From the NCBI GenBank assembly GCA_022826245.1, contig JAJDVG010000018.1, positions 1 to 64,000 on the forward strand: a stretch of DNA of 64,000 nt. Reading direction: 5' to 3'. The number at the start of each line of letters is the position of its first letter. Position 1 is the stretch's first letter. This DNA comes from Gammaproteobacteria bacterium (GTDB lineage Bacteria; Pseudomonadota; Gammaproteobacteria; Steroidobacterales; Rariloculaceae). The position numbers and the translations under genes were made by a program. The notes under the pieces are model-generated. The model ran no database searches. It was given only the letters and a program-made list of their open reading frames with translations, and was not told where the DNA came from. Positions 1 through 64,000 of the stretch are shown here, piece after piece.

Positions 1-426
1 GGCGTTCAGTTGTCTCGCCAGGGGAAATACCGTGTTCCTGACGGACTCGTCCTGGAAGCTCGCGCCTTCCGGGACGACCGGGGCGCGCGCCGAACGGTAG
101 AAGGGATTGACCACGAGCACCGAGTAGCCGGACTCCGCGAGACGCCGCCCCATCTGCCGGAACGCCGGACGCAGGCCCAGAATGTCGGGCCAGACCAGGA
201 CGCCGGCATGGGCGCCGGCCGCGGGATGCACGAAATAGCCGTCCGCGACGCCGTCGGGTGTCTCGATCTCGACATCCTGTTCAGTGACGTCCTGCGCGTT
301 GGCCGCTCTCGGCAACAACATCGCGAGCCCGGTTCCCGCCGACAGCGCCCCGAACTCGCGCCGCGTCAGCTCGCTCCGACTGTCCAGATACTTGTTGGAT
401 TCCCTGACCGTACGTTCATCGCACAT
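1..426 (-). CDS. Dienelactone hydrolase family protein, 3' end cut by window edge
   Basis: 142 residues are visible, read from an ATG at 426 to the window edge with no stop. Residues 21-31 carry a twin-arginine stretch (TRREFGALSAG) followed by a hydrophobic run ending in ANAQ, so Tat export to the periplasm is likely. The stretch VLVWPDILGLRPAFRQMGRRLAESGYSV, taken piecewise, matches the N-terminal beta-strand and helix of the dienelactone hydrolase alpha/beta fold. The catalytic nucleophile, Asp and His would lie beyond the edge and cannot be checked. It is separated by about 190 bases from the neighbouring tannase gene, so it probably has its own promoter. The exact substrate is unknown. 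Confidence 0.75.
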   Translation of the reverse strand, partial: MCDERTVRESNKYLDSRSELTRREFGALSAGTGLAMLLPRAANAQDVTEQDVEIETPDGVADGYFVHPAAGAHAGVLVWPDILGLRPAFRQMGRRLAESGYSVLVVNPFYRSARAPVVPEGASFQDESVRNTVFPLARQLNA

Positions 427-549
427 GACTTGCTCCTCTTTTTCGTGATCGTTGCGTTGCGTGGTTCGAGGCTACGCCGACCGGGATTCGTTCACACCGG
501 ACAAAGCGTTAACACAAAGCCAAGCCTTGACAATGCCTCGATGGATGAC

Positions 550-568
550 AATGTAACATCATTACATT
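550..568. promoter_or_regulatory. Inverted repeat upstream of the dienelactone hydrolase gene, possible operator
   Basis: Two perfect 7-base arms, AATGTAA at 550-556 and TTACATT at 562-568, flank a 5-base spacer. The site lies in the AT-richest part of the gap between the tannase stop (613) and the hydrolase start (426). It resembles a regulator-binding palindrome. No regulator gene is adjacent, so the binding protein is unknown. Confidence 0.35.
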
Positions 569-612
569 TCTTGATTGAAGGTGTCCACATGTAGCCCGGC
601 TCGCGACCCGCA

Positions 613-2289
613 CTACAGTGTTGACACGCCCCGCTCCGGAACGCGGCAGTCAAATGAGCCGGCCATTGACGGATCCGCTCCCGAGTACTGCGTGACCTCG
701 GGCCATGGGCAGAGTTTCCGCGTTGCTCCGCGCAGTGCCTCGGGCGCAGCTTCGTTATCTTCCCTTACGGTGGCGATGAGCGGCCCCGGTGAAACATCCT
801 GTTCGACCCAATCGATGAGTGCGGTCAGGACGTCGAATCGGTCCGGTGCCACGCCGCCGGGGCCGTGCGGCATGCCCGGAACGGCGTAGAGGCGCGTGAA
901 GTCGGCCGCGTCGGGATTGTTGCCGAGCAGCGTTTCGAACCAGTTGACGGTGTCGCGGAACGAGAAGACCGGATCCGACACGCCGTGAAAGACGACGAGC
1001 TTGCCGCCGGCCGCTTCGAACGCTTCGAGGGTCGGATCGTCTGCGTCGGGCGGAGACATGATCGCCATGGCCGACTCGGGAAACTCGGCGCTGGTCGCGT
1101 CGACCTTGGGCGCGTCCGTGTCGAAGTCGAACGCCATCAGGAAGGCTTCGAGACTTGCCGGGTCGCCCGCCAGCGGCGTCGGCGGCGTCGTGAACACCTG
1201 GGCCAGCGAGCCCGCGCCCATCACGGCGATGATCGGCCGGTGGTCCCAGGCCGGCACGGGGCTTTCGAGTTTCCAGGAGCGCCAGCCGTCCGAAGCGATG
1301 CCGGCGTCCCAGTCCCACTCGCTGTAGAGCTGCTCACCCGCGCTGTTGCGTGGACCGCCGAGAATCCGGACGAGCGCCGCGACCTTGCGCTCCGGCAGGC
1401 AGTCGGCCGAGGCGCCGGAGGCGCAAACGAGCGACGTCGGATCGAAGGCGGCCTGGCAGGCGTCCACGTCGAAGATGAGCCCGTCGTCGAGACCGTCGAG
1501 CCCGTCGCAGGCGAGCAGAATCTGTTCGGCGACGAGGGCGAGTTCGTTGCGTGCGAAGGCTTCGGCCAGGCTGTCGCCAACGCTTCTGAAGTTCTGCACG
1601 TCCCAGGCGTGCTGAATCGCCGCACGCGGCAGCTTGAAGCCCGGATAACCGGCGATCAGGCCGTCGAAGGATTCCGGCATTCGACTCGCGGCGACGAGGG
1701 CGTGCCGGCCGCCGTTGGAACTTCCGAGCCCGTAGGAATATTGCACCGGCGCTTCGTAGTAGGCTTCGGCCAGCGCGACGGCGGCCGGATGCAGTTCGGC
1801 GACGGCGCCGTAGCCGTAGTCCCGGCGCGCCTCGAACTCGAGACCGAACATGTTGCCGCCCGAAAGCCCGGCTTCGGGATGCGCGGAACCGTCATGGCCG
1901 GCATCGCTCGACACGACGGCGAACCCGCGCGCCAGCGCGCTGTCGCCCGCGGGTTGTACATTGAGGCGGCCCAGGGCCGGAACCACCGCGCCGTCGTTGC
2001 CGCCGTTGAACTGGTGTGCGAACCGTCCGGTCCATTCGTCCGGCAGCCGGAGCTCGAACGAGATCGCGTAGGAGTGGCCGTCGCTGCCGACGCGCTCGGC
2101 CATTCGCCCACGTACGAGACAGTGGGCGATCGGCGAATCGTCGGATACCGGCACGGCCGTCGCTTCGGTAACGGTCATGCCGTCCGGAGCGAGCTCGCCG
2201 ACGGCGGCGCAGTCGACGGCCGCATGGCCTGCGAGCGGCATGAACTGTACGAGCAGGGCAAGCCCTGCGAGGCGGTGACGTCTTGTCAT
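613..2289 (-). CDS. Tannase/feruloyl esterase family protein, secreted
   Basis: A 558-residue exported esterase. An N-terminal signal peptide (RRHRLAGLALLVQF..., cleavage near AGHAA) precedes a tannase/feruloyl-esterase domain. The nucleophile motif GSSNGGR lies at residues 189-195, where the family usually has GCSTGGR, so Ser191 is the likely catalytic serine. A late PHGPGG stretch may hold the catalytic His. The family hydrolyses galloyl or hydroxycinnamoyl esters of plant and algal phenolics. The gene is the last of a minus-strand operon with the two small secreted proteins upstream (gaps of 31 and 13 bases). The exact ester is unknown, and the Cys-to-Ser change beside the motif is a minor deviation. 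Confidence 0.85.
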   Translation of the reverse strand: MTRRHRLAGLALLVQFMPLAGHAAVDCAAVGELAPDGMTVTEATAVPVSDDSPIAHCLVRGRMAERVGSDGHSYAISFELRLPDEWTGRFAHQFNGGNDGAVVPALGRLNVQPAGDSALARGFAVVSSDAGHDGSAHPEAGLSGGNMFGLEFEARRDYGYGAVAELHPAAVALAEAYYEAPVQYSYGLGSSNGGRHALVAASRMPESFDGLIAGYPGFKLPRAAIQHAWDVQNFRSVGDSLAEAFARNELALVAEQILLACDGLDGLDDGLIFDVDACQAAFDPTSLVCASGASADCLPERKVAALVRILGGPRNSAGEQLYSEWDWDAGIASDGWRSWKLESPVPAWDHRPIIAVMGAGSLAQVFTTPPTPLAGDPASLEAFLMAFDFDTDAPKVDATSAEFPESAMAIMSPPDADDPTLEAFEAAGGKLVVFHGVSDPVFSFRDTVNWFETLLGNNPDAADFTRLYAVPGMPHGPGGVAPDRFDVLTALIDWVEQDVSPGPLIATVREDNEAAPEALRGATRKLCPWPEVTQYSGADPSMAGSFDCRVPERGVSTL

Positions 2290-2320
2290 GGGCGTCTCCC
2301 TTGAGAAAAGGAACGTGCCG

Positions 2321-3022
2321 TCAGACCCCCGGCACGCCGTTCGGCCAGATGATCGGCTCGCAGGGATACGGGATGAACTCGAACGGATCGGTCCGGACGA
2401 ACGTACTGCTGCGAACGAACGGCCCCGTCAGGTATTGCGGATCCTCGACGATGGCGATGACCGTCAGGTAGTCGCCGTGGCGTACGTAGTGTTCCGTCAT
2501 TACTGCATTCTCGCTGTGAGGGACGCCGTTGCGGCGCAGATAACGCGGCCGCATGTGCGTGGTCACGACCGTCAGCGTCTCGCCGTCCCAGCGGGCCGTC
2601 GAATGTCCTTGCCACTCGAGCTCGCCGCTTGGCCACTCCCGGCCATCGAAGTAGAACCTGCGTTCCTGCTCCTGCAGCTCCATGCGCATCAGCAGCGTGT
2701 CGTCGTCCTCGTAGTCGAGGTGAAAGCGCACCGGGCCGCGCATGATATAGGCGGCGCCGTGCGGCGCGCACTGCAATTCCGGGATGTAATACTCGTCCGG
2801 GTCCCAGGCATCGGCCACGCGCCGCCCTTCGGCGTTCAGCGGAATGCCCGAGTAGTCGCCCTTGTGAGCGCCTTCGCCGCCGCGATAACGCGCATCCTCG
2901 TGGATCAGCGGTTCCCAATAGCCCGAGAAGTCCTGCTGTGCCGATGCCGAGTTGGCGGCGACGAGTGCCGCGAGACCGATGCCGGCGGCCAGCGCGCACC
3001 TTGATCGCTGTGTGATGTTCAT
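2321..3022 (-). CDS. Secreted protein of unknown function, homologous to the C-terminal half of the 26144-27160 product
   Basis: 233 residues with a signal peptide cleaved near NSASAQ (residue 28). The mature part begins SGYWEP and contains GHSTARWDGETLTV and VEDPQYLTGPF. By eye it aligns over most of its length with the C-terminal half of the protein at 26144-27160: EGRRVAD with EAGRAAQ, FYFDGREWP with VYMDGRPHP, GHSTARWDGETLTV with GHSIGWWEDDVLVV, and IVEDPQYLTGPF with TLEDPEYIVGSM. It sits 13 bases after the DUF6152 gene, whose product matches the N-terminal half of that same protein, so the two probably act together. No enzymatic motif is recognised. It may be a beta-rich binding protein. 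Confidence 0.8.
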   Translation of the reverse strand: MNITQRSRCALAAGIGLAALVAANSASAQQDFSGYWEPLIHEDARYRGGEGAHKGDYSGIPLNAEGRRVADAWDPDEYYIPELQCAPHGAAYIMRGPVRFHLDYEDDDTLLMRMELQEQERRFYFDGREWPSGELEWQGHSTARWDGETLTVVTTHMRPRYLRRNGVPHSENAVMTEHYVRHGDYLTVIAIVEDPQYLTGPFVRSSTFVRTDPFEFIPYPCEPIIWPNGVPGV

Positions 3023-3035
3023 GGTCGCTCCCCGA

Positions 3036-3440
3036 CTAGTCGTTGTTGCGAAAGCCGAAGCCGCGCCACTCCCAGCCGTCTTCGGCGCGCTCGACGCTGC
3101 TCAGCGTCATGATCCTGCGGCCTTCCCGGCCCGGCGATCCGGTGACGGTCAGGTGATCGCCCACGCTGACGCTCTCCGGCGACCAACCCCTGCGGGTCAT
3201 GGCAACGGTGTTGGGCAGTTCTACCGCCCAGGTTTCCGTTTCGCCGCTCGCCGTGGTGACGTCGAGGAAAATGAACGGATGCGGATTGCGCCACTGCCAG
3301 CTCGAGACGACACCCTCACGGGTGATTTCCTGCTCGATGTCGAAGTGCAGAGCGCGCGAATGATGTGCCGAGGCCGATAGCGCAACCGCCAGCAACGCTC
3401 CGGCGCCCGACAGGACCAGGAATCTGTTCGGATTGGACAT
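3036..3440 (-). CDS. DUF6152 family secreted protein
   Basis: 134 residues from an ATG at 3440. A signal peptide (FLVLSGAGALLAVALSASA) is followed directly by HHSRALHFD, the His-His-Ser start of the mature protein typical of this family. Later conserved blocks are WRNPHPFIFLDV, RRGWSPESVSVGDHLTV and GREGRRIMTL, read as a small beta-barrel of OB-like size. The function is unknown; the exposed N-terminal His pair could bind a metal, which is speculation. It is the first gene of the operon with the small secreted protein and the tannase. Two relatives lie in this window, at 26144 (fused) and 39755 (alone). Confidence 0.85.
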   Translation of the reverse strand: MSNPNRFLVLSGAGALLAVALSASAHHSRALHFDIEQEITREGVVSSWQWRNPHPFIFLDVTTASGETETWAVELPNTVAMTRRGWSPESVSVGDHLTVTGSPGREGRRIMTLSSVERAEDGWEWRGFGFRNND

Positions 3441-3550
3441 GGTCGTCGTTGCCTCCGCGATGGTGAACGCCAAGGGCGTTCGAGTATAGCAATACGTTTC
3501 GGGATGCGGAGCCGGCGCACAGTGCGGGCCAGTCGACCCGCCGGAGTTGC

Positions 3551-3566
3551 GTTTGTCTGTACAAAC
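3551..3566. promoter_or_regulatory. Palindrome in a divergent promoter region
   Basis: Perfect 6-base arms GTTTGT and ACAAAC are separated by CTGT. The site lies between the divergent DUF6152 (start 3440) and propeller/cytochrome (start 3651) genes. About 30 bases downstream a TAGAAT box at 3596-3601 could be the -10 element for the plus-strand gene, but no good -35 is seen. The palindrome may be an operator controlling one or both directions. Confidence 0.35.
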
Positions 3567-3650
3567 CTGCGGCGGGACGGTAGCCGCGCCTGGGTTAGAA
3601 TCGGGCGAACGGCGAGGTGCCGCAACGGTTGGATCGAAGGGGGAAACGGC

Positions 3651-5759
3651 ATGACTGCATCGACGGATTTCCGGCTCACACCTGCGGCTGCCGCTGCGTT
3701 GGCGCTTGCGTGCGCTTCGGGCGCGCAAGCCCAGGACGTGGACATCGACGCCGACGACATCGGCGGCACGGTCACGAGCGAGAACGGCCCCGAAGCCGGC
3801 GTCTGGGTCGTCGCGGAGACCGACGACTTCGAGACCCGCTACGCGAAGATCGTCGTGACCGATGACGACGGCCGCTACGTGGTCCCCGATCTGCCCGAGG
3901 CCGACTACGAGGTCTGGGTACGCGGCTACGGCCTCGCGGACTCCGACAAGGCGGCTGCCAGGCCTGGCGACGCGCTCGATCTGACCGCGGTCGTCGCGCC
4001 CAATGCCGAGGTGGCTGCGCGCGTCTATCCGGCTGCCGCGTGGTACGCGATGATGAATCTGCCGGACGAAAGCGAAGTCGCGCATCTCCCGGGCGGCATG
4101 AACGAATACCTCGCCGTCATGAAGAACCAGACCTGCGTCGGCTGCCACCAGATGGGCCAGCTCTCGACGCGCACGTTCCCGGACGCGTTCAGCGACATCG
4201 AATCGTCCGAGGAACGCTGGATCCGACGCGTGCAGTCCGGTCAGGCGGCGCCGCAGATGATCGGGCCGCTCGCCCAGCGGCTCAACGGCGTGCCGTTCAG
4301 GTATCTCGCCGACTGGACGGACCGTATAGCCGCCGGCGAAACGCCGTCGTACATTCCCGAACGGCCGCAGGGTCTCGAGCGCAACGTCGTCGCAACGGTC
4401 AGGGACTGGGCGGACGAGAAGTCCTACCTGCACGATCTGTCGACGACCGATCGCCGCGATCCGACCGTCAACGCCTACGGCAGAATCTACGGCGCGCCGG
4501 AACTGAGCACCGACAACTTTCCCATTCTCGATCCGGTGACGAACACCGACACGACGTTCTTCGCGACCGTGCTCGACCCCGACACTCCGACGACGAACGA
4601 CGATCCGATCGGCATGCCGTCGCCGTACTGGGGCGAGGAGCGGATCTGGGACAGCCGCGCCAATGCCCATAACCCGATGCTCGATCAGGATGGCCGTGTC
4701 TGGTACACGGCGCGTGTGCGCGGCCCGGACAATCCCGATTTCTGCCGCGAAGGCTCGGACCATCCTTCGGCGCAACTCTTCCCGACCACGCGTACGGGCA
4801 GGCACCTGTCCGTCTACGACCAGGAGACCGGCGAGTACACGCCCATCCCGACCTGTTTCGGGACGCATCACCTGCAGTTCGCCGAGGATGCGTACAACAC
4901 GCTGTGGACGAGCGGCGGCGGCGATGTGGTCGGCTGGCTCAACACGGATCAGTTCCTCGAGACCGGCGACTACGTGAGTTCGCAGGGCTGGGCGCCGGCG
5001 ATCATCGACACCAACGGCAACGGCCGGCGCGACGACTGGGTCGAACCCGGCGAGCCGCTGGATCCCGATCTCGACATGCGAATCCCGGCGCGTTTCTACG
5101 CCATCATGCCGAATCCGTCCGACGGCTCGATCTGGGGATCGTGGAGCTTCACGTTCCCGGGCGGCATCGTGCGGCTCGAACCGGGCCCGAACCCGCCCGA
5201 GACGACCCTTGCCGAGGCCTACAGCGTGCCGCTGCCCGGCTTCGCCTCGCGCGGCGCGGACATCGACCGCAACGGCGTGGTCTGGGTGTCGCTCGGCAGC
5301 GGGCACCTCGGTGAGTTCGACCGCAGCAAGTGCGAGGGGCCGCTGAACGGTCCGACGGCGACGGGCGATCATTGTCCCGAAGGCTGGACCTTCCACCGCT
5401 TCCCGGGTCCGGGCTTCCCCGGGCTGCCCGAGTACAGCGTCGAGTCGAGCTATTACACCTGGGTGGACCAGCGCAACGCTTCCGGACTCGGCGCCAACAC
5501 GCCGATCGCGACAGCCAATCTCTTCGACGGCGTGCACGCCTTCGTCGACGGCGAGTTCGTGACGATGCGGATTCCGTACCCGCTCGGCTTCTACACCAAG
5601 GGCTTCGAGGGCCGCATCGACGATCCCGACGCCGGCTGGAAGGGCCGCGGCCTCTGGGTACCGAGCGGCGACCGCACACCGTGGCTCATGGAAGGCGGGC
5701 AGGGCACGCGACCGCTCGTGGTGCATTTCCAGGTTCGTCCCGACCCGTTGGCGAAGTAG
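3651..5759 (+). CDS. Secreted protein with carboxypeptidase-regulatory-like, cytochrome c and beta-propeller regions
   Basis: 702 residues. The ATG at 3651 is preceded by an AAGGGGGA ribosome site. A signal peptide ends near GAQAQ (28). Residues about 37-95 resemble a carboxypeptidase-regulatory/SD-repeat beta sandwich (GGTVTSENGPEAGVWVVAE, DDDGRYVVPDLPEADYEVWVRGYG). A haem-binding CVGCH lies at 162-166. The remaining part has repeated W/GR-rich strands (GRVWYTARVRGPD, NTLWTSGGGDVVGW, GVVWVSLGSGHLGEFD), as in NHL/streptogramin-lyase-like propellers. It is probably a periplasmic redox protein, with the electron partner unknown. The DUF4159 gene follows after 26 bases, and the gene diverges from the tannase operon. 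Confidence 0.75.
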   Translation: MTASTDFRLTPAAAAALALACASGAQAQDVDIDADDIGGTVTSENGPEAGVWVVAETDDFETRYAKIVVTDDDGRYVVPDLPEADYEVWVRGYGLADSDKAAARPGDALDLTAVVAPNAEVAARVYPAAAWYAMMNLPDESEVAHLPGGMNEYLAVMKNQTCVGCHQMGQLSTRTFPDAFSDIESSEERWIRRVQSGQAAPQMIGPLAQRLNGVPFRYLADWTDRIAAGETPSYIPERPQGLERNVVATVRDWADEKSYLHDLSTTDRRDPTVNAYGRIYGAPELSTDNFPILDPVTNTDTTFFATVLDPDTPTTNDDPIGMPSPYWGEERIWDSRANAHNPMLDQDGRVWYTARVRGPDNPDFCREGSDHPSAQLFPTTRTGRHLSVYDQETGEYTPIPTCFGTHHLQFAEDAYNTLWTSGGGDVVGWLNTDQFLETGDYVSSQGWAPAIIDTNGNGRRDDWVEPGEPLDPDLDMRIPARFYAIMPNPSDGSIWGSWSFTFPGGIVRLEPGPNPPETTLAEAYSVPLPGFASRGADIDRNGVVWVSLGSGHLGEFDRSKCEGPLNGPTATGDHCPEGWTFHRFPGPGFPGLPEYSVESSYYTWVDQRNASGLGANTPIATANLFDGVHAFVDGEFVTMRIPYPLGFYTKGFEGRIDDPDAGWKGRGLWVPSGDRTPWLMEGGQGTRPLVVHFQVRPDPLAK

Positions 5760-5785
5760 GGCGGGGTGCGCCAGCCGAGACGGAC

Positions 5786-6538
5786 GTGACCGTGCGCGTC
5801 GACCGAGTCGCCATTACGGCACTGCTGGTCGCCGTGGCGCTCGGCGCCGCGCTGCTGGCGAACGCGCAGGGATTCCGACGCGGCTTCCGGATCGAGCAGA
5901 ACGAGCCGCCGGCGACGGAACTCGTCGTTGCGCGCTGGAGGTTCGGCACGAACGGACTCATCGGTCACATGGGTTGGTCGCACAACTACCCGAGTTCGGA
6001 CCAGAACCTCAACCAGTTCATCAAGGATGCGACCGGGATCGATGTCGAGGTCGCGTCGTTCCGGATCGTCGAACTCGGCAGCCCCGAGGTGTTCGACTAC
6101 CCGTTCGCCTACGTGTCGGAACCGGGTGAGATGGAGCTCACCGATCAAGAAGTGATCAATCTGCGCGAATTCGTCGAGCGCGGCGGATTCGTGCTCATGG
6201 ACGACTTCGACGGTACCGTACAGATCGAAACGATGCGGGCGCAGGTCGCGCGAGCGTTCCCGGACCGGCCCTTCGTGCAGATTCTCGAAGATCATCGCAT
6301 CCTGCATACGCACTTCGATCTGGCGGACCTCAACCGCATGTCGCCGTATGTGCCGGGCGGGCGAATCGTCTACTACGGGATCATGAACGACCAGGGCGAG
6401 CTTGCGATCGCGGCCGGCCACAACAACGATCTCGCCAACTTCTGGGACTGGTACGACGAACCGCGGATGCCGCTCGAGCCCGCGGCCGATGCTTTCCGAC
6501 TCGGGGTCAACTTCGCGATCTGGGCGTTTACACACTGA
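5786..6538 (+). CDS. DUF4159 family exported protein
   Basis: 250 residues from a GTG at 5786 (another GTG at 5792 is equally possible; no ATG fits). A short N-terminal hydrophobic segment (VAITALLVAVALGAALLANAQ) suggests export or membrane anchoring. The rest matches DUF4159: WRFGTNGLIGHMGWSHNYPSS, PFAYVSEPGEMELTDQEV and FVERGGFVLMDDF. This is a flavodoxin-like or glutamine-amidotransferase-like fold of unknown role. The spacing of 26 bases from the cytochrome/propeller gene implies co-transcription. It ends convergently with brnA, with about 100 bases between that hold no obvious terminator. Confidence 0.8.
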   Translation: MTVRVDRVAITALLVAVALGAALLANAQGFRRGFRIEQNEPPATELVVARWRFGTNGLIGHMGWSHNYPSSDQNLNQFIKDATGIDVEVASFRIVELGSPEVFDYPFAYVSEPGEMELTDQEVINLREFVERGGFVLMDDFDGTVQIETMRAQVARAFPDRPFVQILEDHRILHTHFDLADLNRMSPYVPGGRIVYYGIMNDQGELAIAAGHNNDLANFWDWYDEPRMPLEPAADAFRLGVNFAIWAFTH

Positions 6539-6639
6539 TCGGTCGAACGGATGCGCCGCAAGATGCGCTGCCCGTAGCGTTCGCTGTCTTGGGCGCGCAA
6601 GCTGATCCGACCGCCGATGGGATGCGGACAACCGGAGAA

Positions 6640-6882
6640 TTAGCTAACGTTTCGGAGTTCTTCGCGCACCACGCGCCGAAGGGTGGATTCGAGTTCGTCG
6701 TTGGCGAGGTACTCGCGCAGCACCTGGTTGATGGCAGTCTGATAGCCGCGTCCGGTGTCTTTGGCGCGGGCGCGGAACGCCGCGACGACATCCCCATCGA
6801 GCAGAATCGTGATGCGGGTTTTGCCGGGGTGCTTTACGGCCGGTCCCCGGTCGGCGTTGGCAAGATCATATTCCTTTCGCAT
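6640..6882 (-). CDS. brnA: BrnA-type antitoxin
   Basis: 80 residues. The central TRITILLDGDVVAAFRARAK followed by GRGYQTAINQVLREYL is the ribbon-helix-helix plus dimerisation pattern of BrnA antitoxins (CopG-like). The start overlaps the end of the toxin gene by 17 bases, so translation is probably coupled. In the known system BrnA neutralises BrnT and represses the shared promoter. A suitable palindromic operator lies upstream of the toxin gene. Toxin-first order is the usual order for this family. Confidence 0.88.
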   Translation of the reverse strand: MRKEYDLANADRGPAVKHPGKTRITILLDGDVVAAFRARAKDTGRGYQTAINQVLREYLANDELESTLRRVVREELRNVS

Positions 6883-7138
6883 AGGCGTCTCTCTCTGTTC
6901 GCGTGGCAGGTCGGGCGGAAATCAGACGGACCTGACCGCTGCTGTCGGTACGGACGACGGTCACGATGCGCCCGAAAGCATCGGCCCCAACGGTGACGAA
7001 ACGGCGTTCGCCGACGGCATCTGGATCTTCGCGAGTCAAGCCGTACGGATCGGAAAGAGCAACTTCGGCGTCCTCGAAAGCGATGCCGTGCTTGGCGAGG
7101 TTCGTGCGCGCCTTCTCCGGATCCCAGATCGCGTCCAC
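6866..7138 (-). CDS. brnT: BrnT-type ribonuclease toxin
   Basis: 90 residues from a GTG at 7138. IWDPEKARTNLAKHGIAFEDAEVAL and GERRFVTVG...RIVTVVRT...RLISARPATRTERDAY, read in pieces, follow the BrnT family pattern (short RelE-like fold). The family cleaves RNA and slows growth when free of BrnA. Key family residues, the basic Lys-His pair after the first helix and the C-terminal SAR-A---ER motif, are present, so the toxin looks intact. The likely -10 box ends only seven bases before the GTG, suggesting a leaderless transcript. Confidence 0.88.
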   Translation of the reverse strand: MDAIWDPEKARTNLAKHGIAFEDAEVALSDPYGLTREDPDAVGERRFVTVGADAFGRIVTVVRTDSSGQVRLISARPATRTERDAYAKGI

Positions 7139-7144
7139 GCTGCT

Positions 7145-7178
7145 AATATGTATGTTTATACGTATTCCGTCAATACGT
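7145..7178 (-). promoter_or_regulatory. brnTA promoter with overlapping palindromic operator
   Basis: Read on the minus strand: a -35 box TTGACG (7173-7168), a 17-base spacer and a -10 box CATATT (7150-7145). A perfect inverted repeat ACGTATT-5-AATACGT spans 7160-7178 over the -35. A second, one-mismatch repeat TATGTAT-4-ATACGTA spans 7147-7164. The geometry fits autorepression by BrnA. The start codon lies where the transcript would begin. Confidence 0.6.
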
Positions 7179-7194
7179 GCAGATTGCCGTGCGC

Positions 7195-8637
7195 TCAGTC
7201 CGTTCGCGCGGACTCCGCCCAGGGCTCGCGGTTCGGCGGCCGCCGGTCCGGTGGAATGGACATCGGCCCGCCCAAACCCGTGGCCGTCGGTATCGGCGGG
7301 TCGTCCATGCCGACGACCGGCCCGCGCGGCAACGCCGCGACCTCGCCGATCAGGCGTTGGAGGACGTCAGGCTGCTCGGCCGCGAGATCGTTCTGCTCGG
7401 ACGGATCTTCCAGGATGCGAAACAGCGCATAGCGCGGCGCGTCCGGAGTCTCGCCCGGGGTCTGCACGAGTTTCCACTCGCCGGAGAAGTAGGCGATCGA
7501 GTATTGCTCGTGGTTGTGCCTCGCGAGCGCGATAGTGCGGTCCTCGACGGTCTCGCCGGAGGTCAATGCCGGCCATAGGTTGATGCCATCGAGAGGCTGC
7601 GGCCACTCGGCTTCGATCTCCGCGGCGGCCATGAACGTTGGCAGGAGATCCTCTACAGCGACCCTGCCGCCGTAGCGCGAGCCGGCTTCGAGCACACCGG
7701 GCAGCCACATGAGCGCCGGTACCCGGATGCCGCCTTCCCAGGGCGTACCCTTCATGTCGCGGAACGGGCCGTTGTCGGCGCCAAGCGTCTCTTCGCCGCC
7801 GTTGTCGCTCATGAACATGACGAGCGTGTCGTCGCTGAGCCCTGCGGCGTCGAGCGCCGCGAGGACCCGCGCGATGCCGCGGTCCAATTCGGTCACCATA
7901 GCGGCGAAGATACGGCGATCGAAGTCTCCGATGTCGTCGTACTCGGCGATGGCGTCGGCCGGCGCCTGCAGCGGCGAGTGGGGCGCATTGAACGCGACGT
8001 AGAGGAACAGCGGTACGTCCGCGTCGTGTTCCTGCACGAGCCGGACCGCTTCATCCGCGATCAGGTCCGTCGCGTAACCTTCTTCGTAGACGGTCGATCG
8101 GTTGCGTTGCCAGTCGACACCGCGCCAGATCGTATGCATCTCGTGATTGATGAAGCCGCCGAGATGGCCGTAGAAGTGGTCGAAGCCCCGGCTCTGTGGG
8201 TGGTGCAGGACGTGATGCGGGCCGAGGTGCCACTTGCCGACGGCAAGTGTCCGGTATCCGGCGTCCTTGAAGTACTCCGGGAGCAGTTTCTCGCTCAGCG
8301 GCAGTCCCGTGCTGAACCATGGCTCGAACGGGATGAGCACGCCGGTCCTGAGCGGCGACCGGCCCGTCATGAGCGCACTGCGCGTCGGCGAACACACCGG
8401 ATGCGCGTAGAAGCGATCGAGGACGACGCCCTCCTCGGCGAGCCTGTCGATCGTCGGGGTCCTGATCTCGCTGCCGTGATAGCCGACATCGTTCCAGCCG
8501 AGGTCGTCGGCGATGAAGAGGACGACGTTGGTCACGGCATGGGCCGGCAGGCAGGCAAACGTGAGGACGCCGATCAGTGCAGCGAACTGGCTTGCGCAAC
8601 GGTGCGTGCGCCGGTGCTGGTTCAGGATGTTTACCAT
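7195..8637 (-). CDS. Type I sulfatase (arylsulfatase family), secreted
   Basis: 480 residues with a signal peptide ending near LPAHA (34). The metal-binding start is NVVLFIADDLGWNDVGYHG. The sulfatase signature CSPTRSALMTGR begins at Cys82, which would be converted to formylglycine. Later GKWHLG, the metal-binding MFMSDNGGE and a C-terminal region with EDPSEQNDLAAEQPD are all usual for S1 sulfatases. It removes sulfate esters, probably from a sulfated polysaccharide or aryl sulfate; the exact subfamily is not determined. No formylglycine-generating enzyme or second polysaccharide gene is adjacent. The gene ends about 57 bases before brnT. Confidence 0.9.
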   Translation of the reverse strand: MVNILNQHRRTHRCASQFAALIGVLTFACLPAHAVTNVVLFIADDLGWNDVGYHGSEIRTPTIDRLAEEGVVLDRFYAHPVCSPTRSALMTGRSPLRTGVLIPFEPWFSTGLPLSEKLLPEYFKDAGYRTLAVGKWHLGPHHVLHHPQSRGFDHFYGHLGGFINHEMHTIWRGVDWQRNRSTVYEEGYATDLIADEAVRLVQEHDADVPLFLYVAFNAPHSPLQAPADAIAEYDDIGDFDRRIFAAMVTELDRGIARVLAALDAAGLSDDTLVMFMSDNGGEETLGADNGPFRDMKGTPWEGGIRVPALMWLPGVLEAGSRYGGRVAVEDLLPTFMAAAEIEAEWPQPLDGINLWPALTSGETVEDRTIALARHNHEQYSIAYFSGEWKLVQTPGETPDAPRYALFRILEDPSEQNDLAAEQPDVLQRLIGEVAALPRGPVVGMDDPPIPTATGLGGPMSIPPDRRPPNREPWAESARTD

Positions 8638-8758
8638 GCCGCGTATCCTCTTGTGTCGATGCTGCCGTCCGGCGATGCGCCGATTTTACAGGCCACGCCG
8701 CGGTCAGGCACTTGCATGCCCATCACCGCCACGGATTCCAAAGCGGTAATCGCAAGGT

Positions 8759-8839
8759 GAGTCGCACCAGGCGTCGCTGGCAACACGTGGCAAGTGCATC
8801 CCTGTACGCGAGGGTTTCAGGCGACCCGTGGTGCGACTC
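8759..8839. repeat. Hairpin repeat, copy A
   Basis: The arms GAGTCGCACCA (8759-8769) and TGGTGCGACTC (8829-8839) are perfect complements. The interior contains GTCGCTGG, a GTGCATCCCTGTACGCGAGGG block and a partly paired TCAGGCGACC. Wording and order resemble the longer hairpin at 14640-14744 (GCATCC, CGCGAGGGT.TCA.GCGACC). This copy lies in the 328-base divergent gap between the sulfatase (start 8637) and the outer membrane channel gene (start 8966). Apart from the repeat, no convincing promoter is seen in that gap. Confidence 0.6.
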
Positions 8840-8965
8840 CCGGTGACGGGAATGCGCGGCCGGCGATTTGTGCGCACTTGCGTTCCTGTGGTATTGCTGC
8901 CCTGTTTCCGGTTGGTCGGGTTGGCGACGGCCGCGGCTGGCCGCGAGCTCTCGGAGTTTGGTGCC

Positions 8966-10254
8966 ATGCGGTGTTTGAACGCGATTGGACTGGGGGCGTG
9001 CATCTGGGTGGCGATGTCCGTCACTTCAGCCCTTGCCCAGGACGACGGATCGTCGAATCTGCCTGAGCTGACGCTTGAGGAAGCGCTGGTCAGGACCGTT
9101 TCGTCCAATCCCGGCCTCGTTGCTGTCGGCTTCCAGATCGATGCGGCCGAGGGGCGACTCACTCAGGCTCAGATCCCGCCTGGTCCCGAGCTTGACGTGG
9201 CGCTGCAGGACTTGCTCGGCCGGGACGTCCACCGGGGCGTCAGAAGCGCCGAGGCGACGGTATCCGTCGCCTGGATCCTCGAGCGCGGCCTTCGCGAGCG
9301 GCGAGTCTCGGCGGCGCGGGCCGGTGTCGCACTGAGTAACGTCGATGCCGACATTGCGCGGCTCGATGCTGCCGCGGAGACGGCTCGACGCGTCCTGGCA
9401 TGTCTGGCCTTCCAGGATCGGCTCGGCAACGCCCTGGAGGCTGTTCGATTGGCCGAAGAGACCGTCGCAGCGGTTCGGGAACGGGTGACCGCCGGCAGCG
9501 CGCTCGAAGCTGAGCTTGCGCGGGCGGAAGCGGGGCATGCGCGAGCGGCGCTCAACCAGGAAAACTACGAACATGAACTCTTGTCAGCGTACCACCGCCT
9601 GAGCGCGCAGTGGGGCGAGACGGTGCCGGACTTCGCGGCCGTGGCTGGCGATGTCGCGGCGCTGCCGCTCATCGAACCGTTCGAGGCCTTGCTCGCCCGC
9701 GCCGAAGGCAACCCCGAGCTTGCGAGGTATATGTCCACGAGACGGCTTGCCGAGGCTGAGCTCAGGGTCGCGGAGGCCCAGAGCCGTCCTGACTGGCGCG
9801 CATCGGCGGGTCTGCGGCGCCTCGAAGCTACCGACGAGATCGTGCTGGTCGGAACGCTCGCCATACCCTTGCGGACCAGTGGGCGGAACCTCGGACGCGT
9901 CGCCGAAGCCCGCGCCGATATCGCGCGCACCGAGGCGGAAGCTGCGGCGACCCGGATTGAAATCGAGACTGCGCTCTTCGTGCTCCACCAGGAACTCAAT
10001 CACAACCTGCAACTTGCCGCGGGCTTGCGCGACGAGGTCATACCGCGCCTGGAAACGGCCCTTGCCGATACGCGACGGGCCTACGAGCTTGGCCGCTACG
10101 GCTATTTCGAATGGAGCGTGGTGCAGGGCGAACTGCTACAGGCCAACAACGATCTTCTCGAGGCCAGCATTGCCGCGCATGAGGTCGTCATCGAGATCGA
10201 GCGCCTGACCGGCGTTCAGGCTGCGCTGCCGCCAGAGGCGCAAAGAGGCGCCCC

Positions 10255-10258
<4 letters not shown>
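8966..10258 (+). CDS. TolC-family outer membrane channel of a metal RND efflux system
   Basis: 430 residues from an ATG at 8966, with CGGAG nine bases upstream; an in-frame start at 8828 would add a poor leader that overlaps the repeat. A signal peptide ends near TSALAQ. The body has two long-helix halves typical of OEP proteins: LTLEEALVRTVSSNPGL near the mature N-terminus, then alpha-helical hairpins rich in Ala, Glu and Arg. The pattern ALADTRRAYELGRYGYFEWSVVQ lies near the end. It is CzcC-like: trimeric, it connects the periplasmic adaptor to the outside. It overlaps the adaptor gene by four bases (ATGA). Confidence 0.88.
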
Positions 10259-14611
<4,353 letters not shown>

Positions 14612-14639
14612 CGCGCATGTTTCTTCGCGGGTTTGCGGG

Positions 14640-14744
14640 GAGTTACGCTACCGGTCGCTTGAGACACGCCGTGAATGCATCCATGTAGGCTCCGCGCGCG
14701 CATCCCTGCGCGCGAGGGTCTCAAGCGACCGGTAGCGCTAATCC
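14640..14744. repeat. Hairpin repeat, copy B (longest), between convergent genes
   Basis: Perfect 19-base arms GCTACCGGTCGCTTGAGAC (14647-14665) and its complement (14718-14736) enclose GCATCCATGTAGGCTC and an inner hairpin CGCGCGC-ATCCCT-GCGCGCG. It lies between the convergent pump (stop 14611) and dehydrogenase (stop 14872) genes. There it could end transcription from both sides or protect the mRNA ends. It lacks a T-tract. The wording is shared with copies at 8759 and 38069, so it is a dispersed element and not an ordinary terminator. Confidence 0.75.
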
Positions 14745-14871
14745 CCTTGACGTCTGCGCGGGCCAGGGATCGGAAAAGTCCGCGGCGACGCGGTCAGATG
14801 GGCACGGTTGCGGCCCGTGGTGCGCGCGTCGCGTTGTTGCGAATCCGCCGGAACGACCCGAAATCCGCGTA

Positions 14872-16002
14872 TTACTCGGGCGCGGTGAGCTTGAGCAGGT
14901 AGCCGTTGCCGCCGCGGCCGGGGCGACCGTCCTCGAGCAGCCACAGCGCGCCGTCGGGTCCCTGTTCGACGGCCCGGATGCGGCGGCCCATGTCGAATCG
15001 CTGCACTTCGCGCGCCGTGTCGCCGTCGATCTCGACGCGAATGAGGGCTTCGGAGGACAGCCCGCCGATGAACGCGTTGCCCTGCCAGTCGGGGAACTCG
15101 CTGCCGCTGTAGAACATCAGGCTCGACGGCGAGATTGCCGGAACCCAGTACGCTGCCGGGGCCGCAAACTCGGGTCGCGTATGGTGGTCGGGTATGTCGC
15201 GGCCGTCGTAGTGGTCGCCGTTGGAGACGATCGGGTAGCCGTAGTTTGCGCCACGCTCCACGAGGTTGAGTTCGTCGCCGTGGGCCGGACCCATTTCGAC
15301 GTCCCAGAGTTGGCCTGACGCATCGAACGCGAGCCCCAGGGGGTTGCGGTGACCGAGCGACCAGATTTCGGCCGTGACCCCGCCGTGCTCGGTGAATGGG
15401 TTGTCGGCGGGTACGGAGCCGTCGTCGTTGACGCGAACGACCTTGCCCATGGTCGATTGCATGTCCTGCGCCGGGTCGAACTTCTGCCGATCGCCGGAGC
15501 TGATCCAGAGATAACCGTCCGGTCCGAAGGCGATCCTGTGCCCGAAATGGCCTTGACCGCTGACCTTCGGGACCTGACGCCAGATCACCTCGAGGTCCGT
15601 GAGCGTACCGCCAGCCTCCCTCAGATTCAGGCGGGCGCGTGCCACCGCAGCGCCGCTCATGCCGCGTTCGCCGGCCTCGGCGTAGCTGAGGTAGAGAAGA
15701 TCGTTGGCCTCGAAGTCGGGGTGCAGCACGATGTCGCCGAACCCGCCCTGGCCGCCGAAGCTGACCTCGGGTACGCCGCTGATGTCGCCGGCGGCGCCAT
15801 CGGCGCCGACGAGCTTGAGTTCGCCGCGGCCTTCGCTGACGAGCAGCCGGCGGTCGGGCAGAAACTCCAGCGCCCAGGGCGTTTCGAACTGTCCGACGGT
15901 CGTGACGTCGAACTCGGTATGTTGTGCGTCGAGCGTACCGCCCGAACAGGCGAACAGGGCGAGTACGGACGTGCTGAGCAGTGTCTTGAATTTTGCGGGC
16001 AT
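14872..16002 (-). CDS. PQQ-type soluble sugar dehydrogenase (glucose/sorbosone dehydrogenase family), lipoprotein
   Basis: 376 residues. The ATG at 16002 has a strong GGAGG leader. A signal with LALFAC suggests a lipid-anchored Cys near residue 19. Six-bladed propeller motifs follow: [71 protein letters not shown], and the [16 protein letters not shown] block with the family's catalytic-type His and calcium-binding region. It oxidises the anomeric carbon of sugars with PQQ and passes electrons to a periplasmic carrier. No PQQ synthesis genes are in the window. A second family member is at 61275. Confidence 0.87.
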
Positions 16003-16083
16003 TCTTTGACCCTCCGAAATCCCGAAACGATTGGCTGCGACAAGGCTGCGGCCGGCGCCGCGCCGGCAAAGTATATACGCGCA

Positions 16084-16104
16084 GGAGCCTGGGCCGCAGG
16101 CTCC
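16084..16104. repeat. Short perfect hairpin between divergent genes
   Basis: GGAGCCTG (16084-16091), loop GGCCG, CAGGCTCC (16097-16104). It sits between the divergent sugar dehydrogenase (start 16002) and flavoprotein (start 16180). It has no T-tract and no upstream gene to terminate, so it might be an operator or a structure in the 5' leader. Confidence 0.4.
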
Positions 16105-16179
16105 CTGGTTCCACGGCTTCGATTTTGACGAGCGAGCCATGCTGAGCGACACTGCACGCACCAAGAAAGGGAGGCAGTC

Positions 16180-17817
16180 ATGGCCGTACCTCCGGGCGTG
16201 AGCGAACGCGACTTCGATCGGGCATTGCGCGAGTTCGAGAACGCGGTCGGCGAACAATGGGTATTTGCGAGCGACGAGGACGTAGACCTCTATCGCGACG
16301 CCTACTCGATATACAAGGGAGATCCCGAGGATCGTACCGCCGCCGCGGCGGTTGCGCCGTATACGGTCGAGGAAGTCCAGGCGGTCGTGCGCACGGCCAA
16401 CCGCTACCGCATTCCGATCTATCCGATCTCCACGGGCAAGAACCTCGGCTACGGTGGCTCGGCGCCGAATCTCTCCGGCAGCGTCGTGCTGGATCTCAAA
16501 CGCATGAACCGGATCCTCGAGATCAGCGAACGCAACGCTTCCGTACTCGTCGAGCCCGGTGTCAGCTATTTCGATCTTTACCGCTACATCCAGGAGCGAG
16601 GGCTCAAGCTCTGGGTCGATGTCCCGGATCCGGGATGGGGCAGCCTGATCGGCAATGCCGTGGATCACGGCGGCGGTTACACGCAGCCCCAGTTTCGCAA
16701 CCATTTCGACGCGCATTGCGGCATGGAGATCGTGCTGCCGGACGGCGATCTGCTGCGCACGGGCATGGGCGCGCTGCCCGGCAGCGAATCCTGGCAGCAG
16801 TACAAGTTCGGCGCCGGGCCGTGGATCGATGGCCTGTTCTCTCAGTCGAACTACGGGGTCGTAACGAAGATGGGGTTCTGGCTCATGCCGGAGCCGGACG
16901 CCTACCTGACCGGCACCGTGCACGTGCCGAAACACGACGACCTGATCCCGCTCGTCGACATTCTGAACTTTCTCGAGAACACGGGCGTCGTCAACGGAAT
17001 GCCGCGGCTCGGTTCGATGGTCGGGGGAGGCAGGTTGCAATCGGAGCCCGAGCTGCAGGCGCTGCTGGCGCGCGGCGCGTCGACCGCGGAACTCGAGGAG
17101 TACGCTGCCGTAGCCGGCCGCGGTTACTGGAGCTGCACGGTCAAGTTCTACGGTCCCGAGAAGGCGATTGCGGCGAACTGGGAATACGCTCGGGAAAAGT
17201 TCTCGGCGATCCCGGGGGCGACGTTCGTGGACGGCGAGTCGTACCGGTTCCCGTTGACCGCCGAACAGATCGAGGACATCACCCGCGGTCAGGCGGACGG
17301 TACGGGCGACAGCGCGCTGCCGGATTTCGGCGTGCCGAGTCTCGTGACGTTCTCGGCCGGCGCACGCAGCGAGACGAACCCGAACCCGAGCTCGGGGCAT
17401 GTCTGGTTCTCGCCGATCATTCCGCGCAGCGGGGAAGCGATCATCGAGGCCAACCGCGTCTTTGCCGAGGCGGCCGGCGAACTCGGGCTCCCCGTGGCGG
17501 CAGCGGGATTCAGCCTGCCGGCGACCTACTGGAATCGATCGTTCATGTATCTCTACGGGTTTCCGATCAGCGAAGATCCCGAGGCCAATCGCAGGACGCG
17601 AGAGGTGTTCGAACGCCTCGTTCGAATCGCGGCCGAGCACGGCTGGGGCGAATATCGCACGGCGCCAGCGTTTCAGGATACGGTGGCCGACACGTACTCG
17701 TTCAACGACCATGCGCTCAGACGCTTCAACGAGCGACTGAAGGACGCGATCGACCCGAACGGTATCGTCGCGGCAGGCCGCTACGGCATCTGGCCCAGGC
17801 ACATGCGGGGGGCATGA
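16180..17817 (+). CDS. FAD-dependent 4-alkylphenol dehydrogenase flavoprotein (p-cresol methylhydroxylase / vanillyl-alcohol oxidase family)
   Basis: 545 residues, cytoplasmic-looking N-terminus. The FAD domain shows [16 protein letters not shown] and [20 protein letters not shown]; the substrate and cap domain ends with [23 protein letters not shown] and [25 protein letters not shown], the usual ending of the VAO/PCMH family. Such enzymes oxidise para-alkylphenols or aromatic alcohols. The next gene encodes a small cytochrome c and overlaps by four bases (ATGA), so this is the cytochrome-linked dehydrogenase type and not an oxidase. The substrate is unknown: p-cresol, 4-ethylphenol, eugenol-like or lignin-derived phenols are candidates. 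The covalent-flavin residue was not identified with certainty. Confidence 0.88.
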
Positions 17818-18158
17818 TCGTGTCGCGAACGCTTTTGTTGTCCGGCGCGCTGGCGCTGATTTTGGCTGGCTGGACAAGCGCGGCGAGCGCGCAGGACGCC
17901 GTCGAGCAGCGCGGCAAGGAAGTCTTTGACTATTGGTGCGATGCCTGCCACGGGGACGGGCCGGGCAGGCCGGGTACGGCGGCGCTCGAAGCGCTCTACA
18001 ACGGTGAAAAACCGGCATTGATCGAGGACCGCGACGACCTTCTGCCCGAACTCACGCGGGCGTTCGTCCGCGACGGTATTTCGGTCATGCCGTTCTTCCG
18101 CAAGACCGAGATCAGCGACGCCGATCTCGATGCGCTCGCGGCCTATCTCGCGCCCTGA
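17814..18158 (+). CDS. Small c-type cytochrome, partner of the flavoprotein
   Basis: 114 residues from an ATG overlapping the flavoprotein stop. The signal peptide ends at SAASAQ (27), so it acts in the periplasm. The haem motif is CDACH at residues 42-46, and a distal Met is likely in VMPFFRK. Size and position match the cytochrome subunit (PchC-like) of p-cresol methylhydroxylase, which accepts electrons from FAD and passes them to the respiratory chain. The flavoprotein has no visible signal, so in such systems it is thought to be exported with the cytochrome or by another route. Confidence 0.88.
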
Positions 18159-18215
18159 CGCCGGTCGACCGGAAAACGCGCCGTTACGCCGGGTGATCGG
18201 CAACAGGGAGCCACG

Positions 18216-19640
18216 ATGAAACAACTGCTTGTCACGGCCGTGCTTGCACTGATGCCATTCGCGCTTGCAGCACAGGACAGCGACCGGCCGGACATACTGT
18301 TCATTGCCGTCGACGACCTCAATGACTGGGTCGGAGTGTTCGGCGGCAATCCCCAGGCGAAGACGCCGAACATGGACCGGCTGGCTGCGCGCGGCATCAT
18401 GTTCGCCAACGCACATTCGCCGTCGGTGATCTGCAATCCCTCGCGCACGGCGTTGCTGACGGGCCTGAGGCCATCGACCAGTGGCGTCTATGACAACGAT
18501 CCCGACTGGCGCGAGGAGGAGGTGTTCGCCGGTCTGCCGACGCTGCCAAGGCATTTTCGCGATAACGGCTACCGGACGTTCGGCGCCGGCAAGCTGTTTC
18601 ATGCCCACACATTCGGCGGTACGAGTTCGCATGAGGGTCTGAACGACACGACCGCCTGGGATGCGTTTCATCCTTCGCTGACGCGGCAGCTTCCCGACGA
18701 GATTCGACCGCCGTTCCCGCCGGCCAACGGCAGTCCGCTCGGTACGGCCTTCGATTGGTCGGTCGTCGTCGCCGACGACATGGCGCTCGGCGACGGGCAG
18801 GTCACGGCATGGATCGAACGTCAGCTCGGCGCGGAGACCGGATCGCCAAGATTCATCGCGGCCGGCATCTACCGCCCGCATTTGCCCTGGTATGTGCCGC
18901 AGAAGTATTTCGACATGCACCCGCTCGAGGATATCGTGCTGCCGGAAACGATCCCTGACGATCTGGAGGACGTGCCGGAGATCGCCCGCGCCAGCTACCT
19001 CGATTCGACCGAATGGCACGACTGGATCGAGGAATCGGGCAGGTGGGCGGAGGCCGTGCAGGCTTATCTCGCGAGCACGAGCTACGCCGACGCGATGGTC
19101 GGGCGCCTGCTCGATGCGCTCGACAGCAGCGGTCGCGCCGGGAACACGATCATCGTGCTCTGGAGCGACCACGGCTATCACCTGGGCGAGAAGGAACGCT
19201 GGCGCAAGATGACGCTGTGGGAAGAATCGACGCGCGTGCCGTTGATCATCGTTGCCCCGGGCGTATCGACGCCGGGCACACGCAGCGAGGAAGCGGTGTC
19301 CCTCATGGACCTGTATCCGACGCTCGCGGAGCTTGCCGGGCTCGAGACGCCCGGCCACGTCGAGGGTCAGAGCCTCGTCCCGCTGATTCGCAATCCCGAT
19401 GCCGTGCGCGATGAGCCGGCGCTGACAACGTTCTTCTACAACTACCACTCGGTGCGAACCGAACGTTACCGATACACGCGTTACGCGGACGGTTCCGAAG
19501 AACTCTACGATCACGAGACCGATCCGAACGAGTGGGAAAACCTTGCGGACCGTTCACGTTACGACGAGCTCAAGGCCGAGCTCGCCCGCTGGATACCGGC
19601 GGTCAACGCCGAATCGTTGTCCGAGAGTCCCGGCCCGTAG
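18216..19640 (+). CDS. Type I sulfatase, iduronate-sulfatase-like, secreted
   Basis: 474 residues with a signal ending at ALAAQ (20). The start DRPDILFIAVDDLNDWVGVFGG and the signature CNPSRTALLTGLRPS (Cys73) mark an S1 sulfatase with serine in the CxPSR core. Further motifs are GAGKLFH, IVLWSDHGYHLGEKERW and the C-terminal TRYADGSEELYDHETDPNEWENL. This pattern is typical of the iduronate-2-sulfatase branch common in marine polysaccharide degraders. The substrate is unknown. It follows the cytochrome gene by 57 bases and is followed by the hemerythrin gene after 27 bases. Confidence 0.9.
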   Translation: MKQLLVTAVLALMPFALAAQDSDRPDILFIAVDDLNDWVGVFGGNPQAKTPNMDRLAARGIMFANAHSPSVICNPSRTALLTGLRPSTSGVYDNDPDWREEEVFAGLPTLPRHFRDNGYRTFGAGKLFHAHTFGGTSSHEGLNDTTAWDAFHPSLTRQLPDEIRPPFPPANGSPLGTAFDWSVVVADDMALGDGQVTAWIERQLGAETGSPRFIAAGIYRPHLPWYVPQKYFDMHPLEDIVLPETIPDDLEDVPEIARASYLDSTEWHDWIEESGRWAEAVQAYLASTSYADAMVGRLLDALDSSGRAGNTIIVLWSDHGYHLGEKERWRKMTLWEESTRVPLIIVAPGVSTPGTRSEEAVSLMDLYPTLAELAGLETPGHVEGQSLVPLIRNPDAVRDEPALTTFFYNYHSVRTERYRYTRYADGSEELYDHETDPNEWENLADRSRYDELKAELARWIPAVNAESLSESPGP

Positions 19641-19667
19641 CCGCGGCGTTTCCCGGAGATCAGGGAC

Positions 19668-20219
19668 TTGGCAGGGATCATCGACGATCTGCACCAGGAT
19701 CACATCAACGCCGCGCGCGTGCTGAAGATCGCCGAGCGAGCGCTCGTTTCGATCAAGCGGGGCGAGAGCGTGGACTTCGCCCTGCTCGAAGATGCCATGC
19801 GCTATATCACCGGGTACTCCGACACCTGCCATCATCCGCTCGAGGATGTCGTGTTCCTCCACCTCAGGAAGCGGGCTCCGCAGATGGCGGATGAAATCGA
19901 CGCCATCGCTGCCGAACATGAATCGATCATCGGCAAGGGCAAGCGATTCCTCGATTCGGTCGTCGCTGTCGGCGAGGACGCCTTCGTGTCGAGAGACGAC
20001 CTGGTCCGGATCGGGCGCGCGTACGTCGAGACGCTGTGGAAACACATGAGTATCGAGGAAGCGAGCCTGTTCCCCGCCGCGGCAACGGTGCTGGACCAGT
20101 CGGATTGGGACAGTGTGCGGCAACAATTCGACTACGGGCCCGATCCCCTGTTCGGTACCGCGATCGATCAGGACTACGAACGACTCTGGAAGCTCATTCA
20201 GCTTCATGACCCGGGCTGA
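19668..20219 (+). CDS. Hemerythrin/HHE domain protein
   Basis: 183 residues from a TTG start at 19668 with GGAG and CAGGGA just upstream. Iron-ligand-type residues are seen in IIDDLHQDHIN, SDTCHHPLEDVVFLHL, AIAAEHESII and TLWKHMSIEEASLFP, the H/HxxxE pattern of the four-helix hemerythrin-like fold that binds a di-iron centre. It has no signal peptide and is cytoplasmic. Members bind oxygen or nitric oxide or help repair iron-sulfur centres; which applies here is unknown. It sits directly before the DUF3604-foldase-HupE operon (gap about 50 bases) and may be its first gene. Confidence 0.85.
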   Translation: MAGIIDDLHQDHINAARVLKIAERALVSIKRGESVDFALLEDAMRYITGYSDTCHHPLEDVVFLHLRKRAPQMADEIDAIAAEHESIIGKGKRFLDSVVAVGEDAFVSRDDLVRIGRAYVETLWKHMSIEEASLFPAAATVLDQSDWDSVRQQFDYGPDPLFGTAIDQDYERLWKLIQLHDPG

Positions 20220-20268
20220 AGATACCGGGCCGACGGCGGTTTTGCCCGCCTGGTCGCGAGACAGTAAG

Positions 20269-22164
20269 ATGGCGCTCGTCAAACCACCGTCCCGGACAAC
20301 CGTGTCGAAGCACCGGGGGAACTCAAGAACATCCGGACCCTGTGTAAGCTGCGTCTCGGCTTTGCGGCGCCGTTACGTTGCCATGGCAGTGTCCATGTCC
20401 GTTGCCGCTGTCTGCAACGCAGCGTTCGTTTCCGTCGTGACGGCTCAGCCAGTTGCCGAACGCCACGTTTTCTTTGGCGATCTGCATCTGCACACGAGCT
20501 ATTCTCTCGACGCCGCGGCCGTGAAGACCGAGACCACGCCGGACGACGCGTATCGGTTCGCCAAGGGTGAGCCCGTCAGGTATTACGACAGAACCGTCGT
20601 ACGCCACACGCCGCTTGATTTCCTCGCCGTGACCGACCATGCGGAATACCTCGGCAACGTTCAACTCGCGTTGCAGGGCGACATCGACCTGCCCGGCGAC
20701 GGCTGGCAACGGCTGTTCGCGCATGACGGCGGTCCGGTCATGTTCGAGTTCATGGCCCGGGTCAACCGCGGGCTGTTTGGAGAAGACACGCCTGGGCTCT
20801 CGAATCCGGCCCTCGTCGCCGGTCACTGGCGCGACATCATCGACGCGGCGGAACGTCATTACGAACCCGGACGATTCACGAGTTTCGTCGGATTCGAATA
20901 CTCGCCGAACATTCGGGCGACCCCATCGGCCCACCTGCATCGCAACGTCATTTTTCGCGGCCCGGACTACCCGGACATGCCGTTCGCGTCGACCGATTCC
21001 CTGAATCCCGAGTCGCTTTGGGCCTATGCCGACGCCAATCGAGAACGGGGCATCGATTCGCTCATGATCCCGCACAACACCAATATCAGTTACGGGCGGG
21101 CTTTCAGCTTCGAAGACGTGGACGGTGAGCCGATCGATGCCGAATACGCTGCAACCCGGGCGCGCAATGAGCCGCTGGTCGAAATCACGCAGAACAAGGG
21201 CACGACCGAAACGCGGCCTGAAATCTCGCCCGACGACGAGTTCGCCGACTTCGAACTGATCGACGCCGGCAGGGACCAGCCGGGCGGAAGTTACGTTCGG
21301 CCCGGTCTCCTGCGCGGTCTGGAAATTGCGGAGCGAATCGGGGTCAATCCTTTCGAACAGGGTTTCATCGGGTCGACGGATTTTCATTCCGGCCTTTCGA
21401 CAAGCGAAGAGGACAACTTCCCGGGCGCTTTGGGTCTCAGCGACAGTCACCGGGATCCGGTCATGATCCTGCAGGATCTTTCGCCGATCATCGGCAGCCC
21501 GCTGGCGGCGCTCAGTGCGTCGGGTATCGCCGGTGTGTGGGCCGAAGAAAATACCCGCGAGTCGATCTTCGATGCGCTTCGGAGGCGCGAGGCGTTTGCG
21601 ACGTCGGGACCGCTGATTCGGGTGCGCATGTTCGCCGGTTGGGGCGACGCCAATGAACTTGGGGACGGGCCCGACTGGGCCGGTCGGGCTTACGAGTGGG
21701 GCGTCCCGATGGGGGGCGCGCTTGCCGGGCGAGAAGAACCGCGGGGGCCGGAATTCGTCGTACACGCATCGAAAGATCCGTTCTCCGGCAACCTGGATCG
21801 GATCCAGATCGTCAAACTCTGGCGCCGTAACGGCCGCTCGTTCGAAAGGGTCTACGATGTCGCATGGTCGCCCGACCGCGCCGTCGACGACGCAACGGGC
21901 CGCCTGGAGCCCGTCGGCAATACGGTGGATGCCGAAACTGCTACCTACGAAAATACGATCGGGGCGGCAGAGCTCTTCGGGACGTGGCGCGATCCTGACT
22001 TCGATCCGGCCGAGAGAGCGCTCTACTACGCGCGCGTGATCGAGATACCGACACCGCGCTGGGCCACGTATCTGTCGGTCGAGAGCGGCGTTCCTCTGGG
22101 TGAAGGCATCCCGGCATGGCTTCAGGAGCGAGCCTGGACGTCGCCAGTCTATTACACGCCGTAA
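20269..22164 (+). CDS. DUF3604 family exported protein (paralogue 1)
   Basis: 631 residues from the ATG at 20269; starts at a TTG near 20361 or the ATG at 20383 would give a more usual signal peptide (RRRYVAMAVSMSVAAVCNAAFVSVVTAQ), so the start is uncertain. The mature protein begins HVFFGDLHLHTSYSLDA (His pair near residue 73), followed by TDHAEYLG, SFVGFEYS, PHNTN and GSTDFHSG. These His/Asp clusters resemble a PHP-like metal-dependent phosphoesterase or amidohydrolase site. The family is uncharacterised. It shares most motifs with the next gene, 14 bases downstream. Confidence 0.85.
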   Translation: MALVKPPSRTTVSKHRGNSRTSGPCVSCVSALRRRYVAMAVSMSVAAVCNAAFVSVVTAQPVAERHVFFGDLHLHTSYSLDAAAVKTETTPDDAYRFAKGEPVRYYDRTVVRHTPLDFLAVTDHAEYLGNVQLALQGDIDLPGDGWQRLFAHDGGPVMFEFMARVNRGLFGEDTPGLSNPALVAGHWRDIIDAAERHYEPGRFTSFVGFEYSPNIRATPSAHLHRNVIFRGPDYPDMPFASTDSLNPESLWAYADANRERGIDSLMIPHNTNISYGRAFSFEDVDGEPIDAEYAATRARNEPLVEITQNKGTTETRPEISPDDEFADFELIDAGRDQPGGSYVRPGLLRGLEIAERIGVNPFEQGFIGSTDFHSGLSTSEEDNFPGALGLSDSHRDPVMILQDLSPIIGSPLAALSASGIAGVWAEENTRESIFDALRRREAFATSGPLIRVRMFAGWGDANELGDGPDWAGRAYEWGVPMGGALAGREEPRGPEFVVHASKDPFSGNLDRIQIVKLWRRNGRSFERVYDVAWSPDRAVDDATGRLEPVGNTVDAETATYENTIGAAELFGTWRDPDFDPAERALYYARVIEIPTPRWATYLSVESGVPLGEGIPAWLQERAWTSPVYYTP

Positions 22165-22178
22165 GCCATGACCTGAAG

Positions 22179-24191
22179 ATGCCCAAAGATGCTGTCGCCG
22201 CAACGGTCGGCCGTCTGAATGCGCCGCGAAATCCTGTCGGCGCAATGCTCGTCGGTCTGAAGACGCTGCAGATCGCAGCCGTCGCGGCGGCCGCTGCCCC
22301 GAAGACGCCGCGCAACGCGGTCGCCACAGCGGTTGTTTGCCTGCTTGCGGCTTGTGGACAGGGGCGAGACGCCTTCGAGGACGGCAACGATCAGGCCCCG
22401 GCTACCGGGCTTGCCGATGAAGTCAATGCTGCGGCGATGCCCGAACAGGCAGAGGATCGGGTCATCCTCTGGGGCGACACCCATCTGCATACCCTGAACT
22501 CCACCGACGCTTACGAAAGCGGTATGGCCAACGCGGATATCGACACGGCGTTTCGCTATGCGAAGGGTTTCCCGGTCGTTCATCCGCGCACCGGTCTCAG
22601 GATCCGGATCGACGAGCCGCTCGATTTCCTTGTCGTTGCGGATCATGCGGAAATGCTCGGCATGTTCCCGCGGCTTCGGGACCGCGATCCCGACGTGCTC
22701 GCAACCGCGGGCGGACAGGAGCTGTTGGCGCTCTTTGAGGAGGGAGCGGACACGGCTTTCGGCGCTCTCGTCAGGCTGGCGGTGGACCCGACGGACAGCG
22801 CCATTGCCGACGACTTGAACGCGCCGTCGATACGGCAGACGAGCTGGGATGCTCAGGTCGATGCCGCGGAGCGTCACAACGACCCCGGGAACTTCACGGC
22901 GCTCAACGGCTGGGAGTGGAGTTCGACCCCGGGCGGTCTGAATCTGCACCGGGTGGTCTTCACGCCGGCCGATGCCGATACGGCCAGGCAGTTCCTGCCG
23001 TTCAGCAATTTCGACAGCATCGACCCGGAAGACCTGTGGGCGTATCTGCGTGACGTACGCGAGCGCACGGGCACCGACTTTGTCGCCATACCTCACAACT
23101 CCAACCTCTCGAACGGACTCATGTTTCAGACGGTGCGCGAGGGCGGACTCCCGTTCGAATCCGACTATGCTCGCGAGCGCATGGCCTGGGAACCGGTCGT
23201 CGAGATAACGCAGTACAAGGGAACGTCGGAGACCCATCCGGCACTCTCGCCCACGGACGAGTTTGCCGACTTCGAGATTCGGAACATTCTGCTGACGGGC
23301 GCTCCGGCGATGCCGGAACCCGGTTCATACGTTCGCAGCGCGCTGCTCCAGGGTCTGTCTCAGGAAGCCGATATCGGCGTCAATCCGTTCCAGTTCGGGC
23401 TGATCGGCGCCAGCGACAGTCACACCGGGTTCGCGTCCGTCACGGAAACCGACTTCCTCGGCAAGTCGGGGGAGGATCTGCTGCCGGAGGAACGCGCTGC
23501 CGGGAATCTGGGCGACGTCTTCGGCGGCTGGCAGGTTTCCGCGTCGGGTCTCGCGGCCGTCTGGGCCGACCGAAACGACCGCCAAGCCGTTTTCGACGCG
23601 TTCAAGCGGCGCGAAGTGTACGCGACGACGGGGCCGCGCATCGCCCTGCGCCTGTTCGCCGGTTACGACTTCGCGCCGGGCGATGAGGATGCCCGCGATC
23701 TGGGCATGGAAGGCTATCGGCGGGGCGTGCCGATGGGCGGCCTGCTGCTCCCCGCGGAAGACGGCGCCGCTCCGGCATTCGTCATCGCGGCGGCAAGGGA
23801 CCCGGCTTCGGCACTGCTCGACCGGATTCAGGTGGTCAAGGGGTGGCGCGATGCCGCAGGCGCTCTTCACGAGAGAATTTTCGACGTTGCCTGGTCCGGC
23901 CAACGTGAAGTCGGCGCCGACGGCAACCTCGAACCGGTTGGCGACACCGTCGACTCGGCAACGTCACGGTACACGAACACCATCGGTGCGGCGGAACTCG
24001 CGGCGCATTGGCGCGACCCTGAATTCGATCCGGCGGAAGCGGCGTTTTACTACGTTCGCGTGCTCGAGATCCCGACGCCGCGCCACCACGTCTCCGAAGC
24101 GCTGGCGCTTGGACTGGATCCGGCGGCGCTGGACTTCGCGACAACGATCCAGGAACGCGCGTTTTCGTCTCCCGTATGGTATTCGCCGTGA
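22179..24191 (+). CDS. DUF3604 family lipoprotein (paralogue 2)
   Basis: 670 residues from an ATG at 22179. A lipobox LLAAC lies near residue 60, unusually deep, after a stretch built from degenerate 42-base repeats, so the true start may be later. The DUF3604 body has GDTHLHTLNSTDA, VADHAEMLG, NGWEWSS, PHNSN and GASDSHTGF. The C-terminal third pairs closely with paralogue 1 (FDAFKRREVYATTGP, DRIQVVKGW, NTIGAAELAAHWRDPEFDPAEAAFYYVRVLEIPTP, in pieces). It is probably membrane anchored in the periplasm. Its stop shares one base with the start of the foldase gene. Confidence 0.85.
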   Translation: MPKDAVAATVGRLNAPRNPVGAMLVGLKTLQIAAVAAAAAPKTPRNAVATAVVCLLAACGQGRDAFEDGNDQAPATGLADEVNAAAMPEQAEDRVILWGDTHLHTLNSTDAYESGMANADIDTAFRYAKGFPVVHPRTGLRIRIDEPLDFLVVADHAEMLGMFPRLRDRDPDVLATAGGQELLALFEEGADTAFGALVRLAVDPTDSAIADDLNAPSIRQTSWDAQVDAAERHNDPGNFTALNGWEWSSTPGGLNLHRVVFTPADADTARQFLPFSNFDSIDPEDLWAYLRDVRERTGTDFVAIPHNSNLSNGLMFQTVREGGLPFESDYARERMAWEPVVEITQYKGTSETHPALSPTDEFADFEIRNILLTGAPAMPEPGSYVRSALLQGLSQEADIGVNPFQFGLIGASDSHTGFASVTETDFLGKSGEDLLPEERAAGNLGDVFGGWQVSASGLAAVWADRNDRQAVFDAFKRREVYATTGPRIALRLFAGYDFAPGDEDARDLGMEGYRRGVPMGGLLLPAEDGAAPAFVIAAARDPASALLDRIQVVKGWRDAAGALHERIFDVAWSGQREVGADGNLEPVGDTVDSATSRYTNTIGAAELAAHWRDPEFDPAEAAFYYVRVLEIPTPRHHVSEALALGLDPAALDFATTIQERAFSSPVWYSP

Positions 24192-25063
24192 TGCTGCGCA
24201 AGTTCATCAGTGAGCCGTTGACCCACTTCCTGCTGGCCGGGGCGTTACTCTTCGTCATTGTTTCGCTGTCGCAGGGGCTCCGTGACGACGATCGCACGAT
24301 CACAGTCACCGAGGACGATCTCCTGGAATACTTGCAGGGCCGCGCGCAGGTTTACGATGAAGAGACGTTCGCCGAACTCGTCGATTCGATGTCCGCGGAC
24401 GAGCGCCAGGCGCTGATTCTGGACGTTGCGAGCCAGGAAGCCCTCTACCGCGAGGGTCTGGCCATCAGCCTGCCGGATGTCGACCCGCTGGTGCGTCTGC
24501 GCACGGTTCAGCAGATGCGCCTGTTGCTGATGGAGGAGGCTGCCGCAAACGTCTCGATTGGCGATCGGGACATTGAACGTCATTACGATGAACATCGTGA
24601 CGACTACCGCGTGCCGCCGCGGATCACGTTCACCCACGTGTTCGTCAACGCGAGAGAGGGCGCCGATCGGAGTACGGCGAGGGCGCGAGCATTGCTCGGT
24701 GAACTGCGCGCCAGCGACGTTCCGGCCACGCAAAGCGGCCGGCATGGCGACCGCTTCCTGTATCAGCGCAACTATGCCGACGTGAGCGATCGGCAGGTGC
24801 GATCGCATTTCGGCGACGGTTTCGCAGCCGAGGTGTTCGAACTGGCTCCCGGCGAGTGGAGCGATCCCCTGGCTTCCGATCACGGCTGGCACCTGGTGTT
24901 CGTCACCAGGAAAGCGGGAGCGCGCCTACCCGAGCTTGCGGAGATCGCCGAGCGCGTGCGCGACGACGCGCTGGCGGCGAAACGCGAAGCCGCAGCGCGT
25001 GAAGCGCTCGAGTCGTTGCTGGATGAGTACGAAGTCGTTGTCGCCGTTGACGCGTCGCAATGA
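24191..25063 (+). CDS. Membrane-anchored parvulin-type peptidyl-prolyl isomerase
   Basis: 290 residues. One N-terminal membrane segment (FLLAGALLFVIVSLSQG) anchors it to the inner membrane with the rest outside. A SurA/PpiC-like helical N-domain is followed by a parvulin core: RITFTHVFVNAR, the FGDGFAAEVFELAPGEWSDPLASDHGWHLVFVTRK block in pieces, with the conserved S-x-x-G-WH end. It probably folds or chaperones exported proteins; in this operon the natural clients are the two DUF3604 proteins or the HupE protein. Start and stop overlap both neighbours (TGATG and ATGA), a sign of strict co-production. Confidence 0.88.
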   Translation: MLRKFISEPLTHFLLAGALLFVIVSLSQGLRDDDRTITVTEDDLLEYLQGRAQVYDEETFAELVDSMSADERQALILDVASQEALYREGLAISLPDVDPLVRLRTVQQMRLLLMEEAAANVSIGDRDIERHYDEHRDDYRVPPRITFTHVFVNAREGADRSTARARALLGELRASDVPATQSGRHGDRFLYQRNYADVSDRQVRSHFGDGFAAEVFELAPGEWSDPLASDHGWHLVFVTRKAGARLPELAEIAERVRDDALAAKREAAAREALESLLDEYEVVVAVDASQ

Positions 25064-26049
25064 TGGCCGGTCGCGTTCTCGCCCTGATCCTGTGCATGTT
25101 GGTGTCGATCTCCGTGCGCGCGGACGACAGCCGCCCTTTGATGGTGATCATCGCGGCGCAGGGCGATGGCGTTTATCGCACGACCTGGAAACTGCCGGTC
25201 AACATAGAGCCCCGGCACCTGCCGCAACTCGTCGCGCCGGTCGGCTGCGAGATCGCCGGCGACCGCAGGTCGTGGTCCGATGCCCTTGGGTATTGGGCCG
25301 AAGAACAATGGCGCTGCGAGAACGGTCTGTCCGGCGCCGCCGTCGCGATCGATTACCCGTTCGCGAACCCGAACCTGGCGACGATTGCCCGCGTCAGATC
25401 GGAGGACAACGCCGAAAGGACGCTGTTCGCCCCGCCGCGGGAATCGCGACTGCTGATTCCGTCGGACAACCGCGGCGGCAACATCTTCGCCGACTTTCTG
25501 GTGCTCGGTTTCGAGCACATCTGGAAGGGGCTGGACCACCTTCTGTTCGTTGGCGGACTGATCTTCATTGCGCGAACCCGACGCGCGGTGATTACGACCA
25601 TCACCGGGTTCACGATCGCCCACTCGATCACGCTGGCGCTTTCGGCGCTCGACATGGTCCGGCTGCCGATCGCTGCGATCGAGAGCGCCATCGCGTTGAG
25701 CATAGTTTTTCTCGCGATCGAGATCGTCAAGGGTCCGCGCGATACGCTGACCTGGCGGAGGCCACTCGTCGTGTCCGGCAGCTTCGGTCTCTTGCACGGT
25801 TTCGGATTTGCCGCCGTGTTGCGCGAGATCGGTTTGCCTCAGGCGGGACTGGTGCAAGGCCTTTTCGCGTTCAATGTCGGCATAGAATTGGGTCAGATTC
25901 TGTTCGCGGCAGTCCTGATATCGATTCTTGCCGCAGTGCGGCGCATCCCTGTGGGCCGTCTGCGGGTCGATCTCGCACAGCGCCTTGCCGGCTACGCCAT
26001 TGGCGTAACATCGAGTTTCTGGCTGATCACCAGGGTGCTCGTTACGTGA
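25060..26049 (+). CDS. HupE/UreJ family membrane protein with exported N-terminal domain
   Basis: 329 residues. A signal peptide (VLALILCMLVSISVRA) leads to a roughly 120-residue exported region. A six-helix membrane part starts near residue 140: GFEHIWKGLDHLLFVGGLIF, TITGFTIAHSITLALSAL, SFGLLHGFGFAAVL and FNVGIELGQILFA. The repeated His and Glu in these helices are typical of HupE/UreJ_2 proteins, which are linked to nickel or cobalt movement in characterised relatives. The role here is unknown. No hydrogenase or urease genes are near, so the partner is more likely the DUF3604 proteins, which carry metal-site-like motifs. It overlaps the foldase gene by four bases. Confidence 0.85.
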   Translation: MMAGRVLALILCMLVSISVRADDSRPLMVIIAAQGDGVYRTTWKLPVNIEPRHLPQLVAPVGCEIAGDRRSWSDALGYWAEEQWRCENGLSGAAVAIDYPFANPNLATIARVRSEDNAERTLFAPPRESRLLIPSDNRGGNIFADFLVLGFEHIWKGLDHLLFVGGLIFIARTRRAVITTITGFTIAHSITLALSALDMVRLPIAAIESAIALSIVFLAIEIVKGPRDTLTWRRPLVVSGSFGLLHGFGFAAVLREIGLPQAGLVQGLFAFNVGIELGQILFAAVLISILAAVRRIPVGRLRVDLAQRLAGYAIGVTSSFWLITRVLVT

Positions 26050-26143
26050 CGACAGCCAGTTGATACTGACGATCCGGTGTGCCGTCTCGGCAATCCTTCC
26101 GGAATTTCGGGCTAAACTCGCGAGAGCGATGACAGGAGCGCGT

Positions 26144-27160
26144 ATGAGAAACGACACTCCATGGGTCCTGGCGGTCCTGCTGTTCGGCGCGACAGCGAAT
26201 GCCCATCACAGCGATGCCGCGCTCGACATGAATGCCCGGGTCGCCTTCCGGGGCACGGTCAGCGAATACAGCATGCGGAATCCGCACAGCTACTTCACGG
26301 TCGACGTGACGGGCGACGACGGTACGGCGGTGACCTGGACGGTACAGATGGCCTCTGCGATCTCGATCCGGCGCAGCGGGTGGACGCCCGACTCGCTGGC
26401 TGTCGGCGACGAGGTCAGCGTCGCGGTGCGTCCGGCCCGGGACGGTCGAGCCTACGGCCTGCTCGCGGCGATAGAGAAGGACGGCGTAGCGATCTCCAAC
26501 GAACGCGTGTCGGGACGCGTAACGGCGAGCACGACGACGATCGAGGGTCGTTGGTTCATCGACCGCGAAAGCCTCGGCGACGATTATCCCGGCGGCCTTG
26601 ACCAGCTCATGGCGCGCGAGCTGACGTTGACGGAAGCCGGCCGCGCGGCGCAGGCCGCATTCGATCAGAATGCAGACGACAACCCCGAGCTTGCGTGCCT
26701 TTCGAAACCGACGCCGGGCGGACTCGTTTATACCGACCTCTATCCCATGGAGATCGAATTCCTCGATGGCGGCGAGATCATCGTGATCCGCAGCCAGTAT
26801 TTCGATCAGGAGCGGATCGTTTACATGGACGGACGGCCGCACCCGTCGGACGAGCGGATGTATGAGGGCCATTCGATCGGCTGGTGGGAGGACGATGTGC
26901 TCGTCGTCGATACGGTCAATTTTACCGACAATCGCTCGCCCTACCAGAACGGCATACCCTCGGGCGCGCAAAAGCATGTCGTCGAGCGCTATCGGCTCCA
27001 CTCCGACGGCACGCGTTTGCGCGTCGAGTTCACGCTCGAGGACCCCGAGTACATCGTCGGTTCCATGACGCACGCACGCGACCTGGTGTATTCGCCGGAG
27101 ATGGACATGACACCCTTCAACTGCGATCTGGAAACGACACGGCGGTTCGTGCCGAGGTAG
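26144..27160 (+). CDS. DUF6152 domain fused to a second secreted domain
   Basis: 338 residues from an ATG at 26144 with AGGAG seven bases upstream. A signal peptide ends NAHHS. Residues about 20-120 are a DUF6152 domain (AHHSDAALDMNARVAFRGTV, MRNPHSYFTVDV, RRSGWTPDSLAVGDEV). Residues about 125-338 align with the separate protein at 2321-3022 (VYMDGRPHP, GHSIGWWEDDVLVV, EFTLEDPEYIVGSM). It is therefore a natural fusion of two families encoded side by side elsewhere in this window. No catalytic motif is recognised. The gene starts 94 bases after the HupE gene and may be a separate unit. Confidence 0.85.
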   Translation: MRNDTPWVLAVLLFGATANAHHSDAALDMNARVAFRGTVSEYSMRNPHSYFTVDVTGDDGTAVTWTVQMASAISIRRSGWTPDSLAVGDEVSVAVRPARDGRAYGLLAAIEKDGVAISNERVSGRVTASTTTIEGRWFIDRESLGDDYPGGLDQLMARELTLTEAGRAAQAAFDQNADDNPELACLSKPTPGGLVYTDLYPMEIEFLDGGEIIVIRSQYFDQERIVYMDGRPHPSDERMYEGHSIGWWEDDVLVVDTVNFTDNRSPYQNGIPSGAQKHVVERYRLHSDGTRLRVEFTLEDPEYIVGSMTHARDLVYSPEMDMTPFNCDLETTRRFVPR

Positions 27161-27261
27161 CGGGTCCGGCCTCCGGCGCCTGTCGCGCCAGTGAATGGCT
27201 GCGAATGCCGGTCGACGACCGGTAGAATCGGGTTTCTGCCCGCATGCTCTAGGAGAAAACC

Positions 27262-27615
27262 ATGGAACTGGCCGACCGCCAATGCGTACCCTGTCGAGGC
27301 GGTGTCCCGCCGATGGCTTCGGAGGACGCCGAAGCTCTGCTCGCGGAACTCGGCGGGGGCTGGACGCTGAACTCCGCCGGCCATCTCGAACGCGCGTATC
27401 CGTTCGGGAATTTCGTTGCGGCGATGGACTTCGCGAACCGCGTGACGGAAATCGCCGAAGAGCAGGCCCATCATCCGGACCTCTACGTCCGCTGGGGCCA
27501 GTGCACAGTCGAGATATGGACCCACAAGATCAGCGGCCTGACCGAGAGCGACTTCTACCTCGCCGCGAAGATCGATCGGGCGTGGACCCGGGGGCTCGAG
27601 GAACAAACCGGCTGA
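27262..27615 (+). CDS. phhB: Pterin-4a-carbinolamine dehydratase
   Basis: 117 residues. The motif EEQAHHPDLYVRWGQCTVEIWTH (pieces) followed by SGLTESDFYLAAKID is the PCD/DCoH active-site signature, with the His-His pair and the final His. The enzyme dehydrates 4a-hydroxytetrahydrobiopterin to recycle the pterin cofactor of phenylalanine hydroxylase. No hydroxylase gene is nearby, and many bacteria use the protein with other pterin or molybdopterin enzymes. The N-terminus (CVPCRGGVPPMASEDAEAL) is the usual form of the short bacterial family. A TAGAAT box at 27223-27228 may be its -10 element. It is convergent with the lactate permease. Confidence 0.93.
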   Translation: MELADRQCVPCRGGVPPMASEDAEALLAELGGGWTLNSAGHLERAYPFGNFVAAMDFANRVTEIAEEQAHHPDLYVRWGQCTVEIWTHKISGLTESDFYLAAKIDRAWTRGLEEQTG

Positions 27616-27621
27616 CGAGTA

Positions 27622-27646
27622 CCCGGCTCGTTAGCGGTGGGCCGGG
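27622..27646. terminator. Possible weak bidirectional terminator stem
   Basis: CCCGGC at 27622-27627 can pair with GCCGGG at 27641-27646 across 13 bases, between the convergent pterin dehydratase and lactate permease stops. The stem is short and has no T-tract, so this is a weak candidate only. Confidence 0.25.
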
Positions 27647-27648
27647 CG

Positions 27649-29256
27649 TTACAGGTAGGCGTAGATCGCCGTCAATCCGCCGATCACGCTCGCCAGGAAG
27701 ATGCTGTGCCGGAACGTGAAGCGGAATAGCTGACCTTCCTGGCTGCGCGCCATTCCGGTGGCGGCCACGGCGACCGCGAGACTCTGCAGGCTGATCATCT
27801 TGCCCATCACGCCGCCGGCGGAGTTCGCCGACGCCATGATGGCCGGGTCGAGGCCGAGTTCTCTGGCTGTGACGACCTGCAGGTTGCCGAAGAGCGCATT
27901 CGCCGACGTGTCGCTGCCCGTCAGGAAGACGCCGAGCCAGCCGAGCATCGCGCTGAAGTAAGGGAAGAGCGCCCCTGTCGCGGCGAAGGCGAGGCCGAGG
28001 GTTACGGTGGCGCCCGAGTAGTTCATCAGGAAGGCGAGACCGAGTACCGAGGCGATCGTCAGCAGCGAGAAGAAAAGTTGCTGGACGACGGCTCCGAGCA
28101 GCTTGATGTAGGTCAGCACCGGCATGCGCAGCAGCAGCGCCGCGGCCATGGTCGCGAACGCACAGGCGGTGCCGGCGGCGGAGAGCCAGTTCAGGTTGTA
28201 GACGGCCGCGTAGGGCGCGGGCGACTCGACGACCGGCTGCACACGTTCGACGGCGTTGTGCAGTCCCGGCCATTCGATCGCGACCGACACGGTGTTCAGC
28301 ACGCGCGCGCCCCAGCCGCTGCCCCAGAGCAGCACGAAGAATACGAGGAACAGGTACGGCGACCAGGCGAGCAGCGTCGGGCCGAGCCCGTGCTTCTTGA
28401 CGGTCGTCACGACCTCGGAATCGCCCTCGAGATGGAACTCGTCGGACGGTTGCCAGACCTTGAACAGAACGACGAGGGCGATGATCGCGGTCAAGGCCGC
28501 GATGATATCGACGAGTTCCGGGCCGAAGGTGCTTGAGATGAACAGTTGCATTGAGGCGAAAGCGACGCCGCAGACGATGGCCGCGGGCAGCACGCCGTTC
28601 AATGCCCGAAAGCCGCCCATGACCCAGACCAGGTAACCCGGGATGAATACCGAGATCGGCGCACAGATTCTGCCGACCCAGGTGCTCAGGAGCGCTTCGT
28701 CGAGGCCCGTGATGCCCGCAAGGGTAATGACGGGGATGCCGATCGAACCGAATGCGACCGGAGCGGTATTGGCCAGCAGACAGATGCCCGCGGCGAAGAA
28801 CGGCGAGAATCCGAGCCCCGTCAGCATGGCTGCCGCGACGGCAACGGGCGTGCCGAAGCCCGCGCCGCCCTCGATGAACGCCCCGAATGCGAACGCGATG
28901 AGCATGGCCTGCAGGCGCCGGTCGTGCGTAAGTCCGCCGATCGAGTCCTTGATGATCTCGAAATTGCCGGTCTCGAGCGTGATCCGGTACAGCACGATCG
29001 CCCAGTAGACGATCCAGCCGATAGGGAAAAGGCCAAAAGCCGCGCCATATATGGTGGAGCTCACCGCGAGCGAGCCTGGCATACCGTATACGCCGATAGA
29101 GACGACCGCGGCCGCGGCGAGGCCCGAGAGCGCCGCGATCCAGGCAGGCCGGCGCAGGACGCCGATCAGCAGCAGCAGGACGAATATGGGAAGGGCGGCT
29201 GCGAGCGCCGACCAGGCAAGGCTATCCGCTATCGGTAGGTACTCCTGCTGCCACAT
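27649..29256 (-). CDS. lldP: L-lactate permease family transporter
   Basis: 535 residues with about 13 membrane segments. It carries LctP-family motifs: FGLFPIGWIVYWAIVLYRITLETG, FGAFIEGGAGFGTPVAVAAAML, LLANTAPVAFGSIGIPV, GVFLTGSDTSANALFGNLQV and SANSAGGVMGKMISLQSLAVA. It imports lactate or glycolate together with protons. The length equals the usual family length. No lactate dehydrogenase gene is adjacent. The upstream gene on the same strand encodes a single-span membrane protein, separated by 66 bases, which may be co-transcribed. Confidence 0.93.
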   Translation of the reverse strand: MWQQEYLPIADSLAWSALAAALPIFVLLLLIGVLRRPAWIAALSGLAAAAVVSIGVYGMPGSLAVSSTIYGAAFGLFPIGWIVYWAIVLYRITLETGNFEIIKDSIGGLTHDRRLQAMLIAFAFGAFIEGGAGFGTPVAVAAAMLTGLGFSPFFAAGICLLANTAPVAFGSIGIPVITLAGITGLDEALLSTWVGRICAPISVFIPGYLVWVMGGFRALNGVLPAAIVCGVAFASMQLFISSTFGPELVDIIAALTAIIALVVLFKVWQPSDEFHLEGDSEVVTTVKKHGLGPTLLAWSPYLFLVFFVLLWGSGWGARVLNTVSVAIEWPGLHNAVERVQPVVESPAPYAAVYNLNWLSAAGTACAFATMAAALLLRMPVLTYIKLLGAVVQQLFFSLLTIASVLGLAFLMNYSGATVTLGLAFAATGALFPYFSAMLGWLGVFLTGSDTSANALFGNLQVVTARELGLDPAIMASANSAGGVMGKMISLQSLAVAVAATGMARSQEGQLFRFTFRHSIFLASVIGGLTAIYAYL

Positions 29257-29322
29257 GTAGGGGTCTCCCTGAGAGTTGTTATTCGTTTGGATGCGGCGGC
29301 GGGCGCGGCTGCGCCAGCACGA

Positions 29323-29970
29323 TCAGAACAAGCTGCTGTAGTCGATCACTTCCTCGAAGTAGCCCGTTACGGTCAGTGTCACCGTGACCGGATACTCGTT
29401 GTAGTTGAGCCAGTACCAGCCGTGTTCGCCGGCGAACGGGGCGACGAGGGAACCGTTGTCGCCGCTGCCTTCCTGGTGTTCCCTGTACCTGACCCAGAAG
29501 TCGGGGCTCACCTGCGGATCGTGGCCGTGGAAGTCCGAGTAGACGGTGCCGCGATCGACCTGCCAGGTGAAGACGATGACCTTGCCCGTTTCCAGTACGG
29601 TCTTGAGTTCGGTTTCGCGCTCGGCCTCGATCGTGATCTGGAACGTTTCCGTGCGCGCGGGCTCACCGGCATTCTGGTAGATCGCGGGGTTCGGCAGCGG
29701 AACGGGTTGGCCGAAGTCGGGGATCTCGGCCTCGAACACCGTCTCGTTGCCGCCCGTGACGTCGACGATCTCGAGCGTTCGCGTCGGTTCCTGGCCAAGT
29801 TCCAGAAAGCCGGTTATGCGCCCGATGCCGGTCGGATCGACGCCGTATTCGGCGGGCAGGATGACGGTGACCAGGACGACGACAGCGACGACAGCGGCCG
29901 CCACTGCGCTTTGCGCGATGCGCTTGCCGGATGGCGGTTCGAAGTCCGGGGGGGTCGAAGATTCGGCCAT
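29323..29970 (-). CDS. Transmembrane anchor protein (single-span membrane protein of unknown role)
   Basis: 215 residues. A short cytoplasmic N-terminus, one membrane helix (residues about 19-40, VAAAVVAVVVLVTVILPAEY) and the conserved YGVDPTGIGRITGFLELG follow the family annotated as transmembrane anchor protein. The periplasmic part is beta rich with many aromatic residues (HGHDPQVSPDFWVRYREHQEG, GEHGWYWLNYNEYPVTVTL). The function is unknown. It lies upstream of the lactate permease, suggesting that it may stabilise or assist a transporter; this is inference. A perfect TTGACA lies at 30063-30068 on this strand, but no matching -10 was found. Confidence 0.75.
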   Translation of the reverse strand: MAESSTPPDFEPPSGKRIAQSAVAAAVVAVVVLVTVILPAEYGVDPTGIGRITGFLELGQEPTRTLEIVDVTGGNETVFEAEIPDFGQPVPLPNPAIYQNAGEPARTETFQITIEAERETELKTVLETGKVIVFTWQVDRGTVYSDFHGHDPQVSPDFWVRYREHQEGSGDNGSLVAPFAGEHGWYWLNYNEYPVTVTLTVTGYFEEVIDYSSLF

Positions 29971-30114
29971 GGAACTGTGACCTCGCTGAATTGCGGCACA
30001 GTTTACACTGCAAGCCGATCCTTAACGAGCATCTCCCGCGTGCCGCGTGATTACGAAATGATTGTCAACGAATGCGCAAGCCAGCTCTTCTGCGGCCCGA
30101 ACCGTACAGGGCCG

Positions 30115-30840
30115 TCACAGCCCGAGCATCGCAACTGCGATGCCGGCAAGCACGGCGCCCGCAATCGGACCGACGACTGGCACCGCCGCGTACTCCCAGC
30201 CCGATGGACCCTTGCCCGCGATCGGCAGCAATGCATGAGCGATGCGCGGCCCGAGATCGCGGGCCGGGTTGATTGCGTAGCCCGTCGGTCCGCCGAGCGA
30301 CAGCCCGATGCCCCAGACCAGCAGCCCCACGAGGAACGGACCGATTCCCGGTTCCAGCCCGCCCGGAGCGAGGTTCTCGGAAAACATCGCCGCCGCGACG
30401 AAAACGAGCACGAACGTGCCGATGATTTCGCTCGCGAGGTTCGACGGCAGGTGTTTGACCGCCGGCGATGTGCAGAAGCAGGCGCGCTTGGCCGCGGGGT
30501 CTTCGGTCAACGCCCAGTGCGGCAGGTAGTGCAGCCAGACGATCGTCGCCCCGAGCGCCGCGCCGAGCATCTGTCCGGCGATGTAGATCGGCGTCTGGCT
30601 CCAGTCGCCCGTGTAGACGCTGACGCCTATCGTGACGGCGGGATTGATGTGGCCGTTGCTGCCGACCGCGAGCGCGACGATGACGCCCGAGACGACCGCG
30701 AATCCCCACGCGGTCGTGATGGCCATCCATCCGGAACCTTCCCCGTACGACTTCTTGAGCAGGACGCCGGCGACGACGCCGTTGCCAAGCAGAAGCAGGG
30801 TCATCGTACCGAGCAGTTCGCCCAGGAATACGCTGGACAT
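30115..30840 (-). CDS. glpF: Glycerol uptake facilitator (aquaglyceroporin)
   Basis: 241 residues with the six-helix MIP fold. The two NPA boxes are HINPAVT (Asn66) and NPARD near residue 196. The Asp following NPAR is the aquaglyceroporin mark, as in GlpF. It lets glycerol diffuse across the inner membrane. It lies 56 bases downstream of glpK on the same strand, in the order kinase then channel. The glycerol-3-phosphate dehydrogenase and glp regulator are not in the window. The three NTF2-like genes upstream probably belong to the same transcript. Confidence 0.93.
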   Translation of the reverse strand: MSSVFLGELLGTMTLLLLGNGVVAGVLLKKSYGEGSGWMAITTAWGFAVVSGVIVALAVGSNGHINPAVTIGVSVYTGDWSQTPIYIAGQMLGAALGATIVWLHYLPHWALTEDPAAKRACFCTSPAVKHLPSNLASEIIGTFVLVFVAAAMFSENLAPGGLEPGIGPFLVGLLVWGIGLSLGGPTGYAINPARDLGPRIAHALLPIAGKGPSGWEYAAVPVVGPIAGAVLAGIAVAMLGL

Positions 30841-30896
30841 CGTTTACTCTCCCGGCGATCTGAATTTCGTACGCATGGTGTCGTCTGTTCCGGTAA

Positions 30897-32405
30897 CTAC
30901 GCGTCGGCCGACGTCCAGTCGAAGGACCGCGTGACGGCCTTCTGCCAGGATCGGTAGAGTCGTGCGCGCTCCGGTTCCGCCATGGAGGGCTCGAACTGCC
31001 GGTCGAGCGCCCAGTTGCGCCTGAGATCGTCGCGGTCCGTCCAGTAGCCGACGGCGAGACCTGCCGCGTAGGCCGCGCCGAGCGCGGTCGTCTCGGCGAC
31101 CTTCGGCCTCAGAACCGGCGCCGCGAGAATGTCCGACTGAAACTGCATGAGCAGTTCGTTGGCGACCATGCCGCCGTCGGCGCGCAGCGCTGTTACCGCG
31201 ATGCCCGAGTCCTGCTGCATCGCGTCGAGCACTTCGCGGGTCTGGTAGGCCGTCGCCTCGAGCGCCGCGCGCGCGAGGTGGCGCCGGTTGGCGTAGCGCG
31301 TGAGACCGACGATGCAGCCGCGCGCGCTCGCTTTCCAGTGCGGTGCGTAGAGGCCCGAGAACGCCGGCACGAAATAGACGTCGCCGTTGTCGTCGACTTC
31401 CCGCGCCAGCGCCTCGATGTCGGCGCTGTTCTCGATGAGGCCGAGATTGTCGCGCAGCCACTGGACGAGCGCGCCCGTGATCGCGATGGAGCCTTCGAGC
31501 GCGTAACAGGGCGCTTCGTCGCCAAGCTTGTAGGCAAGGGTCGTCAGGAGGCCGGCCGTCGACGGCACGGCTTCGGCGCCCGTGTTCATGAGCACGAAGC
31601 AGCCGGTTCCGTAAGTGTTCTTCGCTTCGCCGGGTTCGAAGCAGGCCTGGCCGACGAGGGCGGCCTGCTGATCGCCGAGAATGCCGGCGATTCGCGTATC
31701 GGCGAGCGCCCGGACCGTCGCCGTGCCGTAGACCTCGCTCGACGGCGCGATCTTCGGCAACACGGCGCGCGGTACGTCGAACGCGGCGAGCAGTTCGTCG
31801 TCCCAGTCGAGTGTCGCGAGGTTCATGAGTTGCGTGCGGCTCGCGTTCGTGACGTCGGTCAGGTGCAAGCCGTTCGAGGTCCCGCCCGTCAGGTTCCAGA
31901 CGAGCCACGAGTCGACGGTGCCGAAGAGCACTTCGCCCGCGTCGGCCCTGGCGCGGGCGCCGGGCACGTTGTCGAGCAGCCACTTGAGCTTGAGCCCGCT
32001 GAAATAGCTTGCAAGCGGCAGGCCGGTGGCTGCGCGGAACCGGTCCTGGCCGCCATCGCGGGCAAGCGCCGCAACGAGATCGTCGACGCGCGTGTCCTGC
32101 CAGACGAGGGCGTTGTGCAGCGGTTTGCCGCTCACACGGTCCCAGAGCACGGTCGTCTCGCGCTGGTTCGTGATGCCGACCGCGGCGAGCTCATGCGCTG
32201 CGAGCCCGGCTTGCGTCAGTGCCGTCGCGATGACCTCCTCGGTATTGCGCCAGATCTCGCCGGGATCGTGCTCCACCCAGCCGGGCTTCGGAAAAATCTG
32301 CTCGTGCGCCTTGCGCGCTTCGACGATGATATTGCCCGCCTGATCGAAGACGATGAAGCGCGTGCTCGTCGTGCCCTGATCGATGGCTCCGACATAATCG
32401 GCCAT
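30897..32405 (-). CDS. glpK: Glycerol kinase
   Basis: 502 residues, normal length. The start [18 protein letters not shown] and later [64 protein letters not shown] (pieces) and [19 protein letters not shown] are the FGGY kinase signatures, with the FGGY-type GGM phosphate loop. It converts glycerol to glycerol-3-phosphate, trapping what GlpF lets in. The gene starts 39 bases after the third NTF2-like gene, which makes a common transcript likely. Confidence 0.96.
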
Positions 32406-32444
32406 GGCGTGCTCGCTTTCCCGGAACGCGGCTGCTTCGCGCGG

Positions 32445-33215
32445 CTACCGCGGCGGAGCCGGCGGCCGCGGCCGCCCGTAGTGGTCCATCCGGCCGGATA
32501 CGGGATTCGGATAGTGGAACGGCGGCACGAACGCGGCGGGGTAGGGGTCGTAGGGCACCGACTGCGGCCCGTCCGGCGGCAGCCGATCGAACGGCGCGAA
32601 GATGCCGGAGGATCGGTTGGCCCAGCCGTCTTCGTAGACCGTGTAGAACGTCTGGTAGCCGTGCAGGTAATCGATCTTCCAGACGCCGTCCTCCTTCACG
32701 AACTCGTTCTCGTAGATGCCCGCGCCCCACTGGGAATTCGTTTCGTGGATGCCGAACATCACGAACAGGCGCGATCTGACGCTGGCGGACTGGCCGTCGT
32801 CGGCGACATGCACGACCGGCTGAAGGTGCATGTGATTGAACAGTCTGCCTTCCGCCGGCCCGACCGGGCTCAGGTTGTGCATGTACTCCCGGACGCGCTC
32901 ATGCCCGTAGAACACGCCGCGGCCGAGAATCTCAACGATGCCGTCGGCGGCAAAGAGGTCCGCGACATCGTCGTGCATCGACTTGTCGACGTAGTGTCCG
33001 TAGACGCCGGACAGGTTTTCCAGTGCCTCGATGTCGCGCAGGCGCACGACCTCGCGCTCCGCTGCCGCAACTGCCTGCTCAAGCTCGGCGATTGCCGCGT
33101 CGAGTGCCGCATCGTCGGGGCTTGCCGTTGCGGCGGGCTCCGGCGCCTGCGAGCAGGCAGCGAGGAGCGCGGCCAGGCCGGCGCAGAGGATCGGACGGAT
33201 GCTTTCGTTTCGCAT
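32445..33215 (-). CDS. NTF2-like (SnoaL-type) lipoprotein, third of three tandem paralogues
   Basis: 256 residues from an ATG at 33215; longer in-frame starts run through the neighbour. The lipobox LLAAC puts the anchored Cys at 21. A coiled-coil (about 35-62) precedes an NTF2-like alpha+beta barrel: YGHYVDKSMHDDVADLF, LFNHMHLQPVVHVADDG, YENEFVKEDGVWKIDYLHG. The C-terminal tail, FVPPFHYPNPVSG, recurs in the two genes upstream. NTF2-like proteins bind or turn over small hydrophobic molecules. Here substrate and activity are unknown. It is followed by glpK after 39 bases. Confidence 0.85.
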   Translation of the reverse strand: MRNESIRPILCAGLAALLAACSQAPEPAATASPDDAALDAAIAELEQAVAAAEREVVRLRDIEALENLSGVYGHYVDKSMHDDVADLFAADGIVEILGRGVFYGHERVREYMHNLSPVGPAEGRLFNHMHLQPVVHVADDGQSASVRSRLFVMFGIHETNSQWGAGIYENEFVKEDGVWKIDYLHGYQTFYTVYEDGWANRSSGIFAPFDRLPPDGPQSVPYDPYPAAFVPPFHYPNPVSGRMDHYGRPRPPAPPR

Positions 33216-33226
33216 GGTTCGCTCCT

Positions 33227-34021
33227 TCAGTCGCCGGTCACGGGGTTCGGATAGTGAAACGGCGGGACGAAGACGCCCGGATACGGTTCGTAGTCCACGC
33301 TCGGCGGCTCGTCCGGTTCGACTCCGCGGCCCATCGAGTGGGCGAGCACGTCGGCTTCGTCGACGTTGAGCCAGCCGCCTTCGTACGGCGCGACAAAGGT
33401 CGCAAACCAGTGCAGCCTGCTGATCTTCCAGACACCGTCTTCCTTGACGTACTCGTTCTCGTACGGCCCCTCGCCCCAGTTGCCTCCGGAGCCCGCGCCA
33501 TGGATGCCGGTCAGGATCAGCGCCCGCCAGCGCCCCCGGGCCGACAGGCCGTCGTCCGCAAGCGTCAGCACGGGTTGAAGCTGCATGTGGTTGAACAGCA
33601 CGCCTTCGAGCGGCCCTTCCTGGCCGTCGCTGAGGCTGTAGAGGTATTCGCGGATGCTGTCCTTGCCCACGTAGACGCCGCTTGGACCGATTTCCATCGT
33701 GGCGTCGTCCGAGAAGAGGTCGAGAACGTGCTCCCAAAGCATCTTGTCGACGTAGTAGCCGTAGCTGCGCTGCAGGATCTCGATCTCGTTGATGTCATTG
33801 ACGCGCGACGCGCGTGCGTTGAGCCCGTCGAGCCTGGCCTGCGCGGCGGCGATCCGTGCCGCGGTGTCGCCTGTGTCCTGAGCGTAAGCCGCGCCCCCGG
33901 TTGCGAGCACGCAGATCGCAAGGACCAACGGCGCGCAGGGAAAGGCTCGCTGCGGCATTCGGTGCAGAGCGTATCCGGCGAAGCGCACTACGCCGACCAA
34001 TCGCGCCATGCAGCTATTCAT
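33227..34021 (-). CDS. NTF2-like (SnoaL-type) secreted protein, second tandem paralogue
   Basis: 264 residues from an ATG at 34021, chosen because GAGGAGG lies nine bases before it; an internal ATG at 33958 (PQRAFPCAPLVLAICVLATGGAAYAQ) would give a shorter signal and is possible. A short coiled-coil and an NTF2-like domain follow, with YGYYVDKMLWEHVLDLF, GVYVGKDSIREYL, LFNHMQLQPVLTLADDG, YENEYVKEDGVWKISRLHWF and the shared end FVPPFHYPNPVTGD. It overlaps the upstream paralogue by eight bases (ATGAATAG), indicating coupled translation. Function unknown. Confidence 0.83.
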   Translation of the reverse strand: MNSCMARLVGVVRFAGYALHRMPQRAFPCAPLVLAICVLATGGAAYAQDTGDTAARIAAAQARLDGLNARASRVNDINEIEILQRSYGYYVDKMLWEHVLDLFSDDATMEIGPSGVYVGKDSIREYLYSLSDGQEGPLEGVLFNHMQLQPVLTLADDGLSARGRWRALILTGIHGAGSGGNWGEGPYENEYVKEDGVWKISRLHWFATFVAPYEGGWLNVDEADVLAHSMGRGVEPDEPPSVDYEPYPGVFVPPFHYPNPVTGD

Positions 34022-34751
34022 TGCAGACGCCCTCCTCGCAGCGGCCCGAGACGGGGTTCGCGTAGTGGTAGGGCGGCAGGTATGCGCCAGGAAGGGACTC
34101 GTACTCCACGGAAGGCGGCAGATCGGGCGGGAACGCTTCAAGGATCCCGCCCAATGGTCCGGGCGCCAGGTGCCAGCCCGGGTCGTACGGGGCGTTCAGC
34201 GTCTGGAACCAGCGAATCCGGTGGAACTTCCACACGCCGTCTTCCTTGATGTAGTCGTTCTCGTACGGCCCCTCGAGCCAGTCTGCCGACTCGCCGTGCT
34301 CGCCGGTCTGGATCAGCGCGCGCCAACGGCCCTTTGCCGTCTGGCCGTCCGCGGCGACATTGACGACGCCCTGCATGATGATGTGGTTGTACAGTTGTCC
34401 TTCTTCAAGGCCTTCGCCGACGAGGTGGCCGAGATACTCGCCGATGCGGTCCTTGCCGATGTAGACTCCGCCGCCTGCATACTCCACGGAAGTCTCCGGG
34501 TGATCGGCGAAGAGCTTTCCGAGCTCGCCGCTGAGCTTCTTGTCGAGATAGTAGCCGTAGGCGCGCTGCAGGCGCTTGATCGCCTTGGTGTCTTCGAGGA
34601 GCCGGATTTCGCTTTCAAGCTCCGTGAGCCGGGACTCTAGCGCAGAGAGTCGCGCGATCCGGTTGTCGGCGTCCTGCGCCAGCGCGTTCGCGGCAAGCAA
34701 GGCCGGCAGCACGGCAAGCGGCAGGATGCGCATGTGTGTTTTCGACGGCAT
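34014..34751 (-). CDS. NTF2-like (SnoaL-type) secreted protein, first tandem paralogue
   Basis: 245 residues from an ATG at 34751; a second ATG at 34733 is possible. The signal peptide (LPLAVLPALLAANALAQ) is followed by a coiled-coil (SALESRLTELESEIRLLED) and an NTF2-like domain: YGYYLDKKLSGELGKLF, GVYIGKDRIGEYLGHL, LYNHIIMQGVVNVAADG, YENDYIKEDGVWKFHRIRWF, ending YLPPYHYANPVSG. It leads the array of three and probably the longer transcript through glpK-glpF. The 252 bases upstream hold no gene and no clear promoter. Confidence 0.83.
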   Translation of the reverse strand: MPSKTHMRILPLAVLPALLAANALAQDADNRIARLSALESRLTELESEIRLLEDTKAIKRLQRAYGYYLDKKLSGELGKLFADHPETSVEYAGGGVYIGKDRIGEYLGHLVGEGLEEGQLYNHIIMQGVVNVAADGQTAKGRWRALIQTGEHGESADWLEGPYENDYIKEDGVWKFHRIRWFQTLNAPYDPGWHLAPGPLGGILEAFPPDLPPSVEYESLPGAYLPPYHYANPVSGRCEEGVCNE

Positions 34752-35003
34752 GGTCTGGAATGGCCCCCGCGATTGTTTTCTGCTCCCTGGACGCGCTGTC
34801 GGTGTCGGTATTACGGAGCGTTGTAGTTTCCGTCGGCCGGCCAACTCGGTGACCGGTCGCGTTCGGCGCCTAATATCGAGCAATTCGGCAGGGAACGCAA
34901 CGCGACGATGCCATACGTCGGCGCAATCGCAGCCCGGACACTGGAGCGGCCCGCCTGTCCCGGTTCCCGCGTGCTTCCTGTGCGGCGCCGTTGTCCGGCT
35001 CGG

Positions 35004-36119
35004 CTAGTCGTCACCGCCGATAAACTCGGGCACGTCGCAGGGTGCGCACTGGACATCCTCGACCGGCTCGCCTGCGGCGAGGGCCGCGACCCAGTCGCGA
35101 ATCCGCACGCCGTCCACATGCTGCGTATAGAACTCCGGGCGCTGCAGGATCGTGTGGATGTCGCCGTCGGCGATGTACGACCGGAAGTTCGCCGCTTCGC
35201 TGCGGATGTCGTTCTGGTTGGCGAGAATCAGGTCGAGCAGGGAAGCGGCCCGATACCCGCCGAGAGCGAGAAACTGCTTCTGCACGTCATCCTCGGCGTG
35301 GTCGAACGCGGCGAACGTGATGTCTGGGTGGCGCCGCGCCGCGGCGACGTAGAGACTCTCGAACGTAAACTCGCCGACGGCCATGTCGGCGAATTCGGGC
35401 AGGTGCCGAAGTTCGTCGAGCGTGCCCCAGGCCTCTTCGGGCATGGCCGCAAGTACTTCGCGACGGTAGCCGCCCGAGCCGTCGCCGAGCTGCGCGATCG
35501 AGGCTGTTTCGTAGTTCTCCGCGACCAGCATCGCGAAATACGGTGAAGGGAGCGAGCCCGCGCTCGACCCGGTTACAAAGATCTCCGACGGTGCGAGAAA
35601 GCGGGAGTACACGAAGTCCAGTACAGCCGAGACGTTCGCGAGTCCGTTGTGCCTGACGGTCACCTGGCGCGCGGCGCGCTCTTCGATCTCCGGCACCTCA
35701 TACGTCGTTACGCGATTGCCGAGGTACACGTCGCCTGTGCAGTACGCGGCGTAGACCGCGCTGTAGTCGCCGAACGGGTTTTCGGCGTTCGTAAAGTCGA
35801 GGATGCCGTTCGCGCGGGCCGGATCGGTCATCTCGGTGTCGATCACGTAGGTCGGTTCCAGGTCCGGGTCGCAGCTCATCCCGTTCCAGCACGCGCCGCC
35901 GCCCTCGAAGTAGAGGAGCAGCCGTTCGGGCTGTCCGGGACGGACGAAGAAGCGGTAGGGCGAGCCGTCGGAGCAGGTCGTATCGCCACCGGGATCAATC
36001 ACGTTCCAGCCGGCTTCGAGGTCGTCGAGCAGCGCAACGGGCTCGGGCGCGCCGCAGGCCGAGAGGATGCCGGCGAGCAAGCCGGTCGTCAGTACCTTGA
36101 TCGTGGCGGCGTGTCGCAT
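35004..36119 (-). CDS. Pectinacetylesterase-family (PAE/Notum-like) lipoprotein
   Basis: 371 residues from an ATG at 36119 with GGAGG nine bases upstream. A lipobox ending LSAC anchors it. The pattern YRFFVRPGQPERLLLYFEGGGACWN and YCTGDVYLGN, then FVTGSSAGSLPSPY (serine nucleophile), is that of the PAE alpha/beta hydrolase family, which removes acetyl or acyl groups from polysaccharides or proteins. Catalytic Asp and His were not assigned. It is last in the minus-strand run DUF1552 / ankyrin / DUF427 / PAE, with 69 bases between it and DUF427. Confidence 0.82.
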   Translation of the reverse strand: MRHAATIKVLTTGLLAGILSACGAPEPVALLDDLEAGWNVIDPGGDTTCSDGSPYRFFVRPGQPERLLLYFEGGGACWNGMSCDPDLEPTYVIDTEMTDPARANGILDFTNAENPFGDYSAVYAAYCTGDVYLGNRVTTYEVPEIEERAARQVTVRHNGLANVSAVLDFVYSRFLAPSEIFVTGSSAGSLPSPYFAMLVAENYETASIAQLGDGSGGYRREVLAAMPEEAWGTLDELRHLPEFADMAVGEFTFESLYVAAARRHPDITFAAFDHAEDDVQKQFLALGGYRAASLLDLILANQNDIRSEAANFRSYIADGDIHTILQRPEFYTQHVDGVRIRDWVAALAAGEPVEDVQCAPCDVPEFIGGDD

Positions 36120-36188
36120 GCGTGATCCTCCAGATTCTCGACCTGTCTGCCCTGCAGACGTATCGGCAGTCACCGTGGCGGCGGGCAG

Positions 36189-36491
36189 CTATGACTCCTC
36201 GCTCACGGTGACGGCGGTCGGATAGAACGCGAGATAGCCTGCGATCGCCGCCACGGCCTCGTAGGGCGTCTCGTAGCTCCAGACGCTGTTCCCGGCCACC
36301 TGACCGCCGGCCCTGATCGCGAAGTAGGCCGCGTCGCCCTTGTAAGGGCAATACGTCGAATGGTTGCTGCGTTCGAGCAGGCTCATGTCCACGTCGTCGC
36401 GGGGAATGTAATTGACTCCGGGATACGTCGCCTCGGTCAGTTTCAGCGCGCGGACGGTGTCGCCGACCTTGTGTCCGTTGAACGTGACCAC
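36189..36491 (-). CDS. DUF427 family protein
   Basis: 100 residues from the only canonical start codon available, a GTG at 36491. The protein shows FNGHKVGDTVRALKLTEATYPGVNYIP, DMSLLERSNHSTYCPYKGDAAYFAI and SVWSYETPYEAVAAIAGYLAFYP, typical of DUF427. In-frame codons upstream encode IKVPGPDHPISIAANPRRVV, the normal family N-terminus, back to an ATC at 36548, so the true protein is about 119 residues and may start at a rare ATC codon (preceded by GGGGA) or have lost its start. It directly follows the ankyrin gene. Function unknown; the family is cytoplasmic. Confidence 0.85.
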   Translation of the reverse strand: MVTFNGHKVGDTVRALKLTEATYPGVNYIPRDDVDMSLLERSNHSTYCPYKGDAAYFAIRAGGQVAGNSVWSYETPYEAVAAIAGYLAFYPTAVTVSEES

Positions 36492-36565
36492 GACGCGCCG
36501 CGGATTCGCGGCGATCGAGATCGGATGATCGGGTCCCGGAACCTTGATGGCGGAATCCCCGGCAG

Positions 36566-38044
36566 TTAGTCGGAACGCATGAGCGAGCGGAGCAGGGCGG
36601 CCGTGTCCTCGCGAACGACCCCTTCCTGGCCCGAGAAGCCGAAGCCGCCGGCGAGCCCGAGGGACGTGTCGAGCGGCGTGAAGCCGTTGTTGTCCGCAGC
36701 GCCGGGATCGGCGCCGCGGGCGGCGAGCGCGGCGATCACCTCGTCGTAGCCCTGCATCGCTGCACCGTGCAGGGGCGTGCGGCCGCGTGAATCCGCTGCG
36801 TTGATGTCGAGGCCGAGCGCCAGCAGGATGTCGATCGCTTCAATGGCTTGCGCTTCGGTCTTGTAGCGGCCGGTCGTGTCCTGTTCCGCCGTGCCGACGC
36901 CCGCCGCGAGCATCAGGGCATCGACGCCCCGGTTCGTGGCGAGGGAGGGATCGGCGCCGTATTCGAGCAGCAGATGCATCGCGGGGATGTCGCCGGCCTT
37001 GGCGGCGCGCATGAGCGGGGTCGTGCCGGTCCCGAGCACCGTGTCGTTGCCGCGGTCGAGCTTGGCCCGGTAGGGCGCCTGCCGTTCGAGCCGGACGTTC
37101 GGGTCGGCGCCGCGTTCGAGCAGCATGCGCATGACGTCGAGCGCCGTGTGTTCGTTGTCGATGACTTCCGGCGCCGGTCGGTTCGATTTCGGCATCGTGT
37201 TGAAATCGGCGGCGGCGTAGAGGGCGCTTCGGCCCGTGTAATCGACGAGCTGCGGGTCGGTCCCGGCTTCGACGAGCGCCGCGGCGGTGTCGTAGTGGCC
37301 GTTGATCAGTGCCGAGACGACGGGACTGATCCCGTCCGGCGTCGTCATGTCGACATCGGCGCCGCGCTCGACGAGCACCCCGATGCACTCCACGCATCCT
37401 TCGCGGGCGGCGAACAGCAGCGGCGTCATGCCGCCCGGCGGCAGCCACTTCGCGCGCGGCTCGGCGGTGCGCTGCCGTTCCCATTCGACGGTGTTCGAGA
37501 CGGCGTTGACGGCGGCTCCGGCCTCGATCAGCGCCGCGATCATCGCCGGATGGCCCTGTGCCGCCGCCCACATGAGCGCCGTCTGGCCGTGCCAGCCTTC
37601 GCGGGCGTCCACTTCGGCGCCGGCCTCGATGAGGACGGCGGCAGCTTCCACATCGCCCGTGCGCGCGGCCGTCATGAGCACGGTCTCGCCTTCGCTGCCG
37701 ACTTCGTTGGCCCGGGCGCCCGCGTCGAGCAGCAGCTCGATCATGCGCGCACTGCCGTTGACGGCCGCGAGATGGAGCGGCGTCACGCCGTAACGGTTTG
37801 CGACCGTGGCGTCGGCGCCGGCCCGGACGAGTTCCGCAGCGAGATCGACGTCGTCGTTCTGCACGGCCCAGTGCAGTGCCGTGGTGCCGTCGGTTTCGGC
37901 GACGTTCGGATCGGCCTGCTCGGCGAGCAGCGCGAGTGCCGCGGACAGGTTGCCCGATTTGACTGCGGTGACGAGTGAATCCGCTTGCGCTAACGCTGCG
38001 GTGCTGATGATCAACGTAGCTGTTGCTGCACAAACTTTTCGCAT
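36566..38044 (-). CDS. Exported ankyrin-repeat protein
   Basis: 492 residues from an ATG at 38044 with a signal peptide ending ALAQ. About ten ankyrin units cover nearly all the rest: DGTTALHWAVQNDDVDLAAELVRAGAD, YGVTPLHLAAVNGSARMIELLLDAGA, GQTALMWAAAQGHPAMIAALIEAGA, RTPLHGAAMQGYDEVIAALAARGAD and others (pieces). It is a protein-protein or ligand-binding solenoid in the periplasm. The upstream gene on the same strand encodes a DUF1552 protein, a pairing seen in related bacteria where a cytochrome-type DUF1592 protein is also present. That third gene is missing here. Confidence 0.9.
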   Translation of the reverse strand: MRKVCAATATLIISTAALAQADSLVTAVKSGNLSAALALLAEQADPNVAETDGTTALHWAVQNDDVDLAAELVRAGADATVANRYGVTPLHLAAVNGSARMIELLLDAGARANEVGSEGETVLMTAARTGDVEAAAVLIEAGAEVDAREGWHGQTALMWAAAQGHPAMIAALIEAGAAVNAVSNTVEWERQRTAEPRAKWLPPGGMTPLLFAAREGCVECIGVLVERGADVDMTTPDGISPVVSALINGHYDTAAALVEAGTDPQLVDYTGRSALYAAADFNTMPKSNRPAPEVIDNEHTALDVMRMLLERGADPNVRLERQAPYRAKLDRGNDTVLGTGTTPLMRAAKAGDIPAMHLLLEYGADPSLATNRGVDALMLAAGVGTAEQDTTGRYKTEAQAIEAIDILLALGLDINAADSRGRTPLHGAAMQGYDEVIAALAARGADPGAADNNGFTPLDTSLGLAGGFGFSGQEGVVREDTAALLRSLMRSD

Positions 38045-38068
38045 GAGAAAAGAAGCCACGGTCACTTT

Positions 38069-38121
38069 CCGGGGAGTCGCGCTACCGTTCGCTTGAGACA
38101 CGCGGTGAAAACGTCCCCGGA
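38069..38121. repeat. Hairpin repeat, copy C (shortened)
   Basis: GAGTCGCGCTACCGTTCGCTTGAGACACGCGGTGAA at 38074-38109, read in parts, matches the left half of copy B (14640-14675) with few changes. Outer CCGGGGA (38069-38075) and TCCCCGG (38114-38120) can pair. It lies in the 82-base gap between the DUF1552 stop and the ankyrin start, so it is inside a probable operon, unlike copy B. Confidence 0.6.
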
Positions 38122-38126
38122 GGAGG

Positions 38127-39452
38127 CTAGACACTCATTTCGGCGATCGTGCCCGTGCTGTCGCCGAGGCTGTCGATCGCCACGTCCGTGTTGTGGAGCA
38201 TGCTCAGCAACAGGTTGGTCATCGGCGTGTGGTCGATGCAACGGATATGCTGGCCGCCGTTCAGGCGGTGCGAGCCGCCGACGACGACGTTCGGCAGCGG
38301 GAAGTGATCGTGAGCGTTGCTGTTGCTCATGTTGCTGCCGTAGAGGATCAGCGAATTGTCGAGCAGCGAGCCGTCCCCGTCGGGGATCGCATCGAGCTTG
38401 TCGAGAAATCTCGCGAAGAGCCCCACGTGATATCTCTGGATGCGCGCGTTCATTGCCATCTTCTCGGCGCGGTTCTGATGGTGGGAGACCGCGTGATGGC
38501 CTTCGCTGACGCCGACCTGCGTATAGGTCCGGTTGCTGATCTCTCGCGCCAGCATGAACGTGAAGATCCTGGTGATGTCCGCCTGCCAGGCGAGCGCCAG
38601 CAGGTCGAACATCATGTCGACATGGTCTTCGTACTCGAACGGAATGCCGGGAGGCGCTTCGGGGATGACGAGGTCGCTGTTGGCTGCGATCTGCGCGTCG
38701 GCGCGCTCGAGTCGCCGTTCTATTTCCCGGACGGCCTCGAGATAAAGCTCGAGCGTCTGCCGGTCGTGCGCGCCCAGCGTGCTCTGCAGCGATTTCGCCT
38801 GCCGGCCCAGCGCGTCGAGGATGCTGCTGTCCTCGCGGGCACGGGCGAGCCTCGCCTCCACGCTGCCGCCCTGTCCGAACATTCGCTCGAAGACCTTGCG
38901 CGGATTGATTTCCATCGGCATCGGCGTCGTGGGCGTTCGCCACGACAGCGTGTTCATGTAGATGCAGCCGTAGTCGCGGTCGCAGGCCCCGATGAGCCCG
39001 GAATGATCCTCGGTTGCAAGCTCCATCGACGGCAGCATCGTGTCGCCGCCGATCGCGGCGGCGGCAATCTGGTCGGCCGTCACGCCCGCATAAGCGTCGA
39101 CGCCCTGTGTGGGCTTGGGCCGCACGCCGCTCAGCCAGGTCGTCGGGCTCAGCGAGTGCACTGCGGTTGAGTCCGCAGCGCGATGGTGCAGCCCGCTGAC
39201 CACATTGAGGCGCTCGCGATAGGGCGCCAGCGGCTCCAGGGTGGTCTTGAACGTAAAGCCCCGACCGTCTTCGTCGGGTGTCCAGTGGTCCATGATCGCG
39301 CCGTGCGGCACGTAGACGAAACCGAGCCGTTGCGTTGACGCGTCGGATTGCGCTAAGGCCGGAACCATGGCATCCAGCAGCGGCAATGCGATGGATGCGC
39401 CGAGACCACGTAGAACGGTGCGGCGCGGCAAGTGTTTCTGCGTGATGAACAT
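38127..39452 (-). CDS. DUF1552 family protein, Tat-exported
   Basis: 441 residues from an ATG at 39452. The N-terminus LPRRTVLRGLGASIALPLLDAM is a twin-arginine signal. The body has FVYVPHGAIMDHWTPDEDG, TTWLSGVRPKPT, SMELATEDHSGLIGACDRDYGCIYMNTLSWR, and the end LLDNSLILYGSNMSNSNAHDHFPLP, in pieces, all typical of DUF1552. The fold is related to alkaline-phosphatase/sulfatase proteins (DUF1501-like). The function is unknown. DUF1552 genes usually neighbour a DUF1592/DUF1588 cytochrome gene, which is absent within this window. It diverges from the DUF6152 gene at 39755. Confidence 0.88.
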   Translation of the reverse strand: MFITQKHLPRRTVLRGLGASIALPLLDAMVPALAQSDASTQRLGFVYVPHGAIMDHWTPDEDGRGFTFKTTLEPLAPYRERLNVVSGLHHRAADSTAVHSLSPTTWLSGVRPKPTQGVDAYAGVTADQIAAAAIGGDTMLPSMELATEDHSGLIGACDRDYGCIYMNTLSWRTPTTPMPMEINPRKVFERMFGQGGSVEARLARAREDSSILDALGRQAKSLQSTLGAHDRQTLELYLEAVREIERRLERADAQIAANSDLVIPEAPPGIPFEYEDHVDMMFDLLALAWQADITRIFTFMLAREISNRTYTQVGVSEGHHAVSHHQNRAEKMAMNARIQRYHVGLFARFLDKLDAIPDGDGSLLDNSLILYGSNMSNSNAHDHFPLPNVVVGGSHRLNGGQHIRCIDHTPMTNLLLSMLHNTDVAIDSLGDSTGTIAEMSV

Positions 39453-39754
39453 GCGTGTTTCCGTCCGCCCGATTGCCGGGTTCGCGCTCGCGACAGGCTG
39501 GAACCCGGAACTGTCAACAAGCATTTGAAAGCAATGCAGATTAAATCAAATCCGGCGATTGGCGGCAATGCTCGGGCGCCACTGCAGGAGTTTCGCGATC
39601 CGGCGATCGCACACGGCCGGATGCGCCATCGTCCTGCCGTTGGCGTTTCGGCAGCGGCGGCTTATCATCGGGTTGTGGTCGGAGCAGCGCCGGCGTGCGT
39701 TGCGCGACGGCGGCTGGCCGCAGCATCGTTGGCGATCGGGGAGTCGGAAGGACA
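39453..39754. other. Divergent intergenic region without a gene
   Basis: About 300 bases between the DUF1552 start (minus) and the DUF6152 start (plus). Short open frames in it have atypical composition and no recognisable product. An AT-richer stretch around 39516-39550 (with ATTTGA and TCAAAT as a loose inverted pair) is the most likely promoter region for the minus-strand operon, but no clear -35/-10 pair could be fixed. Confidence 0.4.
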
Positions 39755-40120
39755 ATGAGAAAGCTGATCCGCATATTCGTCTGTTGCGCGTTCGCGGCGT
39801 TGACGATGCAGGCCTGGGCACACCACTCGGCGGCCCAGTTCGACTTCGGACAACGCGTGCCCGTCGCCGGGACGGTCAGGCTCATCGAAGTGCGCAACCC
39901 GCACATCAAGCTGATTCTCGACGTGAGCGACGATGCCGGTCAGACACGCGAAATCGAATACGAAGGCCATAGCCGCAACAACGTCTTTCGCCGCGGCTGG
40001 CGGCCGAATTCGGTCGGCGTCGGCGACGAGATCACGATCGAGATCGCGCCGCTGCGCGACGGCAGCGACGACGGCGGCTATATCACCGGGTTCAGGCTCG
40101 CCGACGGCACGGAATTCTGA
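39755..40120 (+). CDS. DUF6152 family secreted protein (stand-alone copy)
   Basis: 121 residues from an ATG at 39755 with GGAAGG seven bases upstream. The signal peptide (IRIFVCCAFAALTMQAWA) is followed by HHSAAQFDFGQRVPVAGTV, then VRNPHIKLILDVSDDAG, FRRGWRPNSVGVGDEITI and LRDGSDDGGYITGFRL. It is the third member of the family in the window and has no attached second domain. It is followed after about 215 bases by a gene for a large secreted propeller-like protein, so the pattern of a DUF6152 gene near a secreted propeller or enzyme is repeated. Function unknown. Confidence 0.85.
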   Translation: MRKLIRIFVCCAFAALTMQAWAHHSAAQFDFGQRVPVAGTVRLIEVRNPHIKLILDVSDDAGQTREIEYEGHSRNNVFRRGWRPNSVGVGDEITIEIAPLRDGSDDGGYITGFRLADGTEF

Positions 40121-40335
40121 AGCGCAAACGAGCCCGAGCCCCTGCTCCGAGTGTGGGTAGCTCGTTGCCTACGATGCACGTGCCTGCCCGCACTGCGGCG
40201 CGCGGCATCCGAGCAGCGACCGAGGGAGCGACCCGCTGCGGTCCGGCCGATGATTCAGCCCGCCCGACAGGCGTGCTCAGCGTTTCCGAGCCCGTCATTG
40301 CCTGGTTCCAGTTCGATCATCCGAGGAGTGACGTG

Positions 40336-42297
40336 ATGCGATTCAGGGCTACAGCGCTCGTTGCAATGTTCTTCGTCGCCGGGACCTTGAGCGTTCCGGC
40401 AGCTGCTCAAGTGGATCGGGACGATCCGCAACTCGGTCCCGACGGGGCGCCGCTATGTATCGATCCGGCACTCGCCGATCCCGTCGCCTGCGTGCCGATC
40501 ACCCACGACACGTTCGACATCCCGTTCGCGTTGATGCCGGGCGGGCGTGTCGATGCCGAGGGCAATCTCGATCCAACTTCGTCTCCCGAGGACGCGCATG
40601 CGGGGGCATTTGTCGCCGCCGGGGAACTCGGTCTGTTCGGCAACTTCGAGTGGCTGCACTGGCTGCCGACCGTGCCGTCCGTCAGTGATCCGGAGACGGG
40701 CGAGTGGTCGGGCGGAGATCTCGACGGGTTTCCCACGGGCTGGGGCTCGACAGGGCTCGGCATCGCCGGTGATTGCCTCTACTGGGGACGAAGCAATTCG
40801 ACGAACACGACGGGACCCGGAGTGACCCGGGACGTCAGGATTTTCCGCATCCAGGAGGACCCGGAGAACGATCCGCCGGTCGAGATCGGCACGATGCCGC
40901 AGTTGACCACGCCCAACGGCGAAACAGCCGTGCGCGACCGCGAACTGCGTCCCTACAACTACACATCGACCGACGGCGTCGAACGCATGCTCATGGTGCG
41001 CGCCGCCGCCACTGGAACGGGCGGCGACGTCATTACCTATACGCTGGACCCCGAATCCTGCCTGCCGATCGATGACGGCGCCACGGCAGCCGGCGTGCTG
41101 GCCCACGAATTCTATCTCTGGCACGATCCCGACAACCCGAACCGCTTCGTCGTGGCGTCGCAGACCTATGGCTCGCAGCCGGAGGACCTCATCTTCACGG
41201 CCATCACGGACGAGAGCACGGGGGAGGTCCTCGAAGAGCCCTTGTTCCTCGCGTCGTTCACGCTCGAAGAGATCGGCGGTCCGGTCCGCGACGAAGTTCC
41301 CGACGAAACGGGGCTGTATTCCGACGGCCGCTTCCTGGACTACAGCCACCTGACCGACCAGCGGGGCCGCCCGGGCGCGTCGCAGCGCACCCAGGGCAAC
41401 GACCTGCACTCGGGCACGCTGTCCGACGACGGCGAGCGCTTCTACGCCGGTGGCGGCACGGCCGGCGTCTACATCCTCAATACCGAATTCATCGCCAACC
41501 GAACGAATGAAGAGCTCGCGTCCGGCGGAGTCTGCAATCGCGAATCGACGAACGTCTGGGTGGACGGCGAGATCGGCGGGCTGGTCGATGTCACGAAGCT
41601 GCCGGAAGTCGCGAACGATTGTGCGCACCCGGTGCTCAACTCCGACCCCGCGGTCCTTGCGATGCTTGCATCGGACATCTCCGCCGAGATGAAGCTCGTG
41701 CACTACACGCGGCTCGAAGCGCGCTCGCGCTTCGACTTCGCGCCGCCGTTCGTGGCTTCCGTCGGCGTGCACAGCGCGATTCCGGTGCCGAACCGGCCGT
41801 CGCAGTCGCGCGGCAACGAGGCGGGGAGGCCGGCCTTCGTGGTAATCACCGAGGAATGGCCGTTCGGTCCCTGCCCGGAGCGAAGTTTCAGGATCATCGA
41901 CGTGCGTTCCGAAATCAGCCCGATGATGATCGGTGCGCATGCGATGTCGGACAGCCTCATCGAGAATTGCCTCGCTCAGCCGGTCCCGCCGGGCTCGGCG
42001 ATCCGGCCGATGATGCACGCGCACAATCCGACCGTGCTCGAGAACCTCGTATTCGTGAACTGGCTCGGCCACGGCATCCGCGCGATCGACATATCGAACC
42101 CGTTCAACCCGCGGGAGGTCGGGCACGCGAGACCGGTTCCATGGGGCGACATCATGACCTACCCCGACTTCCACAATGGCCTGATGTACGTCGGCGACAA
42201 CCATACGGGGCTGCACGTGCTCAGGTACACCGGTCCACGAGCCGACGAAGTGCCGCAGGATGTCATCTGGTCCTCGAACCGCACGAGCCCGCACTGA
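40336..42297 (+). CDS. Large secreted protein with LVIVD-like propeller repeats
   Basis: 653 residues from an ATG at 40336 with GAGGAG upstream. The signal ends PAAAQ. The mature part is acidic, rich in Asp/Pro, and shows repeated strand-turn units, such as NLVFVNWLGHGIRAIDISNPFNPREVG and LMYVGDNHTGLHVLRY (pieces), which match LVIVD repeat propellers. Several Cys in ALADPVACVP, GDCLYWGR, EWPFGPCPE and IENCLAQ may form disulfides. It is probably a surface or periplasmic binding protein. No catalytic site is recognised. It is followed by a DUF305 gene 64 bases later. Confidence 0.72.
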   Translation: MRFRATALVAMFFVAGTLSVPAAAQVDRDDPQLGPDGAPLCIDPALADPVACVPITHDTFDIPFALMPGGRVDAEGNLDPTSSPEDAHAGAFVAAGELGLFGNFEWLHWLPTVPSVSDPETGEWSGGDLDGFPTGWGSTGLGIAGDCLYWGRSNSTNTTGPGVTRDVRIFRIQEDPENDPPVEIGTMPQLTTPNGETAVRDRELRPYNYTSTDGVERMLMVRAAATGTGGDVITYTLDPESCLPIDDGATAAGVLAHEFYLWHDPDNPNRFVVASQTYGSQPEDLIFTAITDESTGEVLEEPLFLASFTLEEIGGPVRDEVPDETGLYSDGRFLDYSHLTDQRGRPGASQRTQGNDLHSGTLSDDGERFYAGGGTAGVYILNTEFIANRTNEELASGGVCNRESTNVWVDGEIGGLVDVTKLPEVANDCAHPVLNSDPAVLAMLASDISAEMKLVHYTRLEARSRFDFAPPFVASVGVHSAIPVPNRPSQSRGNEAGRPAFVVITEEWPFGPCPERSFRIIDVRSEISPMMIGAHAMSDSLIENCLAQPVPPGSAIRPMMHAHNPTVLENLVFVNWLGHGIRAIDISNPFNPREVGHARPVPWGDIMTYPDFHNGLMYVGDNHTGLHVLRYTGPRADEVPQDVIWSSNRTSPH

Positions 42298-42361
42298 CCG
42301 GCTGGCGGAAAGAACCGAGGCCCGACATGGGTTCGATACGGGCAGTAGGTGGCGGCGACCA

Positions 42362-43027
42362 GTGAAAATCGCGCATTGGCACGTTTGCCCCTGCCGTGAA
42401 AGGCGATCGATACCCGCTTTGCTGGCTGCAGGGGCACTAGTCACGGGATTGGCGGCCTCCGGCGCCTCTTCCCAGCCTGCCAGCGTTCCTGACCCGTCTG
42501 CCGCAGCGGTCGTTGAACCGCTGTTCAATACCGCTGACCTGACCTTCCTGCAACACATGATCGTGCATCACGAGCAGGCCGTCGTGATGTCGCTGCTCGT
42601 GCCGGAGCGCTCCGGCCGGCCGGAGTTCCACCGATTCGCGGACTACGTCAGGCGGGCGCAGGCGGCGGAGATCGGCATGATGCAGGCGCTGCTCGATCTC
42701 GCCGCCGAACGCGGCCTGGAACTACCCGAACAGCACCTGCACGACGATCCGCCGATGGCGGGAATGCTGTCGTCGGCCCGGATGGCCGCGCTTGCCGAGG
42801 CGAGCGGCGCCGAATTCGAACGGCTCTGGCTCGAAGGGATGATCTTTCACCATCAGGGCGCCATCGACATGTCGCACGCCCAGCAGCGCCAGCAACTGGC
42901 TACCGGGCGCCGTCCCCACGACCTCGGCGTGCTCGTCGAGGAAATCATCGTCGAGCAGCGCGCCGAGATCACGAGAATGCGCCAGTGGCTGGATGCCTGG
43001 GGCGCCGAGACGCCGGACCGCGATTGA
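42362..43027 (+). CDS. DUF305 family exported protein
   Basis: 221 residues from a GTG at 42362 with GGTGG upstream. A hydrophobic signal (IPALLAAGALVTGLAASGASSQ) is followed by the two DUF305 helix pairs: FLQHMIVHHEQAVVMSLLV and LWLEGMIFHHQGAIDMSHAQQ. These paired His motifs give the ferritin-like four-helix fold of the family, often linked to copper or other metal handling in the periplasm. The C-terminal IIVEQRAEITRMRQWL is also standard. It ends 48 bases before the promoter of the TonB receptor. Confidence 0.85.
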   Translation: MKIAHWHVCPCRERRSIPALLAAGALVTGLAASGASSQPASVPDPSAAAVVEPLFNTADLTFLQHMIVHHEQAVVMSLLVPERSGRPEFHRFADYVRRAQAAEIGMMQALLDLAAERGLELPEQHLHDDPPMAGMLSSARMAALAEASGAEFERLWLEGMIFHHQGAIDMSHAQQRQQLATGRRPHDLGVLVEEIIVEQRAEITRMRQWLDAWGAETPDRD

Positions 43028-43075
43028 TCCGAATCGTTCCGGGACCGATTCACCTGACAAGCTGAATTAAAGGTG

Positions 43076-43103
43076 TTGACGAAACCCTGAAAAGCGGTAT
43101 ATT
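43076..43103 (+). promoter_or_regulatory. Promoter of the TonB receptor gene
   Basis: TTGACG (43076-43081), a 16-base spacer, and TATATT (43098-43103). Both boxes are close to the sigma-70 consensus. The LacI-type operator follows seven bases downstream, covering the expected transcription start. Confidence 0.7.
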
Positions 43104-43109
43104 CTGAAA

Positions 43110-43125
43110 ATGTAACCGCTTACAT
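43110..43125 (+). promoter_or_regulatory. LacI-family operator at the TonB receptor promoter
   Basis: ATGTAACCGCTTACAT is palindromic at 14 of 16 positions and has the central CG-type core used by LacI/GalR regulators. A near copy (ATGTAACCGCTTTCAC) lies at the promoter of the lacI-type gene at 51360. Placement after the -10 box suggests repression until a sugar inducer appears. Confidence 0.75.
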
Positions 43126-43215
43126 AAATGCTCACCGCCCTGGTGTGGGAACGACAAGCGCTGACCCTTCGCGGTGCAAGGGCTGCGGCACGGGACGATG
43201 GAGGAGAGAAGAAAG

Positions 43216-46164
43216 GTGGCTGTCAGTACGCTGAAAAGGACGCCGCTCGCCGCGGCAGTCTCGCTGGCCATGACCGGCGGTGCGGCATACGCACAAGAGG
43301 GGGCGCAAACGATCGAGGAGGTCGTTGTCGTCGGTATCCGCCAAAGCCTGATGGAATCGATGGACATCAAGCGCGACGCCGACGGCGTCGTCGATGCCAT
43401 CAGTGCCGAGGATATTGGCGACTTTCCGGACAGCAATCTCGCCGAATCGCTGCAGCGAATCACCGGCGTTTCGATCGACCGGGAACGTGGCGAAGGCTCG
43501 AAAGTGACGGTCCGGGGATTCGGCCCCGACTTCAACCTCGTCCTGTTGAACGGGCGCCAGATGCCGACATCAAGCGGACTCGGACGCTCGTTCGATTTCG
43601 GCGATCTTGCGTCGGAAGGCATCGCGGCGGTGGAAGTCTACAAGAGCGGCCAGGCCGATGTGCCTACCGGTGGAATCGGTTCCACGCTGCAGATCCGTAC
43701 CACCCGTCCGTTGGAAAGCCCCGGCGTGAACTTCACCGCGGCCGTCAGCGGATTGAGCGACGAATCGACCGCGACGGGCGATTCGTTTACGCCTGAAGTG
43801 TCGGCGCTCTTCTCCAACACCTTCGCCGACGACCGCGTCGGCATCGCGCTGAGCGCCGTGCGGCAGGACCGGAACAACGGCGTCAACACCGCGAGTGTCG
43901 GCGGTTGGCGCACCTTCCCGGGTGAAACGGACAACTGCTGGTGCGGTATCGGCCCGTCGGAGTGGGGCGGCATTCCCCCGCATACGGATCCCAATCAGCA
44001 GAATCGACCCGGAGAAGGCGACTTCTATTCTGTGCCTCAGAACATCGGCTACGAACTGGCGGAATTCGACCGCGTACGTACGAATGGCCAACTTACCCTG
44101 CAGTTTCAGGCAACCGATACACTGCGTGCGACGCTCGACTACACGTATTCGGAACTCGAGCTGACAAGGACCTACAGCAACCTGTCGGCCTGGTTCAACT
44201 TCGGCGCCCAGGAAACGCTCTGGACGGACGGACCCCAGGCGACCCCGCTGGTTTACACCGAGAACCTGGGCGGTTCGGACTACTCCATGGCGGGCGGCGA
44301 GGACGCCTGGCGCACTCAGAACGATTCGACCGGACTGAACCTGCTCTGGGACGTGACCGACCGGCTGTTCCTCGAGTTCGATTACCACGATTCAGGTGCG
44401 AAGCGCGCTCCGAACAGTCCGTTCGGCGATTCCTCGCTCCTTTCCACCGCGGCGTTTACGCGCGACAGGACGACCGGCTACTTCGGCAACGATCTGCCCA
44501 TCCTCGAGCTGACGCTGGCGAACTCGTTGACACCGGAGGACATGATCGTCACCGGCAGCGTCTTTACCAATAATCTGTCGCAAATGGACATCGACCAGAC
44601 CCGGTTGTCCGGGTCGTTCGACTTCGATGCGGATTTCGTGGAGAGCATCGACTTCGGCATCCAGCTTACCGAGGTCAACAACCGCTCCGCGGGCTCGGTA
44701 GTGCAGCGCGATGCCTGGGGCGGGGTGACCCAGCGCGGTGCGATCGCGGACCTGTTGCAGCCCGCTTCGGCCGCGTCCGCTTTCAGCGAGATTCCCGGCG
44801 GCGACGACCCGCGCCGGCAAGTCGACTACTTCGTGTTCGACATGTCCGACGTGATCGCGAGAACCGAACAATTGATGGCGTCGGGCGACGCGGACATCTT
44901 CATGCTGACCGACATGGGCGATTGCGGCACGGGACTTTGCCCGTCCAGCCGCTTCACCTCCGACCGGCGCACGCAGGAGGACTCCGTCGCGGCGTACTTC
45001 CAGATCAACATGGCGACGCAACTCGGCACGATGCCGGTCGACATGCGTCTCGGCTTGCGCTACGAGCAGACCGACGTGTCCTCCCAGGCGCTCTCGCCGG
45101 CCTACACGCAGATCAACTGGGTTGCCGGCAACGAACTGAACGCCGTGCAGGGCGCTCCGGATTTCACGTCGCTCGAGGGCGACTACGATCTCGTGCTGCC
45201 GAACTTCGACTTCAGGATCGACCTGTCGGACGATCTGGTTGGCCGTTTCTCGGTCAGCGAGACCGTGACACGCCCCAACTACGGCGACATCCAGGGCGGC
45301 CAGACCATCAACTCGCTGCTGCGAATCGATGGAGGCACAGGCAACCGCGGAAACCCGGCGCTGCTGCCGTTCGAATCGGCGAACATCGACCTGTCGATCG
45401 AGTATTACTATGCCGAGGCGAGCTATGCGGCGCTTGGCTACTTCCACAAGGACGTGGAGAACTTCATCGGCACGTCATCGCTCATCGAAGAAACGTTCGG
45501 CCTGGCGCACCCGGCGCTCGGTCCGCTGGGGGCCGAAGCGCGGGCAGCCACGGGCAGTTCCGACGGCGGGACGTTGTACTCGTGGATCCTCGCGAACCGG
45601 CCTGACGCGGAAGGCGTGGATGCGGCGAACGGCATCATTTCCGGTGTAGCGGGACGCGATCCGGCTGCCCCCTTCAATCTCACCATTCCGGTCAACATCG
45701 AAAAGGCGACGATGAAGGGCTGGGAAGCGGTTGTACAGCACAGCTTCGGCGACACGGGATTCGGCCTGATCGCAAATGCCACGATCGTCGATGCCGACGT
45801 CGGCTACAACAACTTCAGTCTGGCCCAGCAGTTCGTTCTCACGGGTCTCAGCGATTCGGCCAATCTCGTCGCGTATTACGACAGGGACGGGCTCGGAGTC
45901 CGTCTGGCCTACAACTGGCGGGATGCTTTCCTGGCGGGTACCGGCCAGAACAATGTCGGTGCGGGTCCCCCCACGCACATCGGCGAGTATCAGCAGCTCG
46001 ATCTCAGCGTGAGCTACTGGGTCAACGACAACATGCAGGTGTACCTCGACGGGCTGAACCTGACTGACGAAACGACCCATGTTTACGGTCGGCACGAGTT
46101 CCAGACGCTCTTCGCCGCCCAGTTCGGTCCGCGCTACAACATCGGTTTCCGATACAAGCTTTAG
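43216..46164 (+). CDS. TonB-dependent receptor of the polysaccharide-utilisation locus
   Basis: 982 residues from a GTG at 43216 with GAGGAG nine bases upstream (an ATG at 43198 is possible). A signal ends AAYAQ. The TonB-box-like EEVVVVGIRQSLMES and plug (DAISAEDIGDFPDSNLAESLQRITGVSIDRERGEGSKVTVRGFGPDFNLVLLNGRQMPTS, in pieces) are those of the large proteobacterial TonB receptor branch. The barrel ends in RYNIGFRYKL with a C-terminal Leu. It imports oligosaccharides across the outer membrane with TonB-ExbBD energy. A LacI operator controls it, and a strong hairpin ends its gene. Confidence 0.93.
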   Translation: MAVSTLKRTPLAAAVSLAMTGGAAYAQEGAQTIEEVVVVGIRQSLMESMDIKRDADGVVDAISAEDIGDFPDSNLAESLQRITGVSIDRERGEGSKVTVRGFGPDFNLVLLNGRQMPTSSGLGRSFDFGDLASEGIAAVEVYKSGQADVPTGGIGSTLQIRTTRPLESPGVNFTAAVSGLSDESTATGDSFTPEVSALFSNTFADDRVGIALSAVRQDRNNGVNTASVGGWRTFPGETDNCWCGIGPSEWGGIPPHTDPNQQNRPGEGDFYSVPQNIGYELAEFDRVRTNGQLTLQFQATDTLRATLDYTYSELELTRTYSNLSAWFNFGAQETLWTDGPQATPLVYTENLGGSDYSMAGGEDAWRTQNDSTGLNLLWDVTDRLFLEFDYHDSGAKRAPNSPFGDSSLLSTAAFTRDRTTGYFGNDLPILELTLANSLTPEDMIVTGSVFTNNLSQMDIDQTRLSGSFDFDADFVESIDFGIQLTEVNNRSAGSVVQRDAWGGVTQRGAIADLLQPASAASAFSEIPGGDDPRRQVDYFVFDMSDVIARTEQLMASGDADIFMLTDMGDCGTGLCPSSRFTSDRRTQEDSVAAYFQINMATQLGTMPVDMRLGLRYEQTDVSSQALSPAYTQINWVAGNELNAVQGAPDFTSLEGDYDLVLPNFDFRIDLSDDLVGRFSVSETVTRPNYGDIQGGQTINSLLRIDGGTGNRGNPALLPFESANIDLSIEYYYAEASYAALGYFHKDVENFIGTSSLIEETFGLAHPALGPLGAEARAATGSSDGGTLYSWILANRPDAEGVDAANGIISGVAGRDPAAPFNLTIPVNIEKATMKGWEAVVQHSFGDTGFGLIANATIVDADVGYNNFSLAQQFVLTGLSDSANLVAYYDRDGLGVRLAYNWRDAFLAGTGQNNVGAGPPTHIGEYQQLDLSVSYWVNDNMQVYLDGLNLTDETTHVYGRHEFQTLFAAQFGPRYNIGFRYKL

Positions 46165-46170
46165 ACCGTA

Positions 46171-46208
46171 ACCAGGCGAGGCTGCCGTCCCGGGCAGCCT
46201 CGCTTGGT
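46171..46208 (+). terminator. Long GC-rich hairpin after the TonB receptor gene
   Basis: The core arms GCGAGGCTGCC (46176-46186) and GGCAGCCTCGC (46193-46203) are perfect. Outer bases extend the stem to about 16 pairs with one G-T. It starts seven bases after the stop. No T-run follows, so it may terminate weakly or protect the receptor mRNA from 3' decay, giving more receptor than downstream products. Confidence 0.6.
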
Positions 46209-46279
46209 ATCATCGCCGCGCGTCAGTGTCGCAGGGCGGTTGGTTGGCTCGAGCCGCGCACGAACAAGCCGGTGGGTCG

Positions 46280-47869
46280 ATGGATCAGCCGATTCGAAAA
46301 GTCGTGATCGTCGGCGGCGGTACGGCGGGCTGGATCACCGCCTGCGTCGTGGCGGCCGAATCCCTCGGGCGCGATGTCGAACCGCTGCAGGTCGTGCTCG
46401 TGGAGTCTCCCGATATTCCCATCATCGGTGTCGGGGAAGGCACCTGGCCATCGATGCGCATGACGCTTCAGCGCATTGGGCTGTCCGAAGACGATTTCGT
46501 GCGCGAATGCGACGCGAGCTTCAAGCAGGGTACGCGCTTTCGAGACTGGTCCGGCCGTCCCGAAGCGAGTCAATACATCCACCCGTTCAGCTTTCCGGTG
46601 GACTACGCCGAGCTCAATCCAGCGCGGTTCTGGCTGGCTCATGGCGGCCGATCGGCGTTCGCCGATCTCGTCACGCCCCAGGCAAGAGTGATCGAGCGGG
46701 GTCTTGCGCCCAAGCAGGTCGACGCACCGCAATACGCCTTCTCCGTCAACTACGGCTATCACCTCGACGCGAACAGCTTCGCCGGATTGCTGCAACGGCA
46801 CGGGGTGCAGAAGCTCGGCGTGCGCTACGTTCGCGGCAATTGCGAGCGCATCGATTCACACCCGGACGGAGACATCGCCGCCATAGCGCTCGATACCGGA
46901 GAGATCGTGGCAGGCGATCTGTTCGTCGATTGCACCGGACACAAGGCGCTGTTGATCGGCAGCCACTATGGAAGTCGTTTCCATTCGGTCAAGGACATGC
47001 TTTTCAATGATCGCGCGATCGCCGTGCAGGTACCCTACGTGAATCCCGACGACCCGATCGCGTCCGCAACCCTGTCGACGGCGCAGCCGCACGGCTGGAT
47101 CTGGGACATAGGACTCGGAAGCCGACGCGGGCTCGGCTATGTCCACTCGAGTTCCCATACCGACGAAGACAGCGCCTTGTCGAGCCTTGAACGCTATGTC
47201 GACAGTACTTCACCCGGCGTCGACCGCGACCGCTTGAACTTCCGGACCTTACGTTTCGAGCCTGGTTACCGCGAGAAGCTGTGGATACGGAACTGTGTTG
47301 CCGTAGGTCTGTCGGCCGGCTTTATCGAACCCCTTGAAGCCTCCGCACTCGTGCTGGTGGAGCAATCCGCGGCGATCATCGGCGAGCAGATGCCTCGCGA
47401 CCGCGCGATCATGGATACCGTGGCGGACCGGTTCAACGGGAAGATGAGCTACCATTGGGCGCGCATCGTCGAGTTCCTCAAGTTGCACTACGCGACGAGC
47501 GTGCGCGAGGACAGCGATTACTGGACGGACAACCGCGAGCAGACTTCCTGGCCCGACAGCCTGCGCCGGAAAATGATCCTGTGGCAGCAGCAGCCGCCCT
47601 GGCACGACGACGCACCGCGTCTCGATGAACTCTTTCCTTCCGCGAGCTATCAGTACGTGCTGTACGGAATGGGTTTCCGACCGCGCTACCTGTCCGCAGA
47701 CAAGACACGCCGCGATCCGAAAGTCAGGCGGGCGGATGAGGTTTTTCACGGTAACCGGATCAAGGCGCAGCAAATGACCCGCCTGCTGCCGTCGACTCGA
47801 GCACTGGTCAGCGCCATCGCTCACCGGGCAACTACACAGGCTTGCAATGACCCAATACGCGCTTCTTAA
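46280..47869 (+). CDS. Flavin-dependent tryptophan-halogenase family protein 1
   Basis: 529 residues from an ATG at 46280. The FAD site VVIVGGGTAGW is at the N-terminus and GVGEGTWPSM follows. A Lys in the conserved FKQGTRFRDW block (residue 82) matches the catalytic Lys of tryptophan halogenases, and GFIEPLEAS is present. The halogenase signature WxWxIP is altered: GWIWDIGL has Gly in place of Pro, so halogenating activity is doubtful. Such proteins are common next to TonB receptors in marine polysaccharide loci. It needs reduced FAD from a reductase not seen here. It overlaps the SapC gene. Confidence 0.85.
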   Translation: MDQPIRKVVIVGGGTAGWITACVVAAESLGRDVEPLQVVLVESPDIPIIGVGEGTWPSMRMTLQRIGLSEDDFVRECDASFKQGTRFRDWSGRPEASQYIHPFSFPVDYAELNPARFWLAHGGRSAFADLVTPQARVIERGLAPKQVDAPQYAFSVNYGYHLDANSFAGLLQRHGVQKLGVRYVRGNCERIDSHPDGDIAAIALDTGEIVAGDLFVDCTGHKALLIGSHYGSRFHSVKDMLFNDRAIAVQVPYVNPDDPIASATLSTAQPHGWIWDIGLGSRRGLGYVHSSSHTDEDSALSSLERYVDSTSPGVDRDRLNFRTLRFEPGYREKLWIRNCVAVGLSAGFIEPLEASALVLVEQSAAIIGEQMPRDRAIMDTVADRFNGKMSYHWARIVEFLKLHYATSVREDSDYWTDNREQTSWPDSLRRKMILWQQQPPWHDDAPRLDELFPSASYQYVLYGMGFRPRYLSADKTRRDPKVRRADEVFHGNRIKAQQMTRLLPSTRALVSAIAHRATTQACNDPIRAS

Positions 47870-48596
47870 CAACGTCGATCACGCCGAGACCCGGGTCATT
47901 ACCGAGCGGTCCGCCCGGTACGGTGACGACAGGACGCAGGCGCTCGTATTTCCCTTCGAATTCAGGAACGTACAGGCCTGTTATCCGATACTTTTTCAGC
48001 AGGACGGCACAGGAAGCTTCTACCCGCTGGCGCTCTTCGGGTTTAAGGAGAAGGAGAACCTGTTCCTCGACGAATCCGGCTGGCAGGCGCCGTACATTCC
48101 CGCGATGGTGCGCCGCGAGCCGTTCCTGATCGGGTTTCAGGACTCCAAAGCCCAGGGCGAAGCCGAACGAACGCGGGTGCTTTCACTGGACATGGATCAT
48201 CCACGGGTCAACACCGAACACGGCGAGCCCTTGTTTCAGCCGCTTGGCGGGCGAACCCCGTTCCTCGAGGGCGTCGCCGATCTGCTGGAGACGATTTACG
48301 CTGGAATCGACCACAACCGTTTGTTCGTGGCCGCCCTGCAGGAACACGAACTGCTCGAGGCGATGACGCTCGAAATCGAATTGAAGGACGGCTCGCGCAA
48401 CCAGCTCATCGGCTTTCATTGCCTTGCGGAGGAAAGGATTCAGGCGCTTTCGGCGGACGTACTCGGGGAACTGAACGAGCGCGGCTACCTCATGCCGATG
48501 TTCATGGTGCTCGCGTCCATGGGAAACATTCAGCGCCTCGTGGAACTGAAGAACCGGACACTCGACGACGGGGACGGGATCGAGCCCGATGTCTGA
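47847..48596 (+). CDS. SapC family protein
   Basis: 249 residues. VFPFEFRNVQACYPILFQQDGTGSFYPLALFGFKEKENLFL (in pieces) and LLEAMTLEIELKDGSRNQLIGFHCLAEERIQAL are typical of SapC-like proteins, which are named after a Campylobacter surface-layer gene but recur beside TonB receptors and halogenase genes in proteobacteria. The role is unknown; there is no signal peptide. It overlaps halogenase 1 by 23 bases and the following cupin gene by 8 bases, so the three are translationally linked. Confidence 0.85.
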   Translation: MTQYALLNNVDHAETRVITERSARYGDDRTQALVFPFEFRNVQACYPILFQQDGTGSFYPLALFGFKEKENLFLDESGWQAPYIPAMVRREPFLIGFQDSKAQGEAERTRVLSLDMDHPRVNTEHGEPLFQPLGGRTPFLEGVADLLETIYAGIDHNRLFVAALQEHELLEAMTLEIELKDGSRNQLIGFHCLAEERIQALSADVLGELNERGYLMPMFMVLASMGNIQRLVELKNRTLDDGDGIEPDV

Positions 48597-49596
48597 ACCG
48601 TCGCCCATGAAAACGCTGGAGTGTGCCAACGGCGCCATACCGGAACAGGTGTTCGATGCCGCAGAACCCGTATGCCTTCAAGGACTTGTACGGGACTGGC
48701 CGGCGGTCAGGCAGTGCAGCAAGTCCATCGCCGACGCCGCCGGCTATCTTTCGAGTTTCTGGCGCGAAGATCCACTGACCGTGTATGCCGGCGATTCCTC
48801 GATCAACGGCCGAATCTTCTACAACAGCGACTTCACCGGCTTCAACTTCATCAGCGGAAAAGCCACCTTGCCGCAGGTGCTCGACAAGCTCGCCGAGTCC
48901 GGCAGGGAGGATCGACTGACCACGCTGTATGTGGGGTCGACCCCGGTAGACAAGTGGCTGCCGGGCTTTCGGGCCCAAAACGATGTCAAATTGCCGACGG
49001 ACGACGCTTTGGCGAGTTTCTGGCTCGGCAACCAGACCCGTGTGTCGGCCCACTACGATTTTCCGGACAACGTCGCATGCGTGGTGGCCGGCGAGCGGCG
49101 ATTCACGCTCTTCCCGCCGGAACAGATCGACAACCTGTACGTCGGACCCGTCGACAGGACGCCGTCGGGTCAGGCGATCAGCCTCGTGGACGTGTCCGAG
49201 CCTGACCTGGATCGTTTCCCGAAGTACGCCGAAGCCGTCAAACACGCGAAGTCGGCCGTGCTCGGGCCCGGCGACGCCATCTTCATTCCGAGCATGTGGT
49301 GGCACCACGTGGAATCGAGAGATCCGTTCAATCTCCTCATCAACTACTGGTGGTGTACGTCACCGGATTTCATGGGTTCGCCCGGTACGGCGCTGATGCA
49401 CGCGATTCTCGCGTTGCGGGATCTGCCGCCGCGGCAGCGGCGCATCTGGCAAGGCGTCTTCGACCACTACGTGTTCGACGCCGATGCGTCGGTTTACGAA
49501 CACATACCGGAAGCGGGCAGGGGTTGTCTTGCGCCGCTCGATGCAACGAAGGCGAAGCAGTTGCACGCCGATCTGCTCAACAGGTTGAACCGCTAG
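48589..49596 (+). CDS. Cupin-like JmjC-domain protein
   Basis: 335 residues. The JmjC fold shows a His-x-Asp iron site in SAHYDFPDN and a distal His in MWWHHVES. Other motifs are LVRDWPAV near the start and CVVAGERRFTLFPPEQIDNLYVGP. This is the pattern of 2-oxoglutarate/Fe(II) hydroxylases of the cupin_8 group. It sits between SapC and the second halogenase, as in other TonB receptor clusters. The target is unknown; a protein or an imported molecule are candidates. No signal is seen. Confidence 0.87.
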   Translation: MSEPSPMKTLECANGAIPEQVFDAAEPVCLQGLVRDWPAVRQCSKSIADAAGYLSSFWREDPLTVYAGDSSINGRIFYNSDFTGFNFISGKATLPQVLDKLAESGREDRLTTLYVGSTPVDKWLPGFRAQNDVKLPTDDALASFWLGNQTRVSAHYDFPDNVACVVAGERRFTLFPPEQIDNLYVGPVDRTPSGQAISLVDVSEPDLDRFPKYAEAVKHAKSAVLGPGDAIFIPSMWWHHVESRDPFNLLINYWWCTSPDFMGSPGTALMHAILALRDLPPRQRRIWQGVFDHYVFDADASVYEHIPEAGRGCLAPLDATKAKQLHADLLNRLNR

Positions 49597-49608
49597 CGGA
49601 CCCCGTCG

Positions 49609-51099
49609 GTGCAACATCGCAAGATACACAAGGTCGTCATCGCCGGAGGCGGCACTGCGGGCTGGATGGCCGCCGCCGCATTGGCGCGCTTGTTGGGCAA
49701 GACGCTGGACATCACCCTGGTCGAGTCGGCGGAGATCGGTACGGTCGGCGTCGGCGAGGCCACGATACCGACCCTGCTCACGTTTCACGAACTGATCAAG
49801 GTCAAGGAGCAGGACTTCGTCAAGGCGACCCGGGGAACGTTCAAGCTCGGCATCAAGTTCGAAAGCTGGCGGGATGTGGACGAGGATTACATCCACTCGT
49901 TCGGCTGGACGGGCAGGGATAGCTGGGCGGCGGGATTTCAGCATTTCTGGCTCAAGGGCCTGAAGATGGGAATCAGCCGCGAGTTCGGCGAGTACTGCAA
50001 CGAGTGGGCTGCGGCCGTGCAGAACCGGTTCGCCGTGTTGCCGAGCCAGGGCCTGAATTACGCGTACCACATAGACGCATCGCTCTACGCACGATTCCTG
50101 CAGGGCATCGCCGAGGAATTCGGCGCCGTGCGGAGGGAAGGCAAGATCGATTTCGTGGAACAGGACCCCGACAGCGGCTACATCACGGCGCTCCGCCTGC
50201 AGTCTGGGCAGGTGATCGAAGGTGATCTTTTCATCGACTGCACGGGTTTTCGCGGGATACTGATCGAGCAAACGCTCAATGCGGGTTACGACGACTGGAC
50301 CCACTGGCTGCCCTGCGACAGCGCGGTTGCCGTACAGACCGCGTCCGTGGACGAGCCGATCCCGTACACGCGTTCCATCGCGCGCGAAGCCGGATGGCAA
50401 TGGCGCATCCCATTGCAACACCGGGTCGGCAACGGGATCGTGTTCAGCAGCAGACACTGGAGCGCCGACGAAGCACAGGCGCATCTGCTCGACAACATCG
50501 AAGGCGAGGTGCTCACCGAACCCAGGGTGATCCGCTTCAATGCCGGCCAGAGACGCAGGCACTGGTACAAGAACTGCGTCGCCATGGGACTGTCATCCGG
50601 ATTCATCGAGCCGCTCGAGTCGACCAGCATCCACCTGATCCAGCGCAGCATCATCCGCCTGATGCAGATGTTCCCCTACGACGGCATTCGCCAGCCCGAC
50701 GTTGACGAGTTCAACAACCAGATGAAATTCGAGATCGACAACGTGCGCGATTTCATCATCCTGCACTACCACGTGACCAACCGCACGGATACGCGATTCT
50801 GGCACCACTGCCGGGTCATGGACATTCCCGATTCCCTGAGGCACCGCATCGAGCTTTTCAAGCAGGCCGGGCGCGTCTTCAAGGTGCCGACGGAACTCTT
50901 CGGCGAAAACTCATGGATCCAGGTCATGCTCGGCCAGGGACTCCTGCCGGAGCAATATCACCCGATCGTGAACATGATGAGCGACGAGGAGCTGAACAGG
51001 TTTCTGACCGGCATACACGCCTCGGTGGCGAAGATGGTCGACCAGCTTCCGACTCACCAGCGGTTTATCGATCACTATTGCAAGGCGCCGTCGGCCTGA
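49609..51099 (+). CDS. Flavin-dependent tryptophan-halogenase family protein 2
   Basis: 496 residues from a GTG at 49609. It has VVIAGGGTAGWMAAAAL, GVGEATIPT, the Lys at residue 79 in FKLGIKFESW, the GWQWRIPLQHR signature (complete WxWxIP) and SSGFIEPLEST. All key residues of a working flavin halogenase are present, in contrast to the first paralogue. The substrate is not predictable from sequence: free Trp, another indole or phenol, or a protein-bound residue. The gene ends 260 bases before lacI, where the shared operator lies. Confidence 0.88.
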   Translation: MQHRKIHKVVIAGGGTAGWMAAAALARLLGKTLDITLVESAEIGTVGVGEATIPTLLTFHELIKVKEQDFVKATRGTFKLGIKFESWRDVDEDYIHSFGWTGRDSWAAGFQHFWLKGLKMGISREFGEYCNEWAAAVQNRFAVLPSQGLNYAYHIDASLYARFLQGIAEEFGAVRREGKIDFVEQDPDSGYITALRLQSGQVIEGDLFIDCTGFRGILIEQTLNAGYDDWTHWLPCDSAVAVQTASVDEPIPYTRSIAREAGWQWRIPLQHRVGNGIVFSSRHWSADEAQAHLLDNIEGEVLTEPRVIRFNAGQRRRHWYKNCVAMGLSSGFIEPLESTSIHLIQRSIIRLMQMFPYDGIRQPDVDEFNNQMKFEIDNVRDFIILHYHVTNRTDTRFWHHCRVMDIPDSLRHRIELFKQAGRVFKVPTELFGENSWIQVMLGQGLLPEQYHPIVNMMSDEELNRFLTGIHASVAKMVDQLPTHQRFIDHYCKAPSA

Positions 51100-51232
51100 C
51101 GCGCTGTGGCGGGGGCGCGTGAACCGGGAATCGGCCACCTGCCACGTCCTGTAGTCGCACTGCCAACCTCGCTCATCGTGTCGAGCGGTACGGCGAACGC
51201 CTGACCGGGGGCGGAACTTCAGGCACTGCACC

Positions 51233-51262
51233 TTGCGAGACGAAACGCCGTGCGAGTATGAT
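51233..51262 (+). promoter_or_regulatory. Promoter of the LacI-type regulator and glycoside hydrolase operon
   Basis: TTGCGA (51233-51238), 18-base spacer, TATGAT (51257-51262). The operator at 51261-51276 overlaps the -10 box. No other promoter is obvious before the hydrolase genes, so this one may drive the whole run to 60338. Confidence 0.5.
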
Positions 51263-51276
51263 GTAACCGCTTTCAC
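51261..51276 (+). promoter_or_regulatory. LacI-family operator upstream of the lacI-type gene
   Basis: ATGTAACCGCTTTCAC shares its first 12 bases with the operator at 43110 and has a LacI-type half-site arrangement (TGTAAcCGcTTTCA). It implies autoregulation and a common regulon. Confidence 0.7.
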
Positions 51277-51359
51277 AGCATGGATACGCGACGGTACGAC
51301 AGTTCCTGGCTGCCGAATCAGATCCCGCCTGTCGGGCATCGAGATTGCGGATACGCGGT

Positions 51360-52364
51360 ATGGCAACGATATATGAAGTATCCAAACTGGTCGGTGTATC
51401 GGTAGCCACGGTTTCCCGGGTTATCAACGGCAGCACTCGCGTCAGCGACAAGACCCGGCAGAAGGTGCTTTCCGCGATGCAGGCGCTGGACTACAAGCCG
51501 AACCCGATCGCCCAGTCGCTGGCAACGAACAGATCCGATTGCGTGGGCGTCCTGGTACCGGAAGTCCACGGACCGGTTTTCGGCGCCATGTTGAGCGGAA
51601 TCGAGGCCGAACTCAGAGACGCGGGGAAGTTCACGATCTTTGCGACCGGACACAACCTCGAAGCCAAGGAGCGCGAGGCGATCCAGTTCCTCAACACCCG
51701 CAACTGCGACGCGCTGATCATGCACGTCGAAGCGCTGGCGGACGCGTCCATCCATCGGCAGGCGCACAACGGCCCACCCATCCTGATCATGAATCGCGTC
51801 GTTTCGGGACTTGAAGATCGCTGCATCAGTCTCGACAACGAGCACGGCGGATACATCGCAACGAACATGCTGCTCGAGATGGGGCACCGCGAAATCGCCT
51901 ACATTTCCGGCCCGCTCGCCTGGGGGGACGCGAGCGACAGGCTCGCCGGACACCGGCGGGCGCTCGAGGAACACGACCAGAAGTTCGACGAACGCCTCGT
52001 CATCGAGAGCAACTTCCACGAGGTGGGCGGCAGCGAGGCCATGGAGGAGCTGCTGCGGCGGGAACTCCCGTTTTCCGCCGTCGTCTGCGCCAACGACGAG
52101 ATGGCGGCCGGTGCAATGGACACCTTGCGCGCACGCGGCATAAGCATTCCCGACGACATCTCGCTCGTCGGGTTCGATAACGCTCCGCTCAGCCGCTACC
52201 TGTATCCGAAACTCTCGACCGTCAATTATCCGATTACCGAGATGGGGCGCATGGCCGCGCACTGGGTGTTGGAGAACGTATACGGACAAAGCGGAACGGC
52301 CGTCCAGCATGTCTTCAAGCCCTCGTTGGTGATGCGGGCATCTGCGGGCCGGAGCCCGAACTAG
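51360..52364 (+). CDS. LacI-family transcriptional regulator
   Basis: 334 residues from an ATG at 51360 (weak ribosome site; a TTG at 51345 is also in frame). The helix-turn-helix ATIYEVSKLVGVSVATVSRVINGSTRV and the hinge region lead to a sugar-binding periplasmic-type domain: GVLVPEVHGPVFGAMLSGIEAEL, DALIMHVEALADASI, LLEMGHREIAYISGPLAWGDASDRLAGHRRAL and ISLVGFDNAPLSRYLYPKLSTVNYP. It probably represses the TonB receptor and its own hydrolase operon through the matching operators at 43110 and 51261. The inducer is unknown, likely a glucose or xylose oligomer. Confidence 0.92.
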   Translation: MATIYEVSKLVGVSVATVSRVINGSTRVSDKTRQKVLSAMQALDYKPNPIAQSLATNRSDCVGVLVPEVHGPVFGAMLSGIEAELRDAGKFTIFATGHNLEAKEREAIQFLNTRNCDALIMHVEALADASIHRQAHNGPPILIMNRVVSGLEDRCISLDNEHGGYIATNMLLEMGHREIAYISGPLAWGDASDRLAGHRRALEEHDQKFDERLVIESNFHEVGGSEAMEELLRRELPFSAVVCANDEMAAGAMDTLRARGISIPDDISLVGFDNAPLSRYLYPKLSTVNYPITEMGRMAAHWVLENVYGQSGTAVQHVFKPSLVMRASAGRSPN

Positions 52365-52366
52365 CG

Positions 52367-54667
52367 ATGCGCCGGCGTCGCCATGCTGACAGCTCGGTGC
52401 GCAAACCGGCCGCGGTCCTTTTGGTGGGTATTTTTTGTATGAACGTATCTCTGACTGCAGTACGCGCAGACACGACCTCCGCGGATGAAGCGATCGAGGC
52501 AAGGGTTGTCGAACTGATCGGGCAGATGACACTGCGGGAGAAGATCGGCCAGATGGTTCAGATCACGGCTCCGGGCGGTGTTCCGGAGGATCTGCGCAAT
52601 GCGGTCGCGGCGGGTGAGATCGGCTCGATTCTCAACGTGGTCGATGTCGATACGGCCAACGAGCTGCAGCGAATCGCCGCAGAGCAGAGCCGCCTTGGCA
52701 TTCCTCTCCTGCTGGCCCGCGACGTCATCCACGGGTTCAACACCGTGCTGCCCATACCCCTGGGTCAGGCTGCCACCTGGAATCCGGAACTCGTCGAACG
52801 CGGTGCGCGAATCGCCGCGCTCGAAGCGGCCACGGTCGGCGTCAACTGGACGTTCGCGCCGATGATCGATATCACGCGCGATCCGCGCTGGGGGCGGATT
52901 GCCGAGAGTTTCGGGGAAGATCCCTACCTTACGGGCCAACTCGCGGTCGCCATGGTCGACGGTTTCCAGGGCGATGATCTCGCCGCGATCGGGACCATCG
53001 CCGCCTGCGTCAAGCACTTCGCCGGATACGGGGCGAGCGAGGCCGGGCGCGACTACAACACGACCAACATCCCCGAGAACGAACTGCGCAACGTCTACCT
53101 GCCGCCCTTCAAGGCCACCGTCGATGCCGGCGTCGTGAGCCTCATGGCGTCGTTCAGCGACATCGACGGCGTGCCCGCAAGCGGCAACCGCTTCCTGATG
53201 CAGGAGGTCCTGCGCGACGAATGGGGATTCGACGGCCTCGTCGTCAGCGACTGGGTATCGATCGAGCAGTTGATCGACCACGGCTTCGCCGCAGACCTCC
53301 GCGAGGCTGCGTTCAAGGCGGCCGACGCCGGTATCAACATGGAGATGGTCAGCCGGGCCTATGCCGATCATCTGGCGGAACTTGTCCAGGAAGGCCAGAT
53401 CGGCGTCGCGCGGATCGACGAGCTCGTCGCCGGGATTCTTCGAGCGAAACTGGGCCTCGGCCTGTTCGAAAACCCGTTTACCGATCCTGCCGAGCTGCCG
53501 GAAATCGCCAATTCCGATCATCTCGCTGTCGCCCGCGAGGCGGCGCTGCAAAGCCTGGTGCTGCTGCGCAACGAGGGCGGCGCGCTGCCGCTCGATGCGG
53601 ATGCGCTCGATACGATCGCCGTCATCGGTCCCATGGCCGACGATCCCTACGAGCAACTTGGAACCTGGATATTCGACGGCGATCCGTCACTGAGCGTAAC
53701 GCCGCTGCAGGCGATACGGGACATGGTCGGTGAGCGGGTCGAGATTCGCCATGTACGCGCGCTCGAGACCACTCGCAGCCGCGGTACCGAAGGTTTTGCC
53801 GAAGCCATGGAAGCCGCGGCCGAAGCCGATGCGGTCGTTCTGTTGCTCGGCGAAGAGTCGATTCTCTCCGGCGAGGCGCACTCTCGCGCGAACATCGACT
53901 TGCCGGGCAGCCAGGTCGAACTCGTGCACAGGCTGCGTGAAGCCGGAAAGCCGGTCATCGCCGTCATCCTGGCCGGCCGTCCACTGACCGTTCAGAACAT
54001 TCTCGAGCAGGTCGACGCTCTGCTGTTTGCCTGGCATCCGGGCACGATGGGCGGCCCGGCGATCGCCGACGTGCTGTTCGGGGTCGAGTCGCCGTCGGGC
54101 AAGCTACCCGTGACGTTTCCGAAGATGGTCGGCCAGATACCGATCTACTACGCGCAGAAGAACACCGGAAAACCGGCGACGCCCGAGACCTGGGTGCACC
54201 TCGACGACCTGCCGGTGCGGGCCGTGCAGTCGGCCCACGGGATGACGTCGCATCACCTTGACGCCGGATACACGCCGTTGTTCCCGTTCGGATTCGGCCT
54301 GTCCTACGCGCAATTCTCCTATTCGGACATCAGCGTGAGCGCGGATGTCATCGGCATGGAGGAGACGCTGACCGTGGCGGCCGTCGTGAGCAACGACGGG
54401 GATGTGGCGGCGGACGAGGTCGTGCAGCTTTATGTGCGCGACCTCGTCGGCGACGTCACGCGGCCGGTCAGGGAACTGAAGGGCTTCGAGCGCGTGCGTT
54501 TGAACCCCGGCGAGAGCCGCACGGTGACGTTCGAACTGGACGCGGCCGCTCTCGCGTTTTACGGCCAGGACATGACGCTGATTACGGAACCCGGGCAGTT
54601 CCACGTGTGGGTCGGCGGGAGTTCCGACACGGATCTAAGGGCGGAATTCACTCTTGCCGGCGACTAG
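52367..54667 (+). CDS. GH3 family beta-glucosidase (BglX type), exported
   Basis: 766 residues starting two bases after the lacI stop. A signal peptide ends near RADTTSA. The GH3 N-domain has MTLREKIGQMVQI, LLLARDVIHGFNTVLPIPLG, WGRIAESFGEDPYLTGQLAVA, KHFAGYG and the nucleophile region FDGLVVSDW. The C-domain has LLGEESILSGEAHSRANIDLPG and GKLPVTFPK. A fibronectin-III-like end (VVQLYVRDLVGDVTRPVRELKGFERVRL, in pieces) closes it. It removes terminal beta-linked glucose from oligosaccharides in the periplasm, most likely beta-1,3/1,4 glucans. Confidence 0.92.
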   Translation: MRRRRHADSSVRKPAAVLLVGIFCMNVSLTAVRADTTSADEAIEARVVELIGQMTLREKIGQMVQITAPGGVPEDLRNAVAAGEIGSILNVVDVDTANELQRIAAEQSRLGIPLLLARDVIHGFNTVLPIPLGQAATWNPELVERGARIAALEAATVGVNWTFAPMIDITRDPRWGRIAESFGEDPYLTGQLAVAMVDGFQGDDLAAIGTIAACVKHFAGYGASEAGRDYNTTNIPENELRNVYLPPFKATVDAGVVSLMASFSDIDGVPASGNRFLMQEVLRDEWGFDGLVVSDWVSIEQLIDHGFAADLREAAFKAADAGINMEMVSRAYADHLAELVQEGQIGVARIDELVAGILRAKLGLGLFENPFTDPAELPEIANSDHLAVAREAALQSLVLLRNEGGALPLDADALDTIAVIGPMADDPYEQLGTWIFDGDPSLSVTPLQAIRDMVGERVEIRHVRALETTRSRGTEGFAEAMEAAAEADAVVLLLGEESILSGEAHSRANIDLPGSQVELVHRLREAGKPVIAVILAGRPLTVQNILEQVDALLFAWHPGTMGGPAIADVLFGVESPSGKLPVTFPKMVGQIPIYYAQKNTGKPATPETWVHLDDLPVRAVQSAHGMTSHHLDAGYTPLFPFGFGLSYAQFSYSDISVSADVIGMEETLTVAAVVSNDGDVAADEVVQLYVRDLVGDVTRPVRELKGFERVRLNPGESRTVTFELDAAALAFYGQDMTLITEPGQFHVWVGGSSDTDLRAEFTLAGD

Positions 54668-54740
54668 CCGGCAAATCCCCCGTCACGGCCGGAGCATCGC
54701 GGTGTCGGCGCCCCGCAGTCGAAATCCGCTCGGTTAGCCC

Positions 54741-56312
54741 ATGAGAGGCGACAGCGCACAGGTTCGCTATACCGCCACGGTCGCGCTGATCGTGGCGCTC
54801 GGCGGATTTCTGATGGGATTCGACGCTTCGGTCATTTCCGGAGTGGTTTCGTTCATCGGACCGGAGTTCGACCTGACGCCGATCCAGCTCGGCTGGTCGG
54901 TGGCTTCGCTGACATTGACGGCGACGCTGGCCATGATGGCGGCGGGGCCGCTCAGCGACCGGCTCGGCCGCAAACCGGTCCTGAGGATCGCCGCGGCGCT
55001 GTTCGCGGTTTCCGCTCTCGCCTCGGCCCTGGCGCCGGATTTCATCTCACTCGTCGCCGCGAGGATGCTCGGCGGTTTCGGTGTCGGCGCGGCGCTGATC
55101 GTCGCCCCGATGTACATCGCCGAGATTGCGCCGGCGGATATCCGCGGCCGCATGGTCTCCTTCAACCAGCTCAACATCGTCATCGGCATCTCGGCCGCGT
55201 TCTTCAGCAACTACCTGATACTGCGGCTCGGCAGCTCGGACCTGGCCTGGGCTCAGGCACTGATGTTCTCGGAATGGAACTGGCGCTGGATGCTCGGCGT
55301 CGAGGCGATACCGGCGATCATTTACTTCATTGCGCTGTTCGAGGTTCCCGAGAGTCCGCGGTGGCTCGTCATGCATGACAGGGACGACGAGGCACTCAGG
55401 ATCATGGAGCGGGTCAGCGATTCCAGGCAGGCTCGCGCCGGACTGCGGGCTGTGCACGATTCCCTGGGGGCGGAAGCGAGCGCGGCGAAAGCCGGCTTCA
55501 GGGAGTTGCTCCGTCCGGCGTTACGGTTCGTGCTCGCGATCGGCCTTTCAGTCGCGATCCTTCAGCAGATCACGGGCATCAACTCCGTATTCTTCTACGC
55601 ACCGATGATCTTCGAGCAGTCCGGTGTAGGAACCGATGCGTCGTTCCTCCAGGCCGTCCTCGTCGGTCTCGTGAACCTCGTCTTCACGGTGCTTGCGATC
55701 CTCATGATCGACCGCCTGGGCCGGCGGCCGTTGCTCGTTTTCGGCCTGACGGGCATCGCCGTATGCATGCTGCTGCTCGCGTACGGCTTCGGTTCGGCAA
55801 GCTACCGGCTGAACGACCAGGCCGTGGCGTCCTTGCCCGAGACTCTGGAACGCGGGTCCTTCGCTCAGTTGACGGATGAGACGTATGACAGCGACGTGGC
55901 CTTCCGGCAGGCCGTCGTGGATGCCGTGGGGCTGGAAGCGTACGAGGACCATCGCTCGGAGCTCACAAGTGCCGCGATCAGCATGAACCCGACACTGATC
56001 CTTGCGGGAATTCTCGGATTCGTTGCGAGTTTTGCGATATCGCTCGGGCCGGTCATGTGGGTCCTGTTCTCGGAGCTCTTTCCCAACCGCGTGCGTGGAC
56101 TGGCCATCTCGTTCGTGGGTCTCGTGAATTCGGCGGTGAGCTTCGGGGTGCAGCTCGTGTTTCCGTGGGAGCTCGAGACGCTCGGCAGCTCGCTCACGTT
56201 TCTGATCTACGCGGTTTTCGCGCTGATCGGGCTTGCGATCGTCATTCGGCTCGTGCCCGAGACGAAGGGGCGCAGTCTCGAGGAACTGCAGGCCGAACTC
56301 GTCAAGGCCTAG
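54741..56312 (+). CDS. MFS sugar porter (sugar:proton symporter)
   Basis: 523 residues with 12 membrane spans. Sugar-porter marks are FLMGFDASVISG, GPLSDRLGRKPVLRIAA, MYIAEIAPADIRGRMVSFNQLNIVIG, VPESPRWLV, QQITGINSVFFYAP, DRLGRRPLLVFG, FSELFPNRVRGLA and PETKGRSLEELQ. It imports a monosaccharide such as glucose or xylose with protons. Its extra loop between TM9 and TM10 (about 90 residues around LPETLERGSFAQLTDETYDSD) is typical of the long proteobacterial branch. It sits between GH3 and the clan GH-A gene. Confidence 0.92.
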   Translation: MRGDSAQVRYTATVALIVALGGFLMGFDASVISGVVSFIGPEFDLTPIQLGWSVASLTLTATLAMMAAGPLSDRLGRKPVLRIAAALFAVSALASALAPDFISLVAARMLGGFGVGAALIVAPMYIAEIAPADIRGRMVSFNQLNIVIGISAAFFSNYLILRLGSSDLAWAQALMFSEWNWRWMLGVEAIPAIIYFIALFEVPESPRWLVMHDRDDEALRIMERVSDSRQARAGLRAVHDSLGAEASAAKAGFRELLRPALRFVLAIGLSVAILQQITGINSVFFYAPMIFEQSGVGTDASFLQAVLVGLVNLVFTVLAILMIDRLGRRPLLVFGLTGIAVCMLLLAYGFGSASYRLNDQAVASLPETLERGSFAQLTDETYDSDVAFRQAVVDAVGLEAYEDHRSELTSAAISMNPTLILAGILGFVASFAISLGPVMWVLFSELFPNRVRGLAISFVGLVNSAVSFGVQLVFPWELETLGSSLTFLIYAVFALIGLAIVIRLVPETKGRSLEELQAELVKA

Positions 56313-56326
56313 ATGGAGGCGTCAGG

Positions 56327-57697
56327 ATGTTTTCGCCAAAAGTCGCCGTAGCTCTGTCCGTGTTGGGGCTGACGCTTGCGTGTCAGCCGCTGGTGGCCCA
56401 GGAGGGGGACTCCGCGGCAGAACCGTCGGTATCGGGCGATCAGCGCGCGAGCGGCGACATGCCTGCGGCCGGCGGAGCGATCCCCGTGGAGATCGTCCAA
56501 CGCGACGGGCGCTACGTGCTCCTGCGCGGCGGGCAATCCTATACGATCCGCGGCGCGGGCATCGAGTCGGCCGATGTCGGCAACTTCGCCGCCCATGGCG
56601 GAAACTCGCTCCGCACCTGGCGCACCGACAGCCGGTTCGCTACCGCGCAGGAAGTTCTCGACGATGCCGCCCGGCATGGCGTGACGGTCGTCATGTGCAT
56701 CGAAATCGGCCGCGAGCGGCTCGGCTTCGATTACAACGACGGGCAGGCCGTCGCGGAGCAACTCGAGTACGCGCGCGGCGAAGTGCTCAGGTACAAGGAT
56801 CATCCGGCTCTGCTGGCCTGGATGGTCGGCAACGAAGCCAACCTGTTTTTCGAGAATCCCCGGGTCTTCGACGCGATCAATGACATCGCGAGGATGATCC
56901 ACGAAGTGGACGGCCGGCATCCGGTAACGACGGCCCTGGCCGGGTTCAGCCCGGAACTGGCCGGACTCATCGAGGCGCGCGCCCCGGACCTCGATTTCGT
57001 CAGCATTCAGATGTATGGCGATATCGTCCGCCTGCCCGCCATCCTCGAGGCCAGCAACTGGGAGGCGCCGATCTTCGTCACCGAGTGGGGCGCCATCGGC
57101 CATTGGGAGGTCCCGCTGACGAGCTGGGGCGCTCCGATCGAACAGACGAGCAGCGAGAAAGCCGCCAACTATCTGCGCAGTTACGAAATTGCGATCGAAT
57201 CCAGTCCAGAGCAGATCATCGGTTCCTACGTGTTCCTCTGGGGCCAGAAGCAGGAGCGCACACCGACCTGGTACGGGCTGTTTCTCGAGGACGGCGCCGA
57301 AACCGAGCCGGTCGACGTGATGCATTACATCTGGAACGGCGCCTGGCCCGCGAACCGGTCTCCGGGCGTCGAAGCAATGCTTCTGGACGCACGCAGCGCC
57401 CACGACGATGTCATCCTCGCTGCAGGCGCTGAATACGCCGCATCGATCCGCGCGGTCGATCCTGACGGGGACGCGCTCCGGTACCGCTGGGAGATCATGC
57501 GCGAGAGCGAGGCGACGCAGGAAGGCGGCGATCTGGAGGAAGTGCCGGAACTGATCGAAGGCCGGATCGACGCTCCCGGCCGCGATCGTATCCGCGTTAC
57601 CGCGCCGGCCGAGCCGGGCGCCTATCGCCTGTTCGCCTACGTCTACGACGGCCGCGGCAAAGCCGGTCACGCGAACATTCCATTCTTCGTCGAGTGA
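56327..57697 (+). CDS. Clan GH-A glycoside hydrolase (GH2/GH5-like TIM barrel), exported
   Basis: 456 residues from an ATG at 56327 with GGAGG ten bases upstream. The signal contains LTLAC and may give a lipoprotein. Barrel motifs include NSLRTWRTDSRFATAQEVLDDA, the acid/base in WMVGNEAN (Glu180) and the nucleophile in FVTEWGA (Glu253), in the spacing of clan GH-A. The C-terminal approximately 95 residues (DGDALRYRWEIMRE, FAYVYDGRGKAGHANIPFF) look like a PKD/Ig-like beta-sandwich. No exact GH family number can be fixed from sequence alone. It may attack beta-glucan or mannan chains. Confidence 0.82.
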   Translation: MFSPKVAVALSVLGLTLACQPLVAQEGDSAAEPSVSGDQRASGDMPAAGGAIPVEIVQRDGRYVLLRGGQSYTIRGAGIESADVGNFAAHGGNSLRTWRTDSRFATAQEVLDDAARHGVTVVMCIEIGRERLGFDYNDGQAVAEQLEYARGEVLRYKDHPALLAWMVGNEANLFFENPRVFDAINDIARMIHEVDGRHPVTTALAGFSPELAGLIEARAPDLDFVSIQMYGDIVRLPAILEASNWEAPIFVTEWGAIGHWEVPLTSWGAPIEQTSSEKAANYLRSYEIAIESSPEQIIGSYVFLWGQKQERTPTWYGLFLEDGAETEPVDVMHYIWNGAWPANRSPGVEAMLLDARSAHDDVILAAGAEYAASIRAVDPDGDALRYRWEIMRESEATQEGGDLEEVPELIEGRIDAPGRDRIRVTAPAEPGAYRLFAYVYDGRGKAGHANIPFFVE

Positions 57698-59358
57698 CGG
57701 CAGGCGGGCCGCGTCAGCCCATTGAACGGCGGAAGTCCGTGGCCTTGACCAATCCCCGAAACGCGCGCATCCGCAACCCGATCCTGCCGGGGTTCAATCC
57801 GGATCCGTCGATTTGCCGGGTCGGCGACGACTACTACATCGCGACTTCGACGTTCGAGTGGTATCCGGGCGTGCGAATCCATCACTCGCGCGACTTGCGC
57901 ACCTGGCGGCTGGCCGCCCGTCCCCTCGATCGTCCGGAATTGCTGAACATGATCGGCAACCCGGATTCCTGCGGTGTGTGGGCGCCCTGCCTGAGCCATT
58001 GCGATGGGCTGTTCCATCTGGCGTACACCGATGTCAAGCGCTTCAACGGCAACTTCAAGGACACCCACAACTACCTGACGACCTGCGACGCCATAGACGG
58101 CGTCTGGTCCGATCCGGTCTTTCTCAATTCCAGCGGTTTCGATCCGTCGATCTTCCACGACGACGATGGCCGCAAGTGGTGCCTGAACCTGGTCTGGGAT
58201 CATCGCCCCGATCGCAGTCGCTTCGGCGGGATCGCGCTGCAGGAGTATTCGCCCGCCGAGCAACGTCTTGTCGGGACGCGCAAGTACATATTCCGGGGCA
58301 CCGCACTCGGTTGCACCGAGGGTCCGCACCTCTACAGGCGCAACGGTTACTACTACCTGATAACGGCAGAGGGCGGTACCGGGTACGGGCACGCCGTGAC
58401 CGTGGCGAGGTCGCGGTCGATTCAGGGGCCGTACGAACCGGATCCCTCGGGACCGCTCCTGACCAGCCGGAACGACCCCGACTGGCCGCTTCAACGCGCG
58501 GGTCACGCGGATCTCGTGGAGGCGCCGTCGGGCGAACTGTTCATGGTGCATCTCGTGAGCCGGCCGCTGCCGGGCACGAGGCGCAGTCCGCTCGGGCGCG
58601 AAACCGCCCTGCAGAACATCGAATGCACCGATGACGGCTGGTTCCGGCTGCCCGGAAAGACGGTGGTTCCGCAGCTCGAAGCCGAACCTCCGAACCTGCC
58701 AGACACTGAATCTCCAGATCGGCTCGAGCACGACGACTTCGACGACGCCGGGCTCAATCCCGATTACCAATGGTTACGCACGCCCTGGCCAGAAGAGTTC
58801 ATGAGTCTGAGCGAGCGTCCGGGCTACTTGCGCCTCTACGGCATGGAATCGCCCGGGAGCCTGTTTCGCCAGGCGCTCGTTGCACGCAGGCTGAGTTCGT
58901 TCGAGTGCGAGGCGACGACCTGCGTCGAGTTTCATCCGGCAAACTTTCAGCAGTTGGCCGGCCTGATCGTCTATTACAACGCGAGCAAGTTTCACTATCT
59001 GTACATTTCCAATGCGGAGGGAATCGGCCGCCATGCCGGCATCATGAGCTGCGAGGCCGAACCGGCGCTCGACGTCGTATTTCCGCTCAGCGAGAATCCT
59101 GTAAGTCTGCCGGACTCCGGAAGCGTGTTCCTGCGCGCCGTTATCAGCGGCGCCAGCCTGACATTCTCGTGGTCGCTGGACGCAGACACCTGGTTCGGGA
59201 TCGATTGCAGGCTCGACATGACGTTGCTGTCCGACGAGTCAGGGGACGGTCGGCGCATCGACTTCACGGGCACGTTCGTCGGGCTCTGCTGCAATGACGT
59301 GTCAGGGGCGCGTATCCACGCTGACTTTGATTTTTTCCGTCTGCGAGGGGAAGGGTGA
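57694..59358 (+). CDS. GH43 family glycoside hydrolase with C-terminal beta-sandwich
   Basis: 554 residues from a GTG at 57694 overlapping the previous stop (another GTG at 57739 is possible). The five-bladed propeller has NPILPGFNPDPSICRVGDDYYIATSTFEWYPGVRIHHSRDLRTW (in pieces; Asp near NPDPSI is the general base), SGFDPSIFHDDDGRKW, and TEGPHLYRR with the acid Glu. A concanavalin-like domain follows (about 340-550). There is no signal peptide, so it is probably cytoplasmic. Relatives are beta-xylosidases or alpha-arabinofuranosidases. This would handle xylose or arabinose side groups and hints that the target is mixed hemicellulose or algal glycan. Confidence 0.88.
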   Translation: MTAGGPRQPIERRKSVALTNPRNARIRNPILPGFNPDPSICRVGDDYYIATSTFEWYPGVRIHHSRDLRTWRLAARPLDRPELLNMIGNPDSCGVWAPCLSHCDGLFHLAYTDVKRFNGNFKDTHNYLTTCDAIDGVWSDPVFLNSSGFDPSIFHDDDGRKWCLNLVWDHRPDRSRFGGIALQEYSPAEQRLVGTRKYIFRGTALGCTEGPHLYRRNGYYYLITAEGGTGYGHAVTVARSRSIQGPYEPDPSGPLLTSRNDPDWPLQRAGHADLVEAPSGELFMVHLVSRPLPGTRRSPLGRETALQNIECTDDGWFRLPGKTVVPQLEAEPPNLPDTESPDRLEHDDFDDAGLNPDYQWLRTPWPEEFMSLSERPGYLRLYGMESPGSLFRQALVARRLSSFECEATTCVEFHPANFQQLAGLIVYYNASKFHYLYISNAEGIGRHAGIMSCEAEPALDVVFPLSENPVSLPDSGSVFLRAVISGASLTFSWSLDADTWFGIDCRLDMTLLSDESGDGRRIDFTGTFVGLCCNDVSGARIHADFDFFRLRGEG

Positions 59359-60338
59359 ACGCGCCCGCTTCGACGGTTCCGCGTGGTTTCAAGGCCATGA
59401 CGGCGGCATGGCCGTCAAGGGGCAGGTTCTGGGCCTTGCTCACCGGTTTAGCGGTTTCGGCCTGCGGCGGCTCCGGATCTTCGGATGTCTCCCAACAGCC
59501 GGCGGCGGTTCCCGAGCCTTCCAACGTCAACATCGTCAATCCCTCGCTGACGGTCGCGGACAATGCGCCGGTAACACCGGGCGGTGCGCGTAACCTGGTC
59601 TGGAGCGATGAATTCGACGCTGCGCAGCTCGATCCGGCGACCTGGTTTTTTGAAACCGGCGACGGCAGCCAGTACGGCATCCCTGGCTGGGGCAACAACG
59701 AATTGCAGTGGTACCTGCCGGACAGCGCCCGCACGAGCGGCGGGCTGTTGATCATCACGGCACGCCGGCAGGAGCAGGGCGATTACGACTACACGTCCGC
59801 GCGGATCAACACCCGCGACCGCTTCGCGCTTCGCTACGGCCGTATCGAGGCGCGAATCCGGTTGCCGGGCGGGCAGGGCCTGTGGCCTGCGTTCTGGTTG
59901 CTGCCCCAGGAAGATACCTATGGAACCTGGGCTGCGTCGGGCGAAATCGACGTCATGGAAGCGATCAATCTCGGCGGCAGCGGCGGCAATTCGGTACTGG
60001 GTACGATTCACTACGGCGGCATGTCGCCGAACAACGTATTCAGCAGTAACGAGTATCTCGTTCCGGGCAGCGCGACTGCCGAGTTTCGCGACTACGCCGT
60101 CGAATGGGGTCCCGGCGAAATCCGCTGGTACGTGGATGACGTCCTGTATGCGGTGGAGAGCTACTGGTTCACCGAAACGGCGGACTATCCTGCGCCGTTC
60201 GATCGACCCCTCTACCTGATTTTCAATGTCGCGGTAGGCGGAAATCTTCCGGGCGACCCGGACTCGGCAACACGATTCCCCGTTTCGATGGAGGTCGACT
60301 ATGTACGGGTCTATTCCGGAGAAACTCGGGACGAGTAG
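59355..60338 (+). CDS. GH16 family endo-beta-1,3-glucanase (laminarinase type), lipoprotein
   Basis: 327 residues from a GTG overlapping the GH43 stop (an ATG at 59397 is an alternative). A lipobox ending VSAC anchors it. The jelly roll shows LVWSDEFDAAQLDPATWFFETGDG, YTSARINTRDRFALRYGRIEARIRLP, WPAFWLLP and the catalytic GEIDVMEAI (ExDxxE), then GTIHYGG and YAVEWGPGEIRWYVDD. The signature with Met after Val is that of GH16 laminarinases. It cuts internal beta-1,3 or beta-1,3/1,4 glucan bonds outside the cell. It is the last gene of the locus. Confidence 0.93.
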   Translation: MNAPASTVPRGFKAMTAAWPSRGRFWALLTGLAVSACGGSGSSDVSQQPAAVPEPSNVNIVNPSLTVADNAPVTPGGARNLVWSDEFDAAQLDPATWFFETGDGSQYGIPGWGNNELQWYLPDSARTSGGLLIITARRQEQGDYDYTSARINTRDRFALRYGRIEARIRLPGGQGLWPAFWLLPQEDTYGTWAASGEIDVMEAINLGGSGGNSVLGTIHYGGMSPNNVFSSNEYLVPGSATAEFRDYAVEWGPGEIRWYVDDVLYAVESYWFTETADYPAPFDRPLYLIFNVAVGGNLPGDPDSATRFPVSMEVDYVRVYSGETRDE

Positions 60339-60471
60339 CGCAGCAATACGAAACCTGAAAAATATAAACAGCTATATATCAATAATATAAGATACTTTTT
60401 TAATAAATAACTTTAATGAAGGGCCGCGACGTTCGAATCGCAGTCTTCGCTCCACTGGCGCGACCGGATGG
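60339..60471. other. AT-rich intergenic patch
   Basis: Between the GH16 stop and the next gene's stop (convergent), 60355-60420 is strikingly AT-rich (for example AATATAAACAGCTATATATC and runs of T then A) against a GC-rich genome. No stable stem is seen. The T-run at 60394-60401 may be a loose terminator. It could also be a scar of an insertion. Confidence 0.5.
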
Positions 60472-61119
60472 CTAAGGCAGCGGCTCGAGTTCCGGCTCGA
60501 CGCCTTCGGGCAACGGATATTCGTCGACATTGAGCACCATCGACACGAAGCTGTAGTAGCCCACCGTACCGACCAGATCGATGACGCCGCGTTCGCCGAA
60601 CGCTTCGATGGCCGCTTCGAAGGTCGCGTCGCTGACGCGATGGTTCGCGAACAGCTCGTTGCAGAATTCGTAGACCACATGTTCGTCCGGCTGCATGGAC
60701 TCGGGCCGCATTCCCGCCGCGACGGCATCGACGATGTCGGGGTCGAGACCGGCCGCCAATGCCGCATTCTTGTGGGCATACCATTCGAAATGCGCCGTCC
60801 AGTGGCGTGCCGTCATGATGATCGCGAGTTCTCGCAGCGTTGCAGGCAAGGACGAGCCGAACCTGACGTAGGCCCCGAGGGCCTGCGCGAGATCGCCCAT
60901 CTCGGGGCTGCGCAGCAGCGCGTTGAACGGCCCGCCCATGGCGTTTCTCGGACCGGCGAAAATGTTCTCGGTCATGGTCTTCTGGGCGGGGGTCATGGCC
61001 TCGTAGGTCAACGGCGAAAAACGGTTGCCGACGAGGTCGAGATTTGCGAAATCCGGCTCCTGAGCGGTCGCGGAAGCCGCGATACCCAGCACGGCCGCGA
61101 AGAGTATCGGTCGTCGCAT
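60472..61119 (-). CDS. Carboxymuconolactone-decarboxylase-like secreted protein
   Basis: 215 residues from an ATG at 61119 with GGGGAA upstream. The signal ends ASATAQ. The core LPATLRELAIIMTARHWTAHFEWYAHKNAALAAGLDPDIVDAV (in pieces) is the CMD/AhpD all-helical fold, including the E and H spaced as in decarboxylases. The AhpD CxxC pair is absent, so it is not a peroxidase. Members in the periplasm are uncharacterised. Its gene ends convergently with the glycan locus and diverges from the PQQ-type dehydrogenase. Confidence 0.85.
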   Translation of the reverse strand: MRRPILFAAVLGIAASATAQEPDFANLDLVGNRFSPLTYEAMTPAQKTMTENIFAGPRNAMGGPFNALLRSPEMGDLAQALGAYVRFGSSLPATLRELAIIMTARHWTAHFEWYAHKNAALAAGLDPDIVDAVAAGMRPESMQPDEHVVYEFCNELFANHRVSDATFEAAIEAFGERGVIDLVGTVGYYSFVSMVLNVDEYPLPEGVEPELEPLP

Positions 61120-61274
61120 GGCCGGTTCCCCTTGAGTAATTCGAGATTCGGCGATGATAGTCAATCGGTCGCGGCGTGACGATGGCTTCGGCGCCATCGG
61201 ATAGAATCGCCGGCATCCCGCATCCTTGCGGCATGGAGCGTGGCGCCGCGTCCATGCCTGAACGGAGAAAGACC

Positions 61275-62567
61275 ATGAAACCTGACCGAGTGATCCTGAT
61301 GGCAGCCGGCGCTGCCGCTGCAGCCGTGCTTGCGGCCGCCGCGCCGGCTCACGCCCAGTTGCGCGAACCGACCCCGGCCTTTGTCGGCCAGACCGAGGCG
61401 CCGCCGCCGGAGACGCCGTCACGTTTCCGTGTCGAGACGATTACCGAGGATCTCACGAGCCCGTGGGCACTCGCGTTTCTGCCGAATGGCGACTTTCTGG
61501 TCACCGAGCGGCTCGGTACCATGCGCACGGTAACTCCCGGCGGCGATATTTCCGCTCCGATCGAGAACGTGCCGCCCGTCAAGGTCGTTGCCGCGCAAAG
61601 CCTGCACGATGTCGTGCTCGATCCGGATTTCGAGCGCAACCGACTCCTCTATTTCACGTACTTCGCGCCGGCGGAGGGTGAGGAGCCCGCGGAGTGGCCG
61701 GCCGATCACTTCTACACGGAGGTCTGGTCGAAGCCGCTGGCCGAGCGTCGGCTCATGGATCTGGGTACCGAGCGCATAGGGCGCGCGCGGCTGTCTGCCG
61801 ACAACCGGCGGCTCGAGGACGTCACGGTCCTGTACGAGGGCCGCGCGGAACGACGAATCCTGTTCGCTCCTGACGGCACGCTGTTCGTGACGGGCGCGGA
61901 CGCCTTTCGGTTCTACGACACCGATCTCGACGGAATGGAGCACGACTTCACCGACAATCCCGACATCCGCCGCAATTTTTCCGGTCGCGTAATACGCATC
62001 AATCCGGACGGGACGCTGCCGGCCGACAATCCGTGGCTGCATCGGGCAACCGTGGCGGGCGAAACGTACGCCCATGGCTTCAAGGACCCGGAAGGCGCCG
62101 CGATTCACCCGCAGACGGGGGACCTATGGGTCATCGATCACGGGCCGCAGGGCGGCGACGAGATCAATATCGTGCGTCCGGGGCGCGACTACGGCTGGCC
62201 GAACGTCTCGTACGGCGTGCAATACGATGACAGGCAGGAGGACGGGCGAACCAACGTGCCCGTCGGCAACGGTCTGACTTCGATGCCGGGCGTCGAAGAA
62301 CCGATCTACTTCTGGGTTCCCTCGATCGCTCCGTCAGGCATGGCGTTCTATACCGGCGAATTGTTTCCCGAGTGGCAGGGAAACCTGTTCATCGGCGCGA
62401 TGGCCGGCATGCACCTCGTCAGGCTCGTTCTCGACGGTCCCAACATCGTCTTCGAGGAGCAACTGCTGGCCGAGCTGGAGTCGCGGATTCGGGAGGTCAG
62501 GATGGGGCCGGACGGCGCGCTTTATCTCTTTGCGGGCAACTCGTTGCGGCGGCTCGTGCCCGAGTAG
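61275..62567 (+). CDS. PQQ-type soluble sugar dehydrogenase, exported (second member)
   Basis: 430 residues from an ATG at 61275 with GGAGAAAG upstream. A signal ends PAHAQ. Propeller motifs are DLTSPWALAFLPNGDFLVTERLG, QSLHDVVLDPDF, ILFAPDGTLFVTGAD, FSGRVIRINPDGTLPADNPW, YAHGFKDPEGAAIHPQTGDLWVIDHGPQGGDEINIV and the end VRMGPDGALYLFAGNSLRRLVPE. It is about 50 residues longer than the relative at 14872. It oxidises aldose sugars with PQQ. A TAGAAT box at 61202-61207 may be its -10 element. It is next to the polysaccharide locus and could act on released sugars. Confidence 0.87.
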   Translation: MKPDRVILMAAGAAAAAVLAAAAPAHAQLREPTPAFVGQTEAPPPETPSRFRVETITEDLTSPWALAFLPNGDFLVTERLGTMRTVTPGGDISAPIENVPPVKVVAAQSLHDVVLDPDFERNRLLYFTYFAPAEGEEPAEWPADHFYTEVWSKPLAERRLMDLGTERIGRARLSADNRRLEDVTVLYEGRAERRILFAPDGTLFVTGADAFRFYDTDLDGMEHDFTDNPDIRRNFSGRVIRINPDGTLPADNPWLHRATVAGETYAHGFKDPEGAAIHPQTGDLWVIDHGPQGGDEINIVRPGRDYGWPNVSYGVQYDDRQEDGRTNVPVGNGLTSMPGVEEPIYFWVPSIAPSGMAFYTGELFPEWQGNLFIGAMAGMHLVRLVLDGPNIVFEEQLLAELESRIREVRMGPDGALYLFAGNSLRRLVPE

Positions 62568-62581
62568 CCAGCCGGCGCCTT

Positions 62582-63427
62582 TCAGTCCACGACTTGCCCG
62601 TGCCCAAAGCTCAGTTTCCCTCCGGTTTGCTTCAGTAACGTTGGCGAGGTCATGGCAGGTCCGCGGGTCATATAGAGTACGCCCTCCATCTTGTAGTCCG
62701 GGAACCGTTTCAGCATGGCCTCGATTATCGTTGGCTGCGGCGTGAGCGGCCTGGCTACGTCCGCGTAGTACTCGAGATATTCAATTGCCCGATCGAAGAT
62801 CTCCGTTCCTCCAACAGCGCCATGCCCGGGGATCACTCGTTCCATGTCGTAGTTCGCGACGATGTCGTTGATCGACTCGATCCACAACTCCGGCCGGTTC
62901 AGACCGCCGCCAACATAGAAATGGCACCGGTTATAAAGTTGATCGCCAGAGATATACGTTTTGGAGTCGGGGAGATAGAAGGCTGTTGCATGAATCGTTT
63001 CCGCCGGCTTGAGGTCGATGATTTCGATGCTGTGCCCGTCGAAATCGAACACGTCGCCGGTCAATGGTTCGATATCAAAGAGCCTGGATGGTATCTCGTC
63101 GGTGAACATCTCCGTCCAGCGTAGCTGGCGCGCGCGAAACTCCAGATCAATCTCCATGGCGATGGGTTCCCGCGCGTATACGGTGACGTCCGGACAGGCC
63201 TCGAGGAGCTCTGCAGCACCCCAAACGTGATCGGGGTGGCTGTGCGTCAGTAGTATGCTCTTCAATGGCCGCTCGATCGCATTGATTTTCCGCAACAACT
63301 CGCGTGCATCGGTCTTCTGGAACTGCGTGTCGATGAGCAATACGTTCTCGTCGCTTTGCAACACTGCAGCGTTACTCCCGGGCATCTGCCGACCGTGGTA
63401 CACGCTGACTGCCAGGCTGTTTTCCAT
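62582..63427 (-). CDS. Metallo-beta-lactamase-fold hydrolase
   Basis: 281 residues, no signal peptide. The zinc motif THSHPDH is at residues 61-67, then SGD (aspartate bridge) and IPGHG (histidine) follow in order, as in the MBL family. The N-terminal MPGSNAAVLQSDENVLLIDTQ is typical of SoxH/glyoxalase-II-like members. It hydrolyses an ester, thioester or lactone; the substrate is not known. It lies 17 bases downstream of the NmrA-type gene on the same strand, so the two are probably co-transcribed, and it is convergent with the PQQ-type dehydrogenase (14 bases apart). Confidence 0.9.
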   Translation of the reverse strand: MENSLAVSVYHGRQMPGSNAAVLQSDENVLLIDTQFQKTDARELLRKINAIERPLKSILLTHSHPDHVWGAAELLEACPDVTVYAREPIAMEIDLEFRARQLRWTEMFTDEIPSRLFDIEPLTGDVFDFDGHSIEIIDLKPAETIHATAFYLPDSKTYISGDQLYNRCHFYVGGGLNRPELWIESINDIVANYDMERVIPGHGAVGGTEIFDRAIEYLEYYADVARPLTPQPTIIEAMLKRFPDYKMEGVLYMTRGPAMTSPTLLKQTGGKLSFGHGQVVD

Positions 63428-63444
63428 TTGACGGGACTCCTTCG

Positions 63445-64000
63445 CTATACGGCCTTTCGCGGGTGACGTTGGAGCCAGGTGCGTACGTCCTCCGGTGGGC
63501 GCCCGGACAGTTGCTCGACGTGATCGGTCACTTCACCCATCATGCCCTCCTTGAAAACTCTCTGGAACAAGGGCGTCACTTTCACTACATGTGCTGCGCC
63601 CTCATATGCCAGCCCCCAGATCTGCCGCAAGGCATCGGTGAACTCCTCGACACTCACGTGCTTCACCTCGATCGCTGTGTCGAACAGTTCGCTGATGAGT
63701 GCCCCGACCTCGTCATAGCTCAGAGCCTCCGGCCCGGTCAGGACATAGATTCTCTTCGCATGGAGGCCTACCGGTGAAGTCAGGACACCCACAGCCGAGG
63801 CAGCGATATCGTCCCGAGAAACATAGGCGATTCGGCCATCTCCGGCACAGGTGACCAGCTCTCTGCGCTCGAGCCACAGGGGATACTGCTCTTGCAGGTT
63901 GTCGGTGTACATGGACGTGCGAAGCACGGTCCACTCCAGAGACGACTCCGCGAGGGCAATCTCGATCGCACCGTAGGCATGCGCAAAAGGAAGTGGCGAG
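63445..64000 (-). CDS. NmrA/SDR-type NAD(P)-binding protein, N-terminus cut by window edge
   Basis: 184 residues are visible, open to the window edge. The run HAYGAIEIALAESSLEWTVLRTSMYTDN and RIAYVSRDDIAASAVGVL and YVLTGPEALSYDEVGALISE are those of the atypical SDR group (NmrA / NAD(P)H azoreductase type) that lack the normal catalytic Tyr-Lys. The N-terminal dinucleotide fold is beyond the edge. It probably senses or reduces a quinone or other small molecule. The MBL-fold gene follows. Confidence 0.85.
   Translation of the reverse strand, partial: SPLPFAHAYGAIEIALAESSLEWTVLRTSMYTDNLQEQYPLWLERRELVTCAGDGRIAYVSRDDIAASAVGVLTSPVGLHAKRIYVLTGPEALSYDEVGALISELFDTAIEVKHVSVEEFTDALRQIWGLAYEGAAHVVKVTPLFQRVFKEGMMGEVTDHVEQLSGRPPEDVRTWLQRHPRKAV

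Follow-up and report, generated by a model that had tools for sequence, protein, structure and literature searches.

A histidine at the mature N-terminus of a protein can chelate transition metals on its own, and joining it to a second one yields the histidine brace (PMC10952591). A 2025 search for proteins with an N-terminal histidine reported that DUF4198, DUF6702, and two anglerases (Ang-1/Ang-2) bind Ni or Cu (PMC12537917); the four families that it characterised do not include DUF6152. Among the papers searched, none dealt with DUF6152, on DUF6644, or on an N-terminal histidine combined with an OB-fold and copper.

The window, that is, the whole stretch of 64,000 nucleotides analysed here, carries a DUF6152 domain (D) both as a separate gene beside one for a second domain (C) and fused to C in a single protein. 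The features concerned are:

613..2289, minus strand: tannase/feruloyl-esterase-family gene (PF07519, E 2e-107), downstream of D and C
2321..3022, minus strand: C gene (product P0002, 233 aa), secreted-looking, without a Pfam family
3036..3440, minus strand: D gene, encoding the DUF6152 protein P0001 (134 aa; Pfam PF19649, E 2e-28)
25060..26049, plus strand: HupE/UreJ_2 permease gene, directly 5' of the fused gene
26144..27160, plus strand: fused D-C gene (product P0003, 338 aa), with BLASTP matches to both split proteins
26204..26482, plus strand: D domain of fused P0003 (PF19649, E 2.3e-25)
26546..27133, plus strand: C domain of fused P0003, a predicted calycin barrel (stand-alone C profile, E 3.6e-37)
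39749..40117, plus strand: third DUF6152 gene of the window, with the junction MRKLIRIFVCCAFAALTMQAWA/HHSAAQF (PF19649, 83 bits at 39794-40075)

The first-pass annotation had read the two adjacent genes as the two halves of the fused protein and, as judged by sequence comparison, this observation is confirmed, with the open reading frames positioned as claimed. P0001 matches the N-terminal half of P0003 (BLASTP 37% over 104 residues, residues 10-112, E 7e-24), and P0002 matches the C-terminal half (29% over 170 residues, residues 160-328, E 3e-19), except that the latter match starts near residue 160 rather than at the proposed residue 125; the stretch before residue ~160, which holds a GxW motif, is joined to C only by profile and structure. 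The homology was to be regarded as refuted if the C-terminal similarity lost significance in a profile comparison, a test that it survives, since a profile built from stand-alone C genes only retrieves fused C at E 3.6e-37. Split and fused D score 98.8 and 89 bits against the DUF6152 model (PF19649), for which the cut-off is 27. The C part is covered by neither a Pfam nor an NCBIfam model; NCBIfam gave no match for any of D, C, and the fused protein, a Pfam search of 60 C members gave nothing of note and no calycin family, and in sequence searches of solved structures the C profile had no match up to E 10 and the fused protein none of note.

The D, C, and tannase genes share a strand and are separated by 13 and ~31 bp, the latter gap containing a Shine-Dalgarno-like AAGGGAG before the tannase gene, and this order is kept in two congeners. 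The tannase gene, whose family had been assigned correctly, thus probably shares an operon with the pair, as had been proposed, but the link is limited to this locus and the genus: no tannase homologue was found at the other D/C loci fetched from the source genome, and the tannase was ruled out as a general D/C partner. Nor did the HupE/UreJ_2 permease hold up as a partner conserved with the fused gene, since the two are adjacent only within the genus. The mature start of this permease is not a histidine, in contrast to the anglerases. The third DUF6152 gene (AWA/HHSAAQF) has no adjacent C gene; its neighbors are a DUF1552-like gene (38130-39524), which resembles one elsewhere in the genome (L043:9460-10803), and a long open reading frame (40153-42294). 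Elsewhere in the window, two DUF3604 genes stand in succession at 20371-24191 on the plus strand (E 1e-189 and 3e-214), and a gene for a PPIC-type isomerase comes after the second of them. A secreted-looking ankyrin-repeat protein is encoded at 36569-38134 on the minus strand; four relatives of it lie close to other D/C loci in the source genome.

Both families are larger in scale than the first-pass annotation indicated, with ~90 D and ~115 C copies in the source genome (3.6 Mb, 96.5% complete), where copies were gathered region by region. We detected 91 DUF6152 domains, all but one above the Pfam cut-off, and 116 profile rows for C, a few of which are fragments (110 C domains lay in the regions fetched). 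By open reading frame, the census comprised 25 D-C fusions, 66 genes with D alone, 83 with C alone, and one C-C. Of the 66 D genes that stand alone, 50 or 51 have a same-strand C gene within 300 bp, in both gene orders, and 67/91 D domains have one within 600 bp (2.7% expected); 16 D genes and about one-third of C genes lack a partner next to them, which counts against reading D and C as a unit. Six C matches span one in-frame stop (source-genome contigs C44:47109, C28:70476, C2:105958, C9:30033, C48:140813, and C2:95487); some of these may be degraded copies, and in others the search may have joined separate gene ends. In all, the two families, neither of which has a known function, account for ~175 genes, probably ~5% of the genome; 149 of these genes encode a single domain, 25 are fused, and one carries two C domains.

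The expansion belongs to the bacterial family of the source genome. DUF6152 was found in 21/21 family relatives searched, in nearly all of them in dozens of copies (range 4 to at least 95), was absent from other families of the order, and was present in 26/248 other Pseudomonadota genomes, mostly as a single copy. A scan of genome contigs with the fused protein alone returned 12 loci, all in metagenome-assembled genomes, and the named relatives are metagenome-assembled gammaproteobacteria or unclassified proteobacteria.

Several lines of evidence, namely the 25 fusions, ~50 adjacent pairs, matched divergence, co-occurrence, and a confident model of the fused protein, strongly support the functional partnership of D and C that the first-pass annotation suggested. 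On the C tree, the fused state requires five changes, at least three of which are forced by well-supported branches. Distances among D and among C domains are correlated within pairs (Mantel r 0.66 for fused and 0.54 for 51 split pairs, p ~0.0005), although joint duplication alone can yield such a correlation, which therefore demonstrates co-inheritance and not contact; since only single chains were modelled, contact within split pairs remains an inference. Across 249 Pseudomonadota genomes, C occurred in exactly six besides the source's own, which belong to two other families of the phylum; all six carry a canonical D (p 2e-11), D adjoins C in most of their loci, and no genome had C without canonical D. 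Sec-like signals were also more frequent in stand-alone C proteins (73/84) than in control open reading frames (94/409), by what is admittedly a crude test.

The genes surrounding D and C, which include those for tannase, PQQ dehydrogenase, amidohydrolase, sulfatase, dienelactone hydrolase, and FAD oxidase, suggest a catabolic role. Of these catabolic types, enrichment statistics cover PQQ dehydrogenases only, which are weakly enriched (10/23 places within 3 kb of D/C versus 19% expected, p 0.006 uncorrected). TonB receptors were also scored, were not enriched (11/44 within 3 kb versus 19% expected), and were on that basis ruled out as a conserved neighbor. PADLOC returned no match, and a function in defense was not supported.

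Two histidines are invariant in 91/91 D domains of the source genome and are directly preceded in 88 of them by an AxA-like signal-peptidase site, a pattern that scores far lower at other offsets (65 at +5, then 51 at -5), the first of these values being due to downstream context of the HHSFA/AEFD type that imitates AxA. The junctions in the window are ASA/HHS, ANA/HHS, and AWA/HHS. Among 183 non-redundant D domains, HH is present in all 181 that are complete, distant single-copy relatives of the HHGW type included, and the two lacking it are cut off at the N-terminus; an AxA-type site precedes HH in nearly all, and a PH motif follows 25-28 residues later, also in nearly all, one copy having PNH in place of NPH. 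Across 77 fused proteins, in which mean column identity is ~30%, the only invariant residues of D are H1, H2, P27, H28, and G68; the other invariant positions are W117, C165, R204, G222, and E261. Because HH directly follows an AxA-type site, mature D very probably begins with histidine, although cleavage is inferred from AxA statistics, without SignalP or proteomics. P0001 would accordingly comprise a signal peptide, a mature HHS... start, and a predicted OB-fold with the NPH motif, and the D domain of P0003 would carry His1-His2 and N26-P27-H28 in its mature form, with His2 and His28, both invariant, as possible further ligands besides His1. To judge from these residues, D looks like an N-terminal-histidine metalloprotein, metal binding itself being inferred.

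Structure prediction assigned a fold to each domain. The AlphaFold2 model of mature P0003 (model m1ed89690a88f), built with 77 homologues, reached pLDDT 93.8 and pTM 0.89, the latter, over two domains, indicating a confident mutual arrangement of D and C. Its D part (residues 10-94) is predicted to be an OB-fold, a five-stranded barrel (PriB, Z 8.9 and rmsd 2.6 over 81 residues; SSB, Z 8.5); within D, the first ten residues are modelled with the least certainty (pLDDT 80). Foldseek ranked lysyl-tRNA synthetases first for the fused protein, but these matches reflect OB-fold likeness only (TM 0.2) and were rejected. The C part (residues 110-298) resembles a FABP/CRABP barrel (CRABP2, Z 9.8 over 127 residues), and the split-gene C modelled alone (model mc58a8b4496c4; pLDDT 92.4, pTM 0.89) matched over residues 1-191 proteins of the FABP/CRBP/NanoLuc type (CRBP1, FABP, NanoLuc) in 50/50 of the matches listed, at Z 9.0-9.8. 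P0002 would thus consist of a signal peptide, a GxW motif (FSGYW), and a predicted calycin/FABP-like barrel with two near-invariant cysteines; in 110 C domains, the G and W of GxW, a motif of the first strand, are conserved in 90% and 93%, and the two cysteines, which we infer to form a periplasmic disulphide, in 99% of copies. These models predict for C a FABP-like calycin fold, an up-and-down beta-barrel that spans the whole domain and for which Pfam has no family. Counting against this assignment, the fold matches reach only moderate Z values (9-10), and C is not tied to FABPs by any sequence profile.

We tentatively interpret D and C as a periplasmic metal-plus-ligand module, a reading to which we give somewhat less than even confidence. 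D and C would be the two secreted halves of one functional unit. Signal peptidase would cut directly before the invariant HH to leave a His-His N-terminus on mature D, and His1 (through amine and imidazole), with His2 and/or the histidine of NPH, would form an N-terminal-histidine transition-metal site; the metal, whose binding and identity are inferred, is most likely copper. The disulphide-stabilised barrel of C would bind a small organic molecule, and in the fused protein the metal domain would dock on this barrel, an arrangement that we infer for the operon-encoded pairs as well. Such a module may act, in a metal-dependent manner, on small organic molecules in the periplasm, or capture them. 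Some 75 pairs point to diversity of ligand; duplication of the pair to this number, among different catabolic genes, would have diversified the ligand and not the metal. Oxidation is favored over capture as the inferred outcome only because ~90 copies exceed the needs of metal trafficking and PQQ dehydrogenases are somewhat enriched nearby. The more specific proposition, that these proteins are a new class of secreted N-terminal-histidine copper enzymes, in which an OB-fold copper domain is joined to a ligand-selecting calycin barrel and ~75 pairs make up a periplasmic oxidative toolbox, is speculative and on present evidence improbable.

The alternative that survives best, although we consider it doubtful, is that D binds a metal in the manner of an anglerase or CopC and C binds the organic part of a metal chelate, such that the unit scavenges or buffers without catalysis and its many copies match many natural ligands. 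The context of single-copy D speaks for this reading. In nearly all single-copy loci examined, the gene after an HHGW-type D encodes DUF6644, a multi-span membrane protein, which occurred in 18/248 genomes, all 18 of which also hold DUF6152 (p 1.5e-21). This HHGW subfamily is without C altogether, and the source genome retains a single D-DUF6644 pair (L045:3941-4330 and 4334-4822, contig C9), whose D is the genome's sole DUF6152 of the HHGW type. By analogy, the arrangement recalls CopC/CopD and YcnI/YcnJ, and also anglerase-HupE pairs; the permease gene that immediately precedes the fused gene points in the same direction, and the characterised N-terminal-histidine domains (DUF4198, DUF6702, and Ang-1/2), which bind Ni or Cu, show no notable oxidase activity (PMC12537917). 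Nonetheless, DUF6644 showed no significant profile match to CopD (PF05425; hhalign probability 0.5%, 22 columns) and homology between them was not upheld, the permease adjacency does not reach beyond the genus, TonB receptors are not enriched nearby, and the copy number lies far above what metal supply would need.

It is also possible, though unlikely, that D has no metal site at all and is an adaptor OB-fold whose HH and NPH motifs contact C, DUF6644, or the export machinery, in a unit that binds a ligand or senses. The conserved Pro and Gly around the motif could mark an interface, and in the expanded genome metal genes are not a consistent neighbor, but a mature N-terminal histidine in every complete copy, even in the subfamily without C, is hard to explain by contact with C. 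A largely selfish or neutral expansion, in which a dispensable secreted pair was duplicated in tandem and its copies hardly specialised in function, is very unlikely: tandem D/C arrays and copies with an internal stop do occur, but HH, NPH, and the two cysteines are nearly all retained at 65-75% median divergence, which indicates purifying selection, and almost every family relative searched maintains dozens of copies. The inferred N-terminal histidines of mature D supply the first concrete and cheaply testable hypothesis for DUF6152, that of a metal site, and open to experiment the otherwise opaque genes that an entire uncultured gammaproteobacterial family carries.

Compared with known systems, D is a member of Pfam DUF6152 (PF19649), well above the gathering score, in a family without assigned function of which the fused C is not part. 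The predicted C barrel, with its N-terminal F/GxW and helical lid, resembles the fatty-acid- and retinoid-binding proteins of the calycin group, from which C differs in being bacterial and secreted, in its two conserved cysteines, and in having no detectable sequence relation to solved structures. Single-copy D with DUF6644 shares with the CopC-CopD and YcnI-YcnJ copper systems a small periplasmic N-terminal-histidine protein beside an integral membrane protein (PMC8424229); it differs in that DUF6644 lacks a CopD profile match and the expanded D pairs with C instead. With the histidine-brace and other N-terminal-histidine proteins (LPMOs, CopC, DUF4198, DUF6702, and Ang-1/Ang-2), D shares secretion, an invariant histidine directly after the inferred cleavage site, and a further conserved histidine (PMC10952591, PMC12537917). 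D differs from those metalloproteins in its predicted OB-fold, in place of an Ig-like fold or beta-sandwich, in its two adjacent N-terminal histidines, and in its putative calycin-barrel partner (PMC10952591, PMC12537917). As far as the literature examined goes, an OB-fold would be new for N-terminal-histidine metalloproteins, and a metal site in D, if real, would extend N-terminal-histidine metal chemistry to this fold.

Follow-up and report, generated by a model that had tools for sequence, protein, structure and literature searches.

What links two exported proteins of the DUF3604 family to the parvulin-type foldase and the HupE/UreJ-type membrane protein encoded directly behind them? DUF3604 is a widespread family that has received a single passing mention in the literature we searched and is almost unstudied. 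The four genes lie in a stretch of 64,000 nucleotides from a gammaproteobacterial genome (JAJDVG010000018.1:1-64000 in GCA_022826245.1; hereafter the window). The original prediction, made from the window alone, had read them as an operon in which HupE supplies metal to two hydrolases that are matured by the foldase.

Table 1 The four-gene cassette and the gene preceding it (positions counted from the first base of the window)
Feature	Position	Strand	Description
DUF3604 paralogue 1 (P0001)	20269..22164	+	exported PHP-fold metallohydrolase (predicted), C-terminal beta-sandwich
DUF3604 paralogue 2 (P0002)	22179..24191	+	predicted PHP-fold metallohydrolase; probable lipoprotein, lipobox LAAC
Parvulin-type (Rotamase_2) foldase (P0003)	24191..25063	+	one N-terminal membrane helix; subfamily distinct from PpiD
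HupE_UreJ_2 membrane protein (P0004)	25060..26049	+	signal peptide, N-terminal beta-sandwich domain
Hemerythrin gene	19668-20219		stops 49 bases before the first DUF3604 gene

The tight arrangement of the four genes was confirmed. The second DUF3604 gene overlaps the parvulin gene in a TGATG (24189-24193), the parvulin and HupE genes overlap in an ATGA (25060-25063), and the two DUF3604 genes are separated by 14 bases with the starts as called. Start codons are uncertain for both DUF3604 genes: an alternative ATG at 20383 would give the first product a plain Sec signal peptide, and the start at 22179 leaves more than 50 residues ahead of the lipobox of the second. Because the lipobox sits so far inside this called N-terminus, the gap, which depends on the start of the second gene, may exceed 14 bases. 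All genes from 16180 to 27615 are co-directional, and the transcript may therefore extend beyond the four genes; a scan for promoters and terminators returned signals no more frequently than in shuffled sequence and thus does not define its limits.

Both paralogues match Pfam DUF3604 (PF12228) over model positions 3-591 of 591, with 632 bits for P0001 and 713 bits for P0002 (cut-off 20.4). The AlphaFold2 model of P0002, made from 47 sequences, reached a mean pLDDT of 86 and a pTM of 0.85; most of the mature part exceeds a pLDDT of 90, and the low-confidence stretch comprises the first 91 residues. In VIA-align, residues 94-486 superpose on PHP structures, led by 2anu (Z 16.4, 3.6 A over 210), 3e38 (Z 16.0) and PsfC (7rty, Z 13.0) and including EndoQ, RNase AM and PolC, with unrelated structures at a level near Z 6. 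A C-terminal beta-sandwich follows in the model at about 487-670. Foldseek alone, run with the whole model, gave no match with E < 0.001, and a sequence search against solved structures found no match for DUF3604. The model indicates that DUF3604 is a PHP-fold family with a C-terminal beta-sandwich.

The His/Asp motifs that had suggested a PHP-like metal site are present, and the predicted structure bears the suggestion out. Residues H102, H104, D110, D155, H156, E246, H257, H306, D413 and H415 of P0002 are invariant across the 47 aligned sequences, so that all positions of the PHP ligand motifs HxH, (D)H, E, H, H and DxH are filled, and both window paralogues retain them. By analogy with known PHP enzymes, we take H102, H104, D155-H156, E246, H257, H306, D413 and H415 to be the putative metal ligands.

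Membership of DUF3604 in the CehA/McbA family was ruled out, as P0001 scores 18.3 bits and P0002 gives no match against the profile NF038032, whose curated cut-off is 80 bits. Profile-profile comparison nevertheless aligned DUF3604 with CehA/McbA (hhalign probability 97.3%, E 1.9e-11 over 181 columns), and 18 of 47 members match at E up to 0.01. DUF3604 is, by these alignments, a remote relative of CehA/McbA, and its substrate may be a small ester, carbamate or amide that is hydrolysed. Among 80 DUF3604 loci taken from named genomes, sulfatases and acyl-CoA catabolic genes are sometimes neighbours. Read with regular expressions and by eye alone, DUF3604 proteins carry ordinary export signals of the Sec or lipoprotein type; Tat export of a pre-loaded enzyme was rejected on the same reading, which found no consistent twin-arginine signals.

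The foldase P0003 matches Pfam Rotamase_2 at 60 bits (cut-off 27), and its domain is related to Cbf2/SurA/PrsA. It belongs to a subfamily separated from other parvulins by a clear score gap (167 vs 82 bits). The C-terminal H234 is invariant and S229 nearly so; the first catalytic His is frequently replaced by Gln, and a middle catalytic motif cannot be recognised, so that isomerase activity is uncertain.

P0004 matches Pfam HupE_UreJ_2 (PF13795) at 150 bits (cut-off 24.5). Its conserved transmembrane histidines lie in EHI, GLDHLLF, AHS and LHGFGFA, and H153, H160, H188 and H246 are invariant in 21 aligned partner proteins; the HupE-like partners at two loci (L036 and L071) no longer carry the membrane histidines. 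A sequence search against solved structures gave nothing convincing for HupE. In the AlphaFold2 model (pLDDT 85), the periplasmic beta-sandwich resembles the zinc-binding protein ZrgA (Z 9.5), PA4063 (Z 8.8) and Ang-1 (9gce, Z 7.5), and Z values to ligand-gated channel domains are similar. The model thus gives the N-domain a probable metal-binder fold of the ZrgA/Ang-1 kind. With cleavage sites read by eye, most linked HupEs begin A-HExRP, placing His directly after the signal peptide; the window HupE probably begins with Asp, not His (A-DDSRP), as does a sizeable minority of the other linked HupEs. The window protein therefore lacks the His with which the mature, metal-binding Ang-1 domain begins.

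Co-occurrence of DUF3604, parvulin and HupE beyond chance had been set beforehand as the test of the proposed system, and it proved to be far above chance in the genome samples. Among 274 genomes of the same class as the source, canonical DUF3604 occurs in 18, the parvulin subfamily in 16 and both in 14 (Fisher p = 3e-18, kinship ignored). Across 397 genomes of the phylum with completeness of at least 95%, the corresponding counts are 33 for intact DUF3604, 35 for the parvulin subfamily and 32 for both (Fisher p = 1.4e-42, kinship ignored); the parvulin is thus present in 32/33 DUF3604 genomes. The nearest DUF3604-parvulin pair is at most 5 kb apart in 28 of these 32 genomes, and in the remaining four (G460, G491, G615, G641) both are present but unlinked. 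A dedicated HupE adjoins all 40 parvulin-subfamily genes of the phylum sample and scores at least 229 bits, compared with at most 188 for other HupEs in the 61 genomes searched. Generic HupE_UreJ_2 proteins were rejected as partners, as they have no adjoining parvulin and branch outside the parvulin-linked clade.

The same association is found on plasmids and in other bacteria. Out of 72,556 plasmids, 78 records carry DUF3604, 77 the parvulin and 90 HupE (kinship ignored), and these are largely the same rhizobial and roseobacter records, the rhizobial ones being redundant. Among the matches listed, parvulin and HupE starts lie at most 1.3 kb apart in 48/49 plasmid rows, and DUF3604 and parvulin at most 4.4 kb apart in 43/43. 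Clustering of the neighbours in the 80 DUF3604 loci returned the parvulin (22 loci) and HupE (20 loci) as the commonest companions, followed by a family found in 8. In the closest relative, Alteraurantiacibacter (L032), all four genes recur in unchanged order, with identities of 67.5% and 59% for DUF3604 copies 1 and 2, 47% for the parvulin and 56% for HupE; apart from a distant sulfatase, it shares no other window neighbour. Existing annotation of Sinorhizobium meliloti plasmid accessoryA gives the order DUF3604-DUF3604-isomerase-HupE; elsewhere the order varies, with the parvulin-HupE pair upstream of, or divergent from, DUF3604. One genome (G012) holds a decayed copy in which the start of DUF3604 is fused to the end of HupE, and another (G399) a DUF3604 remnant adjoining an intact parvulin-HupE pair, which fits the loss of a formerly whole cassette. 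Comparing the distance matrices built for DUF3604, parvulin and HupE gave correlations of r 0.48, 0.67 and 0.70, uncorrected for species phylogeny.

The cassette is therefore real and widespread; the association is supported, and the mechanism is plausible but unproven. Co-occurrence and the PHP fold uphold the original prediction in these respects, but the hemerythrin gene that it had pointed out just upstream is not a member of the system, with a homologue in 0/80 related loci. The FAD oxidase, cytochrome c, DUF6152 and pterin dehydratase genes were likewise rejected as members, having no homologue in the 80 related loci.

In two genomes that are unrelated, the pair is also found beside a different client, exported arginase-family enzymes. 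One genome (G597) has the parvulin and HupE but no DUF3604; instead, the pair is flanked by three exported arginase-family proteins, two of which retain the GGDHS, DxHxD and DxDxxDP metal motifs while the third is degenerate, and a TonB receptor gene lies upstream. On a plasmid of the alphaproteobacterium Novosphingobium sp. RL4, two parvulin-HupE pairs lie among three homologous arginase-family genes, one of which adjoins a urease operon. A tree of 46 HupEs gathers every parvulin-linked member in one group (100/99) apart from generic HupEs. The arginase-linked HupEs form a group (100/100) nested within the DUF3604-linked clade, and a supported set of 12 rows (98/92) contains them together with the window HupE. 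Most simply read, the parvulin-HupE pair was transferred from one metallohydrolase to a second. Both clients share export and a multinuclear metal site, and this speaks for a pair that matures enzymes rather than for one tied to a particular substrate.

Taken together, these results suggest that, once metal-dependent enzymes have left the cytoplasm, the two partners help with their folding or metal loading. The DUF3604 hydrolases would leave the cytoplasm unfolded via Sec, and the membrane-anchored parvulin, with its periplasmic domain, would aid their folding. HupE, through its ZrgA/Ang-like periplasmic domain and His-bearing membrane core, would handle a transition metal for the hydrolase site. 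The pair would act as a module that serves exported arginase-family metallohydrolases in other bacteria. We put the probability that these are exported PHP-fold hydrolases with a dedicated parvulin-HupE accessory pair, for folding and for metal filling of the site, at about one half. We infer maturation of the DUF3604 enzymes by the pair, metal as the cargo of HupE and the direction of its movement. To our knowledge, GTP-driven nickel chaperones cannot work in the periplasm; where GTP for HypB is absent, the parvulin could stand in for HypA/HypB. The odds are somewhat against the broader version, in which parvulin and HupE, bringing metal to the outer membrane face, form a general maturation system for exported multinuclear metallohydrolases that serves at least two unrelated folds (PHP-type DUF3604 and arginase-type), as a periplasmic counterpart of cytoplasmic HypA/HypB.

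Several observations sit uneasily with maturation. According to published descriptions, the HupE relatives that have been characterised carry their cargo into the cytoplasm (PMC12537917, PMC11399263), and DUF3604 is exported by Sec, so that outward metal delivery, which would be new, is the weak point of maturation. The missing N-terminal His of the window HupE, the membrane histidines lost in the L036 and L071 partners and the doubtful catalytic residues of the parvulin also count against it, as do pairs with no DUF3604 beside them: the source genome (3.6 Mb, 62 contigs), whose only DUF3604 genes are the two in the window, has a second parvulin-HupE pair without adjoining DUF3604, and in another genome (G538) the pair has neither DUF3604 nor an arginase-family client beside it.

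The import direction would be preserved if, in the periplasm, DUF3604 cleaved a molecule that binds metal or has metal bound to it, and HupE then took the freed metal into the cytoplasm, the parvulin merely folding the enzyme. Such metal acquisition agrees with the anglerase model (PMC12537917), and transport genes are found at related loci, namely TonB/ExbD genes flanking a Ruegeria cassette and a Nik/Opp-type ABC transporter flanking an Alisedimentitalea parvulin-HupE pair. Yet the products of the exported arginase-family enzymes are not metals, so that the range of clients is explained less well than by maturation, and sulfatases and acyl-CoA catabolic genes are among the DUF3604 neighbours. 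The absence of hydrogenase and urease genes noted near the cassette holds for the whole source-genome assembly, in which neither urease (PF00449) nor NiFe hydrogenase (PF00374) gave a match; service to either enzyme in this genome was accordingly rejected, and acquired metal would have neither to feed. We consider metal acquisition unlikely, if still a serious contender.

Rather improbable, in our judgement, is an arrangement without metal transport, with parvulin and HupE joined as a periplasmic chaperone complex for these hydrolases, anchored structurally by the HupE core. Their strict pairing, the lost membrane histidines at two loci and the Asp start of the window HupE speak for it, but all 21 aligned partners keep the histidines and the N-domain retains a metal-binder fold in the model. 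An ordinary catabolic operon, whose HupE carries the hydrolase product instead of metal and which is kept together by selection as a plasmid-moved catabolic trait, would account for the patchy distribution, plasmid carriage and catabolic neighbours; since two enzyme families whose products are unrelated are served by one and the same HupE clade, and function-tested HupE relatives carry metal (PMC12537917, PMC11399263), we regard it as very improbable. Maturation of exported metallohydrolases by the parvulin-HupE pair thus remains our preferred reading.

The PHP placement and the near-obligate parvulin-HupE pair make the function of DUF3604 directly testable with respect to metal, partner and substrate. 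If the pair does load metal after export, it would help to explain how enzymes with multinuclear sites acquire their metal in the periplasm. The families are known singly, and annotation pipelines already name DUF3604, isomerase and HupE side by side. The literature searched, which included few subscription journals and is thus a weak negative, contained no publication on what DUF3604 does or on the three families together, in keeping with its designation as undescribed; nothing relevant was found on DUF3604 or HupE with a peptidyl-prolyl isomerase.

Among known systems, the parvulin domain is shared with PpiD, SurA and NifM, of which PpiD and NifM are likewise helpers of other proteins; unlike PpiD, the window parvulin belongs to a short, single-helix subfamily that is cleanly split off by score. 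DUF3604 resembles CehA/McbA in combining a PHP-type metallohydrolase with a C-terminal beta region and a signal peptide, and McbA is periplasmic (PMC8292978); it differs in scoring far below the family cut-off, in forming a separate Pfam family and in having its own parvulin and HupE. The window HupE shares a signal peptide, a predicted periplasmic beta-sandwich and a HupE_UreJ_2 membrane domain with the Ang-1-HupE/UreJ-2 anglerases (PMC12537917, 9GCE), but is without the N-terminal His through which Ang-1 is reported to bind copper and nickel (PMC12537917); the main text of that paper mentions neither DUF3604 nor isomerase. Similar in organisation are the MefH/GdmH operons, which unite a metallohydrolase, metal-maturation genes and hupE and contain tandem paralogues (PMC11399263). 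In the metformin operon, a HupE homologue lies directly downstream and one paralogue is catalytic and one degenerate, and genes for the nickel chaperones HypA/HypB accompany those for the nickel ureohydrolases MefH and DmgH (PMC11399263). In the cassette described here, by contrast, the enzymes are exported, the window client is predicted to have a PHP fold, and a parvulin is found instead of HypA/HypB.

The four-gene cassette (DUF3604-DUF3604-parvulin-HupE) is also carried by the conjugative Sinorhizobium meliloti plasmid accessoryA, where it is flanked by type IV secretion genes and conjugal transfer genes. In genome G012, an in-frame deletion has left a single gene that begins as DUF3604 and ends as HupE, a probable fossil of the DUF3604-parvulin-HupE cassette. 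Parvulin and HupE genes also adjoin members of a divergent, longer DUF3604 branch of about 770-780 aa (L253 in G112 and L259 in G025).

Parvulin-HupE pairs were found next to other genes as well. Within one 20 kb stretch, the Novosphingobium plasmid carries two such pairs and three exported arginase-family genes, together with genes for a TPR sulfotransferase, a molybdopterin dehydrogenase and urease. On the Alisedimentitalea plasmid, an Opp/Nik-type ABC transporter adjoins the pair, and DUF3604 is absent from the tabulated stretch. The second pair of the window's own genome, whose HupE has a histidine directly after the signal peptide, has no adjoining DUF3604 gene; its neighbours, one on either side, encode an HtrA-like protease and a Na:alanine symporter, and a methylamine dehydrogenase light chain gene lies ~4 kb upstream.

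The parvulin-linked HupE-like proteins of L036 and L071 are far longer (708 and 811 aa, respectively) and have lost the membrane histidines. On the Rhizobium plasmid, the parvulin gene is followed by three successive genes annotated as HupE/UreJ, with 4-base overlaps.

Coordinates of the features discussed
Feature	Location	Remark
DUF3604/HupE fusion gene	L020:1216-2217	G012
Novosphingobium sp. RL4 plasmid NZ_CP141945, pair-rich stretch	L330:7877-28002	
Alisedimentitalea plasmid, parvulin-HupE pair	L316:6580-13610	
Long HupE-like protein, parvulin-linked	L036:816-2942	
Long HupE-like protein, parvulin-linked	L071:4152-6587	
Rhizobium sp. N324 plasmid, HupE/UreJ run	L302:7909-10150	annotation
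Second parvulin-HupE pair	L143:6156-8107	own genome, contig C7
FAD_binding_4 oxidase, then small c-type cytochrome	window 16180-18158	
Sulfatase	window 18216-19640	

Upstream of the cassette, the window encodes a sulfatase that is choline-sulfatase-like, yet falls under the NCBIfam cut-off. The layout of the oxidase and cytochrome genes presumably resembles that of p-cresol methylhydroxylase-type flavocytochromes.
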